Assembly (NCBI GenBank): GCA_022539475.1
Contig: VCMS01000077.1
Location: 122,310 to 186,309, forward strand
Length of the DNA: 64,000 nt
DNA from: Gracilaria domingensis
Lineage: Eukaryota > Rhodophyta > Florideophyceae > Gracilariales > Gracilariaceae
Reading direction: 5' to 3'
How positions within the stretch are numbered: the first letter of the stretch is position 1; every line of letters begins with the position of its first letter. Below, one piece after another: positions 1 through 64,000 of the stretch. Under the pieces are notes generated by a model. The model ran no database searches. It was not told where the DNA came from and worked only from the letters and a program-made list of their open reading frames with translations. Made by a program: the position numbers and the translations under genes.

Positions 1-1499
1 CCGCTTCGACAGCATGAGCACACGTTCCGGATGTTTCGGATTAACTTTCCGTATCCACGGCCTCGTAAGTTGTCCCACATCTGGGTTTGAATCCGATAAG
101 GATAAAGAAACCTTCCTCGAAAGGATGGTTATAGGGGAGCGGGACTGGGAAGTCCCAGGTGTCAATGACCCCTGTTCAAAGGGCACCTCTCCCGAATGGG
201 AGGCTCCCAAGCTCAGTTTTTCTGAGTCAATGCCGTTTGAAACGTACGAGTTTTCTCCCGCAGAACGGGTTGTTCCACAGCAGTGGTGATGTTGTTGATG
301 ACCTGACGGACAGGAAGCGACCGAGAAACGGCAGGACTCGACGCCTCGAGAGGAGAGGATACTTCGAAATCGTCCTTCGCAAGAAGGTAAGAATTCAATG
401 GCACACTCTCCTGTTCTTCCGGAGCCAACGATTCGAAACGCACGATGATCGTGTCCAAATCCCGAAGAGGGTGCATACAAAGAGATGTTGCGTGTCCTCT
501 GCCATAACAATGGTGACAGATGACTGCAGAACTCTGACGCAGATAATCCGTATTGAGCGGCAGTGCGGAATCCCACTCAGCAGAATTCCTGGGCAGAGTC
601 ATATCCCGAATGGGCTCCACCGTATGATACGGTACACAGTCAGCATCAACTGGCGATGTAGAAAAAGCCTTCGAAAAGGTGACCGATTTCTTCGGAACTA
701 ACGCTTCACATAGCAACTCGTTAGATGAGAGATTCCCGCGCATGCGGCTGAGCTCACGACTCCAAGCTCCAATTGAGGAGTCAGACGAATATGTCCAATC
801 CGATGAGGCGGTATCAAACTCTGAGGTCTCAGAGACATCTGAATCGAACTTCGTTCGCCGCGTGCAACCCTTCGAACCTGACGGGCGTCGATGTTTCCCA
901 CCGCTGGGCTCAGAATCCGAGTAGTCGGAAGAACGATTGTCCATCAAGATGGCATTCTCCAACGTACGCAAACGATGGTCAATATCAATCAACCTCGAGT
1001 TGTACCTTCTCAGAGGATTATCGCCAGAACGAACATATTCCAGAATGGAGTCCACTTCACAACGCAAATGGCGAACATCACCGCGAACATCCCTCTTGAG
1101 GGTTTCGTCAACCTTTTCAATAAGGGCGTTCCAAGCCTCACGAATTGAGGACTGCCTGAGCTGCAAAGAGCAGATATGAGCCTCCAACTCGGAGTAACGG
1201 GCAAGGAACCCTCCAGAAGGGCAAGCTTTCGCCACGAGTGCGGCCGAAACTAGCCCAGAATCTGGGGGTACCGAAGGGAAAGGTCGGGTCTTTCTAAAGT
1301 CAGGGCCAAGTCCAACGTGATTGGAAGCATCCTCCTCGGACCGCGGTCGCGGAGGCACAGTGACAGTGCCATCAGCAGACCTCGGCAGAGAAAGATTCCG
1401 AACTTCATTCGGCGCCAATATAGACATCAGACCGACACTTCGGAAATGACGAACTCGACTTCGAGACTTCCTGAAAACCAAACCAGGCAAAAGCGACAA
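1..1499 (-). pseudogene. Chromovirus gag-pro remnant (element 0), minus strand
   Basis: A 428-residue reading frame (1499-213) matches the Gag of element 2 at both ends. The N-terminal half has the same helix-rich segment ending in a LRTLENAILMDN motif (LATLEEIIRMDN in element 2), followed by an acidic Ser-rich stretch. The C-terminal part has a CX2CX4HX4C zinc knuckle (CHHCYGRGHATSLC) and then a conserved FESLAPEEQESVP segment. The central capsid core found in elements 1 and 2 (KGRRHLALKELKP onward) is missing, so this Gag has an internal deletion. Below position 213 the reading frame shifts and the start of the protease region follows (RPWIRKVNPKHPERVL, compare RPWIRSKNSRSPDRVL in element 1), running off the window edge. 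Decayed copy; family assignment is firm. Confidence 0.8.
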
Positions 1500-1535
1500 A
1501 GAAAAGAAACCGCTGAAGCGGACCCGCCGATCTTT

Positions 1536-1551
1536 CTAAGTCGGGAGACCA
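1536..1551 (-). other. Primer binding site of element 0
   Basis: On the minus strand the LTR ends in TTTTGCACTACA at 1555. After a 3-base spacer the sequence TGGTCTCCCGACTT follows, starting with the TGG expected for a site that pairs with a tRNA CCA end. The tRNA species was not assigned. Confidence 0.55.
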
Positions 1552-1554
1552 CTT

Positions 1555-2375
1555 TGTAGTGCAAAACCGTGACGCGAACGGACAAAAACCAGCCGCATAC
1601 GCGGAAGCACTCAAGGAGTTCAGCCTTGCTCCCTGTGAGGGGTGGCGCAGCGGAAGAGCCCTCCGATGGGGTCGACACGTGCCGGGCGTAACTCCGGGCG
1701 ACCCGTTCCTGACTTACAGACGGAGGTCGGGGGGGAAAGACCAGCCACAGATGTGGAAGATCCGAGACAGCGGTGCGGGCAAATGTAGGGGCAAACGAAG
1801 GAAAAGAGCCGTGTATACGGACACAGGCCCTGTAATAGAAGGGAAAAGAAAAGGAGAAACAAAGCAAAAGAAATAATAACCTGATAACCGGGCGGAGAAC
1901 AGCCGTAAGAACGGGAAAAACAAGAACAAAACAAGGCACCAAAATAAACGACAATGTCCGTATGTAAACGGTGGCTCCTCAGAGACGCGAGGCGGATAAG
2001 CACTGCCGTATTCGACACGGACGCTCTCCGAAGAGTCGCGGTCGCGTGCGGGCGATAGACTTAGAGCCGAACACTCGGTTGACTTTACTTCCCAGAAGGA
2101 TGGCCAGTCGGCCGGCCCTTAAGTAGGGATCACTACAGTATCTAATCAAACTAATATCCCGGCACACATCCGGCCACAGCCACACACGTGTACCGTGCCC
2201 CGTCGGCTCAAAGGGGCAATCCGCAAAAGCGGCAATATCCACCACGTGGACACCTGATGTGCCCACAACCAGGCCAACAAATAAACATTCTCCCACCAAG
2301 GGCTATCCTATCCTCACCATCTGAGACACCATTCCGGCATACCGGCACATCTGCGATTAGCAGCACGAGCGAGGC
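1555..2375 (-). repeat. LTR of element 0 (5' end truncated)
   Basis: Read on the minus strand this stretch lies just before the primer site and gag. Its 3' end (CGGTTTTGCACTACA) matches the terminal inverted end of the complete LTR at 36,219-37,201. It also shares the GGGAAGTAAA motif with the LTR at 9847. Its 5' end is missing at the junction near 2375, where the oppositely oriented gag of element 1 begins. Subfamily differs from the other LTRs. Confidence 0.6.
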
Positions 2376-3670
2376 CGGAGTTCCCGGGGTCATTGCACTA
2401 CAGAAAGGACGGAGACACCTTGGATTGAAGGAATTGAAGCCGAAAAACCTACTGTATCGGAAGCTGCTATCGTATCGATATTATCGGCTGGAAGACACGA
2501 CGCCGCAGAGGATCCCACGTGGGACTGGCAAAGTGCGAAATCATCTCCGACAAATGGAGCTCACGCCAAAGCCCCACAAGTTCTCTGGGGAATATCCAAT
2601 TCTTGTCTTGGATTTTCTTGGCCGCTTCGTGGCGGAAGCCGATGTACTTCGGATGAGTGAGGCACAGGCCTACATTGCACTGCCGTACTTTTTGATGGGC
2701 GTAGCCGAAGATCAATTCAATTCGGTTCGTGGGTCGTCTCGCGCCTCCGAAGGAGGAGTTACGTGCTGGCTGGAAGCGGTATAATATCTCCTGCGCTCTT
2801 ACGCGGGAGGCAGTGCGATACAGGGTGCTATACTCGCGCTGCGAGATACGAAGCAAGGAGCCGATGAGTCGGAAACCGTTTATTCTACCCGCCTCAACAA
2901 CGCTTTTCACAGATGTGGCAACGTATTCTCCGCAGCTGAGCGGTGTACGATGTTTGTTGATGGACTGGACCGATCAATTCGGACGTTGGTAGCCCGGTAT
3001 CGGGAGAACAAACGCCGGATTACCTATCTGGAACTCGTACATTTCTCCCAAGCTGAGGGACATGCAGCTCGCGCACGCGCCGCCTCCTTCATGTAGAAGG
3101 CCTGGACTCTTCTTTGCCTCTATCGCGAGGTTCGGTTCAAGGAGGTTATAACAACCTGCACATGTTACAGGCTGATGGTTCAATGCGGGCTACGGAGTTT
3201 CCGTCAACGACGGAGCCGTCTACTGTTGACGTAGACCCCGCTCTGTACACCGGTCAACCCGTTTGGGATTTGCACGTGCCACACGCTGGTGGATATCGTA
3301 GTCAACGCCCTGGTTAGAGGGATCCCTATCCTCCACGACAGGAGCGCCGTCAGCCGAATCCGAATCTCCTCCGGCACCTTATTTGCCACACCTGTTACAG
3401 GCATGGACACATCGCTCCGAATTGTTTTTATGCCCATACGGGATATGGCGAAGATCGTCCCTCAGTATGAGTCGTTGACGCCCGCCGAACGGGAACGTGT
3501 TCCCGACAAGTCGTACCTTCGTGCGAAGGCGGAGACTCAACCTGGAAGCCAGGAAACGGTGCCATCGAAAGGTGGAACTGTATCCGCTCCTGCGGAATCG
3601 AAACCTCTGCAGATTGGCGGCGAAGCTCAGAAATGGAAAGGCGCCCCCAGCCACGGGGTCAAGCGCGCCT
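2376..3670 (+). pseudogene. Gag fragment of chromovirus element 1
   Basis: Starting abruptly at about 2376, the sequence encodes the capsid core seen in element 2: KGRRHLGLKELKPKNLLYRK, then a FLGRFVAEADVLRMSEAQ segment and NSVRGSSRASEGGVTCW. A TAA stop at 2782-2784 stands where element 2 has CAA, followed by more capsid sequence (ERCTMFVDGLD, RRITYLELVHFSQAEG) with another stop near 3096. The zinc-knuckle region near 3390-3430 survives only partly, followed by MAKIVPQYESLTPAERERVP at 3446-3505, which equals the sequence after the knuckle in element 2. The N-terminal third of Gag is absent because the element is truncated against element 0. Confidence 0.8.
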
Positions 3671-4963
3671 GAGGCTGAGAAGCCTCGCTTCCCGGTCACA
3701 ATCCTTTCGAGGAAGATGGCCACTACAGACCTAGACTCTGAGCACCTTGGTGTCTTGCGTCGCCCGTGGATACGGTCTAAGAACAGCCGGTCCCCGGATA
3801 GAGTCCTGGTCATGGCAAAACGAAACTACAAAGTTCACGCCGACCTAGGTGTTTCCGACGAGTATATGGTTTGGCAGTTGTCCGTGCTCGATACACGAGC
3901 TGGTCCAAACGTTTTGGTTGAGTCTATGATTCCGCCGCATTTGCGGTCCCGCGTTCGTGCGGCGGCGCATATTGATATTGCGGATGCGAAAAATCGGCCA
4001 CTCTCTACAGTGGGGGTGATAGACCTGCTTGTCAGGCTTGGCCGCTACGTGGTGAAGCTCGACTCCTTGGTTTGCAAACAGCTCGCTGCGCCGGTTATAC
4101 TCGGATGTGAATTCTGTGACCGCTTCGTCGAATCAATTCGACCGCGGCGAAGAATCATCGAAATGGAAGATGGGACCATTGTATCGATCGTTTGGCGTCC
4201 CCTTCGACGGGCTTTGAAGAAGCAAGTGCCCTTGCCTGCTGCGCAGGAGCCTGCCGCTGATGAACGGAAGTTTACGAAGCTCCGAGTTGCTCGGTCTATT
4301 TGCATCCCCCCGGAATCGCAGGTCTGGGTAACTGTAACATCTCCACAATATGGCTTACAAACGGTGCAACCGTTGCCTGGGTTGCAGGAGAAGCATCAGC
4401 TCGCCCTGGCTAATGGGATCGTTTTCGTCGAACTCGAGAAGCCTTTTCAGGTGCTGGTCGCGAACTTCAGCCGTTTTCCTCAACGGTTGGTTAGGAGCCA
4501 AGTTATTGGATCATTGCTCCCGCACCCTGCGGCTATAGTGCCTACTCAGGTTTCTATGGCCGAAGTTCTCGGAATCGTCGAAGCTGAGGACTGGGAGGCG
4601 GAACGGAACAATTCCGAACCGAATCCTGGTCTGAACAGTTCGTCGGAAGACGCTACGCTGACTTCGTCGGATGCGAATAACCGCAGCCGGTCGAAGGAAG
4701 CAATGCTGACCTCGTCGGACAGTAATGATAAGGACCTGAGTGCTGCTGACACGAAGGATAAGGCAGTACAGGAACTGAAGTCTCTGGATCTTGAACACGT
4801 CCCAGAGACTCACCGCGATAAATTGCGGCACATGCTCGAAGAGTTCACGCCCATGTGGGATGGCACACTGCGTAAGATTGGTATTACCGAACATCGGATT
4901 GATTTGCTACCGAATACTCGGCCCATTTCACAGCGCCCTTACAGGGCAGAACCGACAGCTTAA
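3671..4963 (+). pseudogene. Protease and RT-leader region of element 1
   Basis: An open frame ending at 4963 covers the aspartic protease and the linker to RT. The catalytic DTGA of element 2 reads DTRA here (3890-3901), so the protease is probably dead. The flap and C-terminal half follow (VILGCEFCDRFVESIRP), then PPESQVWVTVTSP, and an acidic Ser-rich linker. The last part (EEFTPMWDGTLRKIGITEH) is the conserved lead into the RT domain. The frame stops at 4961-4963, where element 2 stays open. This intact stretch shows what the pol of element 2 looked like at the site where transposon B inserted. Confidence 0.8.
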
Positions 4964-5590
4964 GAAGAAGCGAAGGCTCAAGTAGAGAAGGTGCTCCCCG
5001 CTGGAGTTATCGAGCCGGCTCAGTCACCTTGGGCATCGCCGGTGGTGCTCGCGCCCAAAGCTGATGGGTATTGGCGATTTTGAATCTATTACCGCAAGCT
5101 AAACGCAGCTACAGTCAAGGATGTGTATCATATCCTACGAATGGATGAATGTATCGATTCATTGGGCGACGCGAAAGTTTTCACAATCCTAGACGCGAAT
5201 TGGGGCTATTGGCAAGTTTCCGTGAGGGCTGAAGATCGTGACAAAACAGCCTTCGTTTGTCATGAAGAAATACACCGATTCAATCGGATGCCCTTCGGGC
5301 TAACGAAAGGGTCAGCCACATTTCAACGTGCTGTGGACATTTTGCTCGCCCGCTTCAAGTGGAACACTTGCCTGGTTTACCTGAACGACATCATTGTCTA
5401 ATCCGGTTACCTGGACGAGCACTTCACTCACGTACGGGATGTGATGCGAATCCTACGTGATGCAGGCATTACACTCAAGCTAAAGAAGTGCGAGTTCTTC
5501 ACCGAGACCGTCAGGTATCTCGGCCACGTTATCCGTTCTGGACGGCTGTCGATAGACGAAGTCCGTGTGAAACGCCTCAAAGAGGCTAAG
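4964..5590 (+). pseudogene. Reverse transcriptase fragment of element 1
   Basis: RT motifs follow in order: SPVVLAPKADG, LDANWGYWQV, NRMPFGLTKG, and the catalytic box as YLND instead of YLDD (about 5380-5391), directly followed by a stop. The thumb segment (LKLKKCEFFTETVRYLGHVIRSG) continues after it. At about 5590 the match to element 2 jumps from the thumb (KRLKEAKH) straight to the tail behind the integrase, so RNase H and the integrase core are gone. Stops at about 5083 and 5401. A dead copy. Confidence 0.82.
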
Positions 5591-7260
5591 CATCAGGACG
5601 CTTGGAAGGAATGGCTCACGAAGATTATTCCTACGGCTAGGCAGAATATCGCTAAGGCAGAAGCCGCCTACAAGCGGAATTTTGACGCCAAAGTGGGCAA
5701 ACATGCCCCTCTGATCAGAGAAGGTAGCTATGCCTTCATACGGAAGGAATACTACAATCCCGAGAAGGAGAAGCGCCATAAGCTTTCTCCTATCGCGGAT
5801 AGTCCCTACCGGGTCATTTCAGTTACCGACAATACGGTTGTCCTTGACATCAAGGGAGAGCACGAGCGTTTTTCGCGGGATCGCGCGCCTGCACCAACGC
5901 CTGCTTCTCAGGAAACGCAACCGGAAACGCCAGACACCGCTACGCCTACTGTGGAACCAGCCGCCGAAGCGGGAGCGCGCACTTCGTTGTCCGTATTGCC
6001 GCATCCCAACCGCGGACTTGCTGATTTGCCGGCTGAGCCGGAATCCCACCGTCAGTCTCTGCTGCCGCTCACGTACGCACGCGGATACTGGCCCCTCCGT
6101 GGATACTTACCACCGCCCCCGACGCTCCAACTGAGAAGAGGGAGGAGGAGGCAAATCGCTCGCTGTCGTTGTCGCCGTCGTCGACGGAATCGCCGTTGCA
6201 GGCCTCAATGTCGCACGCAAGTCGTGATGAACGCGCGAGGACGCCCGACCCACGGCCGAGCAATCGGAGAGACGTGAACAACGCGTAGATATCTCGGAAG
6301 CCTGAGGAGGAACGCACCCCTTCGGAGGAGCACAAAGCCGGACACCCGGAAGAGTACCAGGATGTAGCTGTTGCAGAAGTCGTCGCTTTGCCCGCGGATA
6401 GTACTGTACTGCCGTCAGAGACGGAAGGACAGGAGCCTGCCCCAGCTGCGCAGCGTGAGACCGGCACGCCGGAAAAGAGTTTCGCAAACACAGCAACAGC
6501 CGCGTCAAATGCGGAACATACCCGCTCGCCGCAGCCGGAGCCCGACAGCGGTAGCGCACCTGTGCTGAAGAGAGCCGGAAGTCCGGAAGAAAAGTTAGTT
6601 AAAAGAGACCGTGCTGTTACGGCAGACCCGACTTCGGGAGATCTCAGTGAAGCATCGAGTGATAAAGCCGTTGAAAACACGGAGCAAAACCGCCGATATG
6701 GCGAGCCGATACGCCACAGTAAGTGAAAAGCAGCACAGCGCTGCACACGCGCGCACATTGCGCCAAGTGTCTCGCTTCGCCGGCGATCGGCCTCCAGTAT
6801 AGGACAACAGCACACGAGCCCGGCAAGTGCCTGCTGTAAGGTTTGCGGCCGCCGAAAACGGAAATTCCGAATTCGATTCGGCAGCACACAGCCGTGCAAC
6901 GGCGCAGGCTCCATCACCAGCAGTGAGTGGCGAAACGCCGCCACGGCGCGCACAATAACACCACTCGCTGGCGCACCGCAAGGCGGACCGTTCACCCTCA
7001 CGACGGGAGATCCCGCCGAAACACCGGAAGCTCGCTGTTCGAGAAGAGCAACGCAAGGTCACAGCCTGACAACTCGGGAAAAAAAGCCAGAAACCTGGAA
7101 GCCTGAATGTCAGGAACACGCAATCGTCACCAGAACCCCCTGGTGTACAGAAAGCACTGCCGTCAGGACGGAAGCCGTTTGGCAGCGACGCCCACGACGG
7201 GAAAGCAATCAAAGACACTTCAGAAGAGAGCACAATAACCGAGCCGCACACTGAGCGGCG
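5591..7260 (+). pseudogene. Post-integrase tail of element 1 pol
   Basis: After the deletion junction the frame continues with KEWLTKIIPTARQNIAKAEA and NPEKEKRHKLSPIADSPYRV, matching the region behind the integrase in element 2 (NPEKERRHKLSPIADGPYHV). This is the GPY/F-type module of chromovirus integrases; the tyrosine and arginine are kept but the glycine-proline reads SP. It is followed by a long low-complexity Pro/Ala/Glu/Thr tail (to about 6726) and then by broken reading frames to the chromodomain. Element 2 has a comparable tail. Confidence 0.7.
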
Positions 7261-7480
7261 TGTCCTCGACAGAGAGTACGTTATGGACCGTCTGATTAGT
7301 CACGGCTACGCTTCTGATGGAGAGCTATTTATCGAGTCCATTGGTACGGCTGTCCTTCTTCGAAGGAAACACATGAGCCTATCTCGCATTTGCCTCGCTC
7401 TAAGGTCCTACAGTACCACTGTCGCACACGGACGCAGATACCGGCTACGCTGGACAAATCCCAAGTGGGTTCACCACCCA
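7261..7480 (+). pseudogene. Degraded chromodomain of element 1
   Basis: The sequence encodes REYVMDRLISHG and, after a frameshift at about 7325, WYGCPSSKETHEPISHLPRS and KVLQYH. It ends in a DKSQVG motif that matches DKAQVG in the chromodomain of element 2. The second aromatic-cage tyrosine (GY) reads GC. From 7480 to 7968 no coding sequence is seen; the stretch holds several short stop-rich frames and the CTACTGCAGCCCATCAGGGA box shared with element 2 at about 34,110. Confidence 0.7.
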
Positions 7481-7968
7481 CAACTTATGAGTAATGCCAT
7501 CTCAGAGAGAATATGCCGCTTCACGCGGATAGAATTTCATCATGCAAAACGAGCCGCTTCACGGGGATGCAACGACGTTGTTACTAACAAGCCGCCTTAG
7601 GCGTACGCTACTGAAAAGCAGCAACATGCCGCTGTATGCAGACAGTCTCTGTCTGAACAAACAAGCCGCGAAATGCGGAAGCCACTTACAGTGGAGAAGA
7701 AGATGAAGGAGAAAGAAGCCTAAGAAGAAGGAGAAGAAGCCAGGACACTGTAACGAAGACTAAGAAGTTTTATCGCTACAGCCGCTTCTGCGGAAAGTTA
7801 CCCCTTTCTTGGGGGCCATTCGCAACAGCCTCGAACGAGGTATTGCCCACTGAGAAGGAGGAGAACAAAAAGAAAAGTTTGAGCCAAGCCAGCAGGGCTG
7901 GAGAAGTTTACCCCTAACTATTGAGTCGCCCCTCATCATCGGGGTCTATTACGGACTACTGCAGCCCA

Positions 7969-9814
7969 TCAGGGATCGCGAGCCGAAAAATTACGCGCCG
8001 GAAGGCCCAGCACCTGGGATGCCCCCACTACCGGGAGCCCCGGTAAGCGCTGTGCCGCTATCACTTGCAATTCTGACTCGTCGGTCACCGTATCGGAAAC
8101 GGGCACCCCCACGCTTCGAAGGAAGTCGCGAATGACCGCCGCTCGCGGAGTGAAAGAGGAACTGCCGCCCCCGGCGGATGCTACGTCCTGAGCCCATGGG
8201 CCGGTCGGCGCAGGAGCGGCTACAGCGGGTGGGATAACAACCACGACTTCTTCGTCATCTCCCATAGCTTCGGGCTCCGGTACAACCTCCACGCCCTCTG
8301 GGCTCCCCTCATCCACGGGGCTTCCTCCCTCAGCAGGGTCATCGCCGTCGTCATCGACGTATAGGAACCCACGCGGGTGCTCTTTCGGGATATGACGCTC
8401 CTCTCGGCGGCAACCAGCCGCCTAAGCGAAACTAATTATCTCCCAAATCCATGGGTCAAAGTATAAGAAGTTGCCGGCATTGACGTTTCGTCCCGAAGAA
8501 CGGTCCAACTGCCGACGAACCCCGTCGGAAACCTGGCTAGCAGGCACCTTGTTCCAGTCAATCTGGTCGATGACGTCCAACAACGCAGTAGCTTCGCGCG
8601 CATTGCGGACCGAGCCGAACACTTCGGAGAGATCCAGCGCTCGTATTGCTTGCCGGATGAGCTCCGTGATGAATTGAACCCGGTACGAATCATATGCCTC
8701 GATGAGGAGAAAAGCCGCATCGCGGACGTTCCATTCTGTCGCCAGAATGCTCCACAGGCCGCGAGGCGGGTCGTTCATGAAATAAGAGCCTATGTAAGTT
8801 AAGCAGGGCGGTAGCTCCACTTGAAACCCTCGTAGAACTTCGACCGCAGGCCAGAATGACGGCAGCGGCAGGTATCGCCCAGTATGGGAGTGACGCGCGA
8901 TGCGCTCAATCTTTGCACTGGTACGGCACCAGTACCCCGAAGCGGGAACGCTATTTCCTCTCAAATCGGAGGCCTTCATGAAATTGAGACCGTGCTGAAC
9001 GGCGAAGAAACCGGAACGCGGCACGAAAAATGGGCCGCGCCCACAGGATCAAATGCTGCTGCGGTTGAACGGTGTCCGAATATTGGTCGATTTCGTCCAA
9101 CGCGTTGGCTAGATGGTCGCCGTAGCCGACCTCGTCGAAAGTTGGGTAACGTGCCACGTCGTACTGGTACTGTGCCGGCACCGGATGCTCAATCGGAGCT
9201 CGGAAGTGTCGCGCGTACCCAATGCGGGCCATCTCATTGCGAGCAAATTGTCTCATCTCGTTTCGACATACAAACAGGCAACTCGGTGTGACCGCAACGC
9301 GGGCGATCCAGTCCCATGAACGGGTACCGTCAGCAGGAAGCCCACCAGGGAGTTGACCCTCGGCAGCGTACGAGTCGACGAGCTCGGTATCCCCAAGGAC
9401 CTCGGCGTCAAGCGAGGGAGCCTGGGCGAAAAGGAAGCTGTGCCGGTGCGGATCCCGGATGCGTAACGCGCTTGCGGTAGGCCATCCCCCCAGCGTAGCT
9501 GGCATCTCGGCGTTGAACCAATCCCATACGGGCGCGGGACCAGCTTGAGCTGGATCGTGATCTTGTCGGGAGGAACCCGGCTGGGAGGCAGCCGCCGACT
9601 GCGGGAGAGGTACAGACCGGAACGACGGGTTGCAAACTTTCATACGTGCCGTCGAAGCCGGATGGGCGTTGGATGTGTGGGACATCGCAAGAGGGCTCGA
9701 AATGGCGAGGTTCGCTATTGACACGAGAGGTGCTAGTGGTTCCGAACAGTTCTCGGCAGACCCGTGTTGGGAGACGTCCCTATATACCTCCATCGCGAGC
9801 TGCATCGAGCCCAC
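7969..9814 (-). pseudogene. Antisense gene of element 1 (unknown family, broken)
   Basis: Three minus-strand frames (9814-8951, 9024-8422, 8316-7969) line up end to end with the antisense gene of element 2 at 36,138-34,149. The first has a Ser/Pro/Gln-rich N-terminus, then a globular part (TRSWDWIARVAVTP; compare VDSWDWGHRVAVAP) and RPIFRAAFRFL (RPILRAEFRYL). The second holds the best conserved core: RYLPLPSFWPAVEV, ELPPCLTYIGS, TEWNVRDAAFLLIEAYD and the LLDVIDQID repeat-like end. The third is an acidic, Gly/Ala/Pro-rich tail. Frameshifts lie near 8950-9020 and 8320-8420. I recognise no family. The gene sits between pol and the 3' LTR, reading toward pol, and starts about 30 bases from the polypurine tract. 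Being alignable in this frame in two strongly diverged copies argues for a real protein. Confidence 0.6.
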
Positions 9815-9832
9815 GGAGTCGGTGTCTCAGCC

Positions 9833-9846
9833 AGAGAAGGGGAAGA
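9833..9846 (+). promoter_or_regulatory. Polypurine tract of element 1
   Basis: AGAGAAGGGGAAGA lies immediately before the LTR start TGTAGAGCAAAACG. The same arrangement occurs at 36,206-36,219 in element 2. This is the plus-strand DNA priming site expected before a 3' LTR. Confidence 0.75.
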
Positions 9847-10650
9847 TGTAGAGCAAAACGCCCTTTGTGGGGATGCACCTAGTTGTTTTTCATAGTTTGT
9901 TGATCCCTTACCGGCTTCGACACCTCATGTTATGAGAGGCTCAAGTAGTATTGGCCCTATTCTTGGGGTATACCTAGGAAGGGTAGTGTTTCTGCACACG
10001 TGTGTTGAGTTGGCCCGATGCCGGGTGTGCCGTGGCAAGCCTGCCACGGTTTCACACGTGTAGGGTGTTGGCCGGCAGCGCCGGATGGTTAGATATTTTT
10101 AATTGATATTTTCAAGTGCCGTATATAGGTGGCGGCACTTGCCGCCACCTGACGGGAAGTAAACCTCAAGGAGGCTTCTGGCTCTGACTTTCTTGCCGCT
10201 TCTGAACGGTCTCCGTCCCTAATCGGGCAAGCCGCCACAATTCCGGGCTGGTCATCTGACCTCTACTACTGAGGAGTTCTAGACCGTCGTTACGGCATCC
10301 TTTCTGTTGTTTTATTGTTATTATTTCCGTCATACGGCTTCTATCGCTCTGCCCTGTCATACAAGTTTGGCCCTCATTGTCTGGGAATATTTCTCGATCT
10401 CGCGAGTCAGTGCACCGCTGCGCGACTCGTTGGTTGCCCGTTTTCACCAACACCGTTGGTTTGGATATCTCCACTCGCTGTGGCTCGCCGGAACTACCCG
10501 GGTTCTACGCCGATTCTACCAACTCCAACCTCCGGCTGCACGCCCAGGACGGGGCTGCCCGGATTTACACGCGGCCTGTGTCAGCCCTACAGGAGGGTTC
10601 TACCACCCACCCTACCCCTATAGGGAGCGGGGCTCGAACACCCTGTAGGT
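9847..10650 (+). repeat. 3' LTR of element 1 (3' end truncated)
   Basis: Begins TGTAGAGCAAAACG like the complete LTR of element 2. It contains a GTATATAGG TATA-like box at about 10,123, a GCGGC hairpin (GGCGGCACTTGCCGCC), and GGGAAGTAAACC. It runs to CTCGAACACCCTGTAG near 10,650, where the LTR of element 2 has CTCGAACGCCTTGAG and about 37 more bases ending in TTTTGCTCTACA. Those last bases are missing, replaced by a gag-like sequence of another family. Confidence 0.7.
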
Positions 10651-11597
10651 GCGCTTTCCACGACGCGGTCCTTGTTTGCCTACTCGTGGGATTGCACCAT
10701 AATGTCTACTATTCACTAGGCGGAGACGTTCTAAACTTCTACCGTGGTGGGACCAGAGAAAAACAGATGTCATGGGATTCAGTAGTTGCGGCCTTTGATA
10801 ATCACTACTCTTCAGCTATATCTCATGAAGACACATCTTCCAAGCTAGAATCGCTACACCTATCCGATTCTATCAATCAGGATGTATCATCACGCGAAGC
10901 TCTCGAGAGCATGATCAAGGAAATAGACTTTCTTACGCCAATGGCGCACGTGGAAGACCGTACAGATAGACGCAAACGAAAAGTCCTTGCAAACTCAGTA
11001 CAGAGAATCCCATGGGCCCAAAACATTCCCTCTCAAACCAACGCCAAGCTTCTTACGTATCGCGGGCTAATGTCTGAACTTTTTAGTGCTGATCTCAACC
11101 ACTGCCAGTACTATGAAGCGCTCCAACGTATGTCACAGACAACTCGTCACCTCAAGAGAATGTACAGTTCAGACCCAAACTAAGTGCTAATGTTAACTAT
11201 TCTCAGAATATAGTCGACGCAAATGCATCCCAGTCAATTCTATTTACTGGCCAAGGTCACTCCGGAATGCTTCCGAAAAGTAACTCGTCGTTCAATCCCG
11301 CGCATTTGGGCTCTTCTCGTAGTTCGTTCCATGCTTCCCCTAGACCTGATATCTACCTGTCTCCGACCGTTTTTACAATTGTAAACGCAATGGATGCAGC
11401 CTTTAACGCGTCCAAAACCTCGTGATGAGCGGATCATTAAACGGAACAAGCAGCATGCGCATGCTTGGCTGAAACGAAATCGAATTCGCACTCTCAAGTT
11501 TACTGATGATCCCAACGAGGCATTTGTCATGCTGGCGCTCACCGAAAATCTTCTTTTTGGACGCCACCGGACTGCCTGTAGAGCAGAAGGTCGGTAC
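10651..11597 (+). pseudogene. Gag-like fragment of another LTR element
   Basis: A frame open to 11,183 encodes HHNVYYSLGGDVLNFYRGG, then WDSVVAAFDNHYSSAIS and a helical region ending RHLKRMYSSDPN. The pattern (a WDSVVAAFDNHY helix followed by Leu-rich helices) resembles the capsid part of a retrotransposon Gag unrelated to the chromovirus here; this is a weak call. After the stop a further frame (11,394-11,633) may continue it. The block lies precisely between the broken end of LTR 1 and the broken start of LTR 2. It could also be an unrelated gene fragment. Confidence 0.35.
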
Positions 11598-11887
11598 GAG
11601 GGATGCACTGAGGTGCTTTTCATAGTCTGTTGATCCGTTACCGGCTTCGACAACTCATGTTATGAGAGGCTACTGTAGTAGTGGCTCTATTTTGGGGTAT
11701 GCCTAGGAAGGGTAGTGTTTCTGCACACTTGTGCTGAGTTGGTCTGACGCCGGGTGCGCCGCGCCGAGCCTGCCACGGTTTCACAACTGTAGAGTGTGGG
11801 CCGGCAGCGCCGGATGGTTAGATAATTTTAGTTGATATTTTCAAGTGCCGTATATAGATGGCGGCACTTGCCGCCACTCTGCGGGAA
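11598..11887 (+). repeat. Second LTR copy, cut off by transposon A
   Basis: From GGGATGCACTGAGG the sequence follows the LTR at 9847 closely (TTACCGGCTTCGACA, CTAGGAAGGGTAGTGTTTCTG, GCCGGCAGCGCCGGATGG, GTATATAGATGGCGGCACTTG), starting about 22 bases into the LTR. It breaks off at CGGGAA, exactly where the inverted end CGTCTGTCTCTTGCAG of transposon A begins. It belongs to the subfamily of element 1, not to that of the LTR at 36,219. Confidence 0.75.
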
Positions 11888-12308
11888 CGTCTGTCTCTTG
11901 CAGATGCTATTTTTTGGCGAGGGTCGTCCAGAAAGTGGCAAGGATCGTCCAGTAAATTTTGTGAAAAAATATCGAGATCAATTATTTCAAAATTTGAAGA
12001 TAATTGCTTCGGTCGTCCAGAATCGCTGTGCAGTAAATACTGGTGGATTTTCCACTCGGGCTAGTTCTTTAGTCGAGGGCTACCTGAACGGTATTTCGCG
12101 AAGTCTAGGTTCAGTTTCCATTAAGGTGCACATTACACGATACCTTCTGCGGAATGATACCCTGCAACGCATGGAATATTGTTGCTAGCAGATGATGTCC
12201 ATTATGAAATCATACCGTTTTATTCGTATCTATTCTTCTATCGACCGCTTTTGCTAACCACTACTTCGCTATATTACATGTACCATTTCCCCATGATGAA
12301 GCTGGTGT

Positions 12309-12468
12309 AGGCGCAATCTGCGGCAGATGCCGCAGAGGGCACCTGCTCCAAAGTGCGGTATCGGTCGAACATATACGCGCTCCGAGAGGATGAGGCGTGA
12401 AGCGCCTTATCCTCTCCGTTCCTCATGTAGGGAACCATGCCCAGATGCATGGTTCCTACTTGAGGAAC
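12309..12468. repeat. Subterminal palindrome cluster of transposon A
   Basis: Three hairpins follow each other: one centred on TCTGCGGCAGATGCCGCAGA (12,317-12,336), one GAGAGGATGAGGCG/CGCCTTATCCTCTC (12,384-12,416, one mismatch relative to transposon B), and one GGGAACCATGC/GCATGGTTCC with longer arms (12,418-12,468). The same trio is in transposon B. Such structures often serve as transposase-binding or fold-back sites. Confidence 0.7.
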
Positions 12469-13219
12469 CTGCACCTGCAACTCGTGAGCTACGTACGCAT
12501 CAAAAGTCATTTACCTGTATACGTAAGCAGAAAGTATCCATAAGTTAGTCAATGCTCCGTTGGATACATTTGAAATGCGATGGAACGTACCATTGATAAA
12601 CCAAAACGGAAACGATGCGCTAGAAAAGTCGAGGGACCTAGTAACTCGCAAAAGTAACCCAAAGCTTATTTCCTGCCGTGTACATGTCGCAGAGCGCGAA
12701 GAGACGTGGTGAGGATTGGTTAGTTTAGAACAAAGATACGTAGAAGGATATGGAAGCACGTACGAAAAGACTGCACGGAAAGACTGCACGGAATACATCC
12801 GTGAGATACGGATGATGTCCGCTTTATGGAGGCGTCCATTAGGCGGACATGAAGCGTGCCTCATTCTCTCCCCCGCACTCTACTTCGTAGCGAGTGCGAG
12901 GGCGGAGAAAGGTACGACGGAGCGCCGCTCGTGATCCGTGCCATTCACATCCTCGCGTTCTACTCCGGCGGAGTAAAAAGCGCGACGGTAACGGTAGGTC
13001 GGACGGCGGAGGCGCGGCGGTGGCGGCGGAGGGAAGAGATTTATTTTTCTGTGCGAGATTGGACAGTTGTACAGCGTAAAAAGTTGCGAAACCACAGGTT
13101 TATAACCAGTGGTAAATAATACAAGAAGTACACCCTTGTGTTGAGGTCGACGTGTACCTACGTTCTTTTTTGAATGAAAGCACGTGATTTAAACTCAAAA
13201 TATATTCTCCGTTCTCAGC

Positions 13220-16200
13220 ATGACGTCGATCTTGACTGTCGCTCGACCTCCTTCTCCCTTCGGACGACCTTCCCTTGCAGTCTTTGTCGTCGTTTCTCGT
13301 TCATTTCTTCTTCCCATGGTCTACTACTGTACACATAAGAAGCGTGGGTGCCCCTTCGTTACTCGCCGAGGAGTCTTATCTCTTCAACAGCATGTCAACC
13401 ATTGCCCGTTTTGTCTTAAAGCAGCGTTGGAAGACGACAATAGGCGGCCCATTCGGAGAAGCAAACGTCTCAAGCTTTCCACGCCCGCGGCCGCATCTTC
13501 CGAAACGGTCACTGCTCCTTGTCGCCTTCCCGAGCCTCCGGTGTCCGAGGACATCGTTGACCCCACTCCGTGCGCCCCTCCCATTCCGGACACTTCGCAT
13601 TGTGTTTCTCCTTCCCCGGGTTCCGCGGCATTACAGCGAGAACACGGAAGCAGTTCCCGCCCAGTGCCTTCTGAGGAGGCCCTCGGTGATTTGCATAAGG
13701 ATTATCTCACGGTTTGTCTGGCTTCAGTAGCTTCCAACCTTGGTCATCGTGAGGCAGACGAGCTAATTGGGCTACTTCGGGACCCGCGGTTCTCGCAAAA
13801 GCGATTCAACGAGACCATAACAAGTTCCAAGCGCTGTACAGAACTGAAGAACGCCATTTTCGAACGATACGCCTCAAAGGACGGTTTCAATCGAAGAACT
13901 GTCTCACCAGAAGGATGTAAGTTCAGCGCCGCCCTCTACACGAGAGACCCCTTTCAGACACTTGTGAAACAGCCCCAGTTGGCCAACAACGAAAACACAT
14001 TCTTCCACCCTATACCTCAGACCCACTCCACGAAAATATCTCACCCCATGTCCGGCTCTCTCGCAAGAGACGCCACCTCAAAACTTAAGAAAATGGTCAT
14101 GGGCTCTTTGGATAGTAGAATAGTGTGGTACTCCCAAGAAATAAGTTACAGTGAATCTTTCGTAGGTCTTCTGCAGGTATACACCGATAAGTCTTCAACA
14201 ACTCTAAAGCAAACATAGGTTACCGCCTATGCTCTTCACATCATATTTCTCAACTTCTCCGACGAGCTACGCCGCAAGTGCATCCGTGATGACCTCACAA
14301 TAGTGGCATACTTCCCTACCACACTGATCGAGGTTTCCGCATCTGAAGCAGACGCAATGCCATTCGTTTCTAGCAAGTCTCTACGCGAGTCCAGGATGCA
14401 AATCCCTCAAGAATCTCTTCGTCAAGTCCTGGAGCCCATTATATATCTCACGCAGAAAGGTTTTCAGATCATCGGCGAACACAAACTAAGTCGAGTGTGC
14501 CATCCTCTGCTTGCAAGTTATTGTGCGGATATTCCTGAGGCTAAGGACATTCTGTCCATTCTTCATGGGACGAAAACGGAAAGCCCGTGTCATAGAAAAG
14601 CCCCTCGCTCATCTTTATGCAGTCCTAATCCCACCTCATTCAACGGACGTTCTCAAAATCAAAAGCACACGAAAAGCATCCGAAAGACATACACAGCTAT
14701 CTTGCAACATGCACAAAAAGACGAGGCGGAAAGACGTCCACGTCGTGCGAGGGAGAGGAGATCTCAAGCGGATACTCTGATGCGTTCAAATTCCATATCT
14801 CTCATTCCTTCGTTCCTCGAAACTTCCGTAAGCCTTGGAATGATCCCGGGATTGTCTCCATACAGTCTGTTCTCATTCGAACCAGTACAAAACTTGCATC
14901 TCGGCATCTCGAAGCTGATAAAAACGGCCACAATCGAGAGAGTGCAGTCAGACACCCTGTGCACCACAATAGGAACATCTGCATCGCGTTCATTTTGAAC
15001 GATACGCACCCAACTCCTCAACCATGCAAACGAAATTCTAGCTGCCATAGAACGCGATTCTCCTGCCAAAGGTTTACATATCGATTTGTCCACGCAGGAG
15101 AAAGGCAAATCTTTGAATGGTATCTTTACGAAAGACGGTCTCCGTGGAATGCTGGAGGCCAAAAACTACAAAGAAATTGACATGTTCTTCCCCCTCATAG
15201 GAGCATTCTTTGACATATGCTGTGGAGAACAGGAGTTTGCCCCAATCACAACCGTTTTCTCTCAGTACTCGGACTTGCTTTCGACCTTATTCAGATACAA
15301 TCGTGACCCGTATTGGACTGAAAGCTCTCTCCTATGTCTTAGTTCGGAGATTGAAGCCTTCAAGCGTTCCGCACCAAAGACTCTGGCGGATTCATCCCTC
15401 CAGACTGGGAACTCTGAAGCTACATCTTCTCGATCATCTCGTGGACGATATTCGCCGTCTGGGAAGTATCAAGTATTACGACGCAGGCATATACGAACAT
15501 GCACACCTGCTATTTAAGAGACATTACAAAAAGAGGTCCAGAAGAACAGCAACGGCTGTGGAGGAGACTATTTGCTCCATTGAGCACGAACATGTTAGAA
15601 AGCAATGGAATGGCAATACTCCTCACCAGCGTAATCCAGGTTTACCAGGAACTTCCACACAGCTCGCTCGATTTGCAATGAGAGGGCGTTCTTTCACTAT
15701 GCGAGCTCTCCAACATTGTGTTTCAAGTATGTCCAGTTCAAAATCATGGACTGCTGTTAGAGAGATGTTCTCAAGGACAGACACATGTCGATTCTTGACC
15801 AAATTGGTGAACAGGCCCTTCCTCCTTTCCTCAGCCTCGTGAAAGAAACACTGGATGAGCACTCTATTACATACTTCCCAGAAAGCACAAGGATAACTCT
15901 GGTGAATTCGACCCTCGTGAAAGGCGGTTTCGATCCGACTCTTGAACACTTCGATTCGTCTTCTAAGGCACTTAAGCTGGGACGACCCAAATACCTCATC
16001 ATCCAACGAGTCTTCGCTTCTCCAGAATTTGGTCCCAGTAGAAAGCCAAAAATTTCCACTGTATTGGTAAGCGGAGAAGATTCAGAGACATGGGTTGCCC
16101 AGGTAGTCGCTCTGATTCGAATATCTCTCCTTGATTCTGCACTTACCGCACCAGAGGTGGCCTTCGTCCCGTATTTCGAGGTTTTACCCCCCGTAACAAA

Positions 16201-16700
16201 CATCGACGACATATTGAAATACATATCTTTACGGTGGGCTACAAACGATGAAAAGAACCACACTCTTCCGTTCTCTCGTCATTCCAAAGCGGAGAATATC
16301 GTAGAGTTAACTCCTTGGTACGGGATGGTTCCGGCTTCTGCACTACAGAGAACTGTCCATGTTATTCGATCAAACTACCCTGCTCCACCTTTTTGTCCTC
16401 CACTTCAATGGTTTCAACACCGATTCTACATCAATCGATTCCATCATGATTCAGATGAAGGACCAACTGAGCACGTTGATCTTGTACAGCCTTTAACATT
16501 AAGGGCTCCATCCTCTACATGTTCACCTTGTGGTGCCTTTTCTTGTCATCCTGTGTTACTTCCGAAATCGTTCATGTCCATTTCCTTGAACTTCATATCC
16601 CCTTCCTCGCATTCACCAACGAAGCAATCGCTAATAGACCCCAATCTTCGGCTCACACTGTCAATAAAAAATTGTTCTTTCACAGTGAGGTAAAGTCTTC
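13220..16700 (+). pseudogene. Plavaka/KDZ-like transposase, copy A (broken)
   Basis: The gene starts at ATG 13,220. Residues 35-64 carry a Cys/His cluster (YYCTHKKRGCPF, then QHVNHCPFC) like the N-terminal zinc finger of Plavaka-type transposases. A disordered Pro/Ser-rich linker and a helical region follow. A TAG at 14,216-14,218 ends the first frame; transposon B has a Ser codon there. Later parts in shifting frames carry family-like blocks: RVCHPLLASYCADIPEAKD with a TKTESPCHR motif (14,490-14,600), FEPVQNLHLGISKLIK (14,875-14,925), LGTLKLHLLDHLVDDIRRLG and YYDAGIYEHAHLLFKRHY (15,400-15,530), and a C-terminal NYPAPPF...FYINRFHH block (16,370-16,445). The order matches Plavaka/KDZ elements of the CACTA-like DDE group as I know them. 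At least four frameshifts make it inactive. Confidence 0.6.
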
Positions 16701-17223
16701 CGTTCGACGGCATTCGATATCCAAATGTAGCCTCTCTCATATCATTACCAAGAACCTTAGTCCAATCTTCCGTTGTCGTTCCAAAATTATGAAACTCGCT
16801 GGAATTGGTCCTCAAGACACGTTGCCTAACATCCCCCAGAACATTCTTTAAACACAGAGGTAGCAGTTCGGCAAACTTCTTTGTAAACAGTTTCTGTCTC
16901 TGGCCACCCCTTGACACATCCGTACTTAGAAGGCTCACAACCGTCAACACCCAAGCGTCCAAACGTGCGAGCAACAGTATTGTGCCATCTAAAAAGGTGC
17001 CCGTATCCTTGTCTTCCACATCATACCCAATAAACTCCTTCAGCACTTGTACCCCGACACGGTTTCGGAAGAACAAGTCTTGATCTTCCGTCGGCATATC
17101 CTCGACATTGTCCGCATTGGAGTACTTTAGACGAACAAATGGGGCTTTTCTCCACCATGAAGTGTTCGGTACACCATTTTCGTCAAGACCCAGTATGTTC
17201 TCCTGCGCTTCCTTCAACTGCAT
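16546..17223 (-). CDS. Unknown 225-residue protein, convergent to transposase A
   Basis: An uninterrupted minus-strand frame starts at ATG 17,223 and remains open upstream (YDLIWRRTKLVEENADEL), so the true start may be further out or in a missing exon. The product is mixed helix and strand with no signal peptide, no zinc motif and no transmembrane segment; the hydrophobic stretch TILLLARLDAWVLTVVSLL is too broken for a clear membrane helix. It overlaps the 3' end of the transposase gene tail to tail. CACTA-like transposons often carry a second gene, which is one explanation; a captured host exon is another. It has no counterpart in transposon B. Not recognised. Confidence 0.4.
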   Translation of the reverse strand: MQLKEAQENILGLDENGVPNTSWWRKAPFVRLKYSNADNVEDMPTEDQDLFFRNRVGVQVLKEFIGYDVEDKDTGTFLDGTILLLARLDAWVLTVVSLLSTDVSRGGQRQKLFTKKFAELLPLCLKNVLGDVRQRVLRTNSSEFHNFGTTTEDWTKVLGNDMREATFGYRMPSNGRLYLTVKEQFFIDSVSRRLGSISDCFVGECEEGDMKFKEMDMNDFGSNTG

Positions 17224-17298
17224 TGTGAGTTCGTCAGCATTCTCTTCTACCAGCTTTGTTCTTCTCCAAATCAGGTCGTACCCCAGAAGCGGAAATAG

Positions 17299-19370
17299 TT
17301 TATCCCTCGTATTTCTCTCGAAGCTGGTGTGCCTCCGCCTAGGCCTCCGCGTTCTCGTGCCTCCGTACCTGCAAGGTCGCCTGACAATGAACAGGTCCCG
17401 GAACCCCGGAGAGCGTTGTCAGTCACGTCGGGTCCGATGGCCGCTTCTACTGCAGGAGCTCCGCCCGTTACGGGTACTCCGGACACGGAGAGACCAGACG
17501 ATGTGGTTGAAACCCCTGGATACTCGTACCTGGAGGCTCAACTGCGTGTCAGTCAGCTCGCGCAAAACTGGTTGTTCGAGGATCTGCAGTATCTCAGACG
17601 GAAGCTTGACCAATCTGAAATCGGAGATCCGACCAATGACATTCGTGTCTTACGTCAAGACGTGAATTCCATTTTGGAAAGTCTGGGTGCACCAGCCGCT
17701 TTTGTTCAAGCTTACCATTCCTCTATTGAGGAGCATCGAGCTGAAATCGATCGCCTCACCACTCGGTTGGCTACTCTCGAAGAGATCATCCGGATGGATA
17801 ACGCATCTGATGCGAAGAATTCTAAAGAAGAAGTCTCTAAGCGCTCGGCACGCCAGTCTCCGTATCACGAAAATCGACGATCCAAAAAGGAACTCCGCTA
17901 CGACTCGGATTCGTCTAGTTCCAATTATAGCGTTCGCTCTGCGAAATCTACTTCATCCAGTTCTTCGGACAGTGAGGAAGACCGAGAACGGTATGGGAGT
18001 AGATCCCGCGGGAAGAAGTCGAATGCGACACATGCCACTCAAGGAGTGATTCGCTCTCGCGAGAAAGGTAGACGTCATCTTGCACTCAAGGAGTTGAAAC
18101 CAACGAATCTCCTCTACAGGAAGCTGTTATCGTATCATTATTACCGATTGGACGATTCATGGTCACGTCGCACCTCGCGAAGCAACGGTAAGGTGAAGAA
18201 CCACATCAGAAGACTGAATATCGTCTTTACGAAGAAATTCGATGGCGTAGACCCGATTGTGGTACTCGACTTCCTGGCCTGCTTTGTGCAGGAAGCCGAC
18301 ATTCTCGGTATGAACGAGGCGCAAGCGTTTCTCGCTTTACCCTATTTTCTCTCAGGGATGGCTAAAGATCAGTGTAACTCGGTCCGAGGGTCGTCCCGTG
18401 CATCTGAGGGAGGTGTTAGTTGTTGGCCGGAAGCGGTCCAATACCTCCTGAGGTCCTATGCAACAGGAAGCGCGATTCACAACGCGACGCTCGCTCTGCG
18501 AGATACTAAACAGAAGACTGAAAAGACCGAAACGGTTTACTCAACTCAGTTGAATAAAGCGTTTCATTGCTGTGGGAATGTGTACTCCGCTCAGGAGAGA
18601 TGCAAGATGTTCGTGGATGGGTTGGACCCTTCTATCAAGGCTTTGGTGGCGCGATATCGCGAAGAGAGACGTAGGATTACATATCTGGAATTGGTCCAGT
18701 ACGCCCAGGCTGAAGGCGAAGTCCTCCGTGCTCGGCGCCCGCCGAAACCCCGTCGCTCAAGGGCGTTGCTCGTCAACGAGTCATCTCCATCTCTTTCCTT
18801 GGAACGTGGAAACTCCGTGAACCCGGATCTGGATAACGTTCACTTCTTTGAAAGTGCTCCCGATTCGTACGGGTCTTCTGACATTCCGTCGTCGTCGACT
18901 CCGACCTCGGAAGCTGACCGCGCACTCTATATGGGAGGAACACGGGTGCAGGCCGCCCCGCTCGCTTACGCGAATAACGGAAGCCGTTTCTCACGCCCAG
19001 GATGGGTTAATGCGCAGCCGCAGCGTCGAATAGATGGTAATCGATCTTTCGATAAGCCGGTAACGGCCATCTGTCACATTTGTTACCGACACGGTCATAT
19101 TGCACCTGTGTGCATGTTGCCCGCTTGAGAGTTAGCAAAAATTATCGGGTGGTATGAATCTCTGTCGTCAGCTGACAAGGATCGTGTGCCGAGTAAGAAT
19201 TATGAAGCCCAGAACGCCATGTTTCGCAACCCTGGTACAGGACGGAACGTTCGTGTAGACGAAACTCGGAATACGACCAAACAGATGACTGCGACTCACC
19301 CCTATACCGGGAATTCAGTTCCCAACCCTGGACTGGGAACGCCTTCACCGGCGGAACCAGCCCAGAAAAA
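17299..19370 (+). pseudogene. Gag of chromovirus element 2
   Basis: The frame is open from 17,299; the original N-terminus is probably lost. In order it has a Pro/Arg-rich start, a helical segment with coiled-coil character (17,530-17,810), a Ser/Asp-rich linker, the capsid core (KGRRHLALKELKPTNLLYRK to RRRITYLELVQYAQAEGE, 18,063-18,720), another disordered linker, and a CX2CX4HX4C zinc knuckle (CHICYRHGHIAPVC, about 19,074-19,115). A TGA at 19,126-19,128 follows; the frame then continues for 81 codons (ELAKIIGWYESLSSADKDRV) as in element 1, where an Ile-Arg pair stands at the stop position. The TGA is therefore probably a nonsense mutation. Gag packages the RNA in the cytoplasmic particle. 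Confidence 0.82.
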
Positions 19371-19376
19371 CTAGAT

Positions 19377-20062
19377 TTGGGAGTTTTCCCTATCGGAGGG
19401 GCGTCTCCTGAGCCGAAGTTGGAGACGCCCGAGGCGCCGCCGCTTCGCTCCCCGGCCGATTTCCTGCAGAGGGTTGTCCTAACAAGGAAAATGGCTCAGT
19501 CAGACGTTGACTCAAAACCGCTTGCGGTTTTACGTCGTCCATGGGTGCGTGTACGCAATCTCCGTGCCCCGGATCGAGTCCTTGTGATGGCCAAGAGGAA
19601 TGATAAGGTTTATGCCGATCTCGGCCTTTCACACCAGTTTATGGTTCGACAACTGTCTGTTTTAGACACTGGCGCTGCACCGAATCTGATTCACTCAGCT
19701 TTGCTGCCACCTGAGCTTCGGGAGTGTGTTCGTTATGGTCCAGGATTGGATATCGCCGACGCGAACAATAACCCGTTGAAGACGGCTGGGTACATATCTC
19801 TGAATGTCAGATTAGGCACCTATCTGGTAAAGCTGGATTTTGTCGTTTGCGACTCTCTCGCAGTACCGGTAATTCTTGGTTGTGGCTTTTGCGACCGCTT
19901 TGTCGAAGCGATACGCCCAAGGGCGAAAACCGTGGAAATGGAAGACGGTACAACCATTTCGATCGTTCGGAAGCCGTTGAGGCGCGCAATTTGGAAGCGC
20001 GTTCTATTACCTGTGGCTCAGGAGGTTCCAAACGTGGATCCAAAATCAACAAAGCTTCGCAT
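19377..20062 (+). pseudogene. Aspartic protease of element 2, cut by transposon B
   Basis: The frame encodes RRPWVRVRNLRAPDRVLVMA, then SVLDTGAAPNLI with an intact catalytic DTGA at 19,675-19,686, and VILGCGFCDRFVEAIRP. It is interrupted after LVPKSTKLR-type sequence (DPKSTKLR) by the left end of transposon B. The missing continuation (VAKSVSIPPESQVWV) resumes at 28,935. It lies in a different frame from Gag, which could reflect a natural frameshift or decay. Confidence 0.82.
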
Positions 20063-20097
20063 ACGTCTGTCTCTTGCAGCTGCTAGTTTTTGGCGAG

Positions 20098-20140
20098 GGT
20101 CGTCCAGAAAGTGGCAAGGGTCGTCCAGAATCGCTGTGCA
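20098..20140 (+). repeat. GTCGTCCAG subterminal repeats of transposon B
   Basis: Two copies of GTCGTCCAGAA lie 22 bases apart just inside the left end. Transposon A has three, the extra one bounding about 65 bases that transposon B lacks. Short direct repeats near the ends are the usual transposase-binding sites of CACTA/KDZ-like elements. Confidence 0.5.
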
Positions 20141-20418
20141 GTAAATACTGGTGGGCTTTCCACTCGTGCTAGTTCTTTAGTCGAGGGCTACCTGAACGGT
20201 ATTTCGCGAAGTCTAGGTTCAGTTTCCATTAAGGTGCACATTACACGATACCTTCTGCGGAATAATACCCTGCAACGCATGGAATACTGTTGCTAGTAAA
20301 GATGATGTCCATTATGAAATCATACCGTTTTATTCGTATCTATTCTTCTATCGACCGTTTTTGCTAACCACTACTTCGCTATATTACATATACCATTTCC
20401 CCATGATGAAGCGGATGT

Positions 20419-20579
20419 AGGTGCAATCTGCGGCAGATGCCGCAGAGGGCACCTCCACCGAAGTGCAGTATCGGTAGAACACATACGCACTCCGAGAGGA
20501 TGAGGCGCGAAGCGCCTCATCCTCTCCGTTCCTCATGTAGGGAACCATGCCCAGATGCATGGTTCCCTACTTGAGGAAC
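20419..20579. repeat. Subterminal palindrome cluster of transposon B
   Basis: Hairpin 1 (20,419-20,454) is centred on TCTGCGGCAGATGCCGCAGA. Hairpin 2 has perfect 15-base arms, GAGAGGATGAGGCGC at 20,494-20,508 and its complement at 20,512-20,526, with a 3-base loop. Hairpin 3 has 23-base arms with one mismatch, 20,528-20,550 and 20,557-20,579, with a 6-base loop. The same set is in transposon A. Confidence 0.8.
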
Positions 20580-20990
20580 CTGCACCTGAAACTCGTGAGC
20601 TACGTCCGCATCAAAATTCGTTTACCTCTATACGCAAGCAGAAAGTATCCATAAGTTAGTCAAAGATCCGTTGGATACATTTGAAATGCGATGGAACGTA
20701 CCATTGATAAAACAAAACAGAAACGTTGCGCTAGAAAAGTCGAGGGACCTAGTAACTCGCAAAAGGAAGAAGAAGAAGGAAAGGGATCGGTTAGATTACC
20801 AGCCCACCATCATCGTAAAGCGCAAAAGGTGTCGAAGCGAGAACTCACAAGCAAGGGCACCAAGAATGCCCATGCAGCAAACATACCGCAAGATGCGATA
20901 AACGAAAGAGCAGCCTATGTCCCAACCAAGTACCAGAATCGTCTATCCCGAACAGTCAGAGATCAAAGATCGCCAAGGAACCAACTTGGT

Positions 20991-21080
20991 TTGTTGCGCT
21001 ATAGGCTCTAGCTTCTCGCGTCTTGCGCTACTTTTGAAAAGTAGCGCAAGAGGCGAAACTAGAGCCTATGGCGCAACAAA
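20991..21080. repeat. Long fold-back hairpin, about 45-base arms
   Basis: The left arm (20,991-21,035) starts TTGTTGCGCTATAGGCTCTA and ends CTTGCGCTACTTTT. The right arm (21,037-21,080) is its near-perfect complement and ends CCTATGGCGCAACAA. The hairpin lies in a 420-base stretch (20,765-21,188) absent from transposon A. It could be a small non-autonomous fold-back insertion or a small-RNA precursor. Confidence 0.75.
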
Positions 21081-21677
21081 ATGAACCATTCGTCGCGTAC
21101 TTACAGTCGTCGCTTTGGGTTACCAGGTTCCCGTTTTCACCCTTCAACTCGTTCTACATCTTGAGCAAATAGAAGAAGTTGGGGGTGATTAGCTTATTTC
21201 CTGCCGTTTGCATGTCGCAGAGCGCGAAGAAACGTGGTGAGGATTGGTTAGTTTAGAGCAAAGATACGTGGAAGGATATGGAAGAACGTACGAATAGACT
21301 GCACGGAATACATCCGTGAGATACGGATGACTCCGTCCTACTTTTTTCCGCCCTCTACTTTAAGGAGCCTCCATAAAGTAGAGAGAGGAAAAAGAGGGAC
21401 GGAGCGGAGTATAACGCGAGGATGTGGATGGCACGGATCACGACGGTAACGGAAGGTCGGACGTCGGAGGCGCGGCGGCGGCGGCGGAGGGAAGAGATTT
21501 ATTTTTCTGTGCGAGATTGGACAGGTGTACAGCTTACAACGTTGGAGAACCACAGGTTTATAACCAGTGGTAGATAATACGAGAAGTACACCCTTGTGTT
21601 GAGGTCGACGTGTACCTACGTTCCTTTTTGAACGAAAGCACGCGATTTAAACTCAAAATATATTCTCCGTTCTCAGC

Positions 21678-23850
21678 ATGACGTCGATCTTGACTGTCGC
21701 TCGACCTCCTTCTCCCTTCGGACGACCTTCCCTTGAAGTCTTTGTCGTCGTTTTTTGTTCATTTCTTCTTCCCATGGTCTACTACTGTACACATAAGAAG
21801 CGTGGGTGCCCCTTCGTTACTCGCCGAGGAGTCTTATCTCTTCAACAGCATGTCAACCATTGCCCGTTTCGTCTGAAAGCAGCGCTGGAAGACGACAATA
21901 GCCGGCCCATTCGGAGAAGCAAACGTCTCAAGCTTTCCGCGCACGCGGCCGCATCTTCCGAAACGGTCACTGCCCCTTGTCGCCTTCCCGAGCCTCCGGT
22001 GTCCGAGGACATCGTTGACCACACTCCGTGCGCCCCTCCCATTCCGGACACTTCGCATTGTGTTTCTCCTTCCCCGGGTCCCGCCTCATTAGAGCAAGAA
22101 CACGGAAGCAGTTCCCGCCCAGTGCCTTCTGAGGAGGCCCTCGGTGATTTGCATATGGATTATCTCACGGTTTGTCTGGCTTCAGTAGCTTCCAACCTTG
22201 GTCATCGTGAGGCAGACGAGCTAATTGGGCTACTTCGGGACCCGCGATTCTCGCAAAAGCGATTCAACGAGACCATAACAAGTTCCAAGCGCTGTACAGA
22301 ACTGAAGAACGCCATTTTCGAACGATACGCCTCAAAGGACGGTTTCAATCGAAGAACTGTCTCGCCAGAAGGATGTACGTTCAGCGCCACCCTCTACACG
22401 AGAGACCACTTTTGAAACAGCTCCAGTTGGCTAACAACGAAAACACATTCTTCCACCCTATACCTCAGACCCACTCCACGAAAATATCTCACCCCATGTC
22501 CGGCTCTCTCGCAAGAGACGCCACCTCAAAACTTAAGGAAATGGTCATGGGCTCGTTGGATAGTAGAATAGTGTGGTACTCCCAAGAAATAAGTTACAGT
22601 GAATCTTTCGTAGGTCTTCTGCAGGTATACACCGATAAGTCTTCAACAACTCTAAAGCAAACATCATTTACCGCCTATCCTCTTCAGCTCATATTTCCCA
22701 ACTTCTCCGACGAGCTACGTCGTAAGTGCATCCGTGATGACCTCACAGTAGTGGCATACTTCCCTACCACACTGATCGAGGTTTCCGTATCTGAAGCAGA
22801 CGCAATGCCATTCGTTTCTAGCAAGTCTCTACGCGAGTCCAGGATGCAAATCCTTCAAGAATCTCTTCGTCAAGTCCTGGAGCCCATTCTAAATTTCACG
22901 CAGAAAGTTTTCAGTTCATCGACGAAGACAAACTAAGTCGAGTGTGCCATCCTCTGCAAGTTTTCGTGCGGATACTTTTGAGGCTAAAGACATTCTGTTA
23001 ACTCTTCACGGGACCAAAACGGGGAGCTCCTGTCATAGATTCGAGGCCCCTCCCTCATCTTTATGAAGTAGTATTCTTACTTCAATCACTGGACCCTTTC
23101 AAGACCAAACCAAAAGCGTTAGAGATACATACTCAGTTATTCTAGAATATGCAAAAAAAGACGAGGCAGGAAGAAGTATATGTCTTGCGAGGGAGAGTAT
23201 ATCTCAGGCGGTACTCTCAAGCGTTCTGATTACATATCTCTTATTCCGTCGTTCATCGAAACCCCCTTGACGGTAGGATTGATCCAGAGTTTGTTTCTAT
23301 GCAGTCTGTTGGGAACAAGGAGAGCTCTCTTCGAACAGTTACGCAACTTGCATCCAGACAAATTGAAGCTGATTAATACTCCAGAAATCGAAAACCTCTA
23401 GTCAGAGACGCTACTCACTGCAATAGAATCATCCACGTCACGTTTATTTCGAACGATACGTACTCAAATCAGCAACTTTACAAACGCAAATCTATCCCCA
23501 ATGCAATGCAACCTTTTTGCCAAAGGTTTACATATAGATTTGTCCACGTCGAAGAAAGGCAGGTCACTGAATGGAACCTTCACAAAGGCAGATCTCCTTT
23601 GAATGATGGAGGCCAAAGCATACAAAAACCTTGACATGGTTTTCCTTTCGTAAAAGAATTCTTTGAAATCTGATAGGGAGCGCAGGACAGGGCTTCAATC
23701 AAAACAGTTTTCTCTCAGTACTCGGGCGTCGCTTGGACTAGTTATAGGTGCAATCGTGGCGCATGATGTAATGAAAACTCTATTTCGTCCCTTCGGTGGC
23801 AGATTGAAGCCTTTAACGCTCCTCGACAAAGTCGTGGGCAGGAATTCATA
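21678..23850 (+). pseudogene. Plavaka/KDZ-like transposase, copy B (broken)
   Basis: Starts at ATG 21,678 with the same N-terminal sequence and Cys/His cluster as copy A. A deletion of about 10 bases near 22,412 shifts the frame; the correct protein resumes at about 22,418 (LQLANNENTFFHPIPQTH) and runs to 22,936. It passes through the position where copy A has a stop. Beyond 22,936 only fragments are recognisable (SLIPSFIETPLTVGL at 23,240; the KGLHIDLS-like block at 23,520) with many frameshifts, ending by about 23,850. The two copies are broken at different places. Confidence 0.6.
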
Positions 23851-25027
23851 GCTCTAGACCTGGGAGTCTGAGGTTCTATCTCGACTCTCAACAGAAGAAA
23901 AACTAACACCATTGGCAGCCTTTTACGGCATCTCCGCAACACGTCGATTAATGTCTTCTCTTGTATTGTTGGTGACAGGCTTTGTTAACGGAAGGTGAAG
24001 CGATACGATTTCAAAATTGGAACGATAATCATGTGCTACCAGCTCAAGCACACAGGGCTGAACGGTTTTCATGCCTACCATCTGTTTTGCTTTCTGCGAC
24101 GACTCTCGTCGCCATTCTGTTTCATAGAGTTTTATACTGAATGAATTTAGCATATAAGAGCTGCTACAAACCCCGTTCTCTAAACCTCTGAAAATCATGT
24201 AGTAGTTAGCCTATCAGGACTCCATTTAGTTATTTATGGTGTTTCGCAGAGAGCTCGCTCTATTACCCCTATAACTCCGGTATTATATGGTCGTTGGAGG
24301 CCTTCATCGCTGTTTGTCAGACCGTCACAACGAACAAATTAGATTCAGATATATAAATTGAACGCTAGAGCGGAAGCGCTCATGCTATTAGATAATACCT
24401 TATCTTCATCCTCGGTAGAATTTGTATCTTCACGGGAAAAAGTGGTGGCGAGTATTTAAGTAGCTACATACTGTCGTCACTCTGTTTTTTTATGCATCTC
24501 ATCCCTGCGCATTACCACTTTTGTGCGTGAGGGTGTTGGCGCGCTTCGGTGGTACGTCTCTTCGCCACTTTGATCAGTTTAAATAGTGTAGTGTGTCAGA
24601 CACTACACAAATTGTAACAAGGTCGCGTATTATGTTACTGGTAGAGCATCAATTAGATGAAAAAACTAGTTGATTTATCTCTAAAAGATCTGTACTGAGC
24701 TCGCAACAAAATCATTGCAAGGAATGCAACCGATTGTGTTTTGGGAGGTATCAAAACGCTACAGAATGGCCTCAAAAAGTTCCTTCTAGCGAAGGGTTTT
24801 GGTGGACGTAGATTTATGCGAACAATGGTAGCGCTCTCCATTCATGCGTTTTGAAGCGCTCCTAATACTCAAGGTATACTCTAATTAATGTACAGCTTTT
24901 TGCCATCCCGCCAATCCACGTAGACAGCGGTGCCAACGTGTTCGCGGGCGGGTGCATGGTAATGAGTGCCAGAAGTGTTGAGGAAGGGGTTTTGGAAGGT
25001 CTCGGCATGGGGCTAAAATGTGACCAG
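23851..25027. other. Interior of transposon B, no gene seen
   Basis: Moderately AT-rich sequence with only short stop-bounded frames on both strands. A minus-strand frame of 91 codons at 24,198-23,923 has no recognisable motif. No tRNA, hairpin or tandem repeat was noticed. Confidence 0.5.
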
Positions 25028-25372
25028 AACGTGCCCACCGGCGTGGGGGGATCGGTTGTGTTAGGGTGGCTACCCTAACACAACCGCACCCCCCCGTCCG
25101 CGGGCACGTTTTGGCCGGTTTTTTAAAAAATGTGCTTTTTTATGCCCTCGGGCGGGGGGGTCCGTTCGTGTTAGGGTACCTACCCTAACACGACCGACCC
25201 CCCTGCGCCCGCGGGCTCGTTTTCGCCTCATTCTGGTAGCGTTCACAGACCTCCCGAAACACACACCGCACGCATATCCAGCCAAAACGTAACGTGCCCG
25301 CGGGCAGCGTGGTTGAGTTGTGTTAGGGTAGCGACCCTTACACAACTTGATCTCGCGCGCTGCCAATACGAC
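25028..25372. repeat. Three successive palindromes with GTGTTAGGGT core
   Basis: Hairpin 1: arms 25,028-25,067 and 25,072-25,111. Hairpin 2: 25,141-25,177 and 25,182-25,218. Hairpin 3: 25,291-25,329 and 25,334-25,372. Each has a 4-base loop (GGCT, ACCT, AGCG) flanked by GTGTTAGGGT and ACCCTAACAC, with one mismatch in the third (ACCCTTACAC). Outside this core are a G-run and a CGGGC-type block, mirrored on the other side. They are three diverged members of one palindromic repeat family. Confidence 0.8.
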
Positions 25373-25399
25373 AGAATGACATTACGACATGTCTGATGA

Positions 25400-27720
25400 C
25401 ACCCGTCTGCAACAACCCATCGCCAGCAAACCTCCGCGCCGCCCACGGAGCGCGCGGCGCCATTCCTGCAGGCGGTGCGTCGTTCAACGACGTTTGCGTG
25501 CCAGCTCATCCTGGATGGCCCATGCGTGCGAGACTTGGCTGCTGTGAGCGCGTCATCATGCTACGTGAATCAGCACCAGTTTATGTGCACCGCGCGTGAC
25601 CAAGCGCCCTTCGCTATCATGGAGTGGAGACCGGAAACCTCACGATTCGGGCGCCGCGCACAGTGCGAGGAGTAGCGCGGCGGCGACCGCGCTTGTGTGC
25701 AGCGCGCGCGTCATGGCGACGAGCTCATTCCGCGCGGCAGCGATGCGTTATATTACCGCGCTCAAAGACGCGGTAGCGGAGCTGGTTCGCTTTGGAGGCG
25801 CGAAGTAGTGACGAAGGCGCGCCTTTTGGTGACGAGGCTGAGCCACCGCGCGCCTCGTGGCGGCTGAGAGCGAGGCGCGCGCAGAAATTGCGCGGACGTG
25901 GCCCGTAGTAGAAGGTGACAAAGTGAGATCAGACTCAAGAAACAACTGCGGCGAAAACGGCGAAGCTCGTTTACGCGCTCAATATGGTGTATTAACTCAT
26001 GCAACAGCTGCACGCGCATCGCTCGCCCTTGGCGCACGCACGCCCGGCTGCGAAGTGCGCGCCCCTCGCCGCGATACGCATCAGGCAGCGCTGCGCGTTG
26101 CGCGGCCGCTGTTTCGTGCTCGTCAGCGCATGGCGCTACACTCGGCGAGCACGCCGCCGGCCACGAACGCGAGCGCGACGGCAAACGGCGGCGATGAGAA
26201 ACGAGCGCTGCGGCTCGCACATCGCCACAAGCATCACGGCGGCCTTGTCGGCGCGCGCAGTGCGGGTGTGCACGTCGGCGCCGATGACGCGCGTGATGGC
26301 GGCCTACGAAGGCTGCGCGCCCACCAGCAGCACCTCGAAGCCCTCGATCAGAAGCGTCACGGCAGAGAGCACGTCAGTGAGCATCTTGTACAGCAACATG
26401 CTTAGCGTGTCAACGTCTGCGATGAGTTCCACCGGCATGAGGTTGAACAGCAACGGCAGCTTGAAGATGGCCACGCTGCTCACTGTGGGCGCGTCGTTGT
26501 CGCGCTGCAGCGCGCGCGCGCACAGCAGCAGGGCCAGCCGCATTGGCGTATAATCGCGCGCCGACGGCGAAAGCAGCTCACTGCCGAGCGCCGCACTGCC
26601 TGGCAGTGCCACGAACGCCCGCGCTGGAACGAAGCTGGGTGCTGTCCAGTTGCGGCGCTCCGCCACCGTCGTCGCCACCAGCGTCGCAGCATCATAGGCG
26701 GCGCGCGCAGCCACGGGTCCAGTTAGGCGCTCACGAACGTGCGCACGCGTGGCGGCATGCCGAGGCCCGGATTGGTATTGGTGGCGGCAGTCGCCACGTA
26801 CCACGCGCCGCCGCGCTTGGCGAAAAACGCCGAGTCGCGCACGCAGTGCTGCCCGTCCAGCGCGGCCGCCGCGAGAAAGAGACGCCCGGCGCGGTGGCGT
26901 GGCAGTGCCGACAGCACGGCCAGCGGCGGCGGCAACGTCGCTGCGCTTGGCCTGACGAAGCGCGGCACGGCGCGAGCCAGCGCAACGGAGAAGTGGGCGA
27001 CGTTGCCACACAACGCGCCCGCGTGCAGCTGGCGCGCGGCGGAAGCCGCTAGCGCGTCGGAGACTAAACTAGGGTCGGGCACAGCCCAGACGCGCACCGT
27101 AACGTAGCGCCGCTGCACGCCGTGCCAAGGCCAGGGGGTTGGCGGCGCGCTGATCACACGTGGGCATGGCAGCGCGCTCGTCTACCAGCAGCGCCGATCG
27201 CAGCCGCGCCTCCAGAGGCGGCAGCTGGGCCAGCAACGTCACTACCGAGCGCGCCAGCGCGCGTGCAGCCAAAACCGGCGCCTCTGGCAGCCCCAGCAGC
27301 GTGACGTTTACCGGCACCACCGCCGGCCACTGCCGGCGCCGCCGAGGCTTCAGGCAGCGAGTCGGGCGTGGCCGGCTGGGCTCACGCGCGTTTGCAGTAC
27401 AGCTACAGCGCTACAGGGAGGGCAAGGACCCGGAGAGGGAACGCGGTACGGCGCGCTCATGGCACGGGAGTTGGCCATGGCGGCGGCAGCAGCGCAGTGA
27501 GACGCATAGCATGCCCGTTGGCGGTGCGCGCCGGGCGGCGCCGCGCGCGCGCACGGTGCCCCGTTTGAGCGCTCTGCGGCGGCACGGGGCTTTGCTGCCG
27601 GCGTCGCGTCATGCGATCCGCGTCCAGGATTGTACGTCCATCTTTTCACCATACTGTTGGCCAAACACAATGGCGGGAAGTAAACCCTTCGCGAAGAGAA
27701 TCTTCTAGGGCCAGGTAAGC
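25400..27720 (-). pseudogene. GC-rich decayed gene, possibly captured host gene
   Basis: Strongly GC- and CpG-rich DNA, unlike its flanks but like the 5' ends of the host genes near 49 kb. The minus strand holds chained coding-like frames (27,320-27,069; 27,157-26,723; 27,011-26,304) with frameshifts between them. The best piece ends with KLPLLFNLMPVELIADVD and a helical LLIEGFEVLLVGAQPS segment. The latter faintly resembles the WELVLLGEPLVVMAPSP motif of DENN-domain proteins (DENND6/AVL9 type), but this is only a hint. I do not otherwise recognise it. Position inside transposon B suggests capture. Confidence 0.35.
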
Positions 27721-27754
27721 ATATCATTATTTCTCAAGATGACCAGTACACCAT

Positions 27755-28910
<1,156 letters not shown>

Positions 28911-28929
28911 CTTTGCAGAACACAGACGT

Positions 28930-31547
28930 CGCTAGTAGCGAAATCCGTTTCAATCCCGCCGGAATCCCAGGTGTGGGTGCAGTGCGTCTCCAAACAACAT
29001 GGAATTCGACTAGTTCAACCGTCTTCATCGTTATACGATCAGCGTCAGCTCGCTTTAGCTAATGGTGTTGTTTCTATCGAGCCCGATCAACCTTTCAAGG
29101 TACTGGTTACCAACTTTGGCAAAACCACTCAGTGGCTAGTCAAACACCAGGTACTGGGTTCGGTCCTGCCGCATCCGAAGGCGCTCGTACAGACGAGAAT
29201 CCCAACGTCCGAGGTTCTCGGTGTGCCCGAAGCCAAGGAGGGGGAGGTGCGTCCTGGAAACTCCGTTTTGTCGGATTCGTCCAGAAATGGAAACTCCACC
29301 GTACCGGAAGCAGTCGCTACTGAAGAGGTGAATCTAGTTAGTTCGGGCCACGAACGACCGTTCATTCGGGTTAGATCAGCGGTACCCCCTGACACAGAAC
29401 AGACGAATCCTGTTGAGGAATTAGAGAAGTTGAATCTGGACCATGTCCCAGCGTCTCATCGCGAGAAGTTGCGAGACATGCTCAGAGAATTTACTCCCAT
29501 GTGGGACGGGTCACTCGGAACAATTGGAATTACGGAGCACCCTATTGATCTGCTCCCAGATACTCGCCCAATCGCGCAACACCCGTATCGGGCAGGGCCG
29601 AAAGCGCGGGAAGAAGAAAAGTCTCAAGTCGAGAAGATGCTGCGTGCCGACGTAATTGAGCCAGCTCAGTCGTCATGAGCATCGCCCGTTGTACTTGTTC
29701 CGAAGTCGGATGGATCGTGGCGTTTTTGCATCGATTACACGCGATTCAACGCCGCTACCGTCAAAGACGTGTATCCGATTCCACGGATGGATGAGTATAT
29801 CGACTCGCTGGGAAGCGCCAGAGTATTTACCGCCCTTGACGCCAATTGGGGTTACTGGCAGGTTCCAATTCGAAAGGAAGATCGCGACAAGTCCGCGTTT
29901 GTATGTCACCAAGGACTATACCGTTTCAAACGGATGCCCTTCGGGCTAACGAATGCTCCCGCTACGTTTCAGCGCGCGGTTGACATTCTGTTGGCCAGAT
30001 TCAAGTGGAAGAGTTGTCTTGTGTACTTGGACGACATTGTCGTATTTTCCAACTGTATGGATCAACATATGTCCCATGTGAAAGAAGTGATGCAAGTTCT
30101 GCGTGACGCAGGTGCTACCTTGAAGCTCAAGAAATGCGAATTCTTTACCGACTCGGTGAAATACCTGGGCCACATTATCCGCTCAGGGAAACTCTCGGTC
30201 GAAGATGTAAGGGTGAAGTCGCTGAAGGAAGCGAAACATCCGACAACTCAAACGGAACTCCGATCATTTCTCGGTTTGTGTATTGTCTACCGTCGGTTCG
30301 TCCCGAATTTCGCTGATACTGCAGCTCCTCTCAATTCTCTCCTCAGGAAAGGACAGCCAGTTAAACTGGAACCATTCGGCGACGTGGAAGCGTCCGCCTT
30401 TTCGGCGCTTGTCGCCACCGTAACGTCTCTGCCAGTCTTGGCCTTACCCACTCCTGGGCTTCCTTATGAAGTGGATACTGATGCAAGTGAATACCAAGTT
30501 GGTTGTGCGCTTTTTCAGGTTTCGAAAGATGGCGTACGACGCCCAGTGGGATACTGGTCCCGTTCGATGAATGTGCATGAGCGCAACTACGCGGTTTCCG
30601 AGAGAGAATGTCTTGCCGTTGTATGGGCACTTTCAACTCTGAAACCGTACCTCATGGGAACCCATTTTCAGGTGCACACCGATCATTCGGCACTCCGTTG
30701 GCTTATGGAGATATCTGAGCCCTCAGGTCGCCTTATGAGATGGCGTCTCCGCTTGTCGGAATTTGATTTCGAAGTCCGTTACAAACGGGGAACCCTGAAC
30801 TTGCAGGCAGATGCGCTCTCCCGCTTGGGAACATCTGGTGAAGCAGAACCTGTCGATGACGACGACATCCCCTGCTTCTTGGCTGAAGAATTCGAGGAAG
30901 AACCAGACTTTCTGGACGACGTCTGCGACGACATACTCGCCACCGGACCGGTTACACCGTTACCCGGTTCATTTGAACCCATTACCGCTGAAGAGGTAAT
31001 ACGTGAACAACACGGGGATCCTTTCTGTACCCAGATAAGGGCCCGACTCAACGGGGGATTCAAGATACCCTTTCTAATCAATGATCAGGGATTCCTTGTC
31101 AGGATTGTTGGGCCACGCCCTCAAATTGTGGTTCCACACTCCCTACAATGGAGGGTTCTCCATATATTCCACTATTCAAAGATTGGGGGACACCCTGGTG
31201 GCAGGAAGTTGTATCTAACTCTCCGAAGAGACTTTTATTGGCCAGCTATGGCATTCGACTGCTACGCAATACGCCGTTCATGCACGATATGCGCCAAAAA
31301 CAACGTCAAACTTCGACGAAACTCGAAGTCAATGATGCTGTTCCCAGCCCGGACTCCTTTGAAGTTCGTCGCTATCGACATTCTGGGCGAATTAATTCGA
31401 ACCGCACGCGGTCACAGGTATCTCCTGGTTATCACGGACAGGTTTTCGAAGTTAATGCGAACGGTTCCGTTGAAGCGGATCACTGCAGCAGCAGTTGCAC
31501 AAGCATTTGTGACGCATTGGGTCTTCACTTACGGGCCCACCCGTTAA
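28930..31547 (+). pseudogene. Reverse transcriptase, RNase H and integrase zinc region of element 2
   Basis: After the transposon the pol protein resumes (SVSIPPESQVWVQ). The lead-in REFTPMWDGSLGTIGITEH is followed by a TGA at 29,676-29,678 where a Trp codon is expected. RT motifs are otherwise intact: SPVVLVPKSDG, LDANWGYWQV, KRMPFGLTNA and a YLDD box at about 30,020-30,042. RNase H follows with VDTDAS, a SERECLAVVWAL helix and VHTDHSALRWL. The integrase begins with an HHCC zinc module (SKIGGHPGGRKLYLTLRR, CTICAKNN) and the first catalytic Asp (FVAIDILGE). A single-base frameshift at about 31,540 ends this frame. Only one stop and one frameshift break the copy, so it is young compared with element 1. 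Confidence 0.88.
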
Positions 31548-32805
31548 TCTGCTTTCAGATAATGGCTCGCAGTTTACGTCAAAGTTCTTTATGGACGTAT
31601 GCCGTATCTTGGATATCAAGAATGTGTTTACAACAACCTATCATCCCCAGTGTAATGGGCAGGTAGAACGGTTTAACCGTACGATGCTAAACGCATTGAG
31701 ATCCTACGTTGCGGATCACCCAAAAGATTGGGACCTGTACTCTGATGCGATAACTTATGCATATAACACCCAGGTACATCGGGTTATGTCGCTGTCGCCG
31801 TTTGAATTGGTCCTCTCAAGGATTCCGCCACCTGTGGCAATTGAAGCTCAAGCGACGCTATCGTCTTTCCCGTCGACGGGTTTGTACAGGGACACGTGGA
31901 AAAATTGGTCGAAGAAGATGGTACCGGTAGCCCGGAAGGCCATGGAGAAGGCTCAAATCGCGTACAAACGAAATTTCGACAGCCGATTACGCGGCAAACC
32001 ATCAATGGTGAAAGCTAATGACTACGTCTTCCTACGAAAGGAGTATTATAATCCTGAGAAGGAACGACGACATAAGCTGTCTCCGATCGCCGACGGACCG
32101 TATCACGTTATTTCTGTCACTCCAGATACCGTCGTGATCGACATTGATGAGCAACACGAGCGTGTATCGCGTGATCGCGTCGTACTGGCACCTACTTCGC
32201 CTTCCGGACAATCTACAACCAATACCCAATCAGGGGATCCTCTACAGGAAGAAGTTCCGTCAACGGATGCTACGCCATCGCGTCCCGCGATTCTGCCGCA
32301 CCCGGATCGAGGATTAAGAGATCTACCTACAGTAGGTACTTCTGACCACAGAACTGAACCTCCTACTACTTGGACGAATTTCAACGACTCTGAACGAGTA
32401 TTTACAAGAGTCACCTCCCCACCCCATCTCCTGATGGAGCCCCTGGCGCCACCTAAGGAGGGGGAGGATACTGCAGTTGCTGCAACTGGCACTGACGCTC
32501 CGGTGTCGCCCGGTTCCCAAACCGCGGGAAATGTGACCCACACTGACAATCCAGTCGCTCCCGTAGGAGAATCTAGTGGCACGGCCGCCTTGACGCGCCC
32601 CAATCGCGGAAACTTCGCCGTATCGTCCAAAGATATCACGGAAGATACCTGTACTCCCCGCGAGAGGCGGAACGTCGCCGCAGAAGCAGCTGCCCAGCCT
32701 GGGATCGCTAACCGCTCAAAGTCGCGTAACCGCCTTGAAAGGGACAGTCAAACTGTGAAAACCGTTTCCGCTGATCCGGACCAGCCGCAACACGTGAAAG
32801 AATAG
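31548..32805 (+). pseudogene. Integrase core and C-terminal tail of element 2
   Basis: In the shifted frame the integrase continues with the second Asp (LLSDNGSQFTSKFF) and the catalytic Glu (NGQVERFNRTMLNAL), completing DDE. The GPY/F-type module is present (KLSPIADGPYHVISVTPDT). After RVSRDRVVLAP a long low-complexity tail rich in Pro, Thr, Ser and Glu follows (to 32,805). The integrase inserts the DNA copy into chromatin in the nucleus. The tail has a counterpart in element 1. Confidence 0.85.
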
Positions 32806-33500
32806 CTCTGCGACTCTGAAATGCGAGATCTCGTGAACGAGTTGTGTCAAATGTGACCATTCATTGTGGATTCCCTTGTGGGTTTTTGAACGCTTTCTTG
32901 GAAGCCGTCACTCTACAGTGCGCACCAACTTGGGTGTGGAATGGAGCCCTGGCGCTCCATCGCCGCTGCACGCGTGCAATCTCCGTGACACGGGGCCTGA
33001 CAGAACCAGGCGCGTGCCACGCGGTGGCACGTTACAAAATGGAATGCCCTAATGAGCGGTCGGCGACCTTTCGCGATCGGATGGCCGAGCACGGCACGCG
33101 CACGGTTGTCGTGGTCGCCAATCTGTGGCGCAGAGCCAATCAGGGCTCATGGCACATGCCCCGTGGACCGGGTGAACCGCCGCCCTGCCCAGGGAGTGTT
33201 GTACATACCTCCGTCACCGAAACGGTTATCCCCGTGAAGGCCGGGAAGTTCGTCAATCGGAAGTACTACCGTTTGTCGGTCTCTAGACTATCATCGAATA
33301 ACGTGATACCGTTGTACTCGTCTGTTCGAGAGCTTTGCAACTATCCCTCTAGCTCGAGGACAGGACGCGTAGGACGCGAGTTACAGTACGGCCGTCGCAG
33401 CGAAATCTGGCGAGGAACGCGGAAGTAAGCACGTCTCGAACACTTGGAAAGCCTCACCTGAGGGACGCTAGCGCAATTGCACAACCTCTCTAGGTGATAC
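32806..33500 (+). other. Linker between pol tail and chromodomain
   Basis: No conserved domain seen. Frames run up to 194 codons (32,844-33,428) but show no motif that I recognise; part may be the decayed connector that once joined the pol tail to the chromodomain. Confidence 0.4.
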
Positions 33501-33501
33501 T

Positions 33502-33759
33502 GTGTCAGCAGGAGTGGCCATAAGTCATGGAGGCCCACGAACGGAAGTGTTCCCACAGGAATTCGTTATCGAACGCATCGTGAGTCACGTCGTGAACCCC
33601 GATGGGGAGACTGAATACCAAGTCCTTTGGTACGGATACTCCCCTGAGGAGGATACTTTCGAGCCGATCGAACATCTACCTCGATCAAAGGTTCTCGCCT
33701 ACTACCGGCGTAAGCGGTTAGCGCTGCCTCCAGATTTGGATAAGGCCCAAGTAGGGTGA
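33502..33759 (+). CDS. Chromodomain of element 2
   Basis: An 85-residue frame contains QEFVIERIVSHVVNPDGETE, then YQVLWYGYSPEEDTFEPIEH and LPRSKVLAYYRR: a chromodomain with three beta strands and the closing helix. The aromatic cage is F (in EFVIER), W (VLW) and Y (GY), which would allow binding of a methylated histone tail. In chromoviruses this domain is fused to the integrase C-terminus and steers insertion to heterochromatin. Here stop codons separate it from the integrase tail, either through decay or because it is joined in another way. It ends at DKAQVG, where element 1 also ends. Confidence 0.82.
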   Translation: MSAGVAISHGGPRTEVFPQEFVIERIVSHVVNPDGETEYQVLWYGYSPEEDTFEPIEHLPRSKVLAYYRRKRLALPPDLDKAQVG

Positions 33760-34148
33760 CAGTGCCGCCGGGTCGTAAGGGCAACCGACGGACCCACTTG
33801 TGGGAGAATCATTGATGGTACTACCAAGAAGTTTGGTTTGTTCCTAAGGAAGGAAGTATCGAAGGTTTGAAGAAGAAAGATGATTTCCGTCTAACGGACC
33901 CCGATTTATCGGAAAGAAGCGAACTACCGTCTAACGGTCCATGTGAACATGTCGTGAAGCTACACGCAGTTCGGACGATCGCCTTGGAACGACGATACGC
34001 GAAGAAGCGTTGAACCGTAAACCGGTTATGAAGGAAGTGATATCGAAGTCGATTTTATTCTAAGGAGAAGTTGTACCGCTAGCTATTGCGGAGTGCGTTG
34101 GTCGTAGAGCCTACTACAGCCCATCACGGAGGGAACCTACTGTTGGGA
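33760..34148. other. Spacer between chromodomain and antisense gene
   Basis: No coding signal. It contains several direct repeats of the type CCGTCTAACGG and GAAG-rich motifs, and the CCTACTACAGCCCATCACGG box (about 34,110) shared with element 1. The pol transcript and the antisense transcript converge here. Confidence 0.45.
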
Positions 34149-36138
34149 TCACTGCCATCCTGTCGAAGGACCGGCACCTCCAGGGTTGGACGGCCCCGCT
34201 TGGGGAGGCTGACTCGCGAAAGCCTGCGCGCCCAATGCCAACAGCTGGCCGAGGTCGTACATATCCGGTGGAACCGGCACCCCAAGTCCGAGGAGTTGGT
34301 TGCGCATCGCTACCACGCGAGGGTCAATATTTCCCTGCGAAGGGCCCACGCCCCAACCGATAGGAGCAACTAGCGCAGCCGCCACTCCGACAACCGGAAC
34401 TCCTGCGGAAGCCGCCGACGGGCCTCTCGTTGCCGGGTCTTCCACAGTGTCATCCATCATTGGATCGTCCTCCTCCGCTACGGAGTAATAGTTGTCAGAA
34501 AACATGAACCCAATAGGGTGATCGCTCGGAACCACTCGAGGAAGTCCGCGTACGACAAGAGCCTGCTCCTTCGGGACGGTAACTTCCTCCCAGGGATCGT
34601 AATACACGAAGTCACCGGCACCCGGATGTCTTCGCCCTGGCGAACGGTCGTAGTGCGAACGAGTGCCCCTGGGGACGTTTTCCGCCGGAACGGTACTTCA
34701 ATCAATGGAATCGATGAGATCGATAAGGCTGATGGCCTCGCTGACGTTGTCGTCCGAGCCGAGCGCGGTGTATAAGTCCAGTGATCTAATCACATTCCGT
34801 AACCTCGGAGGCAAATACCAAACACTGTTTCGGTCATATGCTTCCCATAGCATAAACGCGGCAACGCGAGCGGCCCATTCGGCGATGAAGAGCATCCAAT
34901 ACTCCGAGTGCGGATTCGAAATCATGCGCGACCCCACATAGGAGATGCACGGAGGCAATTCCGGGAAACACCCGCGTGGTACCTCATAGTGAGCCCACCA
35001 CAATGGGAGTGGAGCGAATCGACCCGCTAGTGTGTCCGGACGCAAACGTTCAACCTCCATGTTCTGGTGTGGAATCAGATACCCGAACCGGGATCGCCAC
35101 TTGCGTTCGTTTCGCAATCGGTGGAAGAAGCTTCCCTCTCCCGAAGGGCGATGTAGATATCGGAACTCCGCTCGCAGGATAGGCCTGTTGAACAGGAGAA
35201 TTTCCGTCGGCATCGACTCCGGGAAGTTTTCCGACGCTTGAAAGTCTGCGAGGTTCGCGCCATACTTGATCTCTCCGTAAGTTCGGAACCGGGAAAGGTC
35301 GAACCCGTATGACTTGGAAATTCTCTCGGGGAACGAGGCTCGGTCCTTCCGAAAGTATGCCATTCGCGCCATAGACACGCGCGCTTCATCCAGCGTTTCG
35401 TATCCACGGCCGCGCCGTTTTCGTGACAACACGTGAGGTGCAACCGCCACGCGGTGTCCCCAATCCCAGGAATCCACCATATCTCGGTGCAGGACGCCAG
35501 GCAGCATACCGTTCTCGGTGTATGAATCCATCAACGGACTGTTGCGAACCGCTGTCGGGTGAAACCAGGGCGCTCTGGAATAGGCCCAGCTTCCTCCGGT
35601 AGTCGGATCTTGAACAAGGAGCGATTCACGCGCTATCCAGCCAGCTGCCCACCATATCTCGGTGCATGACGCCAGGCAGCATACCGTTCTCGGTGTATGA
35701 ATCCATCAACGGACTGTTGCGAACCGCTGTCGGGTGAAACCAGGGCGCTCTGAAATAGGCCCAGCTTCCTCCGGTAGTCGGATCTTGAACAAGGAGCGAT
35801 TCACGCGCTATCCAGCCAGCTGGAGTCGCTAGCAAGGGCACCGCCTAGGCGAAATTCCACGCCGCGACGTCGACCGGATTCGGTGTAGAGGTGTGATGTT
35901 GACTCTGAGGCAGAGGAGCGGAGGCGAAACAACCAAGATACCCTGTCGCAGGAGTTGCGGGACCCGAAACGTTCGGAACCCCGGCTTGAGAAGGCTGCTC
36001 GTCGCCCTGGTGAGGGTTCATCGAATCGCCGATCGCAGAAGAGACTTCAAGTACTGAATCGTCTGAGTGCAGAGAAGCTGAGTGCGCTTGCGCGTGCGTC
36101 TCGTTGTGACGAGGAATCGGAATCTCGGATATGTCCAT
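34149..36138 (-). pseudogene. Antisense gene of element 2 (unknown family)
   Basis: Read from ATG 36,138, about 80 bases from the 3' LTR. The N-terminus is disordered, with SAPLPQSQHH (compare SVPLPQSAAA in element 1). A globular part follows: VDSWDWGHRVAVAP, RPILRAEFRYLHRP, RFAPLPLWWAHYEVP, FPELPPCISYVGS, IAEWAARVAAFMLWEAYD and AISLIDLIDSID. The last section (34,607-34,149) is an acidic then Gly/Pro/Ala-rich tail. The core frame 35,534-34,698 is uninterrupted for 278 codons. A 175-base tandem duplication (35,474-35,823) and frameshifts near 34,650 and 35,840 break the gene. It is Trp-rich and has no clear membrane helix or zinc motif. I recognise no family. Additional antisense genes at this position are known from some plant Ty3/gypsy elements, but I cannot show homology. 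Confidence 0.6.
35474..35823. repeat. 175-base tandem duplication
   Basis: The segment 35,474-35,648 (CCACCATATCTCGGTGCAGG onward) is repeated at 35,649-35,823 with only about two differences (AGGACG/ATGACG and CTGGAATAG/CTGAAATAG). It lies inside the antisense gene and is absent from element 1, so it is a recent replication or repair event. Confidence 0.9.
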
Positions 36139-36205
36139 GGTGGACCGCGCCTATATACTCGCTCGCTGATGAGTCTTCGCTTGCAAACCGGATGTTTCCT
36201 GCGCT

Positions 36206-36218
36206 AAGGAGGGGGATA
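36206..36218 (+). promoter_or_regulatory. Polypurine tract of element 2
   Basis: AAGGAGGGGGATA directly precedes the LTR start TGTAGAGCAAAACG, as in element 1 at 9833-9846. Confidence 0.75.
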
Positions 36219-37201
36219 TGTAGAGCAAAACGTGCTCGCCCGATACACGGGGATTTTTTTCATAAACCCCTGGTAAGGATGGTTCCGGGTACTCGGAAGG
36301 TATGAATACTGGCCCACGGATGGGATGCTTTTTGGCAGTATTGAGGCATGGCACCCTGAGGGGTCGGCCATGACGTGGCGCAGATGAGTATTGGTCGCGT
36401 CTACGCGTGTGTAGGAATGGGTGTGTTCACACATGTTGTGTTATGAATGTCGAATAGTTTACTGGCCGCTGCCGCGGGTTGCACACCTTCCACGTGTATG
36501 GACCTGCACAAGCGTGCACTTTATTTATTTAATTTAGTTTAACTAAGTAATCGGTTACGATATAAGGAGGTGACCTCGCGGCCACCTCCGCCCCTCAGTA
36601 AAGGGTAACCGAGTTCGGCTCTGAACTGTTTCGCCATCGCGAAGTGCACAACTCCTTCCGGAGAAACACCGCGTACGGTACGACTCAGCTTCATCCCTCG
36701 GGATCATTCAGGCAATACTGACCATTGTGGCCTTACCTTCGGGCTCTTTTATTCCGTGTCTTCGGACTGTTCTTGTTTCTTATTTGTGCAGTTGTACTGC
36801 TTTCACCACAATTGGTAGCGTTTCCATCTCTGTATAGAGTTGTGCCCCGTGGGCTTAATACACATCGTCGTCTCCCGACGCCGGGTCTGTTGCCGCTTGC
36901 CGCACGTCCCGCCGCGGGATTCCTCTCTTTTCCCCCTTTGGTTTCCCTTCTTTTTCCCCCTTTTGCCTAGGGCTTACACCACTCTACGGTACTTTCCTCC
37001 TTGACCATTACGTCAACTTTCGCCAGATTCCTGGATCAGGCCCGTTCACCCCCCAACCTCCGTAGGTATAATCCGTACCAAGGGCGGTCTTACACCCGCA
37101 CTATCCGTGTTCGGAGGGCTCACCACTGAGTTCACCTCGTCTAGAGGGCACGGACTCGAACGCCTTGAGAGACGATCCCATCGCTGGGGTTTTGCTCTAC
37201 A
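36219..37201 (+). repeat. Complete 3' LTR of element 2 (983 bp)
   Basis: It starts TGTAGAGCAAAACG and ends GGTTTTGCTCTACA, an inverted terminal repeat of about 12-13 bases with the TG...CA ends of LTRs. It holds a GATATAAGG TATA-like box at about 36,559, a GAGGTGACCTCGCGGCCACCTC hairpin and a C/T-rich segment at 36,905-36,966. The flanking bases after the end are ACAAC. The subfamily differs from the LTR at 9847. Confidence 0.85.
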
Positions 37202-37515
37202 ACAACAGCTTGAATTGGAAGGGAGTAATGCCTTTTTCGACAATAAAAAGCGGCAGCAAATCGGCATGATAGCTTTCTTATCTTTTTCGCTATGCAATCT
37301 ATGGCTCTTATGCAGCGTGTAAATGGGCTTCCGTTATTTCGTGAATGTCTAAAACGTTTCGAAAGACGCTCTAACACGTCAAAGTATCCCAGAAAGTGTC
37401 ATTACCGTCATTACCACATTGCACGTTTCATGAAAGACGGCGTACGGTGTTGATGCACCTACACCAAATCCGATCACAATATCGATATTAATAGAGCCTG
37501 AAAGCATCCGTTAGG

Positions 37516-37842
37516 CTACCGCAAGTTTTTTCTTTGCGATATAGCTGGTCTGCGTGATCGGCGGCCAATTTTCATATTCTTTTCCAGAGAATGTGAAACC
37601 TTGAAATTTAGCTTGTCGAATACATCTTTTTTCATTCCAAGTGCCTTCTTGAAAGACTTAGCATTGAGAGTAGGCTCTAAATCTCCAAATGATCTGGTGA
37701 GGCGCACTAGAAATGGCTGTCGAGCTGCTACGGGCTTCTGGAGCATTTGCGTCTGCAATACTGATATAGAAGTTTGCACTAAATTTAGTGTTTTAGCAGC
37801 TTGAGTAAAGATCAAATTAGAAGCCTTTTGGATTGCTATCAT
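37516..37842 (-). pseudogene. Possible PIF/Harbinger-like transposase fragment
   Basis: A 108-codon minus-strand frame contains FKKALGMKKDVFDKLNFKVS followed by a basic stretch (GRRSRRPAISQRKNLR). Position and pattern resemble the N-terminal FRMxxxxFxxL block and the following basic IPxxxRL segment of Harbinger (HARBI1-like) transposases. The DDE core is not present. It sits just outside the LTR, in AT-richer DNA. A weak call that rests on a short pattern. Confidence 0.3.
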
Positions 37843-38030
37843 GTTGAAAGTATTGAAACTGCAGTGGTATTATCTGTAAGAAGAGCTGTTACATGTATGC
37901 CGAAAGCATTAAAGTTTGTTAGAAGCACTGCGACAATGTATCAGCTAGAAGCAGTAGAATTGATTGCGTTGGGCTTTTTCTGTGTTTTATGTGCTCATTG
38001 GAAGTCTGGTTAAAAGATGATGCTGTGTGG

Positions 38031-38170
38031 ATCACGGAGCAGTCGTTGGCGGTAGCACGGAAAAGGAGGTGCAAGGGGCTTTGGCGGTACGCGGAGCACG
38101 GAGCAGTCGTTGGTGGCCGAAGGGCTCTGGCGGTACGCGGATCAGGGAGCAGTCGTTGACGGCCGAAATC
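38031..38170 (+). repeat. Imperfect direct repeats (GGAGCAGTCGTTG family)
   Basis: Three units begin at 38,031, 38,095 and 38,141, each with (A)TCACGGAGCAGTCGTTGG-type sequence; the first two end in TTTGGCGGTACGCGG or CTGGCGGTACGCGG. Unit lengths are about 64, 46 and 30 bases. No coding function is seen. Confidence 0.75.
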
Positions 38171-39125
38171 GAGACGCATAGTACTGATGGATCAAGAGCA
38201 TTGTAGCGAAATTTAAGTGGCTTATCAAAGAAGAAACGTGTGTCATGTGGACACGACAGACATTAAATTACTCTACATGATTCTTTGAGGATCTCAAAGT
38301 ATGCGTCAACACAACGCAACGTCAACACTTGTTAAGAACGGCCCTCAGTACTGAGATAATTGCTTCTACTTGATCTGTTATGGCGAAGAAGGAGAAAATG
38401 TGCGTTTATTTATCCAAAAAGCTGTCCCAGCACGACCGCTTGTCCCAAAGCGAAGGCACACGATGATACTGTGTTTGTTTTGGTCCGGCGCTCTGAAACC
38501 GGGTTAGAACAAATAGTGAAGTAAATTTATTGTGATGTATCTCCGTGCTTCTGTATTTCATTTCACAGAATCACTCATTCGATGGCATAACAAAGTAACT
38601 GCTTTTGTGGTTGCGAGATGGACTGCTCGAAATGGCGATTACACAAAGAAACGCATGTCACCGTAAAGCTCTCGTACCTGTTTGCAAGTGGGGTTGAAAT
38701 CATAAGTTGCTTTCAACCTTGTCCAATACTGCAATGAACGATTGCTGACTACGTGTAGCGGATTGCAACCAACCGTAGCACTGAAGCACTGATCTGTGAA
38801 GGGGAGTCTGCGACCATCGACTACGGTTTGTCGCTCGTGACGTGAACATGTAAACTTTGTCCTCCATTACGCTCGGTTGAGAATGTTGCAGACTTGAGGT
38901 TCACCCTACGGAGCAATGTTGTGCATGCGTTGCGCTTATCGATATCGACAGGACGTTGTCAATCTTTAATCTTGACCTGAAGTGGCTTCAACAAGCAGAG
39001 ATAAGTTAGCCCTTTTACTCCTTACAGCGAGGTCATAATCATGTTTTCCGCGATTGCGTCGAGCGCAGTCTCATGTGCAGGTGCTGCTCCAATCCCGAAT
39101 ATTACGAGTTGAACCTTTTTCAGAG
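38171..39125. other. Intergenic region, no gene seen
   Basis: Only short stop-rich frames on both strands. It marks the transition from the transposon mosaic to the gene-dense half and includes the 3' flank of the NYN gene. Confidence 0.5.
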
Positions 39126-40121
39126 CTAGTCCAGATCAAACACCTTCTTGAAACTATATGTCATGCGACGGTTCTTTACATATTCGTACAGCTCATCAAG
39201 CTCTTCCGGCGACACCTCAACATCTTTCGGCGTCTTCACCTTTCGTTTCTGCTCATAGCGCCGGTTCGAGAGAATTGCGCAGTTGTTATTCTTTGCAAAC
39301 GTCAACATTTCCCATGCATAGAGCCCCTTACTGTCGGTGAATTGAAGAAACCCTCGTTCTTTAATGTGCTTCAAAACACATGGATCATCTGCAAGTCTCT
39401 TAGTCTTTGAACCAATGTCCACGTAACTACTTGGCACGAATGCCATTGGTTTCATTCCGCGCTTGTACAGATCCTTGAGCGCTCGCACCACGTTGACCGA
39501 GCGGAAGCCCTTGCGGTCATGATACTTGGCTAGGTCCCAACCATCTACAACTATGCCATAGGTGCGCTCAGGCTCGCCTTCAGCTGGCTCAAGGCCATCA
39601 AGCTCTGCAGAGGGCTCTTTCGGTGCGGACGAAACTGGCTTTTCGCTACTGGCAGCGGGGTGCGATTCAGCGGCCGTTATATCCAGCACCGAACTCTTCT
39701 TCGAAGAAGATTTGACCTTGTCAGCGCGCGCTGAGGAAGGCAACACTGTGCTCTTCTTCGACGACGACTTGTGCGCGGACGAATGATGCGCATCAGATTT
39801 CGACGGACGAGACACATGAGCAGACGAGGCACCACTGTCGTTCATGCCAGCACTTTGCTCCGCCGACTGCGCACTGCCGTGCGGAGATGCAGATTGGGAG
39901 CGCGCTGGCGCGCTGTGCTGTGGGGAAGCATGCGAAGACGACTTGCTCTTCGACTTGGACGCCGAAACCTGGGGCGCAGACTCACTCTTCTTGTGCGCCC
40001 GCGACGACATGGGAACCATCTTGCACTTGTACGTGCGGCACGGCGCGCACTTGAGCGCGTCTCTCTTCGCGCAGCACTGCGCGCAAAGCGCGCCGAGCTG
40101 AAGCGCTCTCTTCTCGTCCAT
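39126..40121 (-). CDS. Zc3h12a/Regnase-like NYN domain protein
   Basis: 331 residues from ATG 40,121. The N-terminus (1-35) is Cys-rich (CAQCCAKRDALKCAPC), followed by a long Ser/Lys/His-rich disordered region (36-185) and a C-terminal domain (187-325). That domain has the order of Zc3h12a-type NYN ribonucleases: IVVDGWDLAKY (VIDGSNVA in the family), MAFVPSSYVD, DDPCVLKHIKERGFLQFTDS, then CAILSNRRY where the family has VSNDxY. The first Asp is kept, but the later acidic positions look replaced (SNRR for SND, no DDRF block), so RNA cleavage is doubtful; RNA binding remains possible. In-frame Cys codons continue upstream of the ATG (CCSTC) as far as a stop, so the true N-terminus may be longer. 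Divergent from MCM2. Confidence 0.65.
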   Translation of the reverse strand: MDEKRALQLGALCAQCCAKRDALKCAPCRTYKCKMVPMSSRAHKKSESAPQVSASKSKSKSSSHASPQHSAPARSQSASPHGSAQSAEQSAGMNDSGASSAHVSRPSKSDAHHSSAHKSSSKKSTVLPSSARADKVKSSSKKSSVLDITAAESHPAASSEKPVSSAPKEPSAELDGLEPAEGEPERTYGIVVDGWDLAKYHDRKGFRSVNVVRALKDLYKRGMKPMAFVPSSYVDIGSKTKRLADDPCVLKHIKERGFLQFTDSKGLYAWEMLTFAKNNNCAILSNRRYEQKRKVKTPKDVEVSPEELDELYEYVKNRRMTYSFKKVFDLD

Positions 40122-40617
40122 TCCGCGCGCGGGGGCAACTTGGCACGTCGAGCAGCAGCCGCCCTGGCGAGGAAGCAGCGCGCACCCGCCTGCTCGCGCC
40201 CATGTGGTGGGCGATATTTATGCGTCGCGCGTGGCTCGCCAGCCCGCGCGCACAGAGCGGTGGTAAGCCCGGCGGGGCGCGTGGCACCACGCGGAACGCG
40301 CCGATATGACTTGGCGCACGTGCTCCGGCAGGCGCTGCCCTCTCTGCAGAGATCCCCTCAGCGAGCGGCGCCAGCTCCCGCGTCTGACAGCTCTGTAAGC
40401 CACGCTCGTACCGATGCGATCGTCGTGGTTTTGGCGGGAAATGCGAATACCGAAGGGTGCGAGAGTAATGGCGGGCGCGTTGCGTTTCCCGCGCAAGCGA
40501 CGTAAAGGCGGGCGACTGTGGGCGCGCCCCGTGTGCCGCCGCTTCTTCGTCACACCACGCGCACTTGCTCTCCTCGGCTCCGACCGACGTTTCGCTCCTT
40601 AGCTCCCTCTGCCCATC
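40122..40617. promoter_or_regulatory. Shared divergent promoter of NYN gene and MCM2
   Basis: 496 GC-rich bases separate the two start codons. Two E2F/DP-type sites are present: TTTGGCGGGAAA at 40,430-40,441 and TTTCCCGC at 40,485-40,492, that is about 180 and 130 bases before the MCM2 ATG. Genes of the replication licensing complex are classic E2F targets in plants and animals, so G1/S control of MCM2 is likely. Whether the NYN gene responds as well is open. Confidence 0.6.
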
Positions 40618-43500
40618 ATGTCGAATCGCCGCTCTTCCACCGACGACACCGCCGACCCGGCGCCGCCCACGGGCTCCGCCACGGGCGGACGCGCCCCCTC
40701 TTCCTTTGCTCCTCTCGACTCCTCCCACAACCCGCTGCCAGAGTCGGATGACATCGAACTGGGGCATGAGTTCACGGTCGACGCAGACGCGGCCGAGGCG
40801 AACATCCTCACCAACAACCCCGAGGACGAGGAAGATGAAGGGGAAGATCTTCTTGGAGATGATATGGCCAACGACTATCGCCCGCTTGAGCAGCTTGATC
40901 GCTATGAGGTTGATCAGGCCGCTGAGAATGATGACGTCGCTCCGATGAGCGTTGCTGCTAGGAGGCGCGCGGAGCGTGAGCTGAACCGACGCGATATCCA
41001 GTCCCGCCGCAATGATCAACGCGGCATGGGCGCCGATGTTCGCATGAATGACTCGGATTCTGAGGAAGAAGGTGTGGCTGGCTTCCAAGGTCGTCGCAAC
41101 AGACGCCTTGCCATCGTTGCCGGAAGTCGCGGTCTTCCCGACAACGCCGCTGATGCTGAAGCTACTGGTGCACAAAATGGCTCGCAGACGCCGGTTCTCA
41201 GCTTCGGTCAGGAAGAAATGCACGTTTCCATGCGAGATGAGCCCATTGATTTGGATGCCACTGCCTTCCGCGATCAGCCCATCTCTCAAATCGTGCAAGA
41301 AGAGAGGGTTAAGAGCGAGCTTGCCAGAAGGTTTGAAAGCTTTCTGAAGAGCTTTACCGATCAGAAGACTGAGTCGTTCGTGTACATGGACCGTATTCGA
41401 GCCATGGCTGCGAACAATGCCCAGAGTCTTGTTATCGACTTTCGTCATTTCACGCTGGCTGAGCCCACGGTTGCGACATGGCTTGCGGATGCCCCGACTC
41501 CAATCCTTGAGATTTACAACCAGGTCGCCACTGCCCTAACTTTCACCATTTTCAAACACTATTCCCGAGTCAAGCCGGAAATATATGTTCGCATTGCCGA
41601 CTTTCCCATCCTGGACAATCTAAGGGACATTCGCCATGTCCATCTCAACACGCTCATCAAGGTCAGCGGTGTGGTCACTCGTCGTTCAAGCGTGTTTCCT
41701 CATCTTCGAAATGTCAGGCTCAATTGCGAAAAGTGCCACAGAGTGTTGACCCCTCCAGCCATGTCCACTTTGAGACCAGAGCGGAGCATACGCGCATGTC
41801 CGGAATGCGAATCGAGGGGTCCGTTTACTATCAACTCTGAACTAAGTTCCTTCGGCAACTTCCAAAAGCTCACTTTGCAAGAGAGACCAGGATCTGTTCC
41901 GGCCGGTCGCTTGCCGAGGTACAAGGAGATCATCGTGCTCGATGACCTTATCGATTGTGCGAGACCTGGTGAAGAGGTTGAGGTAACCGGCACCTATCGA
42001 CATAACATGGATGCCTCCATTAACATTCAGAACGGCTTCCCTGTCTTCTCGACAATAATAGAAGCAAACTACGTCCGCAAGGTAGAAGACGCTCATGCAG
42101 AAAGCGAGCTTACCGATGACGACGTCGCTGAGATCCGAAAACTATCTCGAGATCCCCGTATTGCTGAGAGAATGTTTGCATCGATTGCGCCAAGTATATA
42201 CGGTCATTCGAACATCAAGCGTGCATTGGCCTTGGCATTATTCGGGGGACAAGCTAAAGAAGTTGGGGAGAAGCATCGTATTCGAGGTGATATCAACTGT
42301 TTACTTCTTGGTGATCCAGGAACGGCAAAGTCACAGTTTCTCAAGTATGTTGAGAAAACGGCTAACCGAGCTGTGTACACGACTGGAAAGGGCGCATCTG
42401 CGGTTGGTTTGACTGCAGTGGTGCACAAAGATCCGGTAACAAGGGAATGGACTCTCGAGGGAGGCGCCTTGGTGCTAGCTGATAGAGGTGTATGTCTCAT
42501 TGACGAGTTCGACAAAATGAATGATACTGATCGTACTTCAATTCATGAAGCAATGGAACAGCAGAGCATTTCGGTGTCTAAGGCTGGCATCGTTACAACC
42601 CTCCAGGCTAGGTGCTCGGTATTCGCCGCAGCAAATCCCCTGAAGGGGCGGTATGATCCTTCGATCTCTTTCTACGACAATGTGGACTTGACGGAACCAA
42701 TTCTGTCTCGTTTTGACGTTCTATGTGTCGTACGAGATACAGTCGACGCCTCAAAGGACGAAACTCTGGCCAAGTTTGTCGTAGGTTCTCACATGAAGTC
42801 ACACCCACAGCTAGTCGAGGATGATGAGGATTCTGAGGATGGCGAAAGCAAAAAGAATGAAGTTGTTGAATATGGCTCCACTTCTGTAGAGCTTATCCCT
42901 CAGCCCATGCTTCGAAAGTACTTGAGATACGCCAGAAGAGCAGTTGCGCCAAAGCTCAGCAATATGGATAAGGAAAAGGTTACTTCATTGTACATCGATT
43001 TGCGAAGGGAATCCACGTCCTCCGGTGGAATGCCGATTGCTCTTCGACACTTGGAATCCATCATCCGATTGGCTGAAAGCAACGCTAGGCTTCACTTGCG
43101 CGAATATGTTCGTGATGATGATATCAACACAGCTATCGCAGTGATTTTGGAATCGTTCTTTGCCAGCCAGAAGTATTCGTTGATGCGGCAAATGCGTCGC
43201 AGATTCCACAAGTATCTCTCGTTCCGCAGGGATGACAACGAGCTATTACTTTATATTTTGAATGGCCTCGTCAGGGATTATTCATCAACGCAACTGGCCG
43301 TTCAAGACGAGAAGGACAGCGAGGAAGCTTCAGGCAGCGATCGACAACGGCGACGAGTTGAAGTTGACATGGAAGACTTCGAGGCGAGAGCTCGGGAACT
43401 GAATGTGTATACGTGCCAGAGGTTCTACGAAAGTTCTTTGTTCAAGAAATGGAATTTCTCTGTGGACCAGAGTCGTCAAGTCATCTTAAAGGCGCTGTAG
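40618..43500 (+). CDS. MCM2: DNA replication licensing factor MCM2
   Basis: 960 residues in one uninterrupted exon. Subunit of the MCM2-7 helicase, loaded on origins in G1 and activated with CDC45 and GINS. The acidic N-terminal tail (1-170), as in other MCM2 proteins, is the histone- and kinase-contacting part. A C4 zinc finger lies at about 370-400 (CEKC...CPEC). The AAA+ module shows Walker A GDPGTAKSQ at 565, the MCM Walker B CLIDEFDKMND at 626-636 and the arginine finger SRFD at 697-700. The C-terminal part ends in a winged-helix-like region. MCM2 rather than MCM4/6/7 is chosen from the acidic tail, the length and the DDNELLLYILNGLVRDY-type C-terminus. The ATG at 40,618 is the first in frame. 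Two E2F-type sites lie upstream. Confidence 0.96.
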   Translation: MSNRRSSTDDTADPAPPTGSATGGRAPSSFAPLDSSHNPLPESDDIELGHEFTVDADAAEANILTNNPEDEEDEGEDLLGDDMANDYRPLEQLDRYEVDQAAENDDVAPMSVAARRRAERELNRRDIQSRRNDQRGMGADVRMNDSDSEEEGVAGFQGRRNRRLAIVAGSRGLPDNAADAEATGAQNGSQTPVLSFGQEEMHVSMRDEPIDLDATAFRDQPISQIVQEERVKSELARRFESFLKSFTDQKTESFVYMDRIRAMAANNAQSLVIDFRHFTLAEPTVATWLADAPTPILEIYNQVATALTFTIFKHYSRVKPEIYVRIADFPILDNLRDIRHVHLNTLIKVSGVVTRRSSVFPHLRNVRLNCEKCHRVLTPPAMSTLRPERSIRACPECESRGPFTINSELSSFGNFQKLTLQERPGSVPAGRLPRYKEIIVLDDLIDCARPGEEVEVTGTYRHNMDASINIQNGFPVFSTIIEANYVRKVEDAHAESELTDDDVAEIRKLSRDPRIAERMFASIAPSIYGHSNIKRALALALFGGQAKEVGEKHRIRGDINCLLLGDPGTAKSQFLKYVEKTANRAVYTTGKGASAVGLTAVVHKDPVTREWTLEGGALVLADRGVCLIDEFDKMNDTDRTSIHEAMEQQSISVSKAGIVTTLQARCSVFAAANPLKGRYDPSISFYDNVDLTEPILSRFDVLCVVRDTVDASKDETLAKFVVGSHMKSHPQLVEDDEDSEDGESKKNEVVEYGSTSVELIPQPMLRKYLRYARRAVAPKLSNMDKEKVTSLYIDLRRESTSSGGMPIALRHLESIIRLAESNARLHLREYVRDDDINTAIAVILESFFASQKYSLMRQMRRRFHKYLSFRRDDNELLLYILNGLVRDYSSTQLAVQDEKDSEEASGSDRQRRRVEVDMEDFEARARELNVYTCQRFYESSLFKKWNFSVDQSRQVILKAL

Positions 43501-44140
43501 AGTTTCCCCCCTTTGAATGAAAACTGTTGTAAAGAAATATCGTTCTCCTCTAAAGGAAACCAACTTTTAAGGTCTCATACCATTCCGGTATGTCATCACA
43601 TGTTCATAAGCTCCGACACATCTATCAGTCCTGTTCAGATACGTTCAAGTCTATCGCTGCAATAATCTGACTCCTTTGGATGCAATGCAGAGGCAAGGAT
43701 TTCCCCAGAACTCCATTTGGGGATACTGGGTCTTCTTCCACTCTACTTCAATTCCCAGACTGAGCTAGCCTCTTGCAAAGAATGCCTCCTGTCCTGCACA
43801 TACGTAACCGATAAAGAAATTTACAAAGACAAACTCGTTTACGCAAATAGTGTTGAACAGAGTCAAGCGGTGAGAGTCTTTCAAGATTTTCATGAACAGT
43901 ATCGCTGTACAGATTTTCGCTTCTCTCCCGCATGCAAATCGAGACTGACGTCAATCAAAGCTGCTCGACTTACGATAAGAAGCTTCTTACGCGTTAATTA
44001 GTTCTACACACTAAAGTACACCAAAAGTAAGACATGATGGGGGTCAAAATTAAGCATACAATGACGCGGGATTTGCAGCTACTTCACCGCCTTGTCGTCA
44101 TCGACAAAAATATGTCCCCAGTATCTGCTCTATCATTTCC
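43501..44140. other. Intergenic region between convergent MCM2 and SAC3-like genes
   Basis: Contains the 3' flanks of both genes. A 94-codon plus frame (43,717-44,001) shows no motif or codon pattern that would support a gene. Nothing else seen. Confidence 0.5.
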
Positions 44141-46645
44141 TTAAGATAGTTGCCGAGGAATCACGGAGCAACTTCGCCCACTCCATGCAAGCAGGGCGTC
44201 AACATCGACATGAACATCAGAACTTTGCAGCTTGGCTACGTCCTGGTCAGCACGAACGTAGGAGCTTCGCCAGTCATGAACATCACCTGCTAGTACTGCA
44301 ATACTATGGGGTAGCGATGTTATAAACCGTTTGGCCTCCTCTGGACCCAACATAGCGTCTTCTACGTCCTCTGTATCTGTCTCATTCCATCCCAAGAATC
44401 GCATCACAATTTTCAGAGGGACCATATTCGGCTGCGAATACACCGGACTTTCATTCCAGACACTCATCTTCAGCATAGTGACAAGGGCTCTTTCTCTCAC
44501 AAAAGGAATCAAACCTTCCATGACTTGTTTTGTGCGGCCATTGGTGGCCAAGTGTGCGACACTTCTTTGAAGACGATTAAAGAAGTAGATCCAATTGTTG
44601 CTGAGCACAGTTCTGAGTACTTGTGAGCATTCAAACACTTTCATATCATGTAGTAAGCCATGCCCAGCCGGAAAGCAACGCATTTCTTCAGCGACACGAA
44701 GCATTGTTTGTGGGGTTCTAGAGCGAATGCGATCATAATCATCTTTGAATGAAAACAACAATGACAGAAACCAGTGACCTATGAACTCGTGCTCGAACCT
44801 GCCCCATTGAGTCACTCTTTTGCTTTGTTTCACAAGATCTGAGCAGTATTTGGCAAAATCATTGAAGGAGCCCATCTGTAATGCCGCGCATACCTGGATT
44901 CGAATGCACTCCAGCACTGTCCCAATTCTTGTTCCACGGCCGCTTAATTTTGTCACTACCTTAGTTAATTCTCCGCAGAGCTTTTCGTACTCGTACTCTC
45001 CACTCTCATACTCTTTCTTCAGATCGTCTACCTTTCGGAGCAGAGATGAAATTTCGTCACGGCTCTGAACGGTACTATCAGCTGGCTCCCACCAAGTAAG
45101 GGAAGATCCAAAGCGCTCGTGGCATTTTGTCAGATAAAAGCTCTTTTCCACCGAGACTCTGGACGCAAGTTGACGATCTTGCGATTCCGGTGATATTTTC
45201 CACGTCAAAACGAACTCCTTAACTCTAGGCTTGTTCTTCTCTGGAATTCTTTCTTCTTCTGTGGGTCTTGAACGAGATGTATGTCTCCCATAAGGATCAT
45301 ATGCTTCATTGGCATATGTTGCTTGTGGCCTTGCAGCAATCACGGTTGCCTCAGGATATCCACCACGTCTTTGAACATCGTTCTTGTTCCATCGCGGGTT
45401 TGTTTCTTGATATTCATAGATAGAGTGATAGTCCATCCCGCGAATCGTACTGCGATTATACCCACGCTCACGCGACTCATCGCTCCGCCGCGCGTCAGTT
45501 TCAATCTGTTCCTGAAACCCTCGTCCGGGATTTGCTTCCGACGTAGGATGGCTTCTCCTCTCCATGCCATCAGAATACGCATTGCCATCCGCAACAGGTG
45601 ACTGCGGTGGCTGCGGTGCTGCGGGTGAAACGGGCTGCTCTGGTTGAGGCTCTTGACGTTTTACGAGCTGATCTTCATGAACCACAAGCACGTTCGATTT
45701 CATCTCATCAATCTTTCCATACAATTCGCCGGTAGCAAGTGGTCTTTGATACCACGGTTCCCTTCGAAGCGTGCAATGCTTGTAATGATGATCGTAGACA
45801 GAACGAATTTCAATACGAACAGCTGCAGTGATTCTATTGTCTCTCTCGGCACGCGCTAGCCTTGCAGCATTCTGAAGAGAGCGCATCGCCCAATCCTTAA
45901 ACTCTTTTGGCCACTTGCTCAGATCCTCTTCAGTAAACATGGCAGCTCTGGCGGACAACTGCGCTTCTCTTTGTCTTTTTTGTTCTGAAGTTGTGAGTTG
46001 TTCCCGGAACTCTTCTTCAGTAAGCTGTATTTGCCTTCGTTTACCCTCTTCATCCAAGAGACCAGCATTTCTCAAGTGCTGATATTGCCTTTGATGGCCT
46101 CTACTTCGATCATGAGATGTTTTGGTAGATGGAGTGTTAAACGGTAGTTCACAAATGTCGCAGTATAAATCGGTCTGATATTCTTGTTCTTTATCCACTT
46201 TTGGAATAAAACCGCCGCGTGGCACTCGCTTGTCTTTTCGTCTTCTTTGCATGTCTACCTCTTCGACAGGCGAATTTTGCTGTACTGGTTCATCTGTAAG
46301 AAGGGCGGCGCGATTCAAGTCTTTGCTTGGTTGGGATGAAGGACGTGGAGTAATGGCATCGCTAAAGTACCTTCTTCGCTTTTCTCGCGGGACATGTACA
46401 GGTGGGCTTGGCGAGTCGTGGTGCGCAACTTGACGAACTTCTTGTCGCTGTTCACGAGGATCGTTCCAGTTGCTTCCTCGAAATTGGTTGCCGCGATCGC
46501 GCCCATGACCAGGGCCTCTTCCGCGCCCTCTGCCTCGACCTCGACCGCGACCGCGACCGCGACCGCGATTCATCCGGCTGTTTCCGAACAGCTGGTAGAA
46601 GCGCTCCCCAGAGAAACGGTTCCCAGAGCCTTGGGACGAAGACAT
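44141..46645 (-). CDS. SAC3/GANP-domain protein (THP3/LENG8-like) with zinc finger
   Basis: 834 residues in one frame from ATG 46,645. Residues 27-58 are an RG-repeat (RNA-binding type). Residues 160-190 form a matrin/U1-type C2H2 finger: C162, C165, H178, H184. A Gln/Glu-rich charged region follows. The C-terminal 350 residues fit the SAC3/GANP pattern of the THP3/LENG8 branch: VSVEKSFYLTKC, the GEYEYEKLCGELTKV block, ECIRIQVCAALQMGSFNDFA, then KVFECSQVLRTVLSNNWIYF and FVRERALVTMLKMS. Members act in mRNP assembly, splicing and export with PCI partners in the nucleus. The RG tract is encoded by a GCGACC hexamer repeat at 46,531-46,570. Family identification is by motif pattern only; the branch is less certain than the domain. 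Confidence 0.6.
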   Translation of the reverse strand: MSSSQGSGNRFSGERFYQLFGNSRMNRGRGRGRGRGRGRGRGRGPGHGRDRGNQFRGSNWNDPREQRQEVRQVAHHDSPSPPVHVPREKRRRYFSDAITPRPSSQPSKDLNRAALLTDEPVQQNSPVEEVDMQRRRKDKRVPRGGFIPKVDKEQEYQTDLYCDICELPFNTPSTKTSHDRSRGHQRQYQHLRNAGLLDEEGKRRQIQLTEEEFREQLTTSEQKRQREAQLSARAAMFTEEDLSKWPKEFKDWAMRSLQNAARLARAERDNRITAAVRIEIRSVYDHHYKHCTLRREPWYQRPLATGELYGKIDEMKSNVLVVHEDQLVKRQEPQPEQPVSPAAPQPPQSPVADGNAYSDGMERRSHPTSEANPGRGFQEQIETDARRSDESRERGYNRSTIRGMDYHSIYEYQETNPRWNKNDVQRRGGYPEATVIAARPQATYANEAYDPYGRHTSRSRPTEEERIPEKNKPRVKEFVLTWKISPESQDRQLASRVSVEKSFYLTKCHERFGSSLTWWEPADSTVQSRDEISSLLRKVDDLKKEYESGEYEYEKLCGELTKVVTKLSGRGTRIGTVLECIRIQVCAALQMGSFNDFAKYCSDLVKQSKRVTQWGRFEHEFIGHWFLSLLFSFKDDYDRIRSRTPQTMLRVAEEMRCFPAGHGLLHDMKVFECSQVLRTVLSNNWIYFFNRLQRSVAHLATNGRTKQVMEGLIPFVRERALVTMLKMSVWNESPVYSQPNMVPLKIVMRFLGWNETDTEDVEDAMLGPEEAKRFITSLPHSIAVLAGDVHDWRSSYVRADQDVAKLQSSDVHVDVDALLAWSGRSCSVIPRQLS

Positions 46646-47696
46646 GATTGAGTGTGGAAGGACACACGGGTAGGCAGTTGGGAGATGGGGACTGCTAGAG
46701 GCAAAGGCTCTAGAGAAGCATTAGGGTCGATGCTTGAAGAGCAGGGTGGCCCAACGGAAACTGCGCACGAAGCGCCGAACGGCGAGCAAATTGCCGGAGC
46801 AAGATGCAATCTCAGCGAGAGATGAACGCGTCTGCTCTCCTGCGCTCTTCTGGGCCTCGAGCAGTGATCTTCGTGAGTTAAAAATAATGACAATTTCTGA
46901 CAGCCGCCACTCCGTGGCGGCCGCGGGCCCAGCCGTTCAGAAGCTTTACGCCGTCCTGGATTAGTCAGATAAGTCAGGTATAAATCTCATACAGGGATAT
47001 AGGTATCCTTCGATTCACGTTGGGTTTGAAAGTTGTTAGCACCAACGCATAGTTCGGTACGTTTGTCAAGGGGTTCTCAAGCGAACGAAGAATGGACCAA
47101 TTCCTGTGACATACGGCAAGTTTGATCTTTCCTTTGTGACCAAAAACTTCATTTTGCACTCCCCCATTCGTCATTCGTTAGAAGTGCAAGGCATGAAAGT
47201 TAGAAACAATGTTTCTGAACAGCCAGGAATGCCTACTTTCAAACGTCCGCGCAAGGGATGAAGACACGACACGTTGTGCAGAAGGCTTTTGAGACGCTCC
47301 CCTCAAGGTCCTCGTAACGGTGTGAAAAAATCAGGAGCCTGGCTTTTCATCGTTTCGATGACGTTGACATTTCGATTTCTCTCGTCTCACGCGAAAGCGT
47401 GTCAAGATACGTACGCACGTTGTGCAGGGTGTAGGCGCAGGCGTGCTTCCAGAATTTTCATGTACAGCACTGCTACAGTTGGACTTGTTCGTCAAACAGC
47501 ACTCTGTCTACTGAAGCAATCGACCGGCACATACGAAGGTGTATAAAGCGTATAAAGGTACAAGTCGCCTGGCCCACAAAAACTAAGCTTTATCATGGTG
47601 TGGTACCAATGGTGTTCGAGGTGTTGGTCGCCTACCCTTGTAGCTGGCGGTGAACACGAGCTCAAGCGTGGGTGCTGAGGAATCAAATTTATCAAT
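46646..47696. other. Intergenic region, no gene seen
   Basis: Holds the promoter side of the SAC3-like gene and the 3' flank of the PP2A gene. Several frames of 60-107 codons lack motifs and overlap each other. Confidence 0.5.
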
Positions 47697-48808
47697 TTAC
47701 AGAAAGTAGTCTGGACTACGTCGGGAAACGTGATCTTCTCCTCGCCGGGGCGCCGGGTCAAATTGTAGGAAGGTATAGTTCTTATTCTCTGTAGCAGCAG
47801 CAAAGAAAAGGTCAGCAGAGTGCTCTCAAAGGCGCAGTCTTGAAAACATGCGATGTATGAACAGAATAACATACCGTCTAATTCCATGATAGCGGCCTGG
47901 TTTCCACATCGATAACAATAGTTGGGGGCAGAGAAAATGGTGACGACGTTTCGGTCGTGACACCAGTTGTAGCCCTCCATAACGAGCTGATGCGCTCGAG
48001 CAATCAAAGTGATGGAGTTGTTGTGGTTGAACTGGTCCGAAATGTCCTGGCCAAAGGTGTAGCCCGCACCTCTGGGCGATATTCCCCAGCCACAGCGGTC
48101 ATCCGGATCCGACCACAGCAAGTCACACATGGGCCCCTCGTGCGGGACTTCTTGCACGCGATCGAGCTCGCGAATCTGATCCAGTGTCTCAATGCTCGGA
48201 GACAAGCCGCCATGTAAACAAAAGATACTAATCTCTACCAAAGCCGTCAATGGCAGATAGTCGAACATATCGGTGAAAAACTTCCATACGTTTGCGTTGC
48301 CGTACTTGCGCAAACACTCGTCGTAAAAGCCGTAGACCTGGGTGATCTGACGACTCTCATGGTTGCCACGCAAAATGGTGACGCGATGAGGATATCGGAC
48401 CTTGAGGCACACGAGTGCGGTAACAGTTTCAACAGAATAATAGCCGCGATCGACGTAATCGCCCATGAAAAGGTAGTTGGTATCCGGACAGGTGCCGCCA
48501 ATCCTGAAGAGCTCCAGCAAATCGTGGTACTGGCCATGGATATCGCCGCTGACGGTGACGGGGCAGTTGACGGCCTGCACGTTGGACTCCTCCATGAGAA
48601 TCTCCCTGGCCTTCTCGCACAGGCTCTTGACCTCCTCCTCGGCGAGCGGCTTGCACGACTCGGACAGCAGCTGCTCGAGGAAGCGATCGAGATCGGCGTT
48701 GGACAGCGAGATGGGCGAGGGCGTGGGGGCGGGCGGCGCGGCGGCGGGGACGGGCGCGACGGGCGGCTTGGGCGGCACCGGCGCCGTATCAACCTCGGCG
48801 CCCGACAT
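47697..48808 (-). CDS. Protein phosphatase 2A catalytic subunit
   Basis: Two exons, 48,808-47,875 and 47,788-47,697, joined across an 86-base intron, give 341 residues. Ser/Thr phosphatase of the PPP family: GDIHG (88-92), GDYVDRG (116-122), RGNHE (147-151), HGG and [11 protein letters not shown] are all present, so metal ligands and catalysis are intact. The second exon supplies the family end FLQFDPAP...RRSPDYFL, with the terminal YFL whose Leu is carboxymethylated in PP2A; human PP2A has TPDYFL. This C-terminus separates it from PP1, PP4 and PP6. An extra 30-residue Pro/Ala-rich N-terminus precedes the usual start of the 309-residue core. The promoter lies in the CpG-rich region shared with the next gene. 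Confidence 0.95.
47789..47874 (-). other. Intron of the PP2A gene
   Basis: Starts GTATGTTATT and ends TGCTGCTACAG on the minus strand. Splicing completes a Glu codon (G|AG) and restores the conserved PP2A C-terminus; without it the frame runs into unrelated sequence. Confidence 0.9.
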
Positions 48809-49688
48809 GACGAGCCGGAATCAGCGGCAAACGCGCGGCGACAAACTGTTGGAACGGCGCCGAGCGCGAGAGAGCGCTGCGCAGCAGCAGCAAGCGAGGC
48901 GCGGCGGGCGGGGAGGAAGGGGGGGGGGGGGGGGGGCGGGAGGAACGCGACGGTGTCGACGGCGAGTGAGCGCGCGGCGTGCAAGTGACGTGTTTCGATT
49001 TGAGCGCGTCTGGCGGGGGGGGGGTGGGGGTGGGGGTCGGGCTGTGGCAGCCGCGCCCGCGCGCCGCCAGCGGCAGCGCGCAAAAAGCGCGCGCGCGGCG
49101 GTGCGTCGCGCGGCGCGCGCTCTCGCGCGCGCGCCATGAAAAAATTCGGCGCTTCGACGTGTGCGGCGACGCGCGCGCCACGGCCGCGCCGCCGCGGCGC
49201 GGCGCGCGCACTCGCGCGGCGGCCACGCGGCCACGCGTGCACGTGGCGCCGGCCGCTACACGTCGGCGCGCGCCGCGCGCCGCGCTGACGTGTGGCAAAA
49301 GGGCGCGGCGCGGCGCGGGTTGCGCCGCTGCCGGCGCGCCATTCGCCGCCGCGGCGCGCGCGCGCGCGGCGAATCCGCGTGCCGCTCGCTCTGCAGCTCG
49401 CGCGCCGCGCGCAGAGATGCCACAGCGTCGTTTTCCGGAGACGTCACGCTCCGGAACGCCGCCTCCCGGCGTGCCATAAAGCCGCCGCCGCCATGTCCGT
49501 CTGCCGCCGCCCCCGCCTCGCGTTTGGTACGTTGCCACCGAGCAGCTCCCCTCGCACAGCGATTCGCCTGCGCGCGTCTTCATCTTCCTCGCCGTCGCTC
49601 TGCGCTGCGCTCCACCACCACCACCACCACCGCCGCCGCCGCCGCCGCTACCACCGCCCGCCTATCCCGCGTTAGATGAAGCGCAGAC
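48809..49688. promoter_or_regulatory. CpG-rich divergent promoter region with G-runs
   Basis: 880 bases between the start codons of PP2A (minus) and the membrane protein gene (plus). Extremely rich in GCGC and CGCG. Contains an 18-base G-run (48,919-48,936), a G-quadruplex-type tract of a G-run and two GGGGG blocks separated by single T (about 49,015-49,040), and a (CCA)n(CCG)n microsatellite (49,612-49,649). Long frames here on both strands are by-products of the GC bias. Confidence 0.65.
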
Positions 49689-51611
49689 ATGCTGCCTGCC
49701 TTGCTGCTGGTCTCCCCCGCGGTCGTCCTTCCCACGGCCGATCACGCCGCGCTCAACCAAACCACCGCCTCCATCCGCTCGCTGTGTGACGCCGACTCCA
49801 AGCCCTTCCTGCTGGGGCCCTTCATCAACAGCTGGTGGATTCTCTTCATCACCCTGGCCACCGCCCTTCCCTGGGCCGTCGTCGCCGTGTGGGACGCCAT
49901 TGACGCATCGTACCGCACCAAGAACGAGGTCGCCAGACGACTGCTGCTCTCCACCTCGTGCCTGCTCGTCGCCTACGTCTGCGGCTTGCTGTTTTCCGTC
50001 TCGCTCGCCTACTACCTCATCAAGTGCGCCGAGCGCGAACGCCAGGATGAGGTAGCCGCCGTGCTCGCGCTGCTGCTGTTCAACGTGTGGCACATCGGCC
50101 GCAACATCTTCGGCTGGGCCCAGTTCTTCGCCATCCACAAGCTGCAAACCCCGTTTGTGCTGCTGCAGAACAACTTTGCCATCTCCTTCCCGGGGCCGCG
50201 CGCCCTGTTTCCGAAGAAGGACTGCATCCAAGGGCTGGAACAGCTGCGCGTCTCCAACCGTCTGTTCGACAACGAGTGGACCAACAAGACCCTTATCTCA
50301 GCCCGTTCTTCAAGATTGCCCTGCCAGCGTCGCCCGCCCTTCCCACCCCCGAGTACGAGGCCTGGGCCATTGCGCTGTGGCGCGCGTGGTGGACGCAGGA
50401 TACCTCGCCGCGAAATGGTCGTGACCTCACCGTCGCCGAGGAGCGATTCCGATGCGATCGACTGCATCGCGAGGCCAACGTCTACGATTTACTCGAGACA
50501 TGTACGTACCTACCTCCTTACGACTTTTGCGTCACATTTTGTTCTGCACTCTACCCAGACCACTAACCAACTTCCATCCACACAGACCCTAGCGGACTCG
50601 AACCGTACACAGATAAAGAGGGACACCTCCACGAGCGCGTCGTCATGAACCAAAGCACCAACACCAGAATCACCACCAAGGATCAATGGGCAAAGGCGCT
50701 CATGACCTACGGCTCTGATGAAGGTCAGCAGGACACGCACGGAGGCGCGCTGCGAAGCGTAATGGACCCGTCCACCGCCTGCGGCATTGCCATACTGATC
50801 CACGAAAAGATCACCCGCGTTCCGAATCGAATGAGTGCCTTGTGGTACAACACCGCCAAATTTGAGGAGCGATACCGCGTGCTAAGCGAGGAGACAAAGG
50901 AAAGCGAACAATTTGAGCACTTGATGTTTCCCACCTGGGCTAGTTGGCTGCATCTTGCGCAGGATATTGCGTCGCATCTTGAGCGACCCCATGTATCTGA
51001 GTGATATGAACCTTACGGTTTACGCGGGAGAGTTGGCGAGTGCTAGCCTCATCCTCAGTCGCTATTACATCAGGTATAGACGGCTGGTGGAAATCATCCA
51101 TCAGACGGGGCTGGAAGCGCGCTGGACGTTTGGATGGAGCGGACTTTTGGCGTGTTTCACGCACTTGTGGACCAAGGAACGAATCTTCGTGGCGATGCTA
51201 AACGGATTATCACTCCTCGCGCTCACGTCCACAGACGACCTAGAGTACTTGGACCCCAACGTAAGGTCCATGCTATACGGCTACGCAGCATTTGAAGTGA
51301 GCGACCGCGCAGTGGGGAAGCGAATTGCAGAAGACCGCAAGGACGAACTGCTCAAACGGTACAAGGAGAACAAGGGCAAGACGTGTCGAGGAAGCGGTGT
51401 GTGTGCGATTCGAATGGCATGTCAGACGCTCAAGTTACCGGCTGAGGCGAGTCATATGGATGGACTGCCCGCGTTTAGCGCCGGATGGGCGAGCGAATTC
51501 ATCGAGAGAAAACCAGGCAATCAGACGCCCGAACACGGGCTGAACCACGACGAAGTGGAGGCGCGCTTCGGAAGTAGCAACGCGTGGCGCTACCCGCACA
51601 CACAGACCTGA
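49689..51611 (+). CDS. Unknown multi-pass membrane protein (frameshifted)
   Basis: Starts at ATG 49,689 after an in-frame stop. The first 200 residues have three clear membrane segments (WWILFITLATALPWAVVAVW, LLLSTSCLLVAYVCGLLFSV, and AAVLALLLFNVWHI onward), with an NNFAISFPGPRALF loop. At about 50,288 one base is missing (WTNK then ACC instead of GAC), after which DPYLSPFFKIALPASPALP and YEAWAIALWRAWWTQD follow in the next frame. An 84-base intron lies at 50,502-50,585. The second exon continues to 51,002; another frameshift near 50,985 leads into a helical part (YLSDMNLTVYAGELASASLI, LTSTDDLEYLDPNVRSMLYG) ending at 51,611. The soluble C-terminal half holds conserved-looking Trp and Tyr. I do not recognise the family. 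Exact end and frames are uncertain. Confidence 0.5.
50502..50585 (+). other. Intron of the membrane protein gene
   Basis: GTACGTACCTACC at the start and CCATCCACACAG at the end. Joining gives VYDLLETYPSGLEPYTDKEG without a stop and keeps one frame on both sides. Length (84) is close to that of the PP2A intron (86). Confidence 0.75.
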
Positions 51612-52042
51612 CGGTCTGTTTTGTGCGCTGCATGACGTACCGACGGTACTAGGTAGCTGCACTAGCCCCAGACACTAACTTTTTTACTCCGAATCTACTG
51701 AACCGTTGGGATCTACCCTTGGTACAGTATACCCTCGCATTGCGAAGTTCGCAGATTCTTCATTGTATATTTGGCGACGGGGTTGACGCATGTGTGGGCG
51801 AAACGCCGAAGGTAGAAGCGTGTGACCGAACTGTTTTACGGAAATTCACTCTGCCGCGCAGCGCGTGATCGGGTGGGCGCAGTGGCCAATGGCGCTTCGC
51901 CAGTTGGCGTGCGCCACCACCTTTGGAGATTCACCCGCGCGCTGCCAGTTGCCTGCCGATGTCGTAACCATAAAGATAACGCGCTCCACCTCAACTCGCC
52001 TCGCCCCCGTCGCCAGCGTCGCGCTTTCCGCCCCTGTTCGCC
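51612..52042. promoter_or_regulatory. Region upstream of the CBM25-like gene
   Basis: No gene seen. A CCAAT box lies at 51,886-51,890, about 155 bases before the start codon. The preceding 220 bases are the 3' flank of the membrane protein gene. Confidence 0.4.
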
Positions 52043-52775
52043 ATGGCTTCCGCCGCAACCCAGCAGTGGATAGAAATATTCCATAGCAAGCCGTCAATGC
52101 GGTACTGCCATCTGCTCGAAAAGCTACCGGATGGCACCTTCTCAAGCCGTCTCTGGACAATCGTCTCCGAGATGCCTCTCACATTCGCGCCGGCTTCCGC
52201 GTCTTTCGCCTGCCGTTTCGGCGCGTAGAGTTCGTGCTTACCAACGGCACCAACCGAAATTGGGAGGATAATAATGGCCATAACTATGTCATCGACGTCC
52301 CTGGTCGTTACGTCGTCGAGCATGGAATTCGTCGCGTCGCCGATGCCGACGCGAATGAATGTGTTCAAACCGTCTTTCGCCCAACGATCGTTTCATCCAG
52401 CTCTGTTTCAGGGCCGATTTGTGGGACAAGTGCTTCTGTTCCTTCCAGAGTGATGACAATGAGTGGACAAAGCCGCCTGGAGAGCTCATGACCCTCGTGC
52501 CTAAGGATCAGCCAGGACGTTACTTTGAAATTTCTGTAGAGGCTTCTCGTATGGCTTGTGCGTTCAACGATGGCGGTGAGAACTGGGACTCTAGATTAAA
52601 CAACAATTACCTTATCGGATGCCCCGGCAAGTATGAAGTTAGTGGCGGCGCTGCCACGTACGTTTCACCCTCCGATAAGGATTTGAAGGCAATGCCTACC
52701 AAGGAAGCCGTGTCGGTGCCTGCCGCTTCGGGTCTCGGGATAGCAGCTCCGGCCTTACCGGCCGTTGTGCAGTAG
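52043..52775 (+). CDS. Tandem CBM25-like starch-binding protein (frameshifted)
   Basis: Starts at ATG 52,043. Two repeats of a starch-binding module can be read. The first ends FVLTNGTNRNWEDNNGHNY and VIDVPGRYVV; the second ends MACAFNDGGENWDSRLNNNY and LIGCPGKYEV. The FNDG..NWD...NNYL pattern with its Trp is the hallmark of CBM25-type carbohydrate-binding domains. An indel near 52,155 separates the first half of repeat 1 (WIEIFHSKPSMRYC) from the second, and another shift lies near 52,360. The protein ends with an Ala/Pro/Val-rich tail at 52,775. No catalytic domain is present, so it probably binds storage starch granules (in red algae these lie in the cytosol) as a scaffold or regulator. 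No signal peptide seen. Confidence 0.6.
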
Positions 52776-53602
52776 CGCTGTGTATCTTATCACGTCACGG
52801 TACCGTCGTACCCCAACGGTATCCTTACTCAAAATAAGTGTGGTTGATACAAAATGTAGCCAAGAATCTTGACATGCCATAGCGATTGTGGCCACACCAT
52901 TTTGCGTTGCTGTCTCTGCGTCTTGTGAAAAGTGTTGGTTGGCAGCTTTGATACACTGTTGATCACGCGTGCCCAGTTTATACTTGATTCAAACGACTTC
53001 ACAGGGTAATCCGGATGAAGACTGCATGTAAACAAATAGCTTGCACCTTTCTAGTATTTGCTGCACCAGCGACTTTCCGTGCTACAACGTTCCTTCCGAG
53101 CGCTGCCAGACGACAGCAGCTGTTCTGACCTCAACGACTGGCAATCAAACGAAGATGATGGTCATGCTCATCTTGGTTTTGTGCTCTGTGGAATGAGTAC
53201 TCATGTTCGAAAGTCCTTCGGTATCAGATTGTTTCATATTGTTACGACAAATAGCTGTGACCACCAAGCTTTTGGCCACTAGTAATGCGTTGAAAATGCA
53301 ACTCGCCCTCTTATTGATAGAAGTACGAAAGATACGCTCGAGGTATCTTTCTTGCCGAAGATGCAGAGCAGCTAGGACATCTTCCACTGGAAAGTTCAAA
53401 GGGCCTCGAGGATATCTACAACATGCGCGAGCGCTTGCGAGTTGTCTTGCTCGCGTGGACGCCGAAAAGCAGGAAAACGAAAATCGCCTGTGTCACGTAC
53501 TTTTTCGTCATCTTAACTTTAATTTCCGAAAGTTTCGGTGGACACACGCATGCTTGGACGCATAGGTAGTCGACTGGTTAGTCAAGTAGCGCTTTGAAGT
53601 CA
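52776..53602. other. Intergenic region, no gene seen
   Basis: A 120-codon plus frame (53,203-53,565) lacks recognisable motifs. No repeats noted. Contains the 3' flank of the CBM25-like gene and the promoter of the NUS1-like gene. Confidence 0.45.
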
Positions 53603-54484
53603 ATGATCGCTCCTTGTAACAGACCCAACATCTTGAGACCTGGCTTTCTCACCATGTTACTATCGAAGCTGATGGATTGTTTCTACTATCTCTTTTATAT
53701 TTTCCTGAAGTTGTTGCACACTATATCAAAGAAAGCCGCGAACGCGAACGCCCGCTTTCAAATTTTGTTTGAGCAGTGTCAGGGCAAATTGCGGACGGAA
53801 AAGGCGGTGGTGGAAACCCGAATCATGTCGCATTATCTGGTGCCATCTCTAATGATATGCAAGCGGTATGGAGTAATGTGCAGAGCCTTATCTCGCGCGG
53901 TACGAGGCACATTACTCTCCACGATCCAAACGAAAAGATCGATGCGTCTGAAGTTGAGCGACTGGTGAAGGAAAGTCATATTGGTTTGGCATGCAAGGTT
54001 ATACAGATCGGTTCAAGGTACACATTGGAATCAGTTATTCGAAGCGTTGCCAATTCGAGTGTGGACAAAGTTAGTGGCTTGGACGGATCATAGGAATACG
54101 AACATATACCGAGGTGATCGGCGCTGAACTCGAAATCGTCATAACCATCGTGGAGGGACGAAGCGGAGTGCCCCTCCTTACCCGCGCGCTCGAACACTGG
54201 CACATTCGACAGATATTGAAACCTCTCTACTTTGCCCCGAGTCTGTCACCGAATGGTTGGATAGCAACGCCGCCAGATGCATGCTGCCGTCCGAACCCGA
54301 TGTCGTTATGGTTTTTCCATCATCGCTTTCGTCGTGGGCACCTGTGCTGGACGGGTTTCCTGTGTGGCAACTTCGTCTGTCTCAAATCGTGTTCGCAAGC
54401 ATACCCATCAAGAGTCTGAAATTGCAAGAGTTACTACGACTTGTTACCAAAGCGTCAAGTGCGCCGAAACGCTTTGGCAGATAG
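53603..54484 (+). CDS. NUS1/NgBR-like dehydrodolichyl diphosphate synthase subunit
   Basis: The first ATG is at 53,603. An N-terminal membrane segment (LMDCFYYLFYIFLKLLHTI) is followed, after a frameshift near 53,780, by NPNHVALSGAIS and ISRGTRHITLHDPNEKI, the NUS1 pattern of a non-catalytic cis-prenyltransferase fold. A second shift near 54,160 leads to ARTLAHSTDIETSLLCPESV, EPDVVMVFPSSLSSWAPVLD and GFPVWQLRLSQIVFASIPIK, matching the family's PDPDLVLKFGP...GFLPWHIRLTEI region. NUS1 partners with the catalytic DHDDS/Rer2 subunit at the ER to make dolichol for glycosylation. The C-terminal RxG motif of active NUS1 proteins may be the final FGR. Family moderately sure; frames uncertain. Confidence 0.55.
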
Positions 54485-54643
54485 CGGACTAATTCCTTAC
54501 ACGGATGTGCATCACATTACCTAACATTCGACAGAAGCATACAGTTTTTTTTTTTTTTTCGAAGTTGGGATGGTACGCCTGATGGTTTCGGCTGATACCA
54601 CGCCAAGGCAATCATCATTCCACGACTATCTTTTACCGAATAA
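54485..54643. other. Gap with T-run between NUS1-like and GRWD1-like genes
   Basis: Contains an uninterrupted T-run of about 15 bases starting near 54,545, possibly part of the convergent 3' ends. No other feature. Confidence 0.4.
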
Positions 54644-56030
54644 TCATACGGGCGAAGTGATGTTGGAGGGTTGAAACAAATTCAAGCCATCCTCAGCGGT
54701 ACTAACGATCAGAGAAGGACATGACGGATGCCATTGCGCTTCTTTAACATTCACTTGCCCCATGTGGACGAAAAGAAGCTGCGGTGGAAATTCATCCGCC
54801 CAGAAAGCACCACACCTTCTCGCAATTCCTCCTCTGCATCTCGTTCAACAGCAAGGTCCCACACTGATACAGTTCCATCCTCTGAACTGACGCAGAGCAT
54901 AGAAGTATCGGTAGGGTTCCATTGCACGGAGGTTATTGGTTTTGTGTGCTGATTAAATTCTGCAGCCGCTTTAGGTCCTCCATCACCTGCAGTGGTCAAA
55001 TATCGCATATCCAGACCCTGACCAAACCTCATCTCCTCCACTCACTATCAAATGGGTTTCGTTCCTGTTCCAGGAAATACGTTGACATCTGCGTCATGCG
55101 CTTTTTCGATAGCGAGAGCATTCCGTCTTCTTTCCCGAGTGTCCCATATCCGTATTGATTTATCTGCACTACAGCTAGCAAAAACATTTTGTTCATTGGG
55201 AGACCATTGAATGTCTTCCACAGACTTTCGATGACCACTGTAACGATCCGGAGATGTAGTGAACGCGGCCCTTCTCGATTTGATGGTTGAGTCAAATATA
55301 TACTTCCGTTTAATGCTCCAGTGAGCATATGTGCTCGCAACTCGGCTCCAATCCAACGCATAACCTTCCACTCCATGACCTCTGAAAGAGTACATGGGCT
55401 TGATGTTAGAGGGTGAAATGGAATTTGGTGGTCTCATTCTTCGGCGACTATCCAGGTTCAAAACGTCCAATGCAGGAGCCACATCTGTGATATAGAATCG
55501 ACCAGAAGAACTCCACGCAGCGACAATGTTCGGATGCTGGGGCATTGTGCGAATACGATTGACGACGGAGTCGAATTTTATGTCAACGTTCTGCAAAACC
55601 GGATTTCGACTTGGTAGTGAGAGCTTATCTTCTTCTTGGTCACTGTCTCCTTCATCGTCTTCATCGTCCGAAGATTCGTCAGACGAGTCATCTTCGGCAC
55701 CCACTGTCTTGACCGCGCTCGGCTTTCCTTTGCGGCTACTTGTTCTATGCATATTGGTCACCTTGAGACACACGAGTTTGTTCTTCGAATTGGTACCTGC
55801 TTGAGAGCCAAGCACAAGGGTGGTATTCATGGGATATGTTTGTTGGAGCAATGGTGAGATGTTGCTGTATTCACCACTAGCATCAGAACATATAAAATCA
55901 AACGACAGAGACGGCCATTCCATCGTGAAACGATGATATTGATCATATGCAGTTTGATCATAGACGAGTTTTTCACCCTCACCAACTTTATCCTTGCGGG
56001 TCTAAACACACCGCGGCGTTGACCATCATG
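54644..56030 (-). CDS. GRWD1/RRB1-like WD-repeat ribosome assembly factor (frameshifted)
   Basis: Minus strand. The main frame (55,923-55,048) begins EWPSLSFDFI, preceded in frame by EGEKLVYDQTAYDQYHRFT, and contains an acidic linker and WD repeats (GHRKSVEDIQWSPNEQNVFA with SADKSIRIWDTRE). The last repeats follow in other frames: HTKPITSVQWNPTDTSML, DGTVSVWDLAVERDAEEE, then FPPQLLFVHMGQ and a C-terminal VKEAQWHPSCP...STAEDGLNLFQ block ending at 54,644. The WDLAVERD and PPQLLFVHxGQ motifs are diagnostic of GRWD1/RRB1, a histone-chaperone-like factor that escorts ribosomal protein L3 in 60S assembly. Single-base shifts at about 56,000, 55,050 and 54,790 break the frame; the missing base near 56,000 is in CCCGCAAGG. 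The start upstream of 56,030 is not resolved. Confidence 0.8.
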
Positions 56031-56099
56031 GGGTCCGAATTCGGCGCGGGGTTGTTCATCTTCGCTCTGGGTTCTTCTTCATACTCATCGCGTAGGGAT

Positions 56100-56796
56100 T
56101 TCAAAACCGTTTCGGTATCCGGTTCCTCCTGCTGCCTGCTCAGTTGAGTCTCAGCTTGCGCTTCCTCAAAGCAGACGACGGGGATGCATTCGCCTCATTG
56201 CTTGATGAGGCAGGGAAGCGCGTAACTGCGAGCGCGACATTTTGGGCTTACCCCGAGTTTTGGCGCTTCTGTTCTTCGGTCCTGCCATGGTTCCACAAAC
56301 TGCTCGCGCAGCAACAGGACGCAGCACAACGCACGCGCGACGCGACGGCGAAGACGTCAGAGTGTGTCGTGCTCCGCGTTGATCCAGCTGCCACGGCGAA
56401 CATTGCACGCCTGGCCGGCGTCACTGTAAAAATATCTTGCTGTCAAGCGCTCTGAACTGCGCAAGGGAGCTCGAGCACATGCGGTACGGTACGACGAATC
56501 GACGATGGGACAAACGGGCCTTCTCAGAAAAAGCTTCCAGGACCACACGCCTCTGCGCCCCGTCCAGCGGTATCATCCACGCTGCAAGACGAGGCGAGGA
56601 GTGCTCCTCGAGAGGGAGTGCCTTGAAACCCCTTCTGACTCACAAATCAATGACTTGGTCGAAGCCACTCCAAGCCTACGCTGGTTGAGAATTTGAAGTC
56701 CAGCCCTCGCGACAGCACTGGGCCTCTGCTACCACAAAATCGTCTAGTCTTTGTGCCCAAAGTCCGACCTGCTTTGCTTCCAAGAAGCCACCAAGG
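56100..56796 (+). other. Unassigned coding-like stretch before SerB
   Basis: A frame without ATG (to 56,455) reads EFWRFCSSVLPWFHKLLAQQ and ATAKTSECVVLRVDPAATAN; further short frames follow to 56,696. It may be the start of the GRWD1-like gene's neighbour or the N-terminal part of the SerB-like gene in shifted frames. I recognise nothing in it. Confidence 0.25.
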
Positions 56797-58014
56797 TTGT
56801 GTCATGGACCTCAAAACGTTATCGTCACCTTGTGCGGAAAGCAGTCGCCAGGAGCGCTCGCGTCTGTCATGCACGTACTCTCTACAGAAGATTCAGAGCT
56901 CATCGACTTTGGCCAGCTCGTCGTGCGCAATCGCTTCATCGCAACGGCGCTTATATCAGCCAAGGGCGCTCATGAGCAGTAAAGGAAATTCTCTTCCGCG
57001 CTCACAAGGCTCAAATTCAGGTTCACTTCAACGTTGCACGCGGTCCGCTCACATCTCCAATCGTCTTTGTCATCCTATTCTGTGATCAAGGATCAATACA
57101 TTCTCACTGTGTTTTCTCCGGCTTTATTCCGCCAAAACTACTCGCAAAGGTAGCTCAAATTTTGCTCGACGGTGATGCTAAGATCATCTCTATAATCGTC
57201 TCACAGAGGAGGGAGATAAGTATATGTGCTTGGAATTCACCATGACGTCGCAGACGAGCTGGTAATACAAAGCTTCAACGCCAGCTTTTTGAGCTCGGTC
57301 GAACTGAATTTCAGTGCGATCTTGCCCTCCAGAAGGGCAACGTATCTCGCAAGGCCAAGAGAATGGTCGTCTTCGACCTCAGTTGGACTCTTGTTCAGTG
57401 TGATTCCATCAATATCTTGCTTCATGCAGCAATATAGACGTGCAACGAGGAGGAGCAGAAGTTCCGTAGCGGAGAAATCAGTGGTTTGGAGTGGGTTCGC
57501 TTCAGAGTACAGCTACTAAAAGATTCAATGCGGAGGAAGTGAACAGCAGATCAGTTCAAAGCTTGGTTTACACAAATGGCGCTGTCGAATTGTGCAAGGG
57601 TCTGAAACGTCTAGGATGTAAACTCGCCATCGTGTCTTCTGGCTCGAAAGACATCGCCATGGCTGCGAAAGAAGCTCTTGACCTAGACTTCGTCTTCGGC
57701 AATGTTGTTGAATCGATTCGGCGGGAATGTTCACTGGAACACTTAAGGAACCTGTTGTTGATGCTCAACGAAAGTCTGATCTTATTGCGATGTTAGCGAT
57801 GCAGGAACGCATTGACTCTGAACAAGTCATTGCAGTGGGCGACGGTCCGGTTAGTGCAAAGATGCTGGAGAGTGTTGGTATGAGCATTGCCTTTGATCAA
57901 CCAGATGCACTGGACTCTGTCCACAGCGGGAGAATTGGGAGTAAGAGTCTTGCTAGCGTTCTCTATTTGCTAGGTGTTTCAGGGCATGATTTCCGAACGG
58001 TTACTGCTAGCTAA
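56797..58014 (+). CDS. SerB-type phosphoserine phosphatase (ACT-ACT-HAD), frameshifted
   Basis: A first ACT domain reads VIVTLCGKQSPGALASVMHV and DSELIDFGQLVVRN; a stop or shift follows near 56,980. A second ACT domain begins QYILTVFS at about 57,093 and reaches CLEFTMTSQ. The HAD part begins ALQKGNVSRKAKRMVVFDLS and continues with LGCKLAIVSSGSKDIAMAA, the KEPVVDAQRKSDLIAML helix and VIAVGDGPVSAKMLESVG. The order and length equal the long SerB enzymes that make serine from phosphoserine. Two catalytic motifs deviate: DxDxT reads DLSWT, and GDGxND reads GDGPVS. With several frameshifts, the gene is either decayed, badly sequenced or a pseudoenzyme. Confidence 0.75.
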
Positions 58015-58325
58015 TCCAAAGGCTTTAGTTCTAACAATCGCGGTCAAGCTGAATCCTTTGAACCGGAAAATTGTCCACCTTCTATACAATAGACCTACCT
58101 CATCATTTATCTGTATTTCGTTTAAACCTGAAGAATTGACGAGTTCGTTTCTTTCGAGAGAAAAGTATGTAACTAATATTAAATTTGTAATTTATATCAG
58201 AATTGTGGACGTCATTTTTGAACGGAATGACGCGGGTGGTGACAAACCCAACGGAAGTGCAGGGGGTACCAGCCAAATTAATGGCAATGTGCAGATGTGC
58301 ACAATAAATAAACAACAAATAAAAA

Positions 58326-58498
58326 CGGCTAAAGCCACGCCAACTCCAGACGAGGACTCGAAATAATTCGGCTAAATTCTGCGTCAAACTTCAGACACAG
58401 ATTCGAACCAACGGCTAAAGCCGTGCCAAATTTCCGACACAGCTCGACTTCACTCGGCAAAAGTCTGTGTCAAACTTCAGAAACGAACTCGAAATAAT
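58326..58498 (+). repeat. 43-base tandem repeat, four units
   Basis: Units start at 58,326, 58,369, 58,412 and 58,455, each beginning CGGCTAAA or CGGCAAAA. Units 2 and 4 resemble each other more (CTGCGTCAAACTTCAGACAC and CTGTGTCAAACTTCAGAAAC) than units 1 and 3, suggesting an older 86-base doublet that was duplicated. Confidence 0.85.
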
Positions 58499-60626
58499 AA
58501 AAGAAAATAATAGGAGCCAATAGCCAGAGGTAGGCAAAGGATAAAACAAAGAAAAAAAGTGAAAGGCCAGAACCACAAGTGATCAAGAGGAGAGTGCATG
58601 ACAATTGACGCAACCACACCACACTACAAGGAGCAAAGAAAACAAAGTTGACGGAAAGGTTGACCAGCAAGTGTTGCTGTTTATGTCGAGATGTGTGATT
58701 GGTGGCTGGTTGGAGAGAACCAAACAATGGTCAACTCGAATGCAACCCTGCTTATAGAGAAGATTGCTACCCTCTATTCTAGCTTTCGTTTAAGGGTAGC
58801 AAATCGTTGAAACCATTTCTACGCATTTCTAATTTCTACTCTATCGCAAAATTAATTCTAGTCACTTTGTCGCCTTACTAATGCCTTACTAGTTCCTCCT
58901 CTGAAGCTCCCAGCCATTGAGCTATTTCTAACACTTTGTTTGGGAGCTTCTAGAAATTTTAGATTAAAGTAAGAATTCTAAAGAAGATCATTCAAGAACT
59001 CAGAAGCGCCTGTGTTTTAAACGTAGAAATTGCACATATCTGAAAAGAAATAAAGAGGAATTTGTAAGTGCTTCAGAATAAATTCACAAGCTAGTATTTT
59101 TTGATACTTCAGGACATTCTAGATGTCCTGTAAGTACTGTATTGAAGCATATGCGCCTTCACTAGAATACTTGAAAGTGTCGTGTAAAACAAATCCGAGC
59201 TTGCAGAGCTGAGCTTTGTCAATCGGAATGAGCAAGATCGCTTGGTGGTGGCGTCTCGTTCGCACCAAAGAAAGGTGTTTTTATTAATACTTATCTGAAA
59301 ACTCTTTTGACCTCTCCGGAGGGCTATCCTTATAGCAATGCGCCCAGCGACTTAAATCAAGCAGGTCATGAACGTCGCCTCAGTCACAGCTGCAGGCGAA
59401 GCTCGCGGGCGATCTTTTAAGCACAGGCTCGCGCTTGTATCATCATTCATACATGCGTACACCATATCGGTGCTCGTTTATACCCCATATTGTGTTTGCA
59501 AGAACATTTTTAATGAAAAAAAAACAAATTGTGAGGAGTGTAAGACTCTTGCGCCAATCTTCTTTTCTTTTTATAATGCTATAAGCTAATTGGGCAAAGT
59601 ACCTCAATAGATACACTGCTGTATTTACGTTAGAATGTCACCACGCACTACCAAAATTGTATGCGCTTATTGACAAGGAAAAAATTGAAACCATACTTCT
59701 TTTCATTACAAATAAATAGTAATTGCTTTGCCTACTTTAGAGCACTAAATGAGTCACGCTTTGTATCATAATGCATTGTTCCGGGTATAATGCATAATAA
59801 ATATAGCTTTTTAATCAATTTTTAAAATACGTCAGCAACTTTGTTGAAAACAACTAAGCTGCCATTATATCTGCTATGTTATACGATCTCGGAAAGCGCG
59901 ACGCCAATATGAACACAGCTTTGTTTGAGCGGTTCTATAAATTATTCGTATTCATTGCAAATTAGAACTTTTTTCAGAATCTCCTTGGAAGATCTTATCA
60001 TAATTGACATCTGGTTTATAAGTCTGGTTGACTATAAATTGCAGATCAGAAGCACTTAGAAAGCATACTTCTTTACCATTTGGAGCGTGACAGACCCCGT
60101 GCTTTTATGATTTAGAAATGTGAACGTTAACAGTGATTATTGATTAAGTCATTGCTAACGGAACATTTGCTTGTGTAAAGGGGTAGTTTCCATTATTGTT
60201 GCAAAAAGAGTCGCTGTAAACCCAAAATGAAGGTGATTTCACTAAATCAGTTTGACAAGCCTATAATATACTAGGTATCTTTATTTCGTGTAGTTCGTTA
60301 ATGACCGTGTTCATGCCTGCGCGACTATACATTGATCTTGTCACTGAAACAAGATTTAATTAACCTGAGCCCTATTATTTCACATAGAAGGAGAGAGCGG
60401 ATGGATTAAGATAACAAACACGTTGGTGCTGCTTGGAGATCAACATTTATCCTAGTTGGAAGAATGTTTCATTGGCTTTATCTTTCGTTAGAGTTCCGTG
60501 ATTACGTTTCTTTACTTCTGTTTCGTGTAAGAATGCTGCAATCCCAGCAAATTAAAATTATATTAACATATCTCTGATTAAAACGTTTTCAAAGTCTTGT
60601 CACTAATTTTCAATGAATTTTGTTGC
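58499..60626. other. AT-rich region without genes
   Basis: Long AT-rich stretch with only very short frames on both strands. Several A- and T-runs. No tRNA, repeat array or hairpin of note was seen. Confidence 0.6.
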
Positions 60627-63600
60627 GGAGACGTAACCCCGCACGACGATTCAGTGTGGATGCAACGATGGTGCGAGCTTGCTAGTGGGGCAGGCCTGCG
60701 GGGGTCTAGACCCGGGCGGAGGAGTGAAAAGGCGAACACCTAATAGGTCGGCAGCACCCGCCGTTGCATATTGTGATCTCGCGTGCCCAAGTGGGTAACG
60801 TTACGCCTGCCTGGTGTTCTGCCAAGGACACGTTAGAACCCTCGGAGAGAAGTTCCAAACATTAGAGATGCACATGACTTAGCAACACTTGGTGAATGTA
60901 GACGAACTGGTGTCAAATAAGTCCTACGTTTGGGTGCTTGACTTTACATTGGTGTGGGAGGTTTGGCGTCTCGAGGGGTTAGTACACAAAACATGAGTTT
61001 GTACCGAGCGCCCTCCGGTCCGCTAGGGCTAGTGCTACGTGGTGCATGCCGGGGAGGTGGCATTTGTGGTTGGCATCCACACGGCACATATTACACTACT
61101 AGTAAATTTTAATTTTCTAAATTATCGAAATAGACTAATTGTCCTGTCCAAGCGTGCGCTTGCGCGTCCCGTGGGTAAGTGCACACGTGCCGGGAGCCCG
61201 TGACGTCACACTTGGTTCTTGTATGATCGTGCGCGTTGATTCTGGCCGAGCAATACTCAGACCCCCCTCCAACGAGAGGGCAGCCCGTTGGTTGCGGAAG
61301 TTCCGACGGCGTTTGCGGCCTTATCCCAAACGGTGTCGGCGCGCATCGGCCTGGCGCACGGCGCGTTGGATGACGCGAAGATGGCGCGAGTGGCATCGGG
61401 CGTTTGCTCAACGAAGCGTTCCATGCTGACTCACTGCCGCGTCATACTACGCGCCGTACCACAAACCCATGTGGTAGGGTGCGACCGTATTACGTCCCTC
61501 GTGGTATTGGAACGCGAAAAACGGCGAACCGCGACCATCAGGTTGATCTTGTGCGCGCACTGGTACCACCGTGTTGACTTCGCCTTTCGTCCCTCCGAAA
61601 GGAGTCGCCACTTTCACTCATTTCGCCATATCGTCCCCGCCGGGGAGTTAGTCCCACGGCTCTACAGGTTGGTTTCGAGCTCCCGTCGTGAGGGTTGCGT
61701 TTCAAAGCGATCGCCACAACCGCCCCCTCTTCGTGGTGTCGCTCTATTGCTCGTTGGCCATTGTGTGTGAGTGCCGTACTCGAGTGTACCATGATCGCTT
61801 GGTTTCGATCACGTACTTGTTATTCTCTGCACTATGGATAGATGAGGGGCATTAGGGGTGCCGTTGCCTTGGGCGGGTCGCGTTCCGAGGTGAGGAGACT
61901 CCTGCCGTGGCTCTTCAGACTTCGCGTGATCCGCCGGTGCTGATAGGCCGTTTCTTAACTGAGTGGGAGCTCATGCGATGATGTTTCAGCTTGCATTCAG
62001 GTACCATGCGAAGGGTTTTACCCGAACTGCGCTCGGCGTTCAACGCGCTCACTGGTCATTCGCGTTCCTTCATCCCTTAGGTTCCTCTGGGGTGCGTTGC
62101 TGACTCCCTTGTTCACGGAACTCCCGTCAGCCGGCGCACACCTGGTTCATTTGCACGGTTGTGTCGGCTCGGCTTGAGCGGCGTGCCCGTTTCTGTGCCC
62201 CCTCAGGTCTATTAGTCATCCAATTGGTGGTGTTCCCCCTCTCGGTTGTATCCGCTCCGTGGCACGATCTTCGCCCAACTCGCGCCTTTTATCTCATGCG
62301 GTGATTTCACAAAGCCGCTTCCCAAGGGGTGGTCGATAGACGGTTACGAAAACCAGCCGTGAAGAGGTGCCGAGGAGGGCATGCGCACTCGGCCCTTCCC
62401 GGGGTGGTGGTGGACCCGAGGGATGAGTACGGCGCGGCCGTTTCAACTCGTATTTATCACGTGGTGACTTTTCGCTAGCTCTGTCCTCGCAAGTCCCACG
62501 AGGTATGTCACCCCCGTGTCCCTTTCCATCGGCGCCGAGGCCAGTCCGTGGGTGGTCCAACACACCTGTATTGGAGAGCCGCACTATGACCTATAAAAGG
62601 GATGACTATTCGGTTCTGAAGTCTCAACCCTCGGCGGAGGTCAAACCGTTCGGTTCGCGACAACTGTTGCCGTCAACAAGAAAAGAAATCGGTCGAGAAT
62701 GTGGCAAAGACTATCCGCTGGGTTAAAGCGCGCGCCGTGCGTGGGTCGGCATCTTCAGCCTAAACGCGGGTTCGAATACTGCCGGTCGTGTCAAGACCCT
62801 TACGGTCGCGGTGGGTAGGATCCTACGTCTGCGTTCGCGGGTCACCAGCAATGTTTACACCTTTGCGGCTGGCCGGTAGGTGGAGGCTCAACAGCTGAAT
62901 CTCATTGACTTAAGGAGCACGGGTCAGCCGCATGCCCAACTATAGTAATGCCGCTTTGCCGATGATCTCCGCGATTGGTGCTCGGGAATGGGCCTTTACA
63001 TCATTCCTCATCTCTGTCCTCTTTGCGGCTTCCGCCAATGGGTCGTCACGGCAGTATATCGCAACAAACGCAATTGCCCGTTTGGGATTGTCGGCGGTTT
63101 GACTGGCGGTGCCTATGGCAACCTCCTCCACCACGCAAGGGCGAGAAGCAGAGCCCAGTCTAGGTTCGAAAGCAAGTGGTGATTCCCATGCGCGGCAGCG
63201 ACATCACAGAATTCTTGTCGGAAGTTATACTAATCTCGGGCGTACGTCATCGATTCCCCTTCATCCGCTGCGATGGGAGTCCACTTACTTCCGCGTTTCG
63301 GTAGAATTCTTAACTCGCTTGGAACGAGAACTGACTACGACACATGCGTATGGTGATCATGGAGTCGCGTTTGACGCCCCTTAATACCTTACATGTATTG
63401 GATAGCTGACACGTGGGAGGTGGGGACCGATAGCGATGGTGAGAGGGCCGTGTTCGTCACCGTAACAACGTACGCGACCATGTTCCTGTTCCCAAAACGT
63501 ATGAGTATTGGTCGCAGAGAGACCACAACTCGAACGGACATGGTAGCTCATCGACCTCTTGGTGGGACCATATAAGTATGTCAGTGGCTGGAAAGTGCGA

Positions 63601-64000
63601 TCTCTCCGCCGGGTACCTTGGTACTTTGGTAGTAGCATATCCCTGAGAGGAACAACGCATATGCCGTATTTGGTCGGTCGCCGCGCAGCGAGTGGGCGTC
63701 CATGGGTGGCTATCCTCGCCTTCAGGCTTCGTGAAGGTGTGACTGGGACACGCGCTGCCCTGAAAGTCTGTCAGGGATACGGAATTCAACCAGTTGGTCC
63801 GTAAATCTTCAATATTCCCAACGATGTGGCGGCGACATTCGTGCCAATGGGGCTCTCCAACTCGTGGAGGGCCACCAAATATAACGCGGCAGCAGTTGGA
63901 TAGTTCTCATGCGGTAAGTAACCATAATTGGGGGCCTGAACAGGGTGGATTCTACGACCCGGAGGTTCATAGCATCGTGCCTCTGCCAACAGCAGCACAT
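60627..64000. other. GC-balanced block, possible diverged LTR element
   Basis: At TGTTGCGGAGACGTAACCCCGC (60,627) the composition changes abruptly. The layout GTGCATGCC..., then AATTTTAATTTTCTAAATTA (61,105), then CGTCCCGTGGGTAAG resembles the order of blocks in the LTRs at 9847 and 36,219 (AT-rich box, then GGGAAGTAA or AGTAAAGGGTAA). A TATAAAAGG box lies at 62,594. No matching inverted end or protein domain was found, and no frame here has a recognisable motif. A weak call. Confidence 0.25.

What the first reader, a model, noticed from the sequence alone, without database searches (positions are those of the whole stretch)
34149..36138. Chromovirus element 2 carries a long antisense gene between chromodomain and 3' LTR
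A minus-strand protein of roughly 600 residues can be read from next to the polypurine tract back toward pol. Its 278-codon core is uninterrupted. It matches no family I know. Position and opposite strand mean it would need its own promoter in or near the 3' LTR. Additional antisense genes are known from some plant Ty3/gypsy lineages, but a Trp-rich protein like this in a chromovirus of a probable red alga may be undescribed.
Basis: partly seen in the sequence, partly recalled or inferred. Interest (0 to 1): 0.85.

Follow-up and report, generated by a model that had tools for sequence, protein, structure and literature searches.

The report
Antisense gene in red-algal retrotransposons
A family of jumping genes in a probable red alga carries an extra protein gene written backwards beside its tail end; the protein is kept by selection across hundreds of copies, resembles nothing of known function, and may control how the jumping gene behaves.

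Summary
In detail: a real, selected, minus-strand gene lies between the chromodomain and the 3' LTR of this Ty3/gypsy chromovirus. The window copy is decayed (97 codons, TAG; a 175-bp tandem duplication; a TGA before the last 182 codons), but the same genome holds at least 367 places of the gene, in at least five families, many with open frames of 608-660 codons. Of 150 chromodomain places, 124 have the gene within 3 kb downstream, 124 of 124 antisense. Between families pN/pS is lowest in the proposed frame in 10 of 10 pairs; dN/dS is about 0.15-0.33. The gene tree follows the integrase tree. Outside homologues exist, one named, from Gracilariopsis chorda. No Pfam match reaches its cut-off. 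A confident AlphaFold2 core (pLDDT 85.5) matched no fold in the PDB or BFVD. A TATA-like hexamer sits at one fixed place just inside the LTR in four of five families. The kind, antisense ORFs between pol and 3' LTR, is known from plants (Grande, RIRE2, Retand) and the fungal Boty; protein, lineage and perhaps fold differ. Function is inferred: a regulator acting in trans on the element.

The parts
34149..36138 (-). Antisense accessory gene (aORF), whole span, decayed in this copy
   Evidence: at least 367 homologous places in the genome
35845..36138 (-). First piece: ATG at 36136-36138, 97 codons, then TAG 35845-35847
   Evidence: start aligned with family A copies L018, L019 and L011
35474..35822 (-). 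Tandem duplication with 175-bp spacing inside the gene; it shifts the frame
   Evidence: family D8 (174 nt, 99%, spacing 175)
34701..35705 (-). Stop-free run of 335 codons holding most of the conserved Trp-rich core (the 278-codon ORF is 34698-35534)
34149..34697 (-). Last piece after the TGA at 34698-34700: 182 codons with acidic linker, C-terminal helix region and Gly/Ser tail
   Evidence: homologous to the C-terminus of L018, L012 and L010
36150..36157 (-). TATA-like box (TATATAGG on the minus strand), 66 nt inside the LTR edge; candidate core promoter of the antisense gene
36206..36216 (+). Polypurine tract
   Evidence: by eye; same place in the loci listed
36219..37201 (+). 3' LTR of element 2 (TGTAGAGC...GCTCTACA)
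   Evidence: 90-93% identical to LTR parts of family A copies L033 and L035
33559..33756 (+). Chromodomain (PF00385)
   Evidence: E 1.7e-12
28919..32805 (+). pol half of element 2 (RT, RNase H, integrase); the stretch 28919-35584 is 95% identical to family A copy L035
17320..20063 (+). Probable gag/protease half of the same element, parted from pol by an insert of about 8.86 kb
   Evidence: 89% to L035 611-3353, which continues without a gap into the pol half
8425..9826 (-). Decayed relative of the antisense gene in window element 1 (family E-like)

Best explanation
This is an antisense accessory gene of a chromovirus lineage. Shown by sequence: it sits between the chromodomain and the 3' LTR on the strand opposite gag-pol, is under purifying selection as a protein, and has descended with the integrase of its element. 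Inferred, step by step: (1) it is transcribed apart from gag-pol, from a core promoter just inside the 3' LTR, reading back towards pol; (2) the product has a flexible N-terminal arm, a Trp-rich globular core of about 356 residues, an acidic linker and a conserved C-terminal helix region; (3) it acts in trans as an element-encoded regulator, most likely in the nucleus, on the element's own transcription or silencing. It would work like Grande gene23 or HTLV-1 HBZ, without being shown to be related to them. Steps 1 and 3 are not shown.
For: At least 367 distinct places in the genome (merged). 124 of 150 chromodomain places have the gene within 3 kb downstream, 124 of 124 antisense, against 0 of 150 with one within 3 kb upstream. 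In 10 of 10 family pairs the proposed frame has the lowest pN/pS (0.28-0.61) against five control frames. Distances of gene and integrase correlate, r = 0.82 over 18 loci, 0 of 5000 permutations (r = 0.32, 62 of 5000, before three loci were dropped). A copy with LTRs 99.5% identical over 883 nt carries open gag, pol and antisense frames, so the gene rides with recently moved elements. A TATA-like hexamer lies at +65/66 from the LTR edge in four of five families and no other place does so in more than one. No transmembrane-like stretch in the four representatives: highest 19-residue hydropathy 1.54. Published relatives by position: the Grande protein is nuclear and its antisense transcription has its own promoter, and the Retand TRP28 domain is predicted to bind DNA (PMC7264820, parts 1-2 of 3 read; PMC11963269, 12 passages and the Discussion read).
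Against: No transcript or protein evidence could be had. The TATA-like box lies only about 13-19 nt before the first ATG in families A-C and after it in E, so either translation starts at a second conserved Met or the box is not used in the usual way. A perfect hexamer is in 8 of 19 rows only (10 have 5 of 6 matches, one 4 of 6), and family D has none. No shared nuclear-localisation cluster and no DNA-binding fold found. The whole protein is acidic in the four representatives (pI 5.0-6.1). Within families dN/dS is 0.43-0.72, and 1.17 on nine differences for one D pair. 26 of 150 chromodomain places and 36 of 104 RT places had no gene in the lists at hand.
Confidence: 0.5

Rival explanations
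1. The protein is a structural or replication cofactor: it joins Gag in the particle or helps the pre-integration complex reach the nucleus, rather than regulating expression.
For: Long low-complexity arm, confidently modelled core and a short conserved C-terminal helix region could be an assembly partner. It co-evolves with integrase.
Against: No relation to Gag by profile comparison (probability 0.1%); Gag has its own long frame in the same element. Gag and Pol normally suffice, and an antisense transcript would separate its dosage from Gag (established knowledge and inference).
Confidence: 0.25
2. The antisense RNA, not the protein, is the product (a natural antisense regulator), and the open frame is incidental.
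For: Antisense non-coding RNAs of retroelements are known (PMC7264820, part 2 read).
Against: Selection acts on amino acids: lowest pN/pS in the proposed frame in 10 of 10 pairs, with 43-73% amino-acid identity at dS of 1.28-2.34 or saturated.
Confidence: 0.06
3. A captured host gene or a nested mobile element lies there in antisense.
For: The orientation is unlike gag-pol. One homologue is annotated as a hypothetical protein in Gracilariopsis chorda, and its surroundings could not be read.
Against: No Pfam family at cut-off, no relative in genome contigs or viral contigs (the first holds bacteria and archaea only). The gene has travelled with its element through at least five families. This concerns origin, not present function.
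Confidence: 0.15
4. Chance or shadow open frame.
For: One control frame on the opposite strand is partly conserved (pN/pS 0.41-0.71), as expected from shared third positions.
Confidence: 0.01

Closest known systems
Antisense additional ORFs (aORF-3R) of plant LTR retrotransposons: maize Grande gene23, rice RIRE2, Silene Retand, bean PvRetro13
   Same: Between pol and 3' LTR, opposite to gag-pol, present in most copies, conserved (PMC7264820, parts 1-2 read)
   Different: Here in a chromodomain-bearing element of a probable red alga. No PF04195 (TRP28) match in the proteins scanned. Retand is described as non-chromovirus and TRP28 as apparently confined to flowering plants (PMC11963269, passages read)
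Boty element of Botrytis cinerea / Sclerotinia sclerotiorum
   Same: Antisense ORF between pol and 3' LTR outside plants (named in PMC7264820)
   Different: Protein sequence not compared here; fungal host
HTLV-1 HBZ (antisense gene read from the 3' LTR)
   Same: Antisense reading from the 3' LTR end; nuclear regulator is the model used here; an acidic region in both (for HBZ recalled)
   Different: Element class and host. Resemblance from recall, PMC7264820 and PMC11963269; not tested by sequence, though no bZIP family came up in the Pfam scans
Hypothetical protein BWQ96_10156 of Gracilariopsis chorda (P0002)
   Same: Homologous over 90% of the query at 39% identity
   Different: Its setting, retroelement or host gene, could not be read

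Membership tests
Antisense accessory ORF of LTR retrotransposons (aORF-3R) | Lies between pol and 3' LTR | tested here: met
   Window. In 124 of 150 chromodomain places the gene follows within 3 kb; LTR edge/PPT found just before its start in the loci listed
Antisense accessory ORF of LTR retrotransposons (aORF-3R) | Antisense to gag-pol | tested here: met
   124 of 124 chromodomain neighbours and 68 of 68 RT neighbours (of 104 RT places) are antisense
Antisense accessory ORF of LTR retrotransposons (aORF-3R) | In most copies and conserved as a protein | tested here: met
   (capped lists)
Antisense accessory ORF of LTR retrotransposons (aORF-3R) | Transcribed in antisense from its own promoter | not testable with these tools
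   Only a TATA-like box at a fixed place
Antisense accessory ORF of LTR retrotransposons (aORF-3R) | Nuclear protein (reported for Grande) | not testable with these tools
   No shared nuclear-localisation cluster
Retand / TRP28 (PF04195) | PF04195 domain in the antisense protein | tested here: not met
   No match in the window pieces (E up to 1), 3 open frames (E up to 10) or P0001-P0007 (E up to 1). Whole-genome search empty, but its controls rang nowhere
Retand / TRP28 (PF04195) | Non-chromovirus lineage | tested here: not met
   Chromodomain beside the gene
Ty3/gypsy chromovirus | RT - RNase H - integrase order with chromodomain | tested here: met
   in family E the chromodomain is in one frame with integrase (L037)
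Ty3/gypsy chromovirus | LTRs and target-site duplication | tested here: met
   Copy on C18: LTRs 99.5% identical over 883 nt, AAAAC on both sides (by eye). Not met in the window copy, whose 5' LTR was not found
Env-like sense ORF | Sense strand, transmembrane segments | tested here: not met
   Antisense; no transmembrane-like stretch in four representatives

The most novel reading that the evidence does not exclude
An independent origin, in red-algal chromoviruses, of an antisense accessory gene whose product has a fold not yet seen in solved structures and acts as a sequence-specific regulator or anti-silencing factor of its own element, driven by a dedicated core promoter between polypurine tract and gene.
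Probability: 0.28. Interest if true: 0.82.

Novelty: new variant of a known kind. Interest (0 to 1): 0.62.

Why it matters
Antisense accessory genes of LTR retrotransposons have been reported since the late 1990s without an established function, best known from flowering plants (PMC7264820). A second protein family in the same place and orientation, in a chromodomain-bearing lineage of a distant host and with a different domain, suggests that the architecture itself (an antisense gene beside the 3' LTR) has been selected more than once. Many near-identical, apparently young copies in one 78-Mb genome, a confident core model and a candidate promoter make the function directly testable.

Tried and rejected
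Single-sequence search with the 278-residue core found no homologue; an alignment of 13 rows found seven and one of 15 rows listed seven, two of them new. Scans of genome contigs and viral contigs with the alignment gave pattern hits but no relative. The first structure job (635 aa, 13 close sequences) was poor, pLDDT 34.5, and was not used for fold searches. Homology to Gag was tested and rejected. The bacterial promoter scan is uninformative here; no tRNA in the window. The first gene-integrase comparison (21 loci, r = 0.32) held one locus with two elements whose gene and integrase hits came from different elements (L017), one with a poor integrase hit of 57% identity (L009) and one with a partial, distant one of 38% (L028); I dropped these three after seeing the result, so r = 0.82 is post hoc. 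The representatives for selection counts were chosen because their frames are open; absence of stops in the proposed frame is therefore no evidence, but the pN/pS contrast is. Start codon: ATG1 (+80 to +85 from the LTR edge in A-D) or a second conserved Met; the segment between is only weakly constrained (pN/pS 0.60-0.78 over 40-42 codons; for A-C and B-C the contrast with the other frames is small), and two of three family-B copies have a TAG between the two, so it is left open. Gene lists are capped at 139-150 rows a call, so the chromodomain and RT places without the gene may be truncated, at contig ends or missed; earlier, shorter merges gave 52 of 104 RT places and 61 of 83 (which left out two of the 85 RT rows of at least 91% identity; with them 62 of 85).

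Full report
What is there. On the minus strand of the window, between the chromodomain (33559-33756, PF00385) and the 3' LTR (36219-37201) of a Ty3/gypsy element whose pol lies on the plus strand, there is a long reading frame. This copy is decayed: 97 codons to a TAG, a frame-shifting tandem duplication of 175 bp, and a TGA before the last 182 codons. The longest stop-free run, 335 codons, was not reached in 1000 shuffles (maximum 310).

It is a gene. Searching the window's own assembly (77.9 Mb, 680 contigs, unnamed) with the 278-residue core gave 139 scored places. Queries with 103 residues of two other families gave 150 each, which looks like the cap; these two lists share no place. Merged, the three lists hold 367 distinct places, a lower bound. 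I call the families A (window, L018), B (L012), C (L017, L020), D (L010, L031) and E (L037, L040). Among 71 family-D places scored over 622 residues, 51 have no stop; among 66 places matched by P0004, 63 have no stop in the matched stretch.

It belongs to the element. Of 150 chromodomain places in the genome (again a capped list), 124 are followed within 3 kb by the gene, starts 1.1-1.8 kb apart, and in 124 of 124 it is on the opposite strand; 0 of 150 have a gene place within 3 kb upstream. Of 104 reverse-transcriptase places, 68 have the gene 3.5-7 kb downstream, 68 of 68 antisense; among the 85 rows of at least 91% identity it is 62 of 85. The unmatched places are not evidence of absence, since lists are capped and copies may be cut. 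A family-D copy on contig C18 has LTRs 99.5% identical over 883 nt, a 5-bp target duplication (by eye), long open gag and pol frames (714 and 1541 codons) and an open antisense frame.

It is selected as a protein. For all 10 pairs of A-E representatives the proposed frame has the lowest pN/pS of six frames (0.28-0.61); the next best, the opposite-strand frame sharing third positions, has 0.41-0.71; the other four are above 1. Nei-Gojobori dN/dS is about 0.15-0.33 in the 9 of 10 pairs where dS could be computed; dS there is 1.28-2.34, so these ratios are rough. Within families the ratio is 0.43-0.72, and 1.17 on nine differences for one D pair, as expected of decaying or very young copies. Distances of the gene core and of the integrase region correlate over 18 loci (r = 0.82, 0 of 5000 permutations). 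That figure came after dropping three loci (r = 0.32, 62 of 5000, with them). FastTree trees of both separate the groups A, B, C and D from each other, with the single E locus nearest D. The gene evolves faster than integrase (mean distance 0.39 against 0.23).

Relatives elsewhere. A profile of 13 copies found seven proteins, and one of 15 rows two more, in a set of 5.8 billion. The only named one is a hypothetical protein of the red alga Gracilariopsis chorda. Pfam gave no match at its cut-off (window pieces; three open frames; P0001-P0007); the weak ones were G-patch_2 (E 0.026) and Cyclophil_like2 (E 0.23-0.24). PHROGs (two frames) and PDB sequences (one frame) gave none. That the window is from a red alga near Gracilariopsis is an inference from this homologue.

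Start and promoter. On the gene's strand the LTR edge and polypurine tract are followed by the first in-frame ATG at +80 to +85 (families A-D; family-B copies also have an earlier in-frame ATG at +55) or +58 (E). A perfect TATA(A/T)A hexamer lies at +65/66 in 8 of 19 rows, from four of five families (A 3 of 4, B 3 of 3, C 1 of 5, E 1 of 2, D 0 of 5); ten rows match 5 of 6 and one 4 of 6. No other place in the roughly 310 nt examined has it in more than one family. The box is close to the first ATG, so a start at a second conserved Met is possible; the data do not decide. Two palindromes, CACGTG and GTGCAC, are enriched in the first 450 nt of the LTR, each in four of five families (7 and 10 occurrences; 0 of 300 base shuffles reach either; 64 palindromes tried); they are candidate binding sites of a host or element factor.

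How it probably works. The best reading is an accessory regulator: separately transcribed in antisense, present in each of the five families examined of this chromovirus lineage, acting in trans on the element's own expression or silencing. Position, orientation and conservation are shown; transcription, nuclear site and target are inferred. The main rival is a Gag or integrase cofactor. A pure antisense-RNA role is ruled out as sole explanation by the protein-level selection.

Against what is known. [quoted passage not shown] Grande's protein is reported as nuclear and transcribed from its own promoter. In Retand, a non-chromovirus lineage, 97% of clusters carry antisense TRP28 (PF04195) ORFs (PMC11963269, 12 passages and the Discussion read). 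A third paper only repeats the general statement (PMC8220671, two passages). The present gene is in a chromovirus and shows no PF04195. My searches for red-algal or chromoviral antisense genes in the open-licence library (listings seen) showed no title or abstract start that describes one; subscription papers were not covered. I therefore rate it a new variant of a known kind.

Noticed in passing
window 20064-28918: The pol and gag halves of element 2 are parted by about 8.86 kb that another family-A copy (L035) lacks. The ends of the insert look like inverted repeats (ACGTCTGT... against ...ACAGACGT, by eye), as in a DNA transposon.
   Followed up: partly
window 11887-15175 and 20063-23629: Two copies of the same sequence, mostly 94-96% identical (one stretch 71%), one starting at the end of an LTR of element 1, the other at the insert in element 2: probably two copies of that inserted element.
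   Followed up: partly
window 4286-11887: Element 1 is a family-E-like chromovirus, 78-91% to L037, with a broken chromodomain (7262-7470) and a decayed antisense gene 8425-9826(-).
   Followed up: partly
L031 6872-7679: In family D about 800 nt separate the end of the pol frame from the chromodomain, and they lie apart in the family-A window copy too, whereas in family E they are one frame: an intron, a separate ORF or decay.
   Followed up: no
LTRs, first 450 nt, one copy of each of five families: Palindromes CACGTG and GTGCAC, each in four of five families, far above base shuffles.
   Followed up: partly
window 39126-48808: Ordinary host genes: MCM2 (40618-43500 +), a metallophosphatase, probably a Ser/Thr phosphatase (47492-48808 -), a Zc3h12a-type NYN ribonuclease (39126-40121 -).
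   Followed up: no
window 213-1499 (-): ORF with a zinc knuckle (by eye), perhaps the Gag of another retroelement on the minus strand.
   Followed up: no
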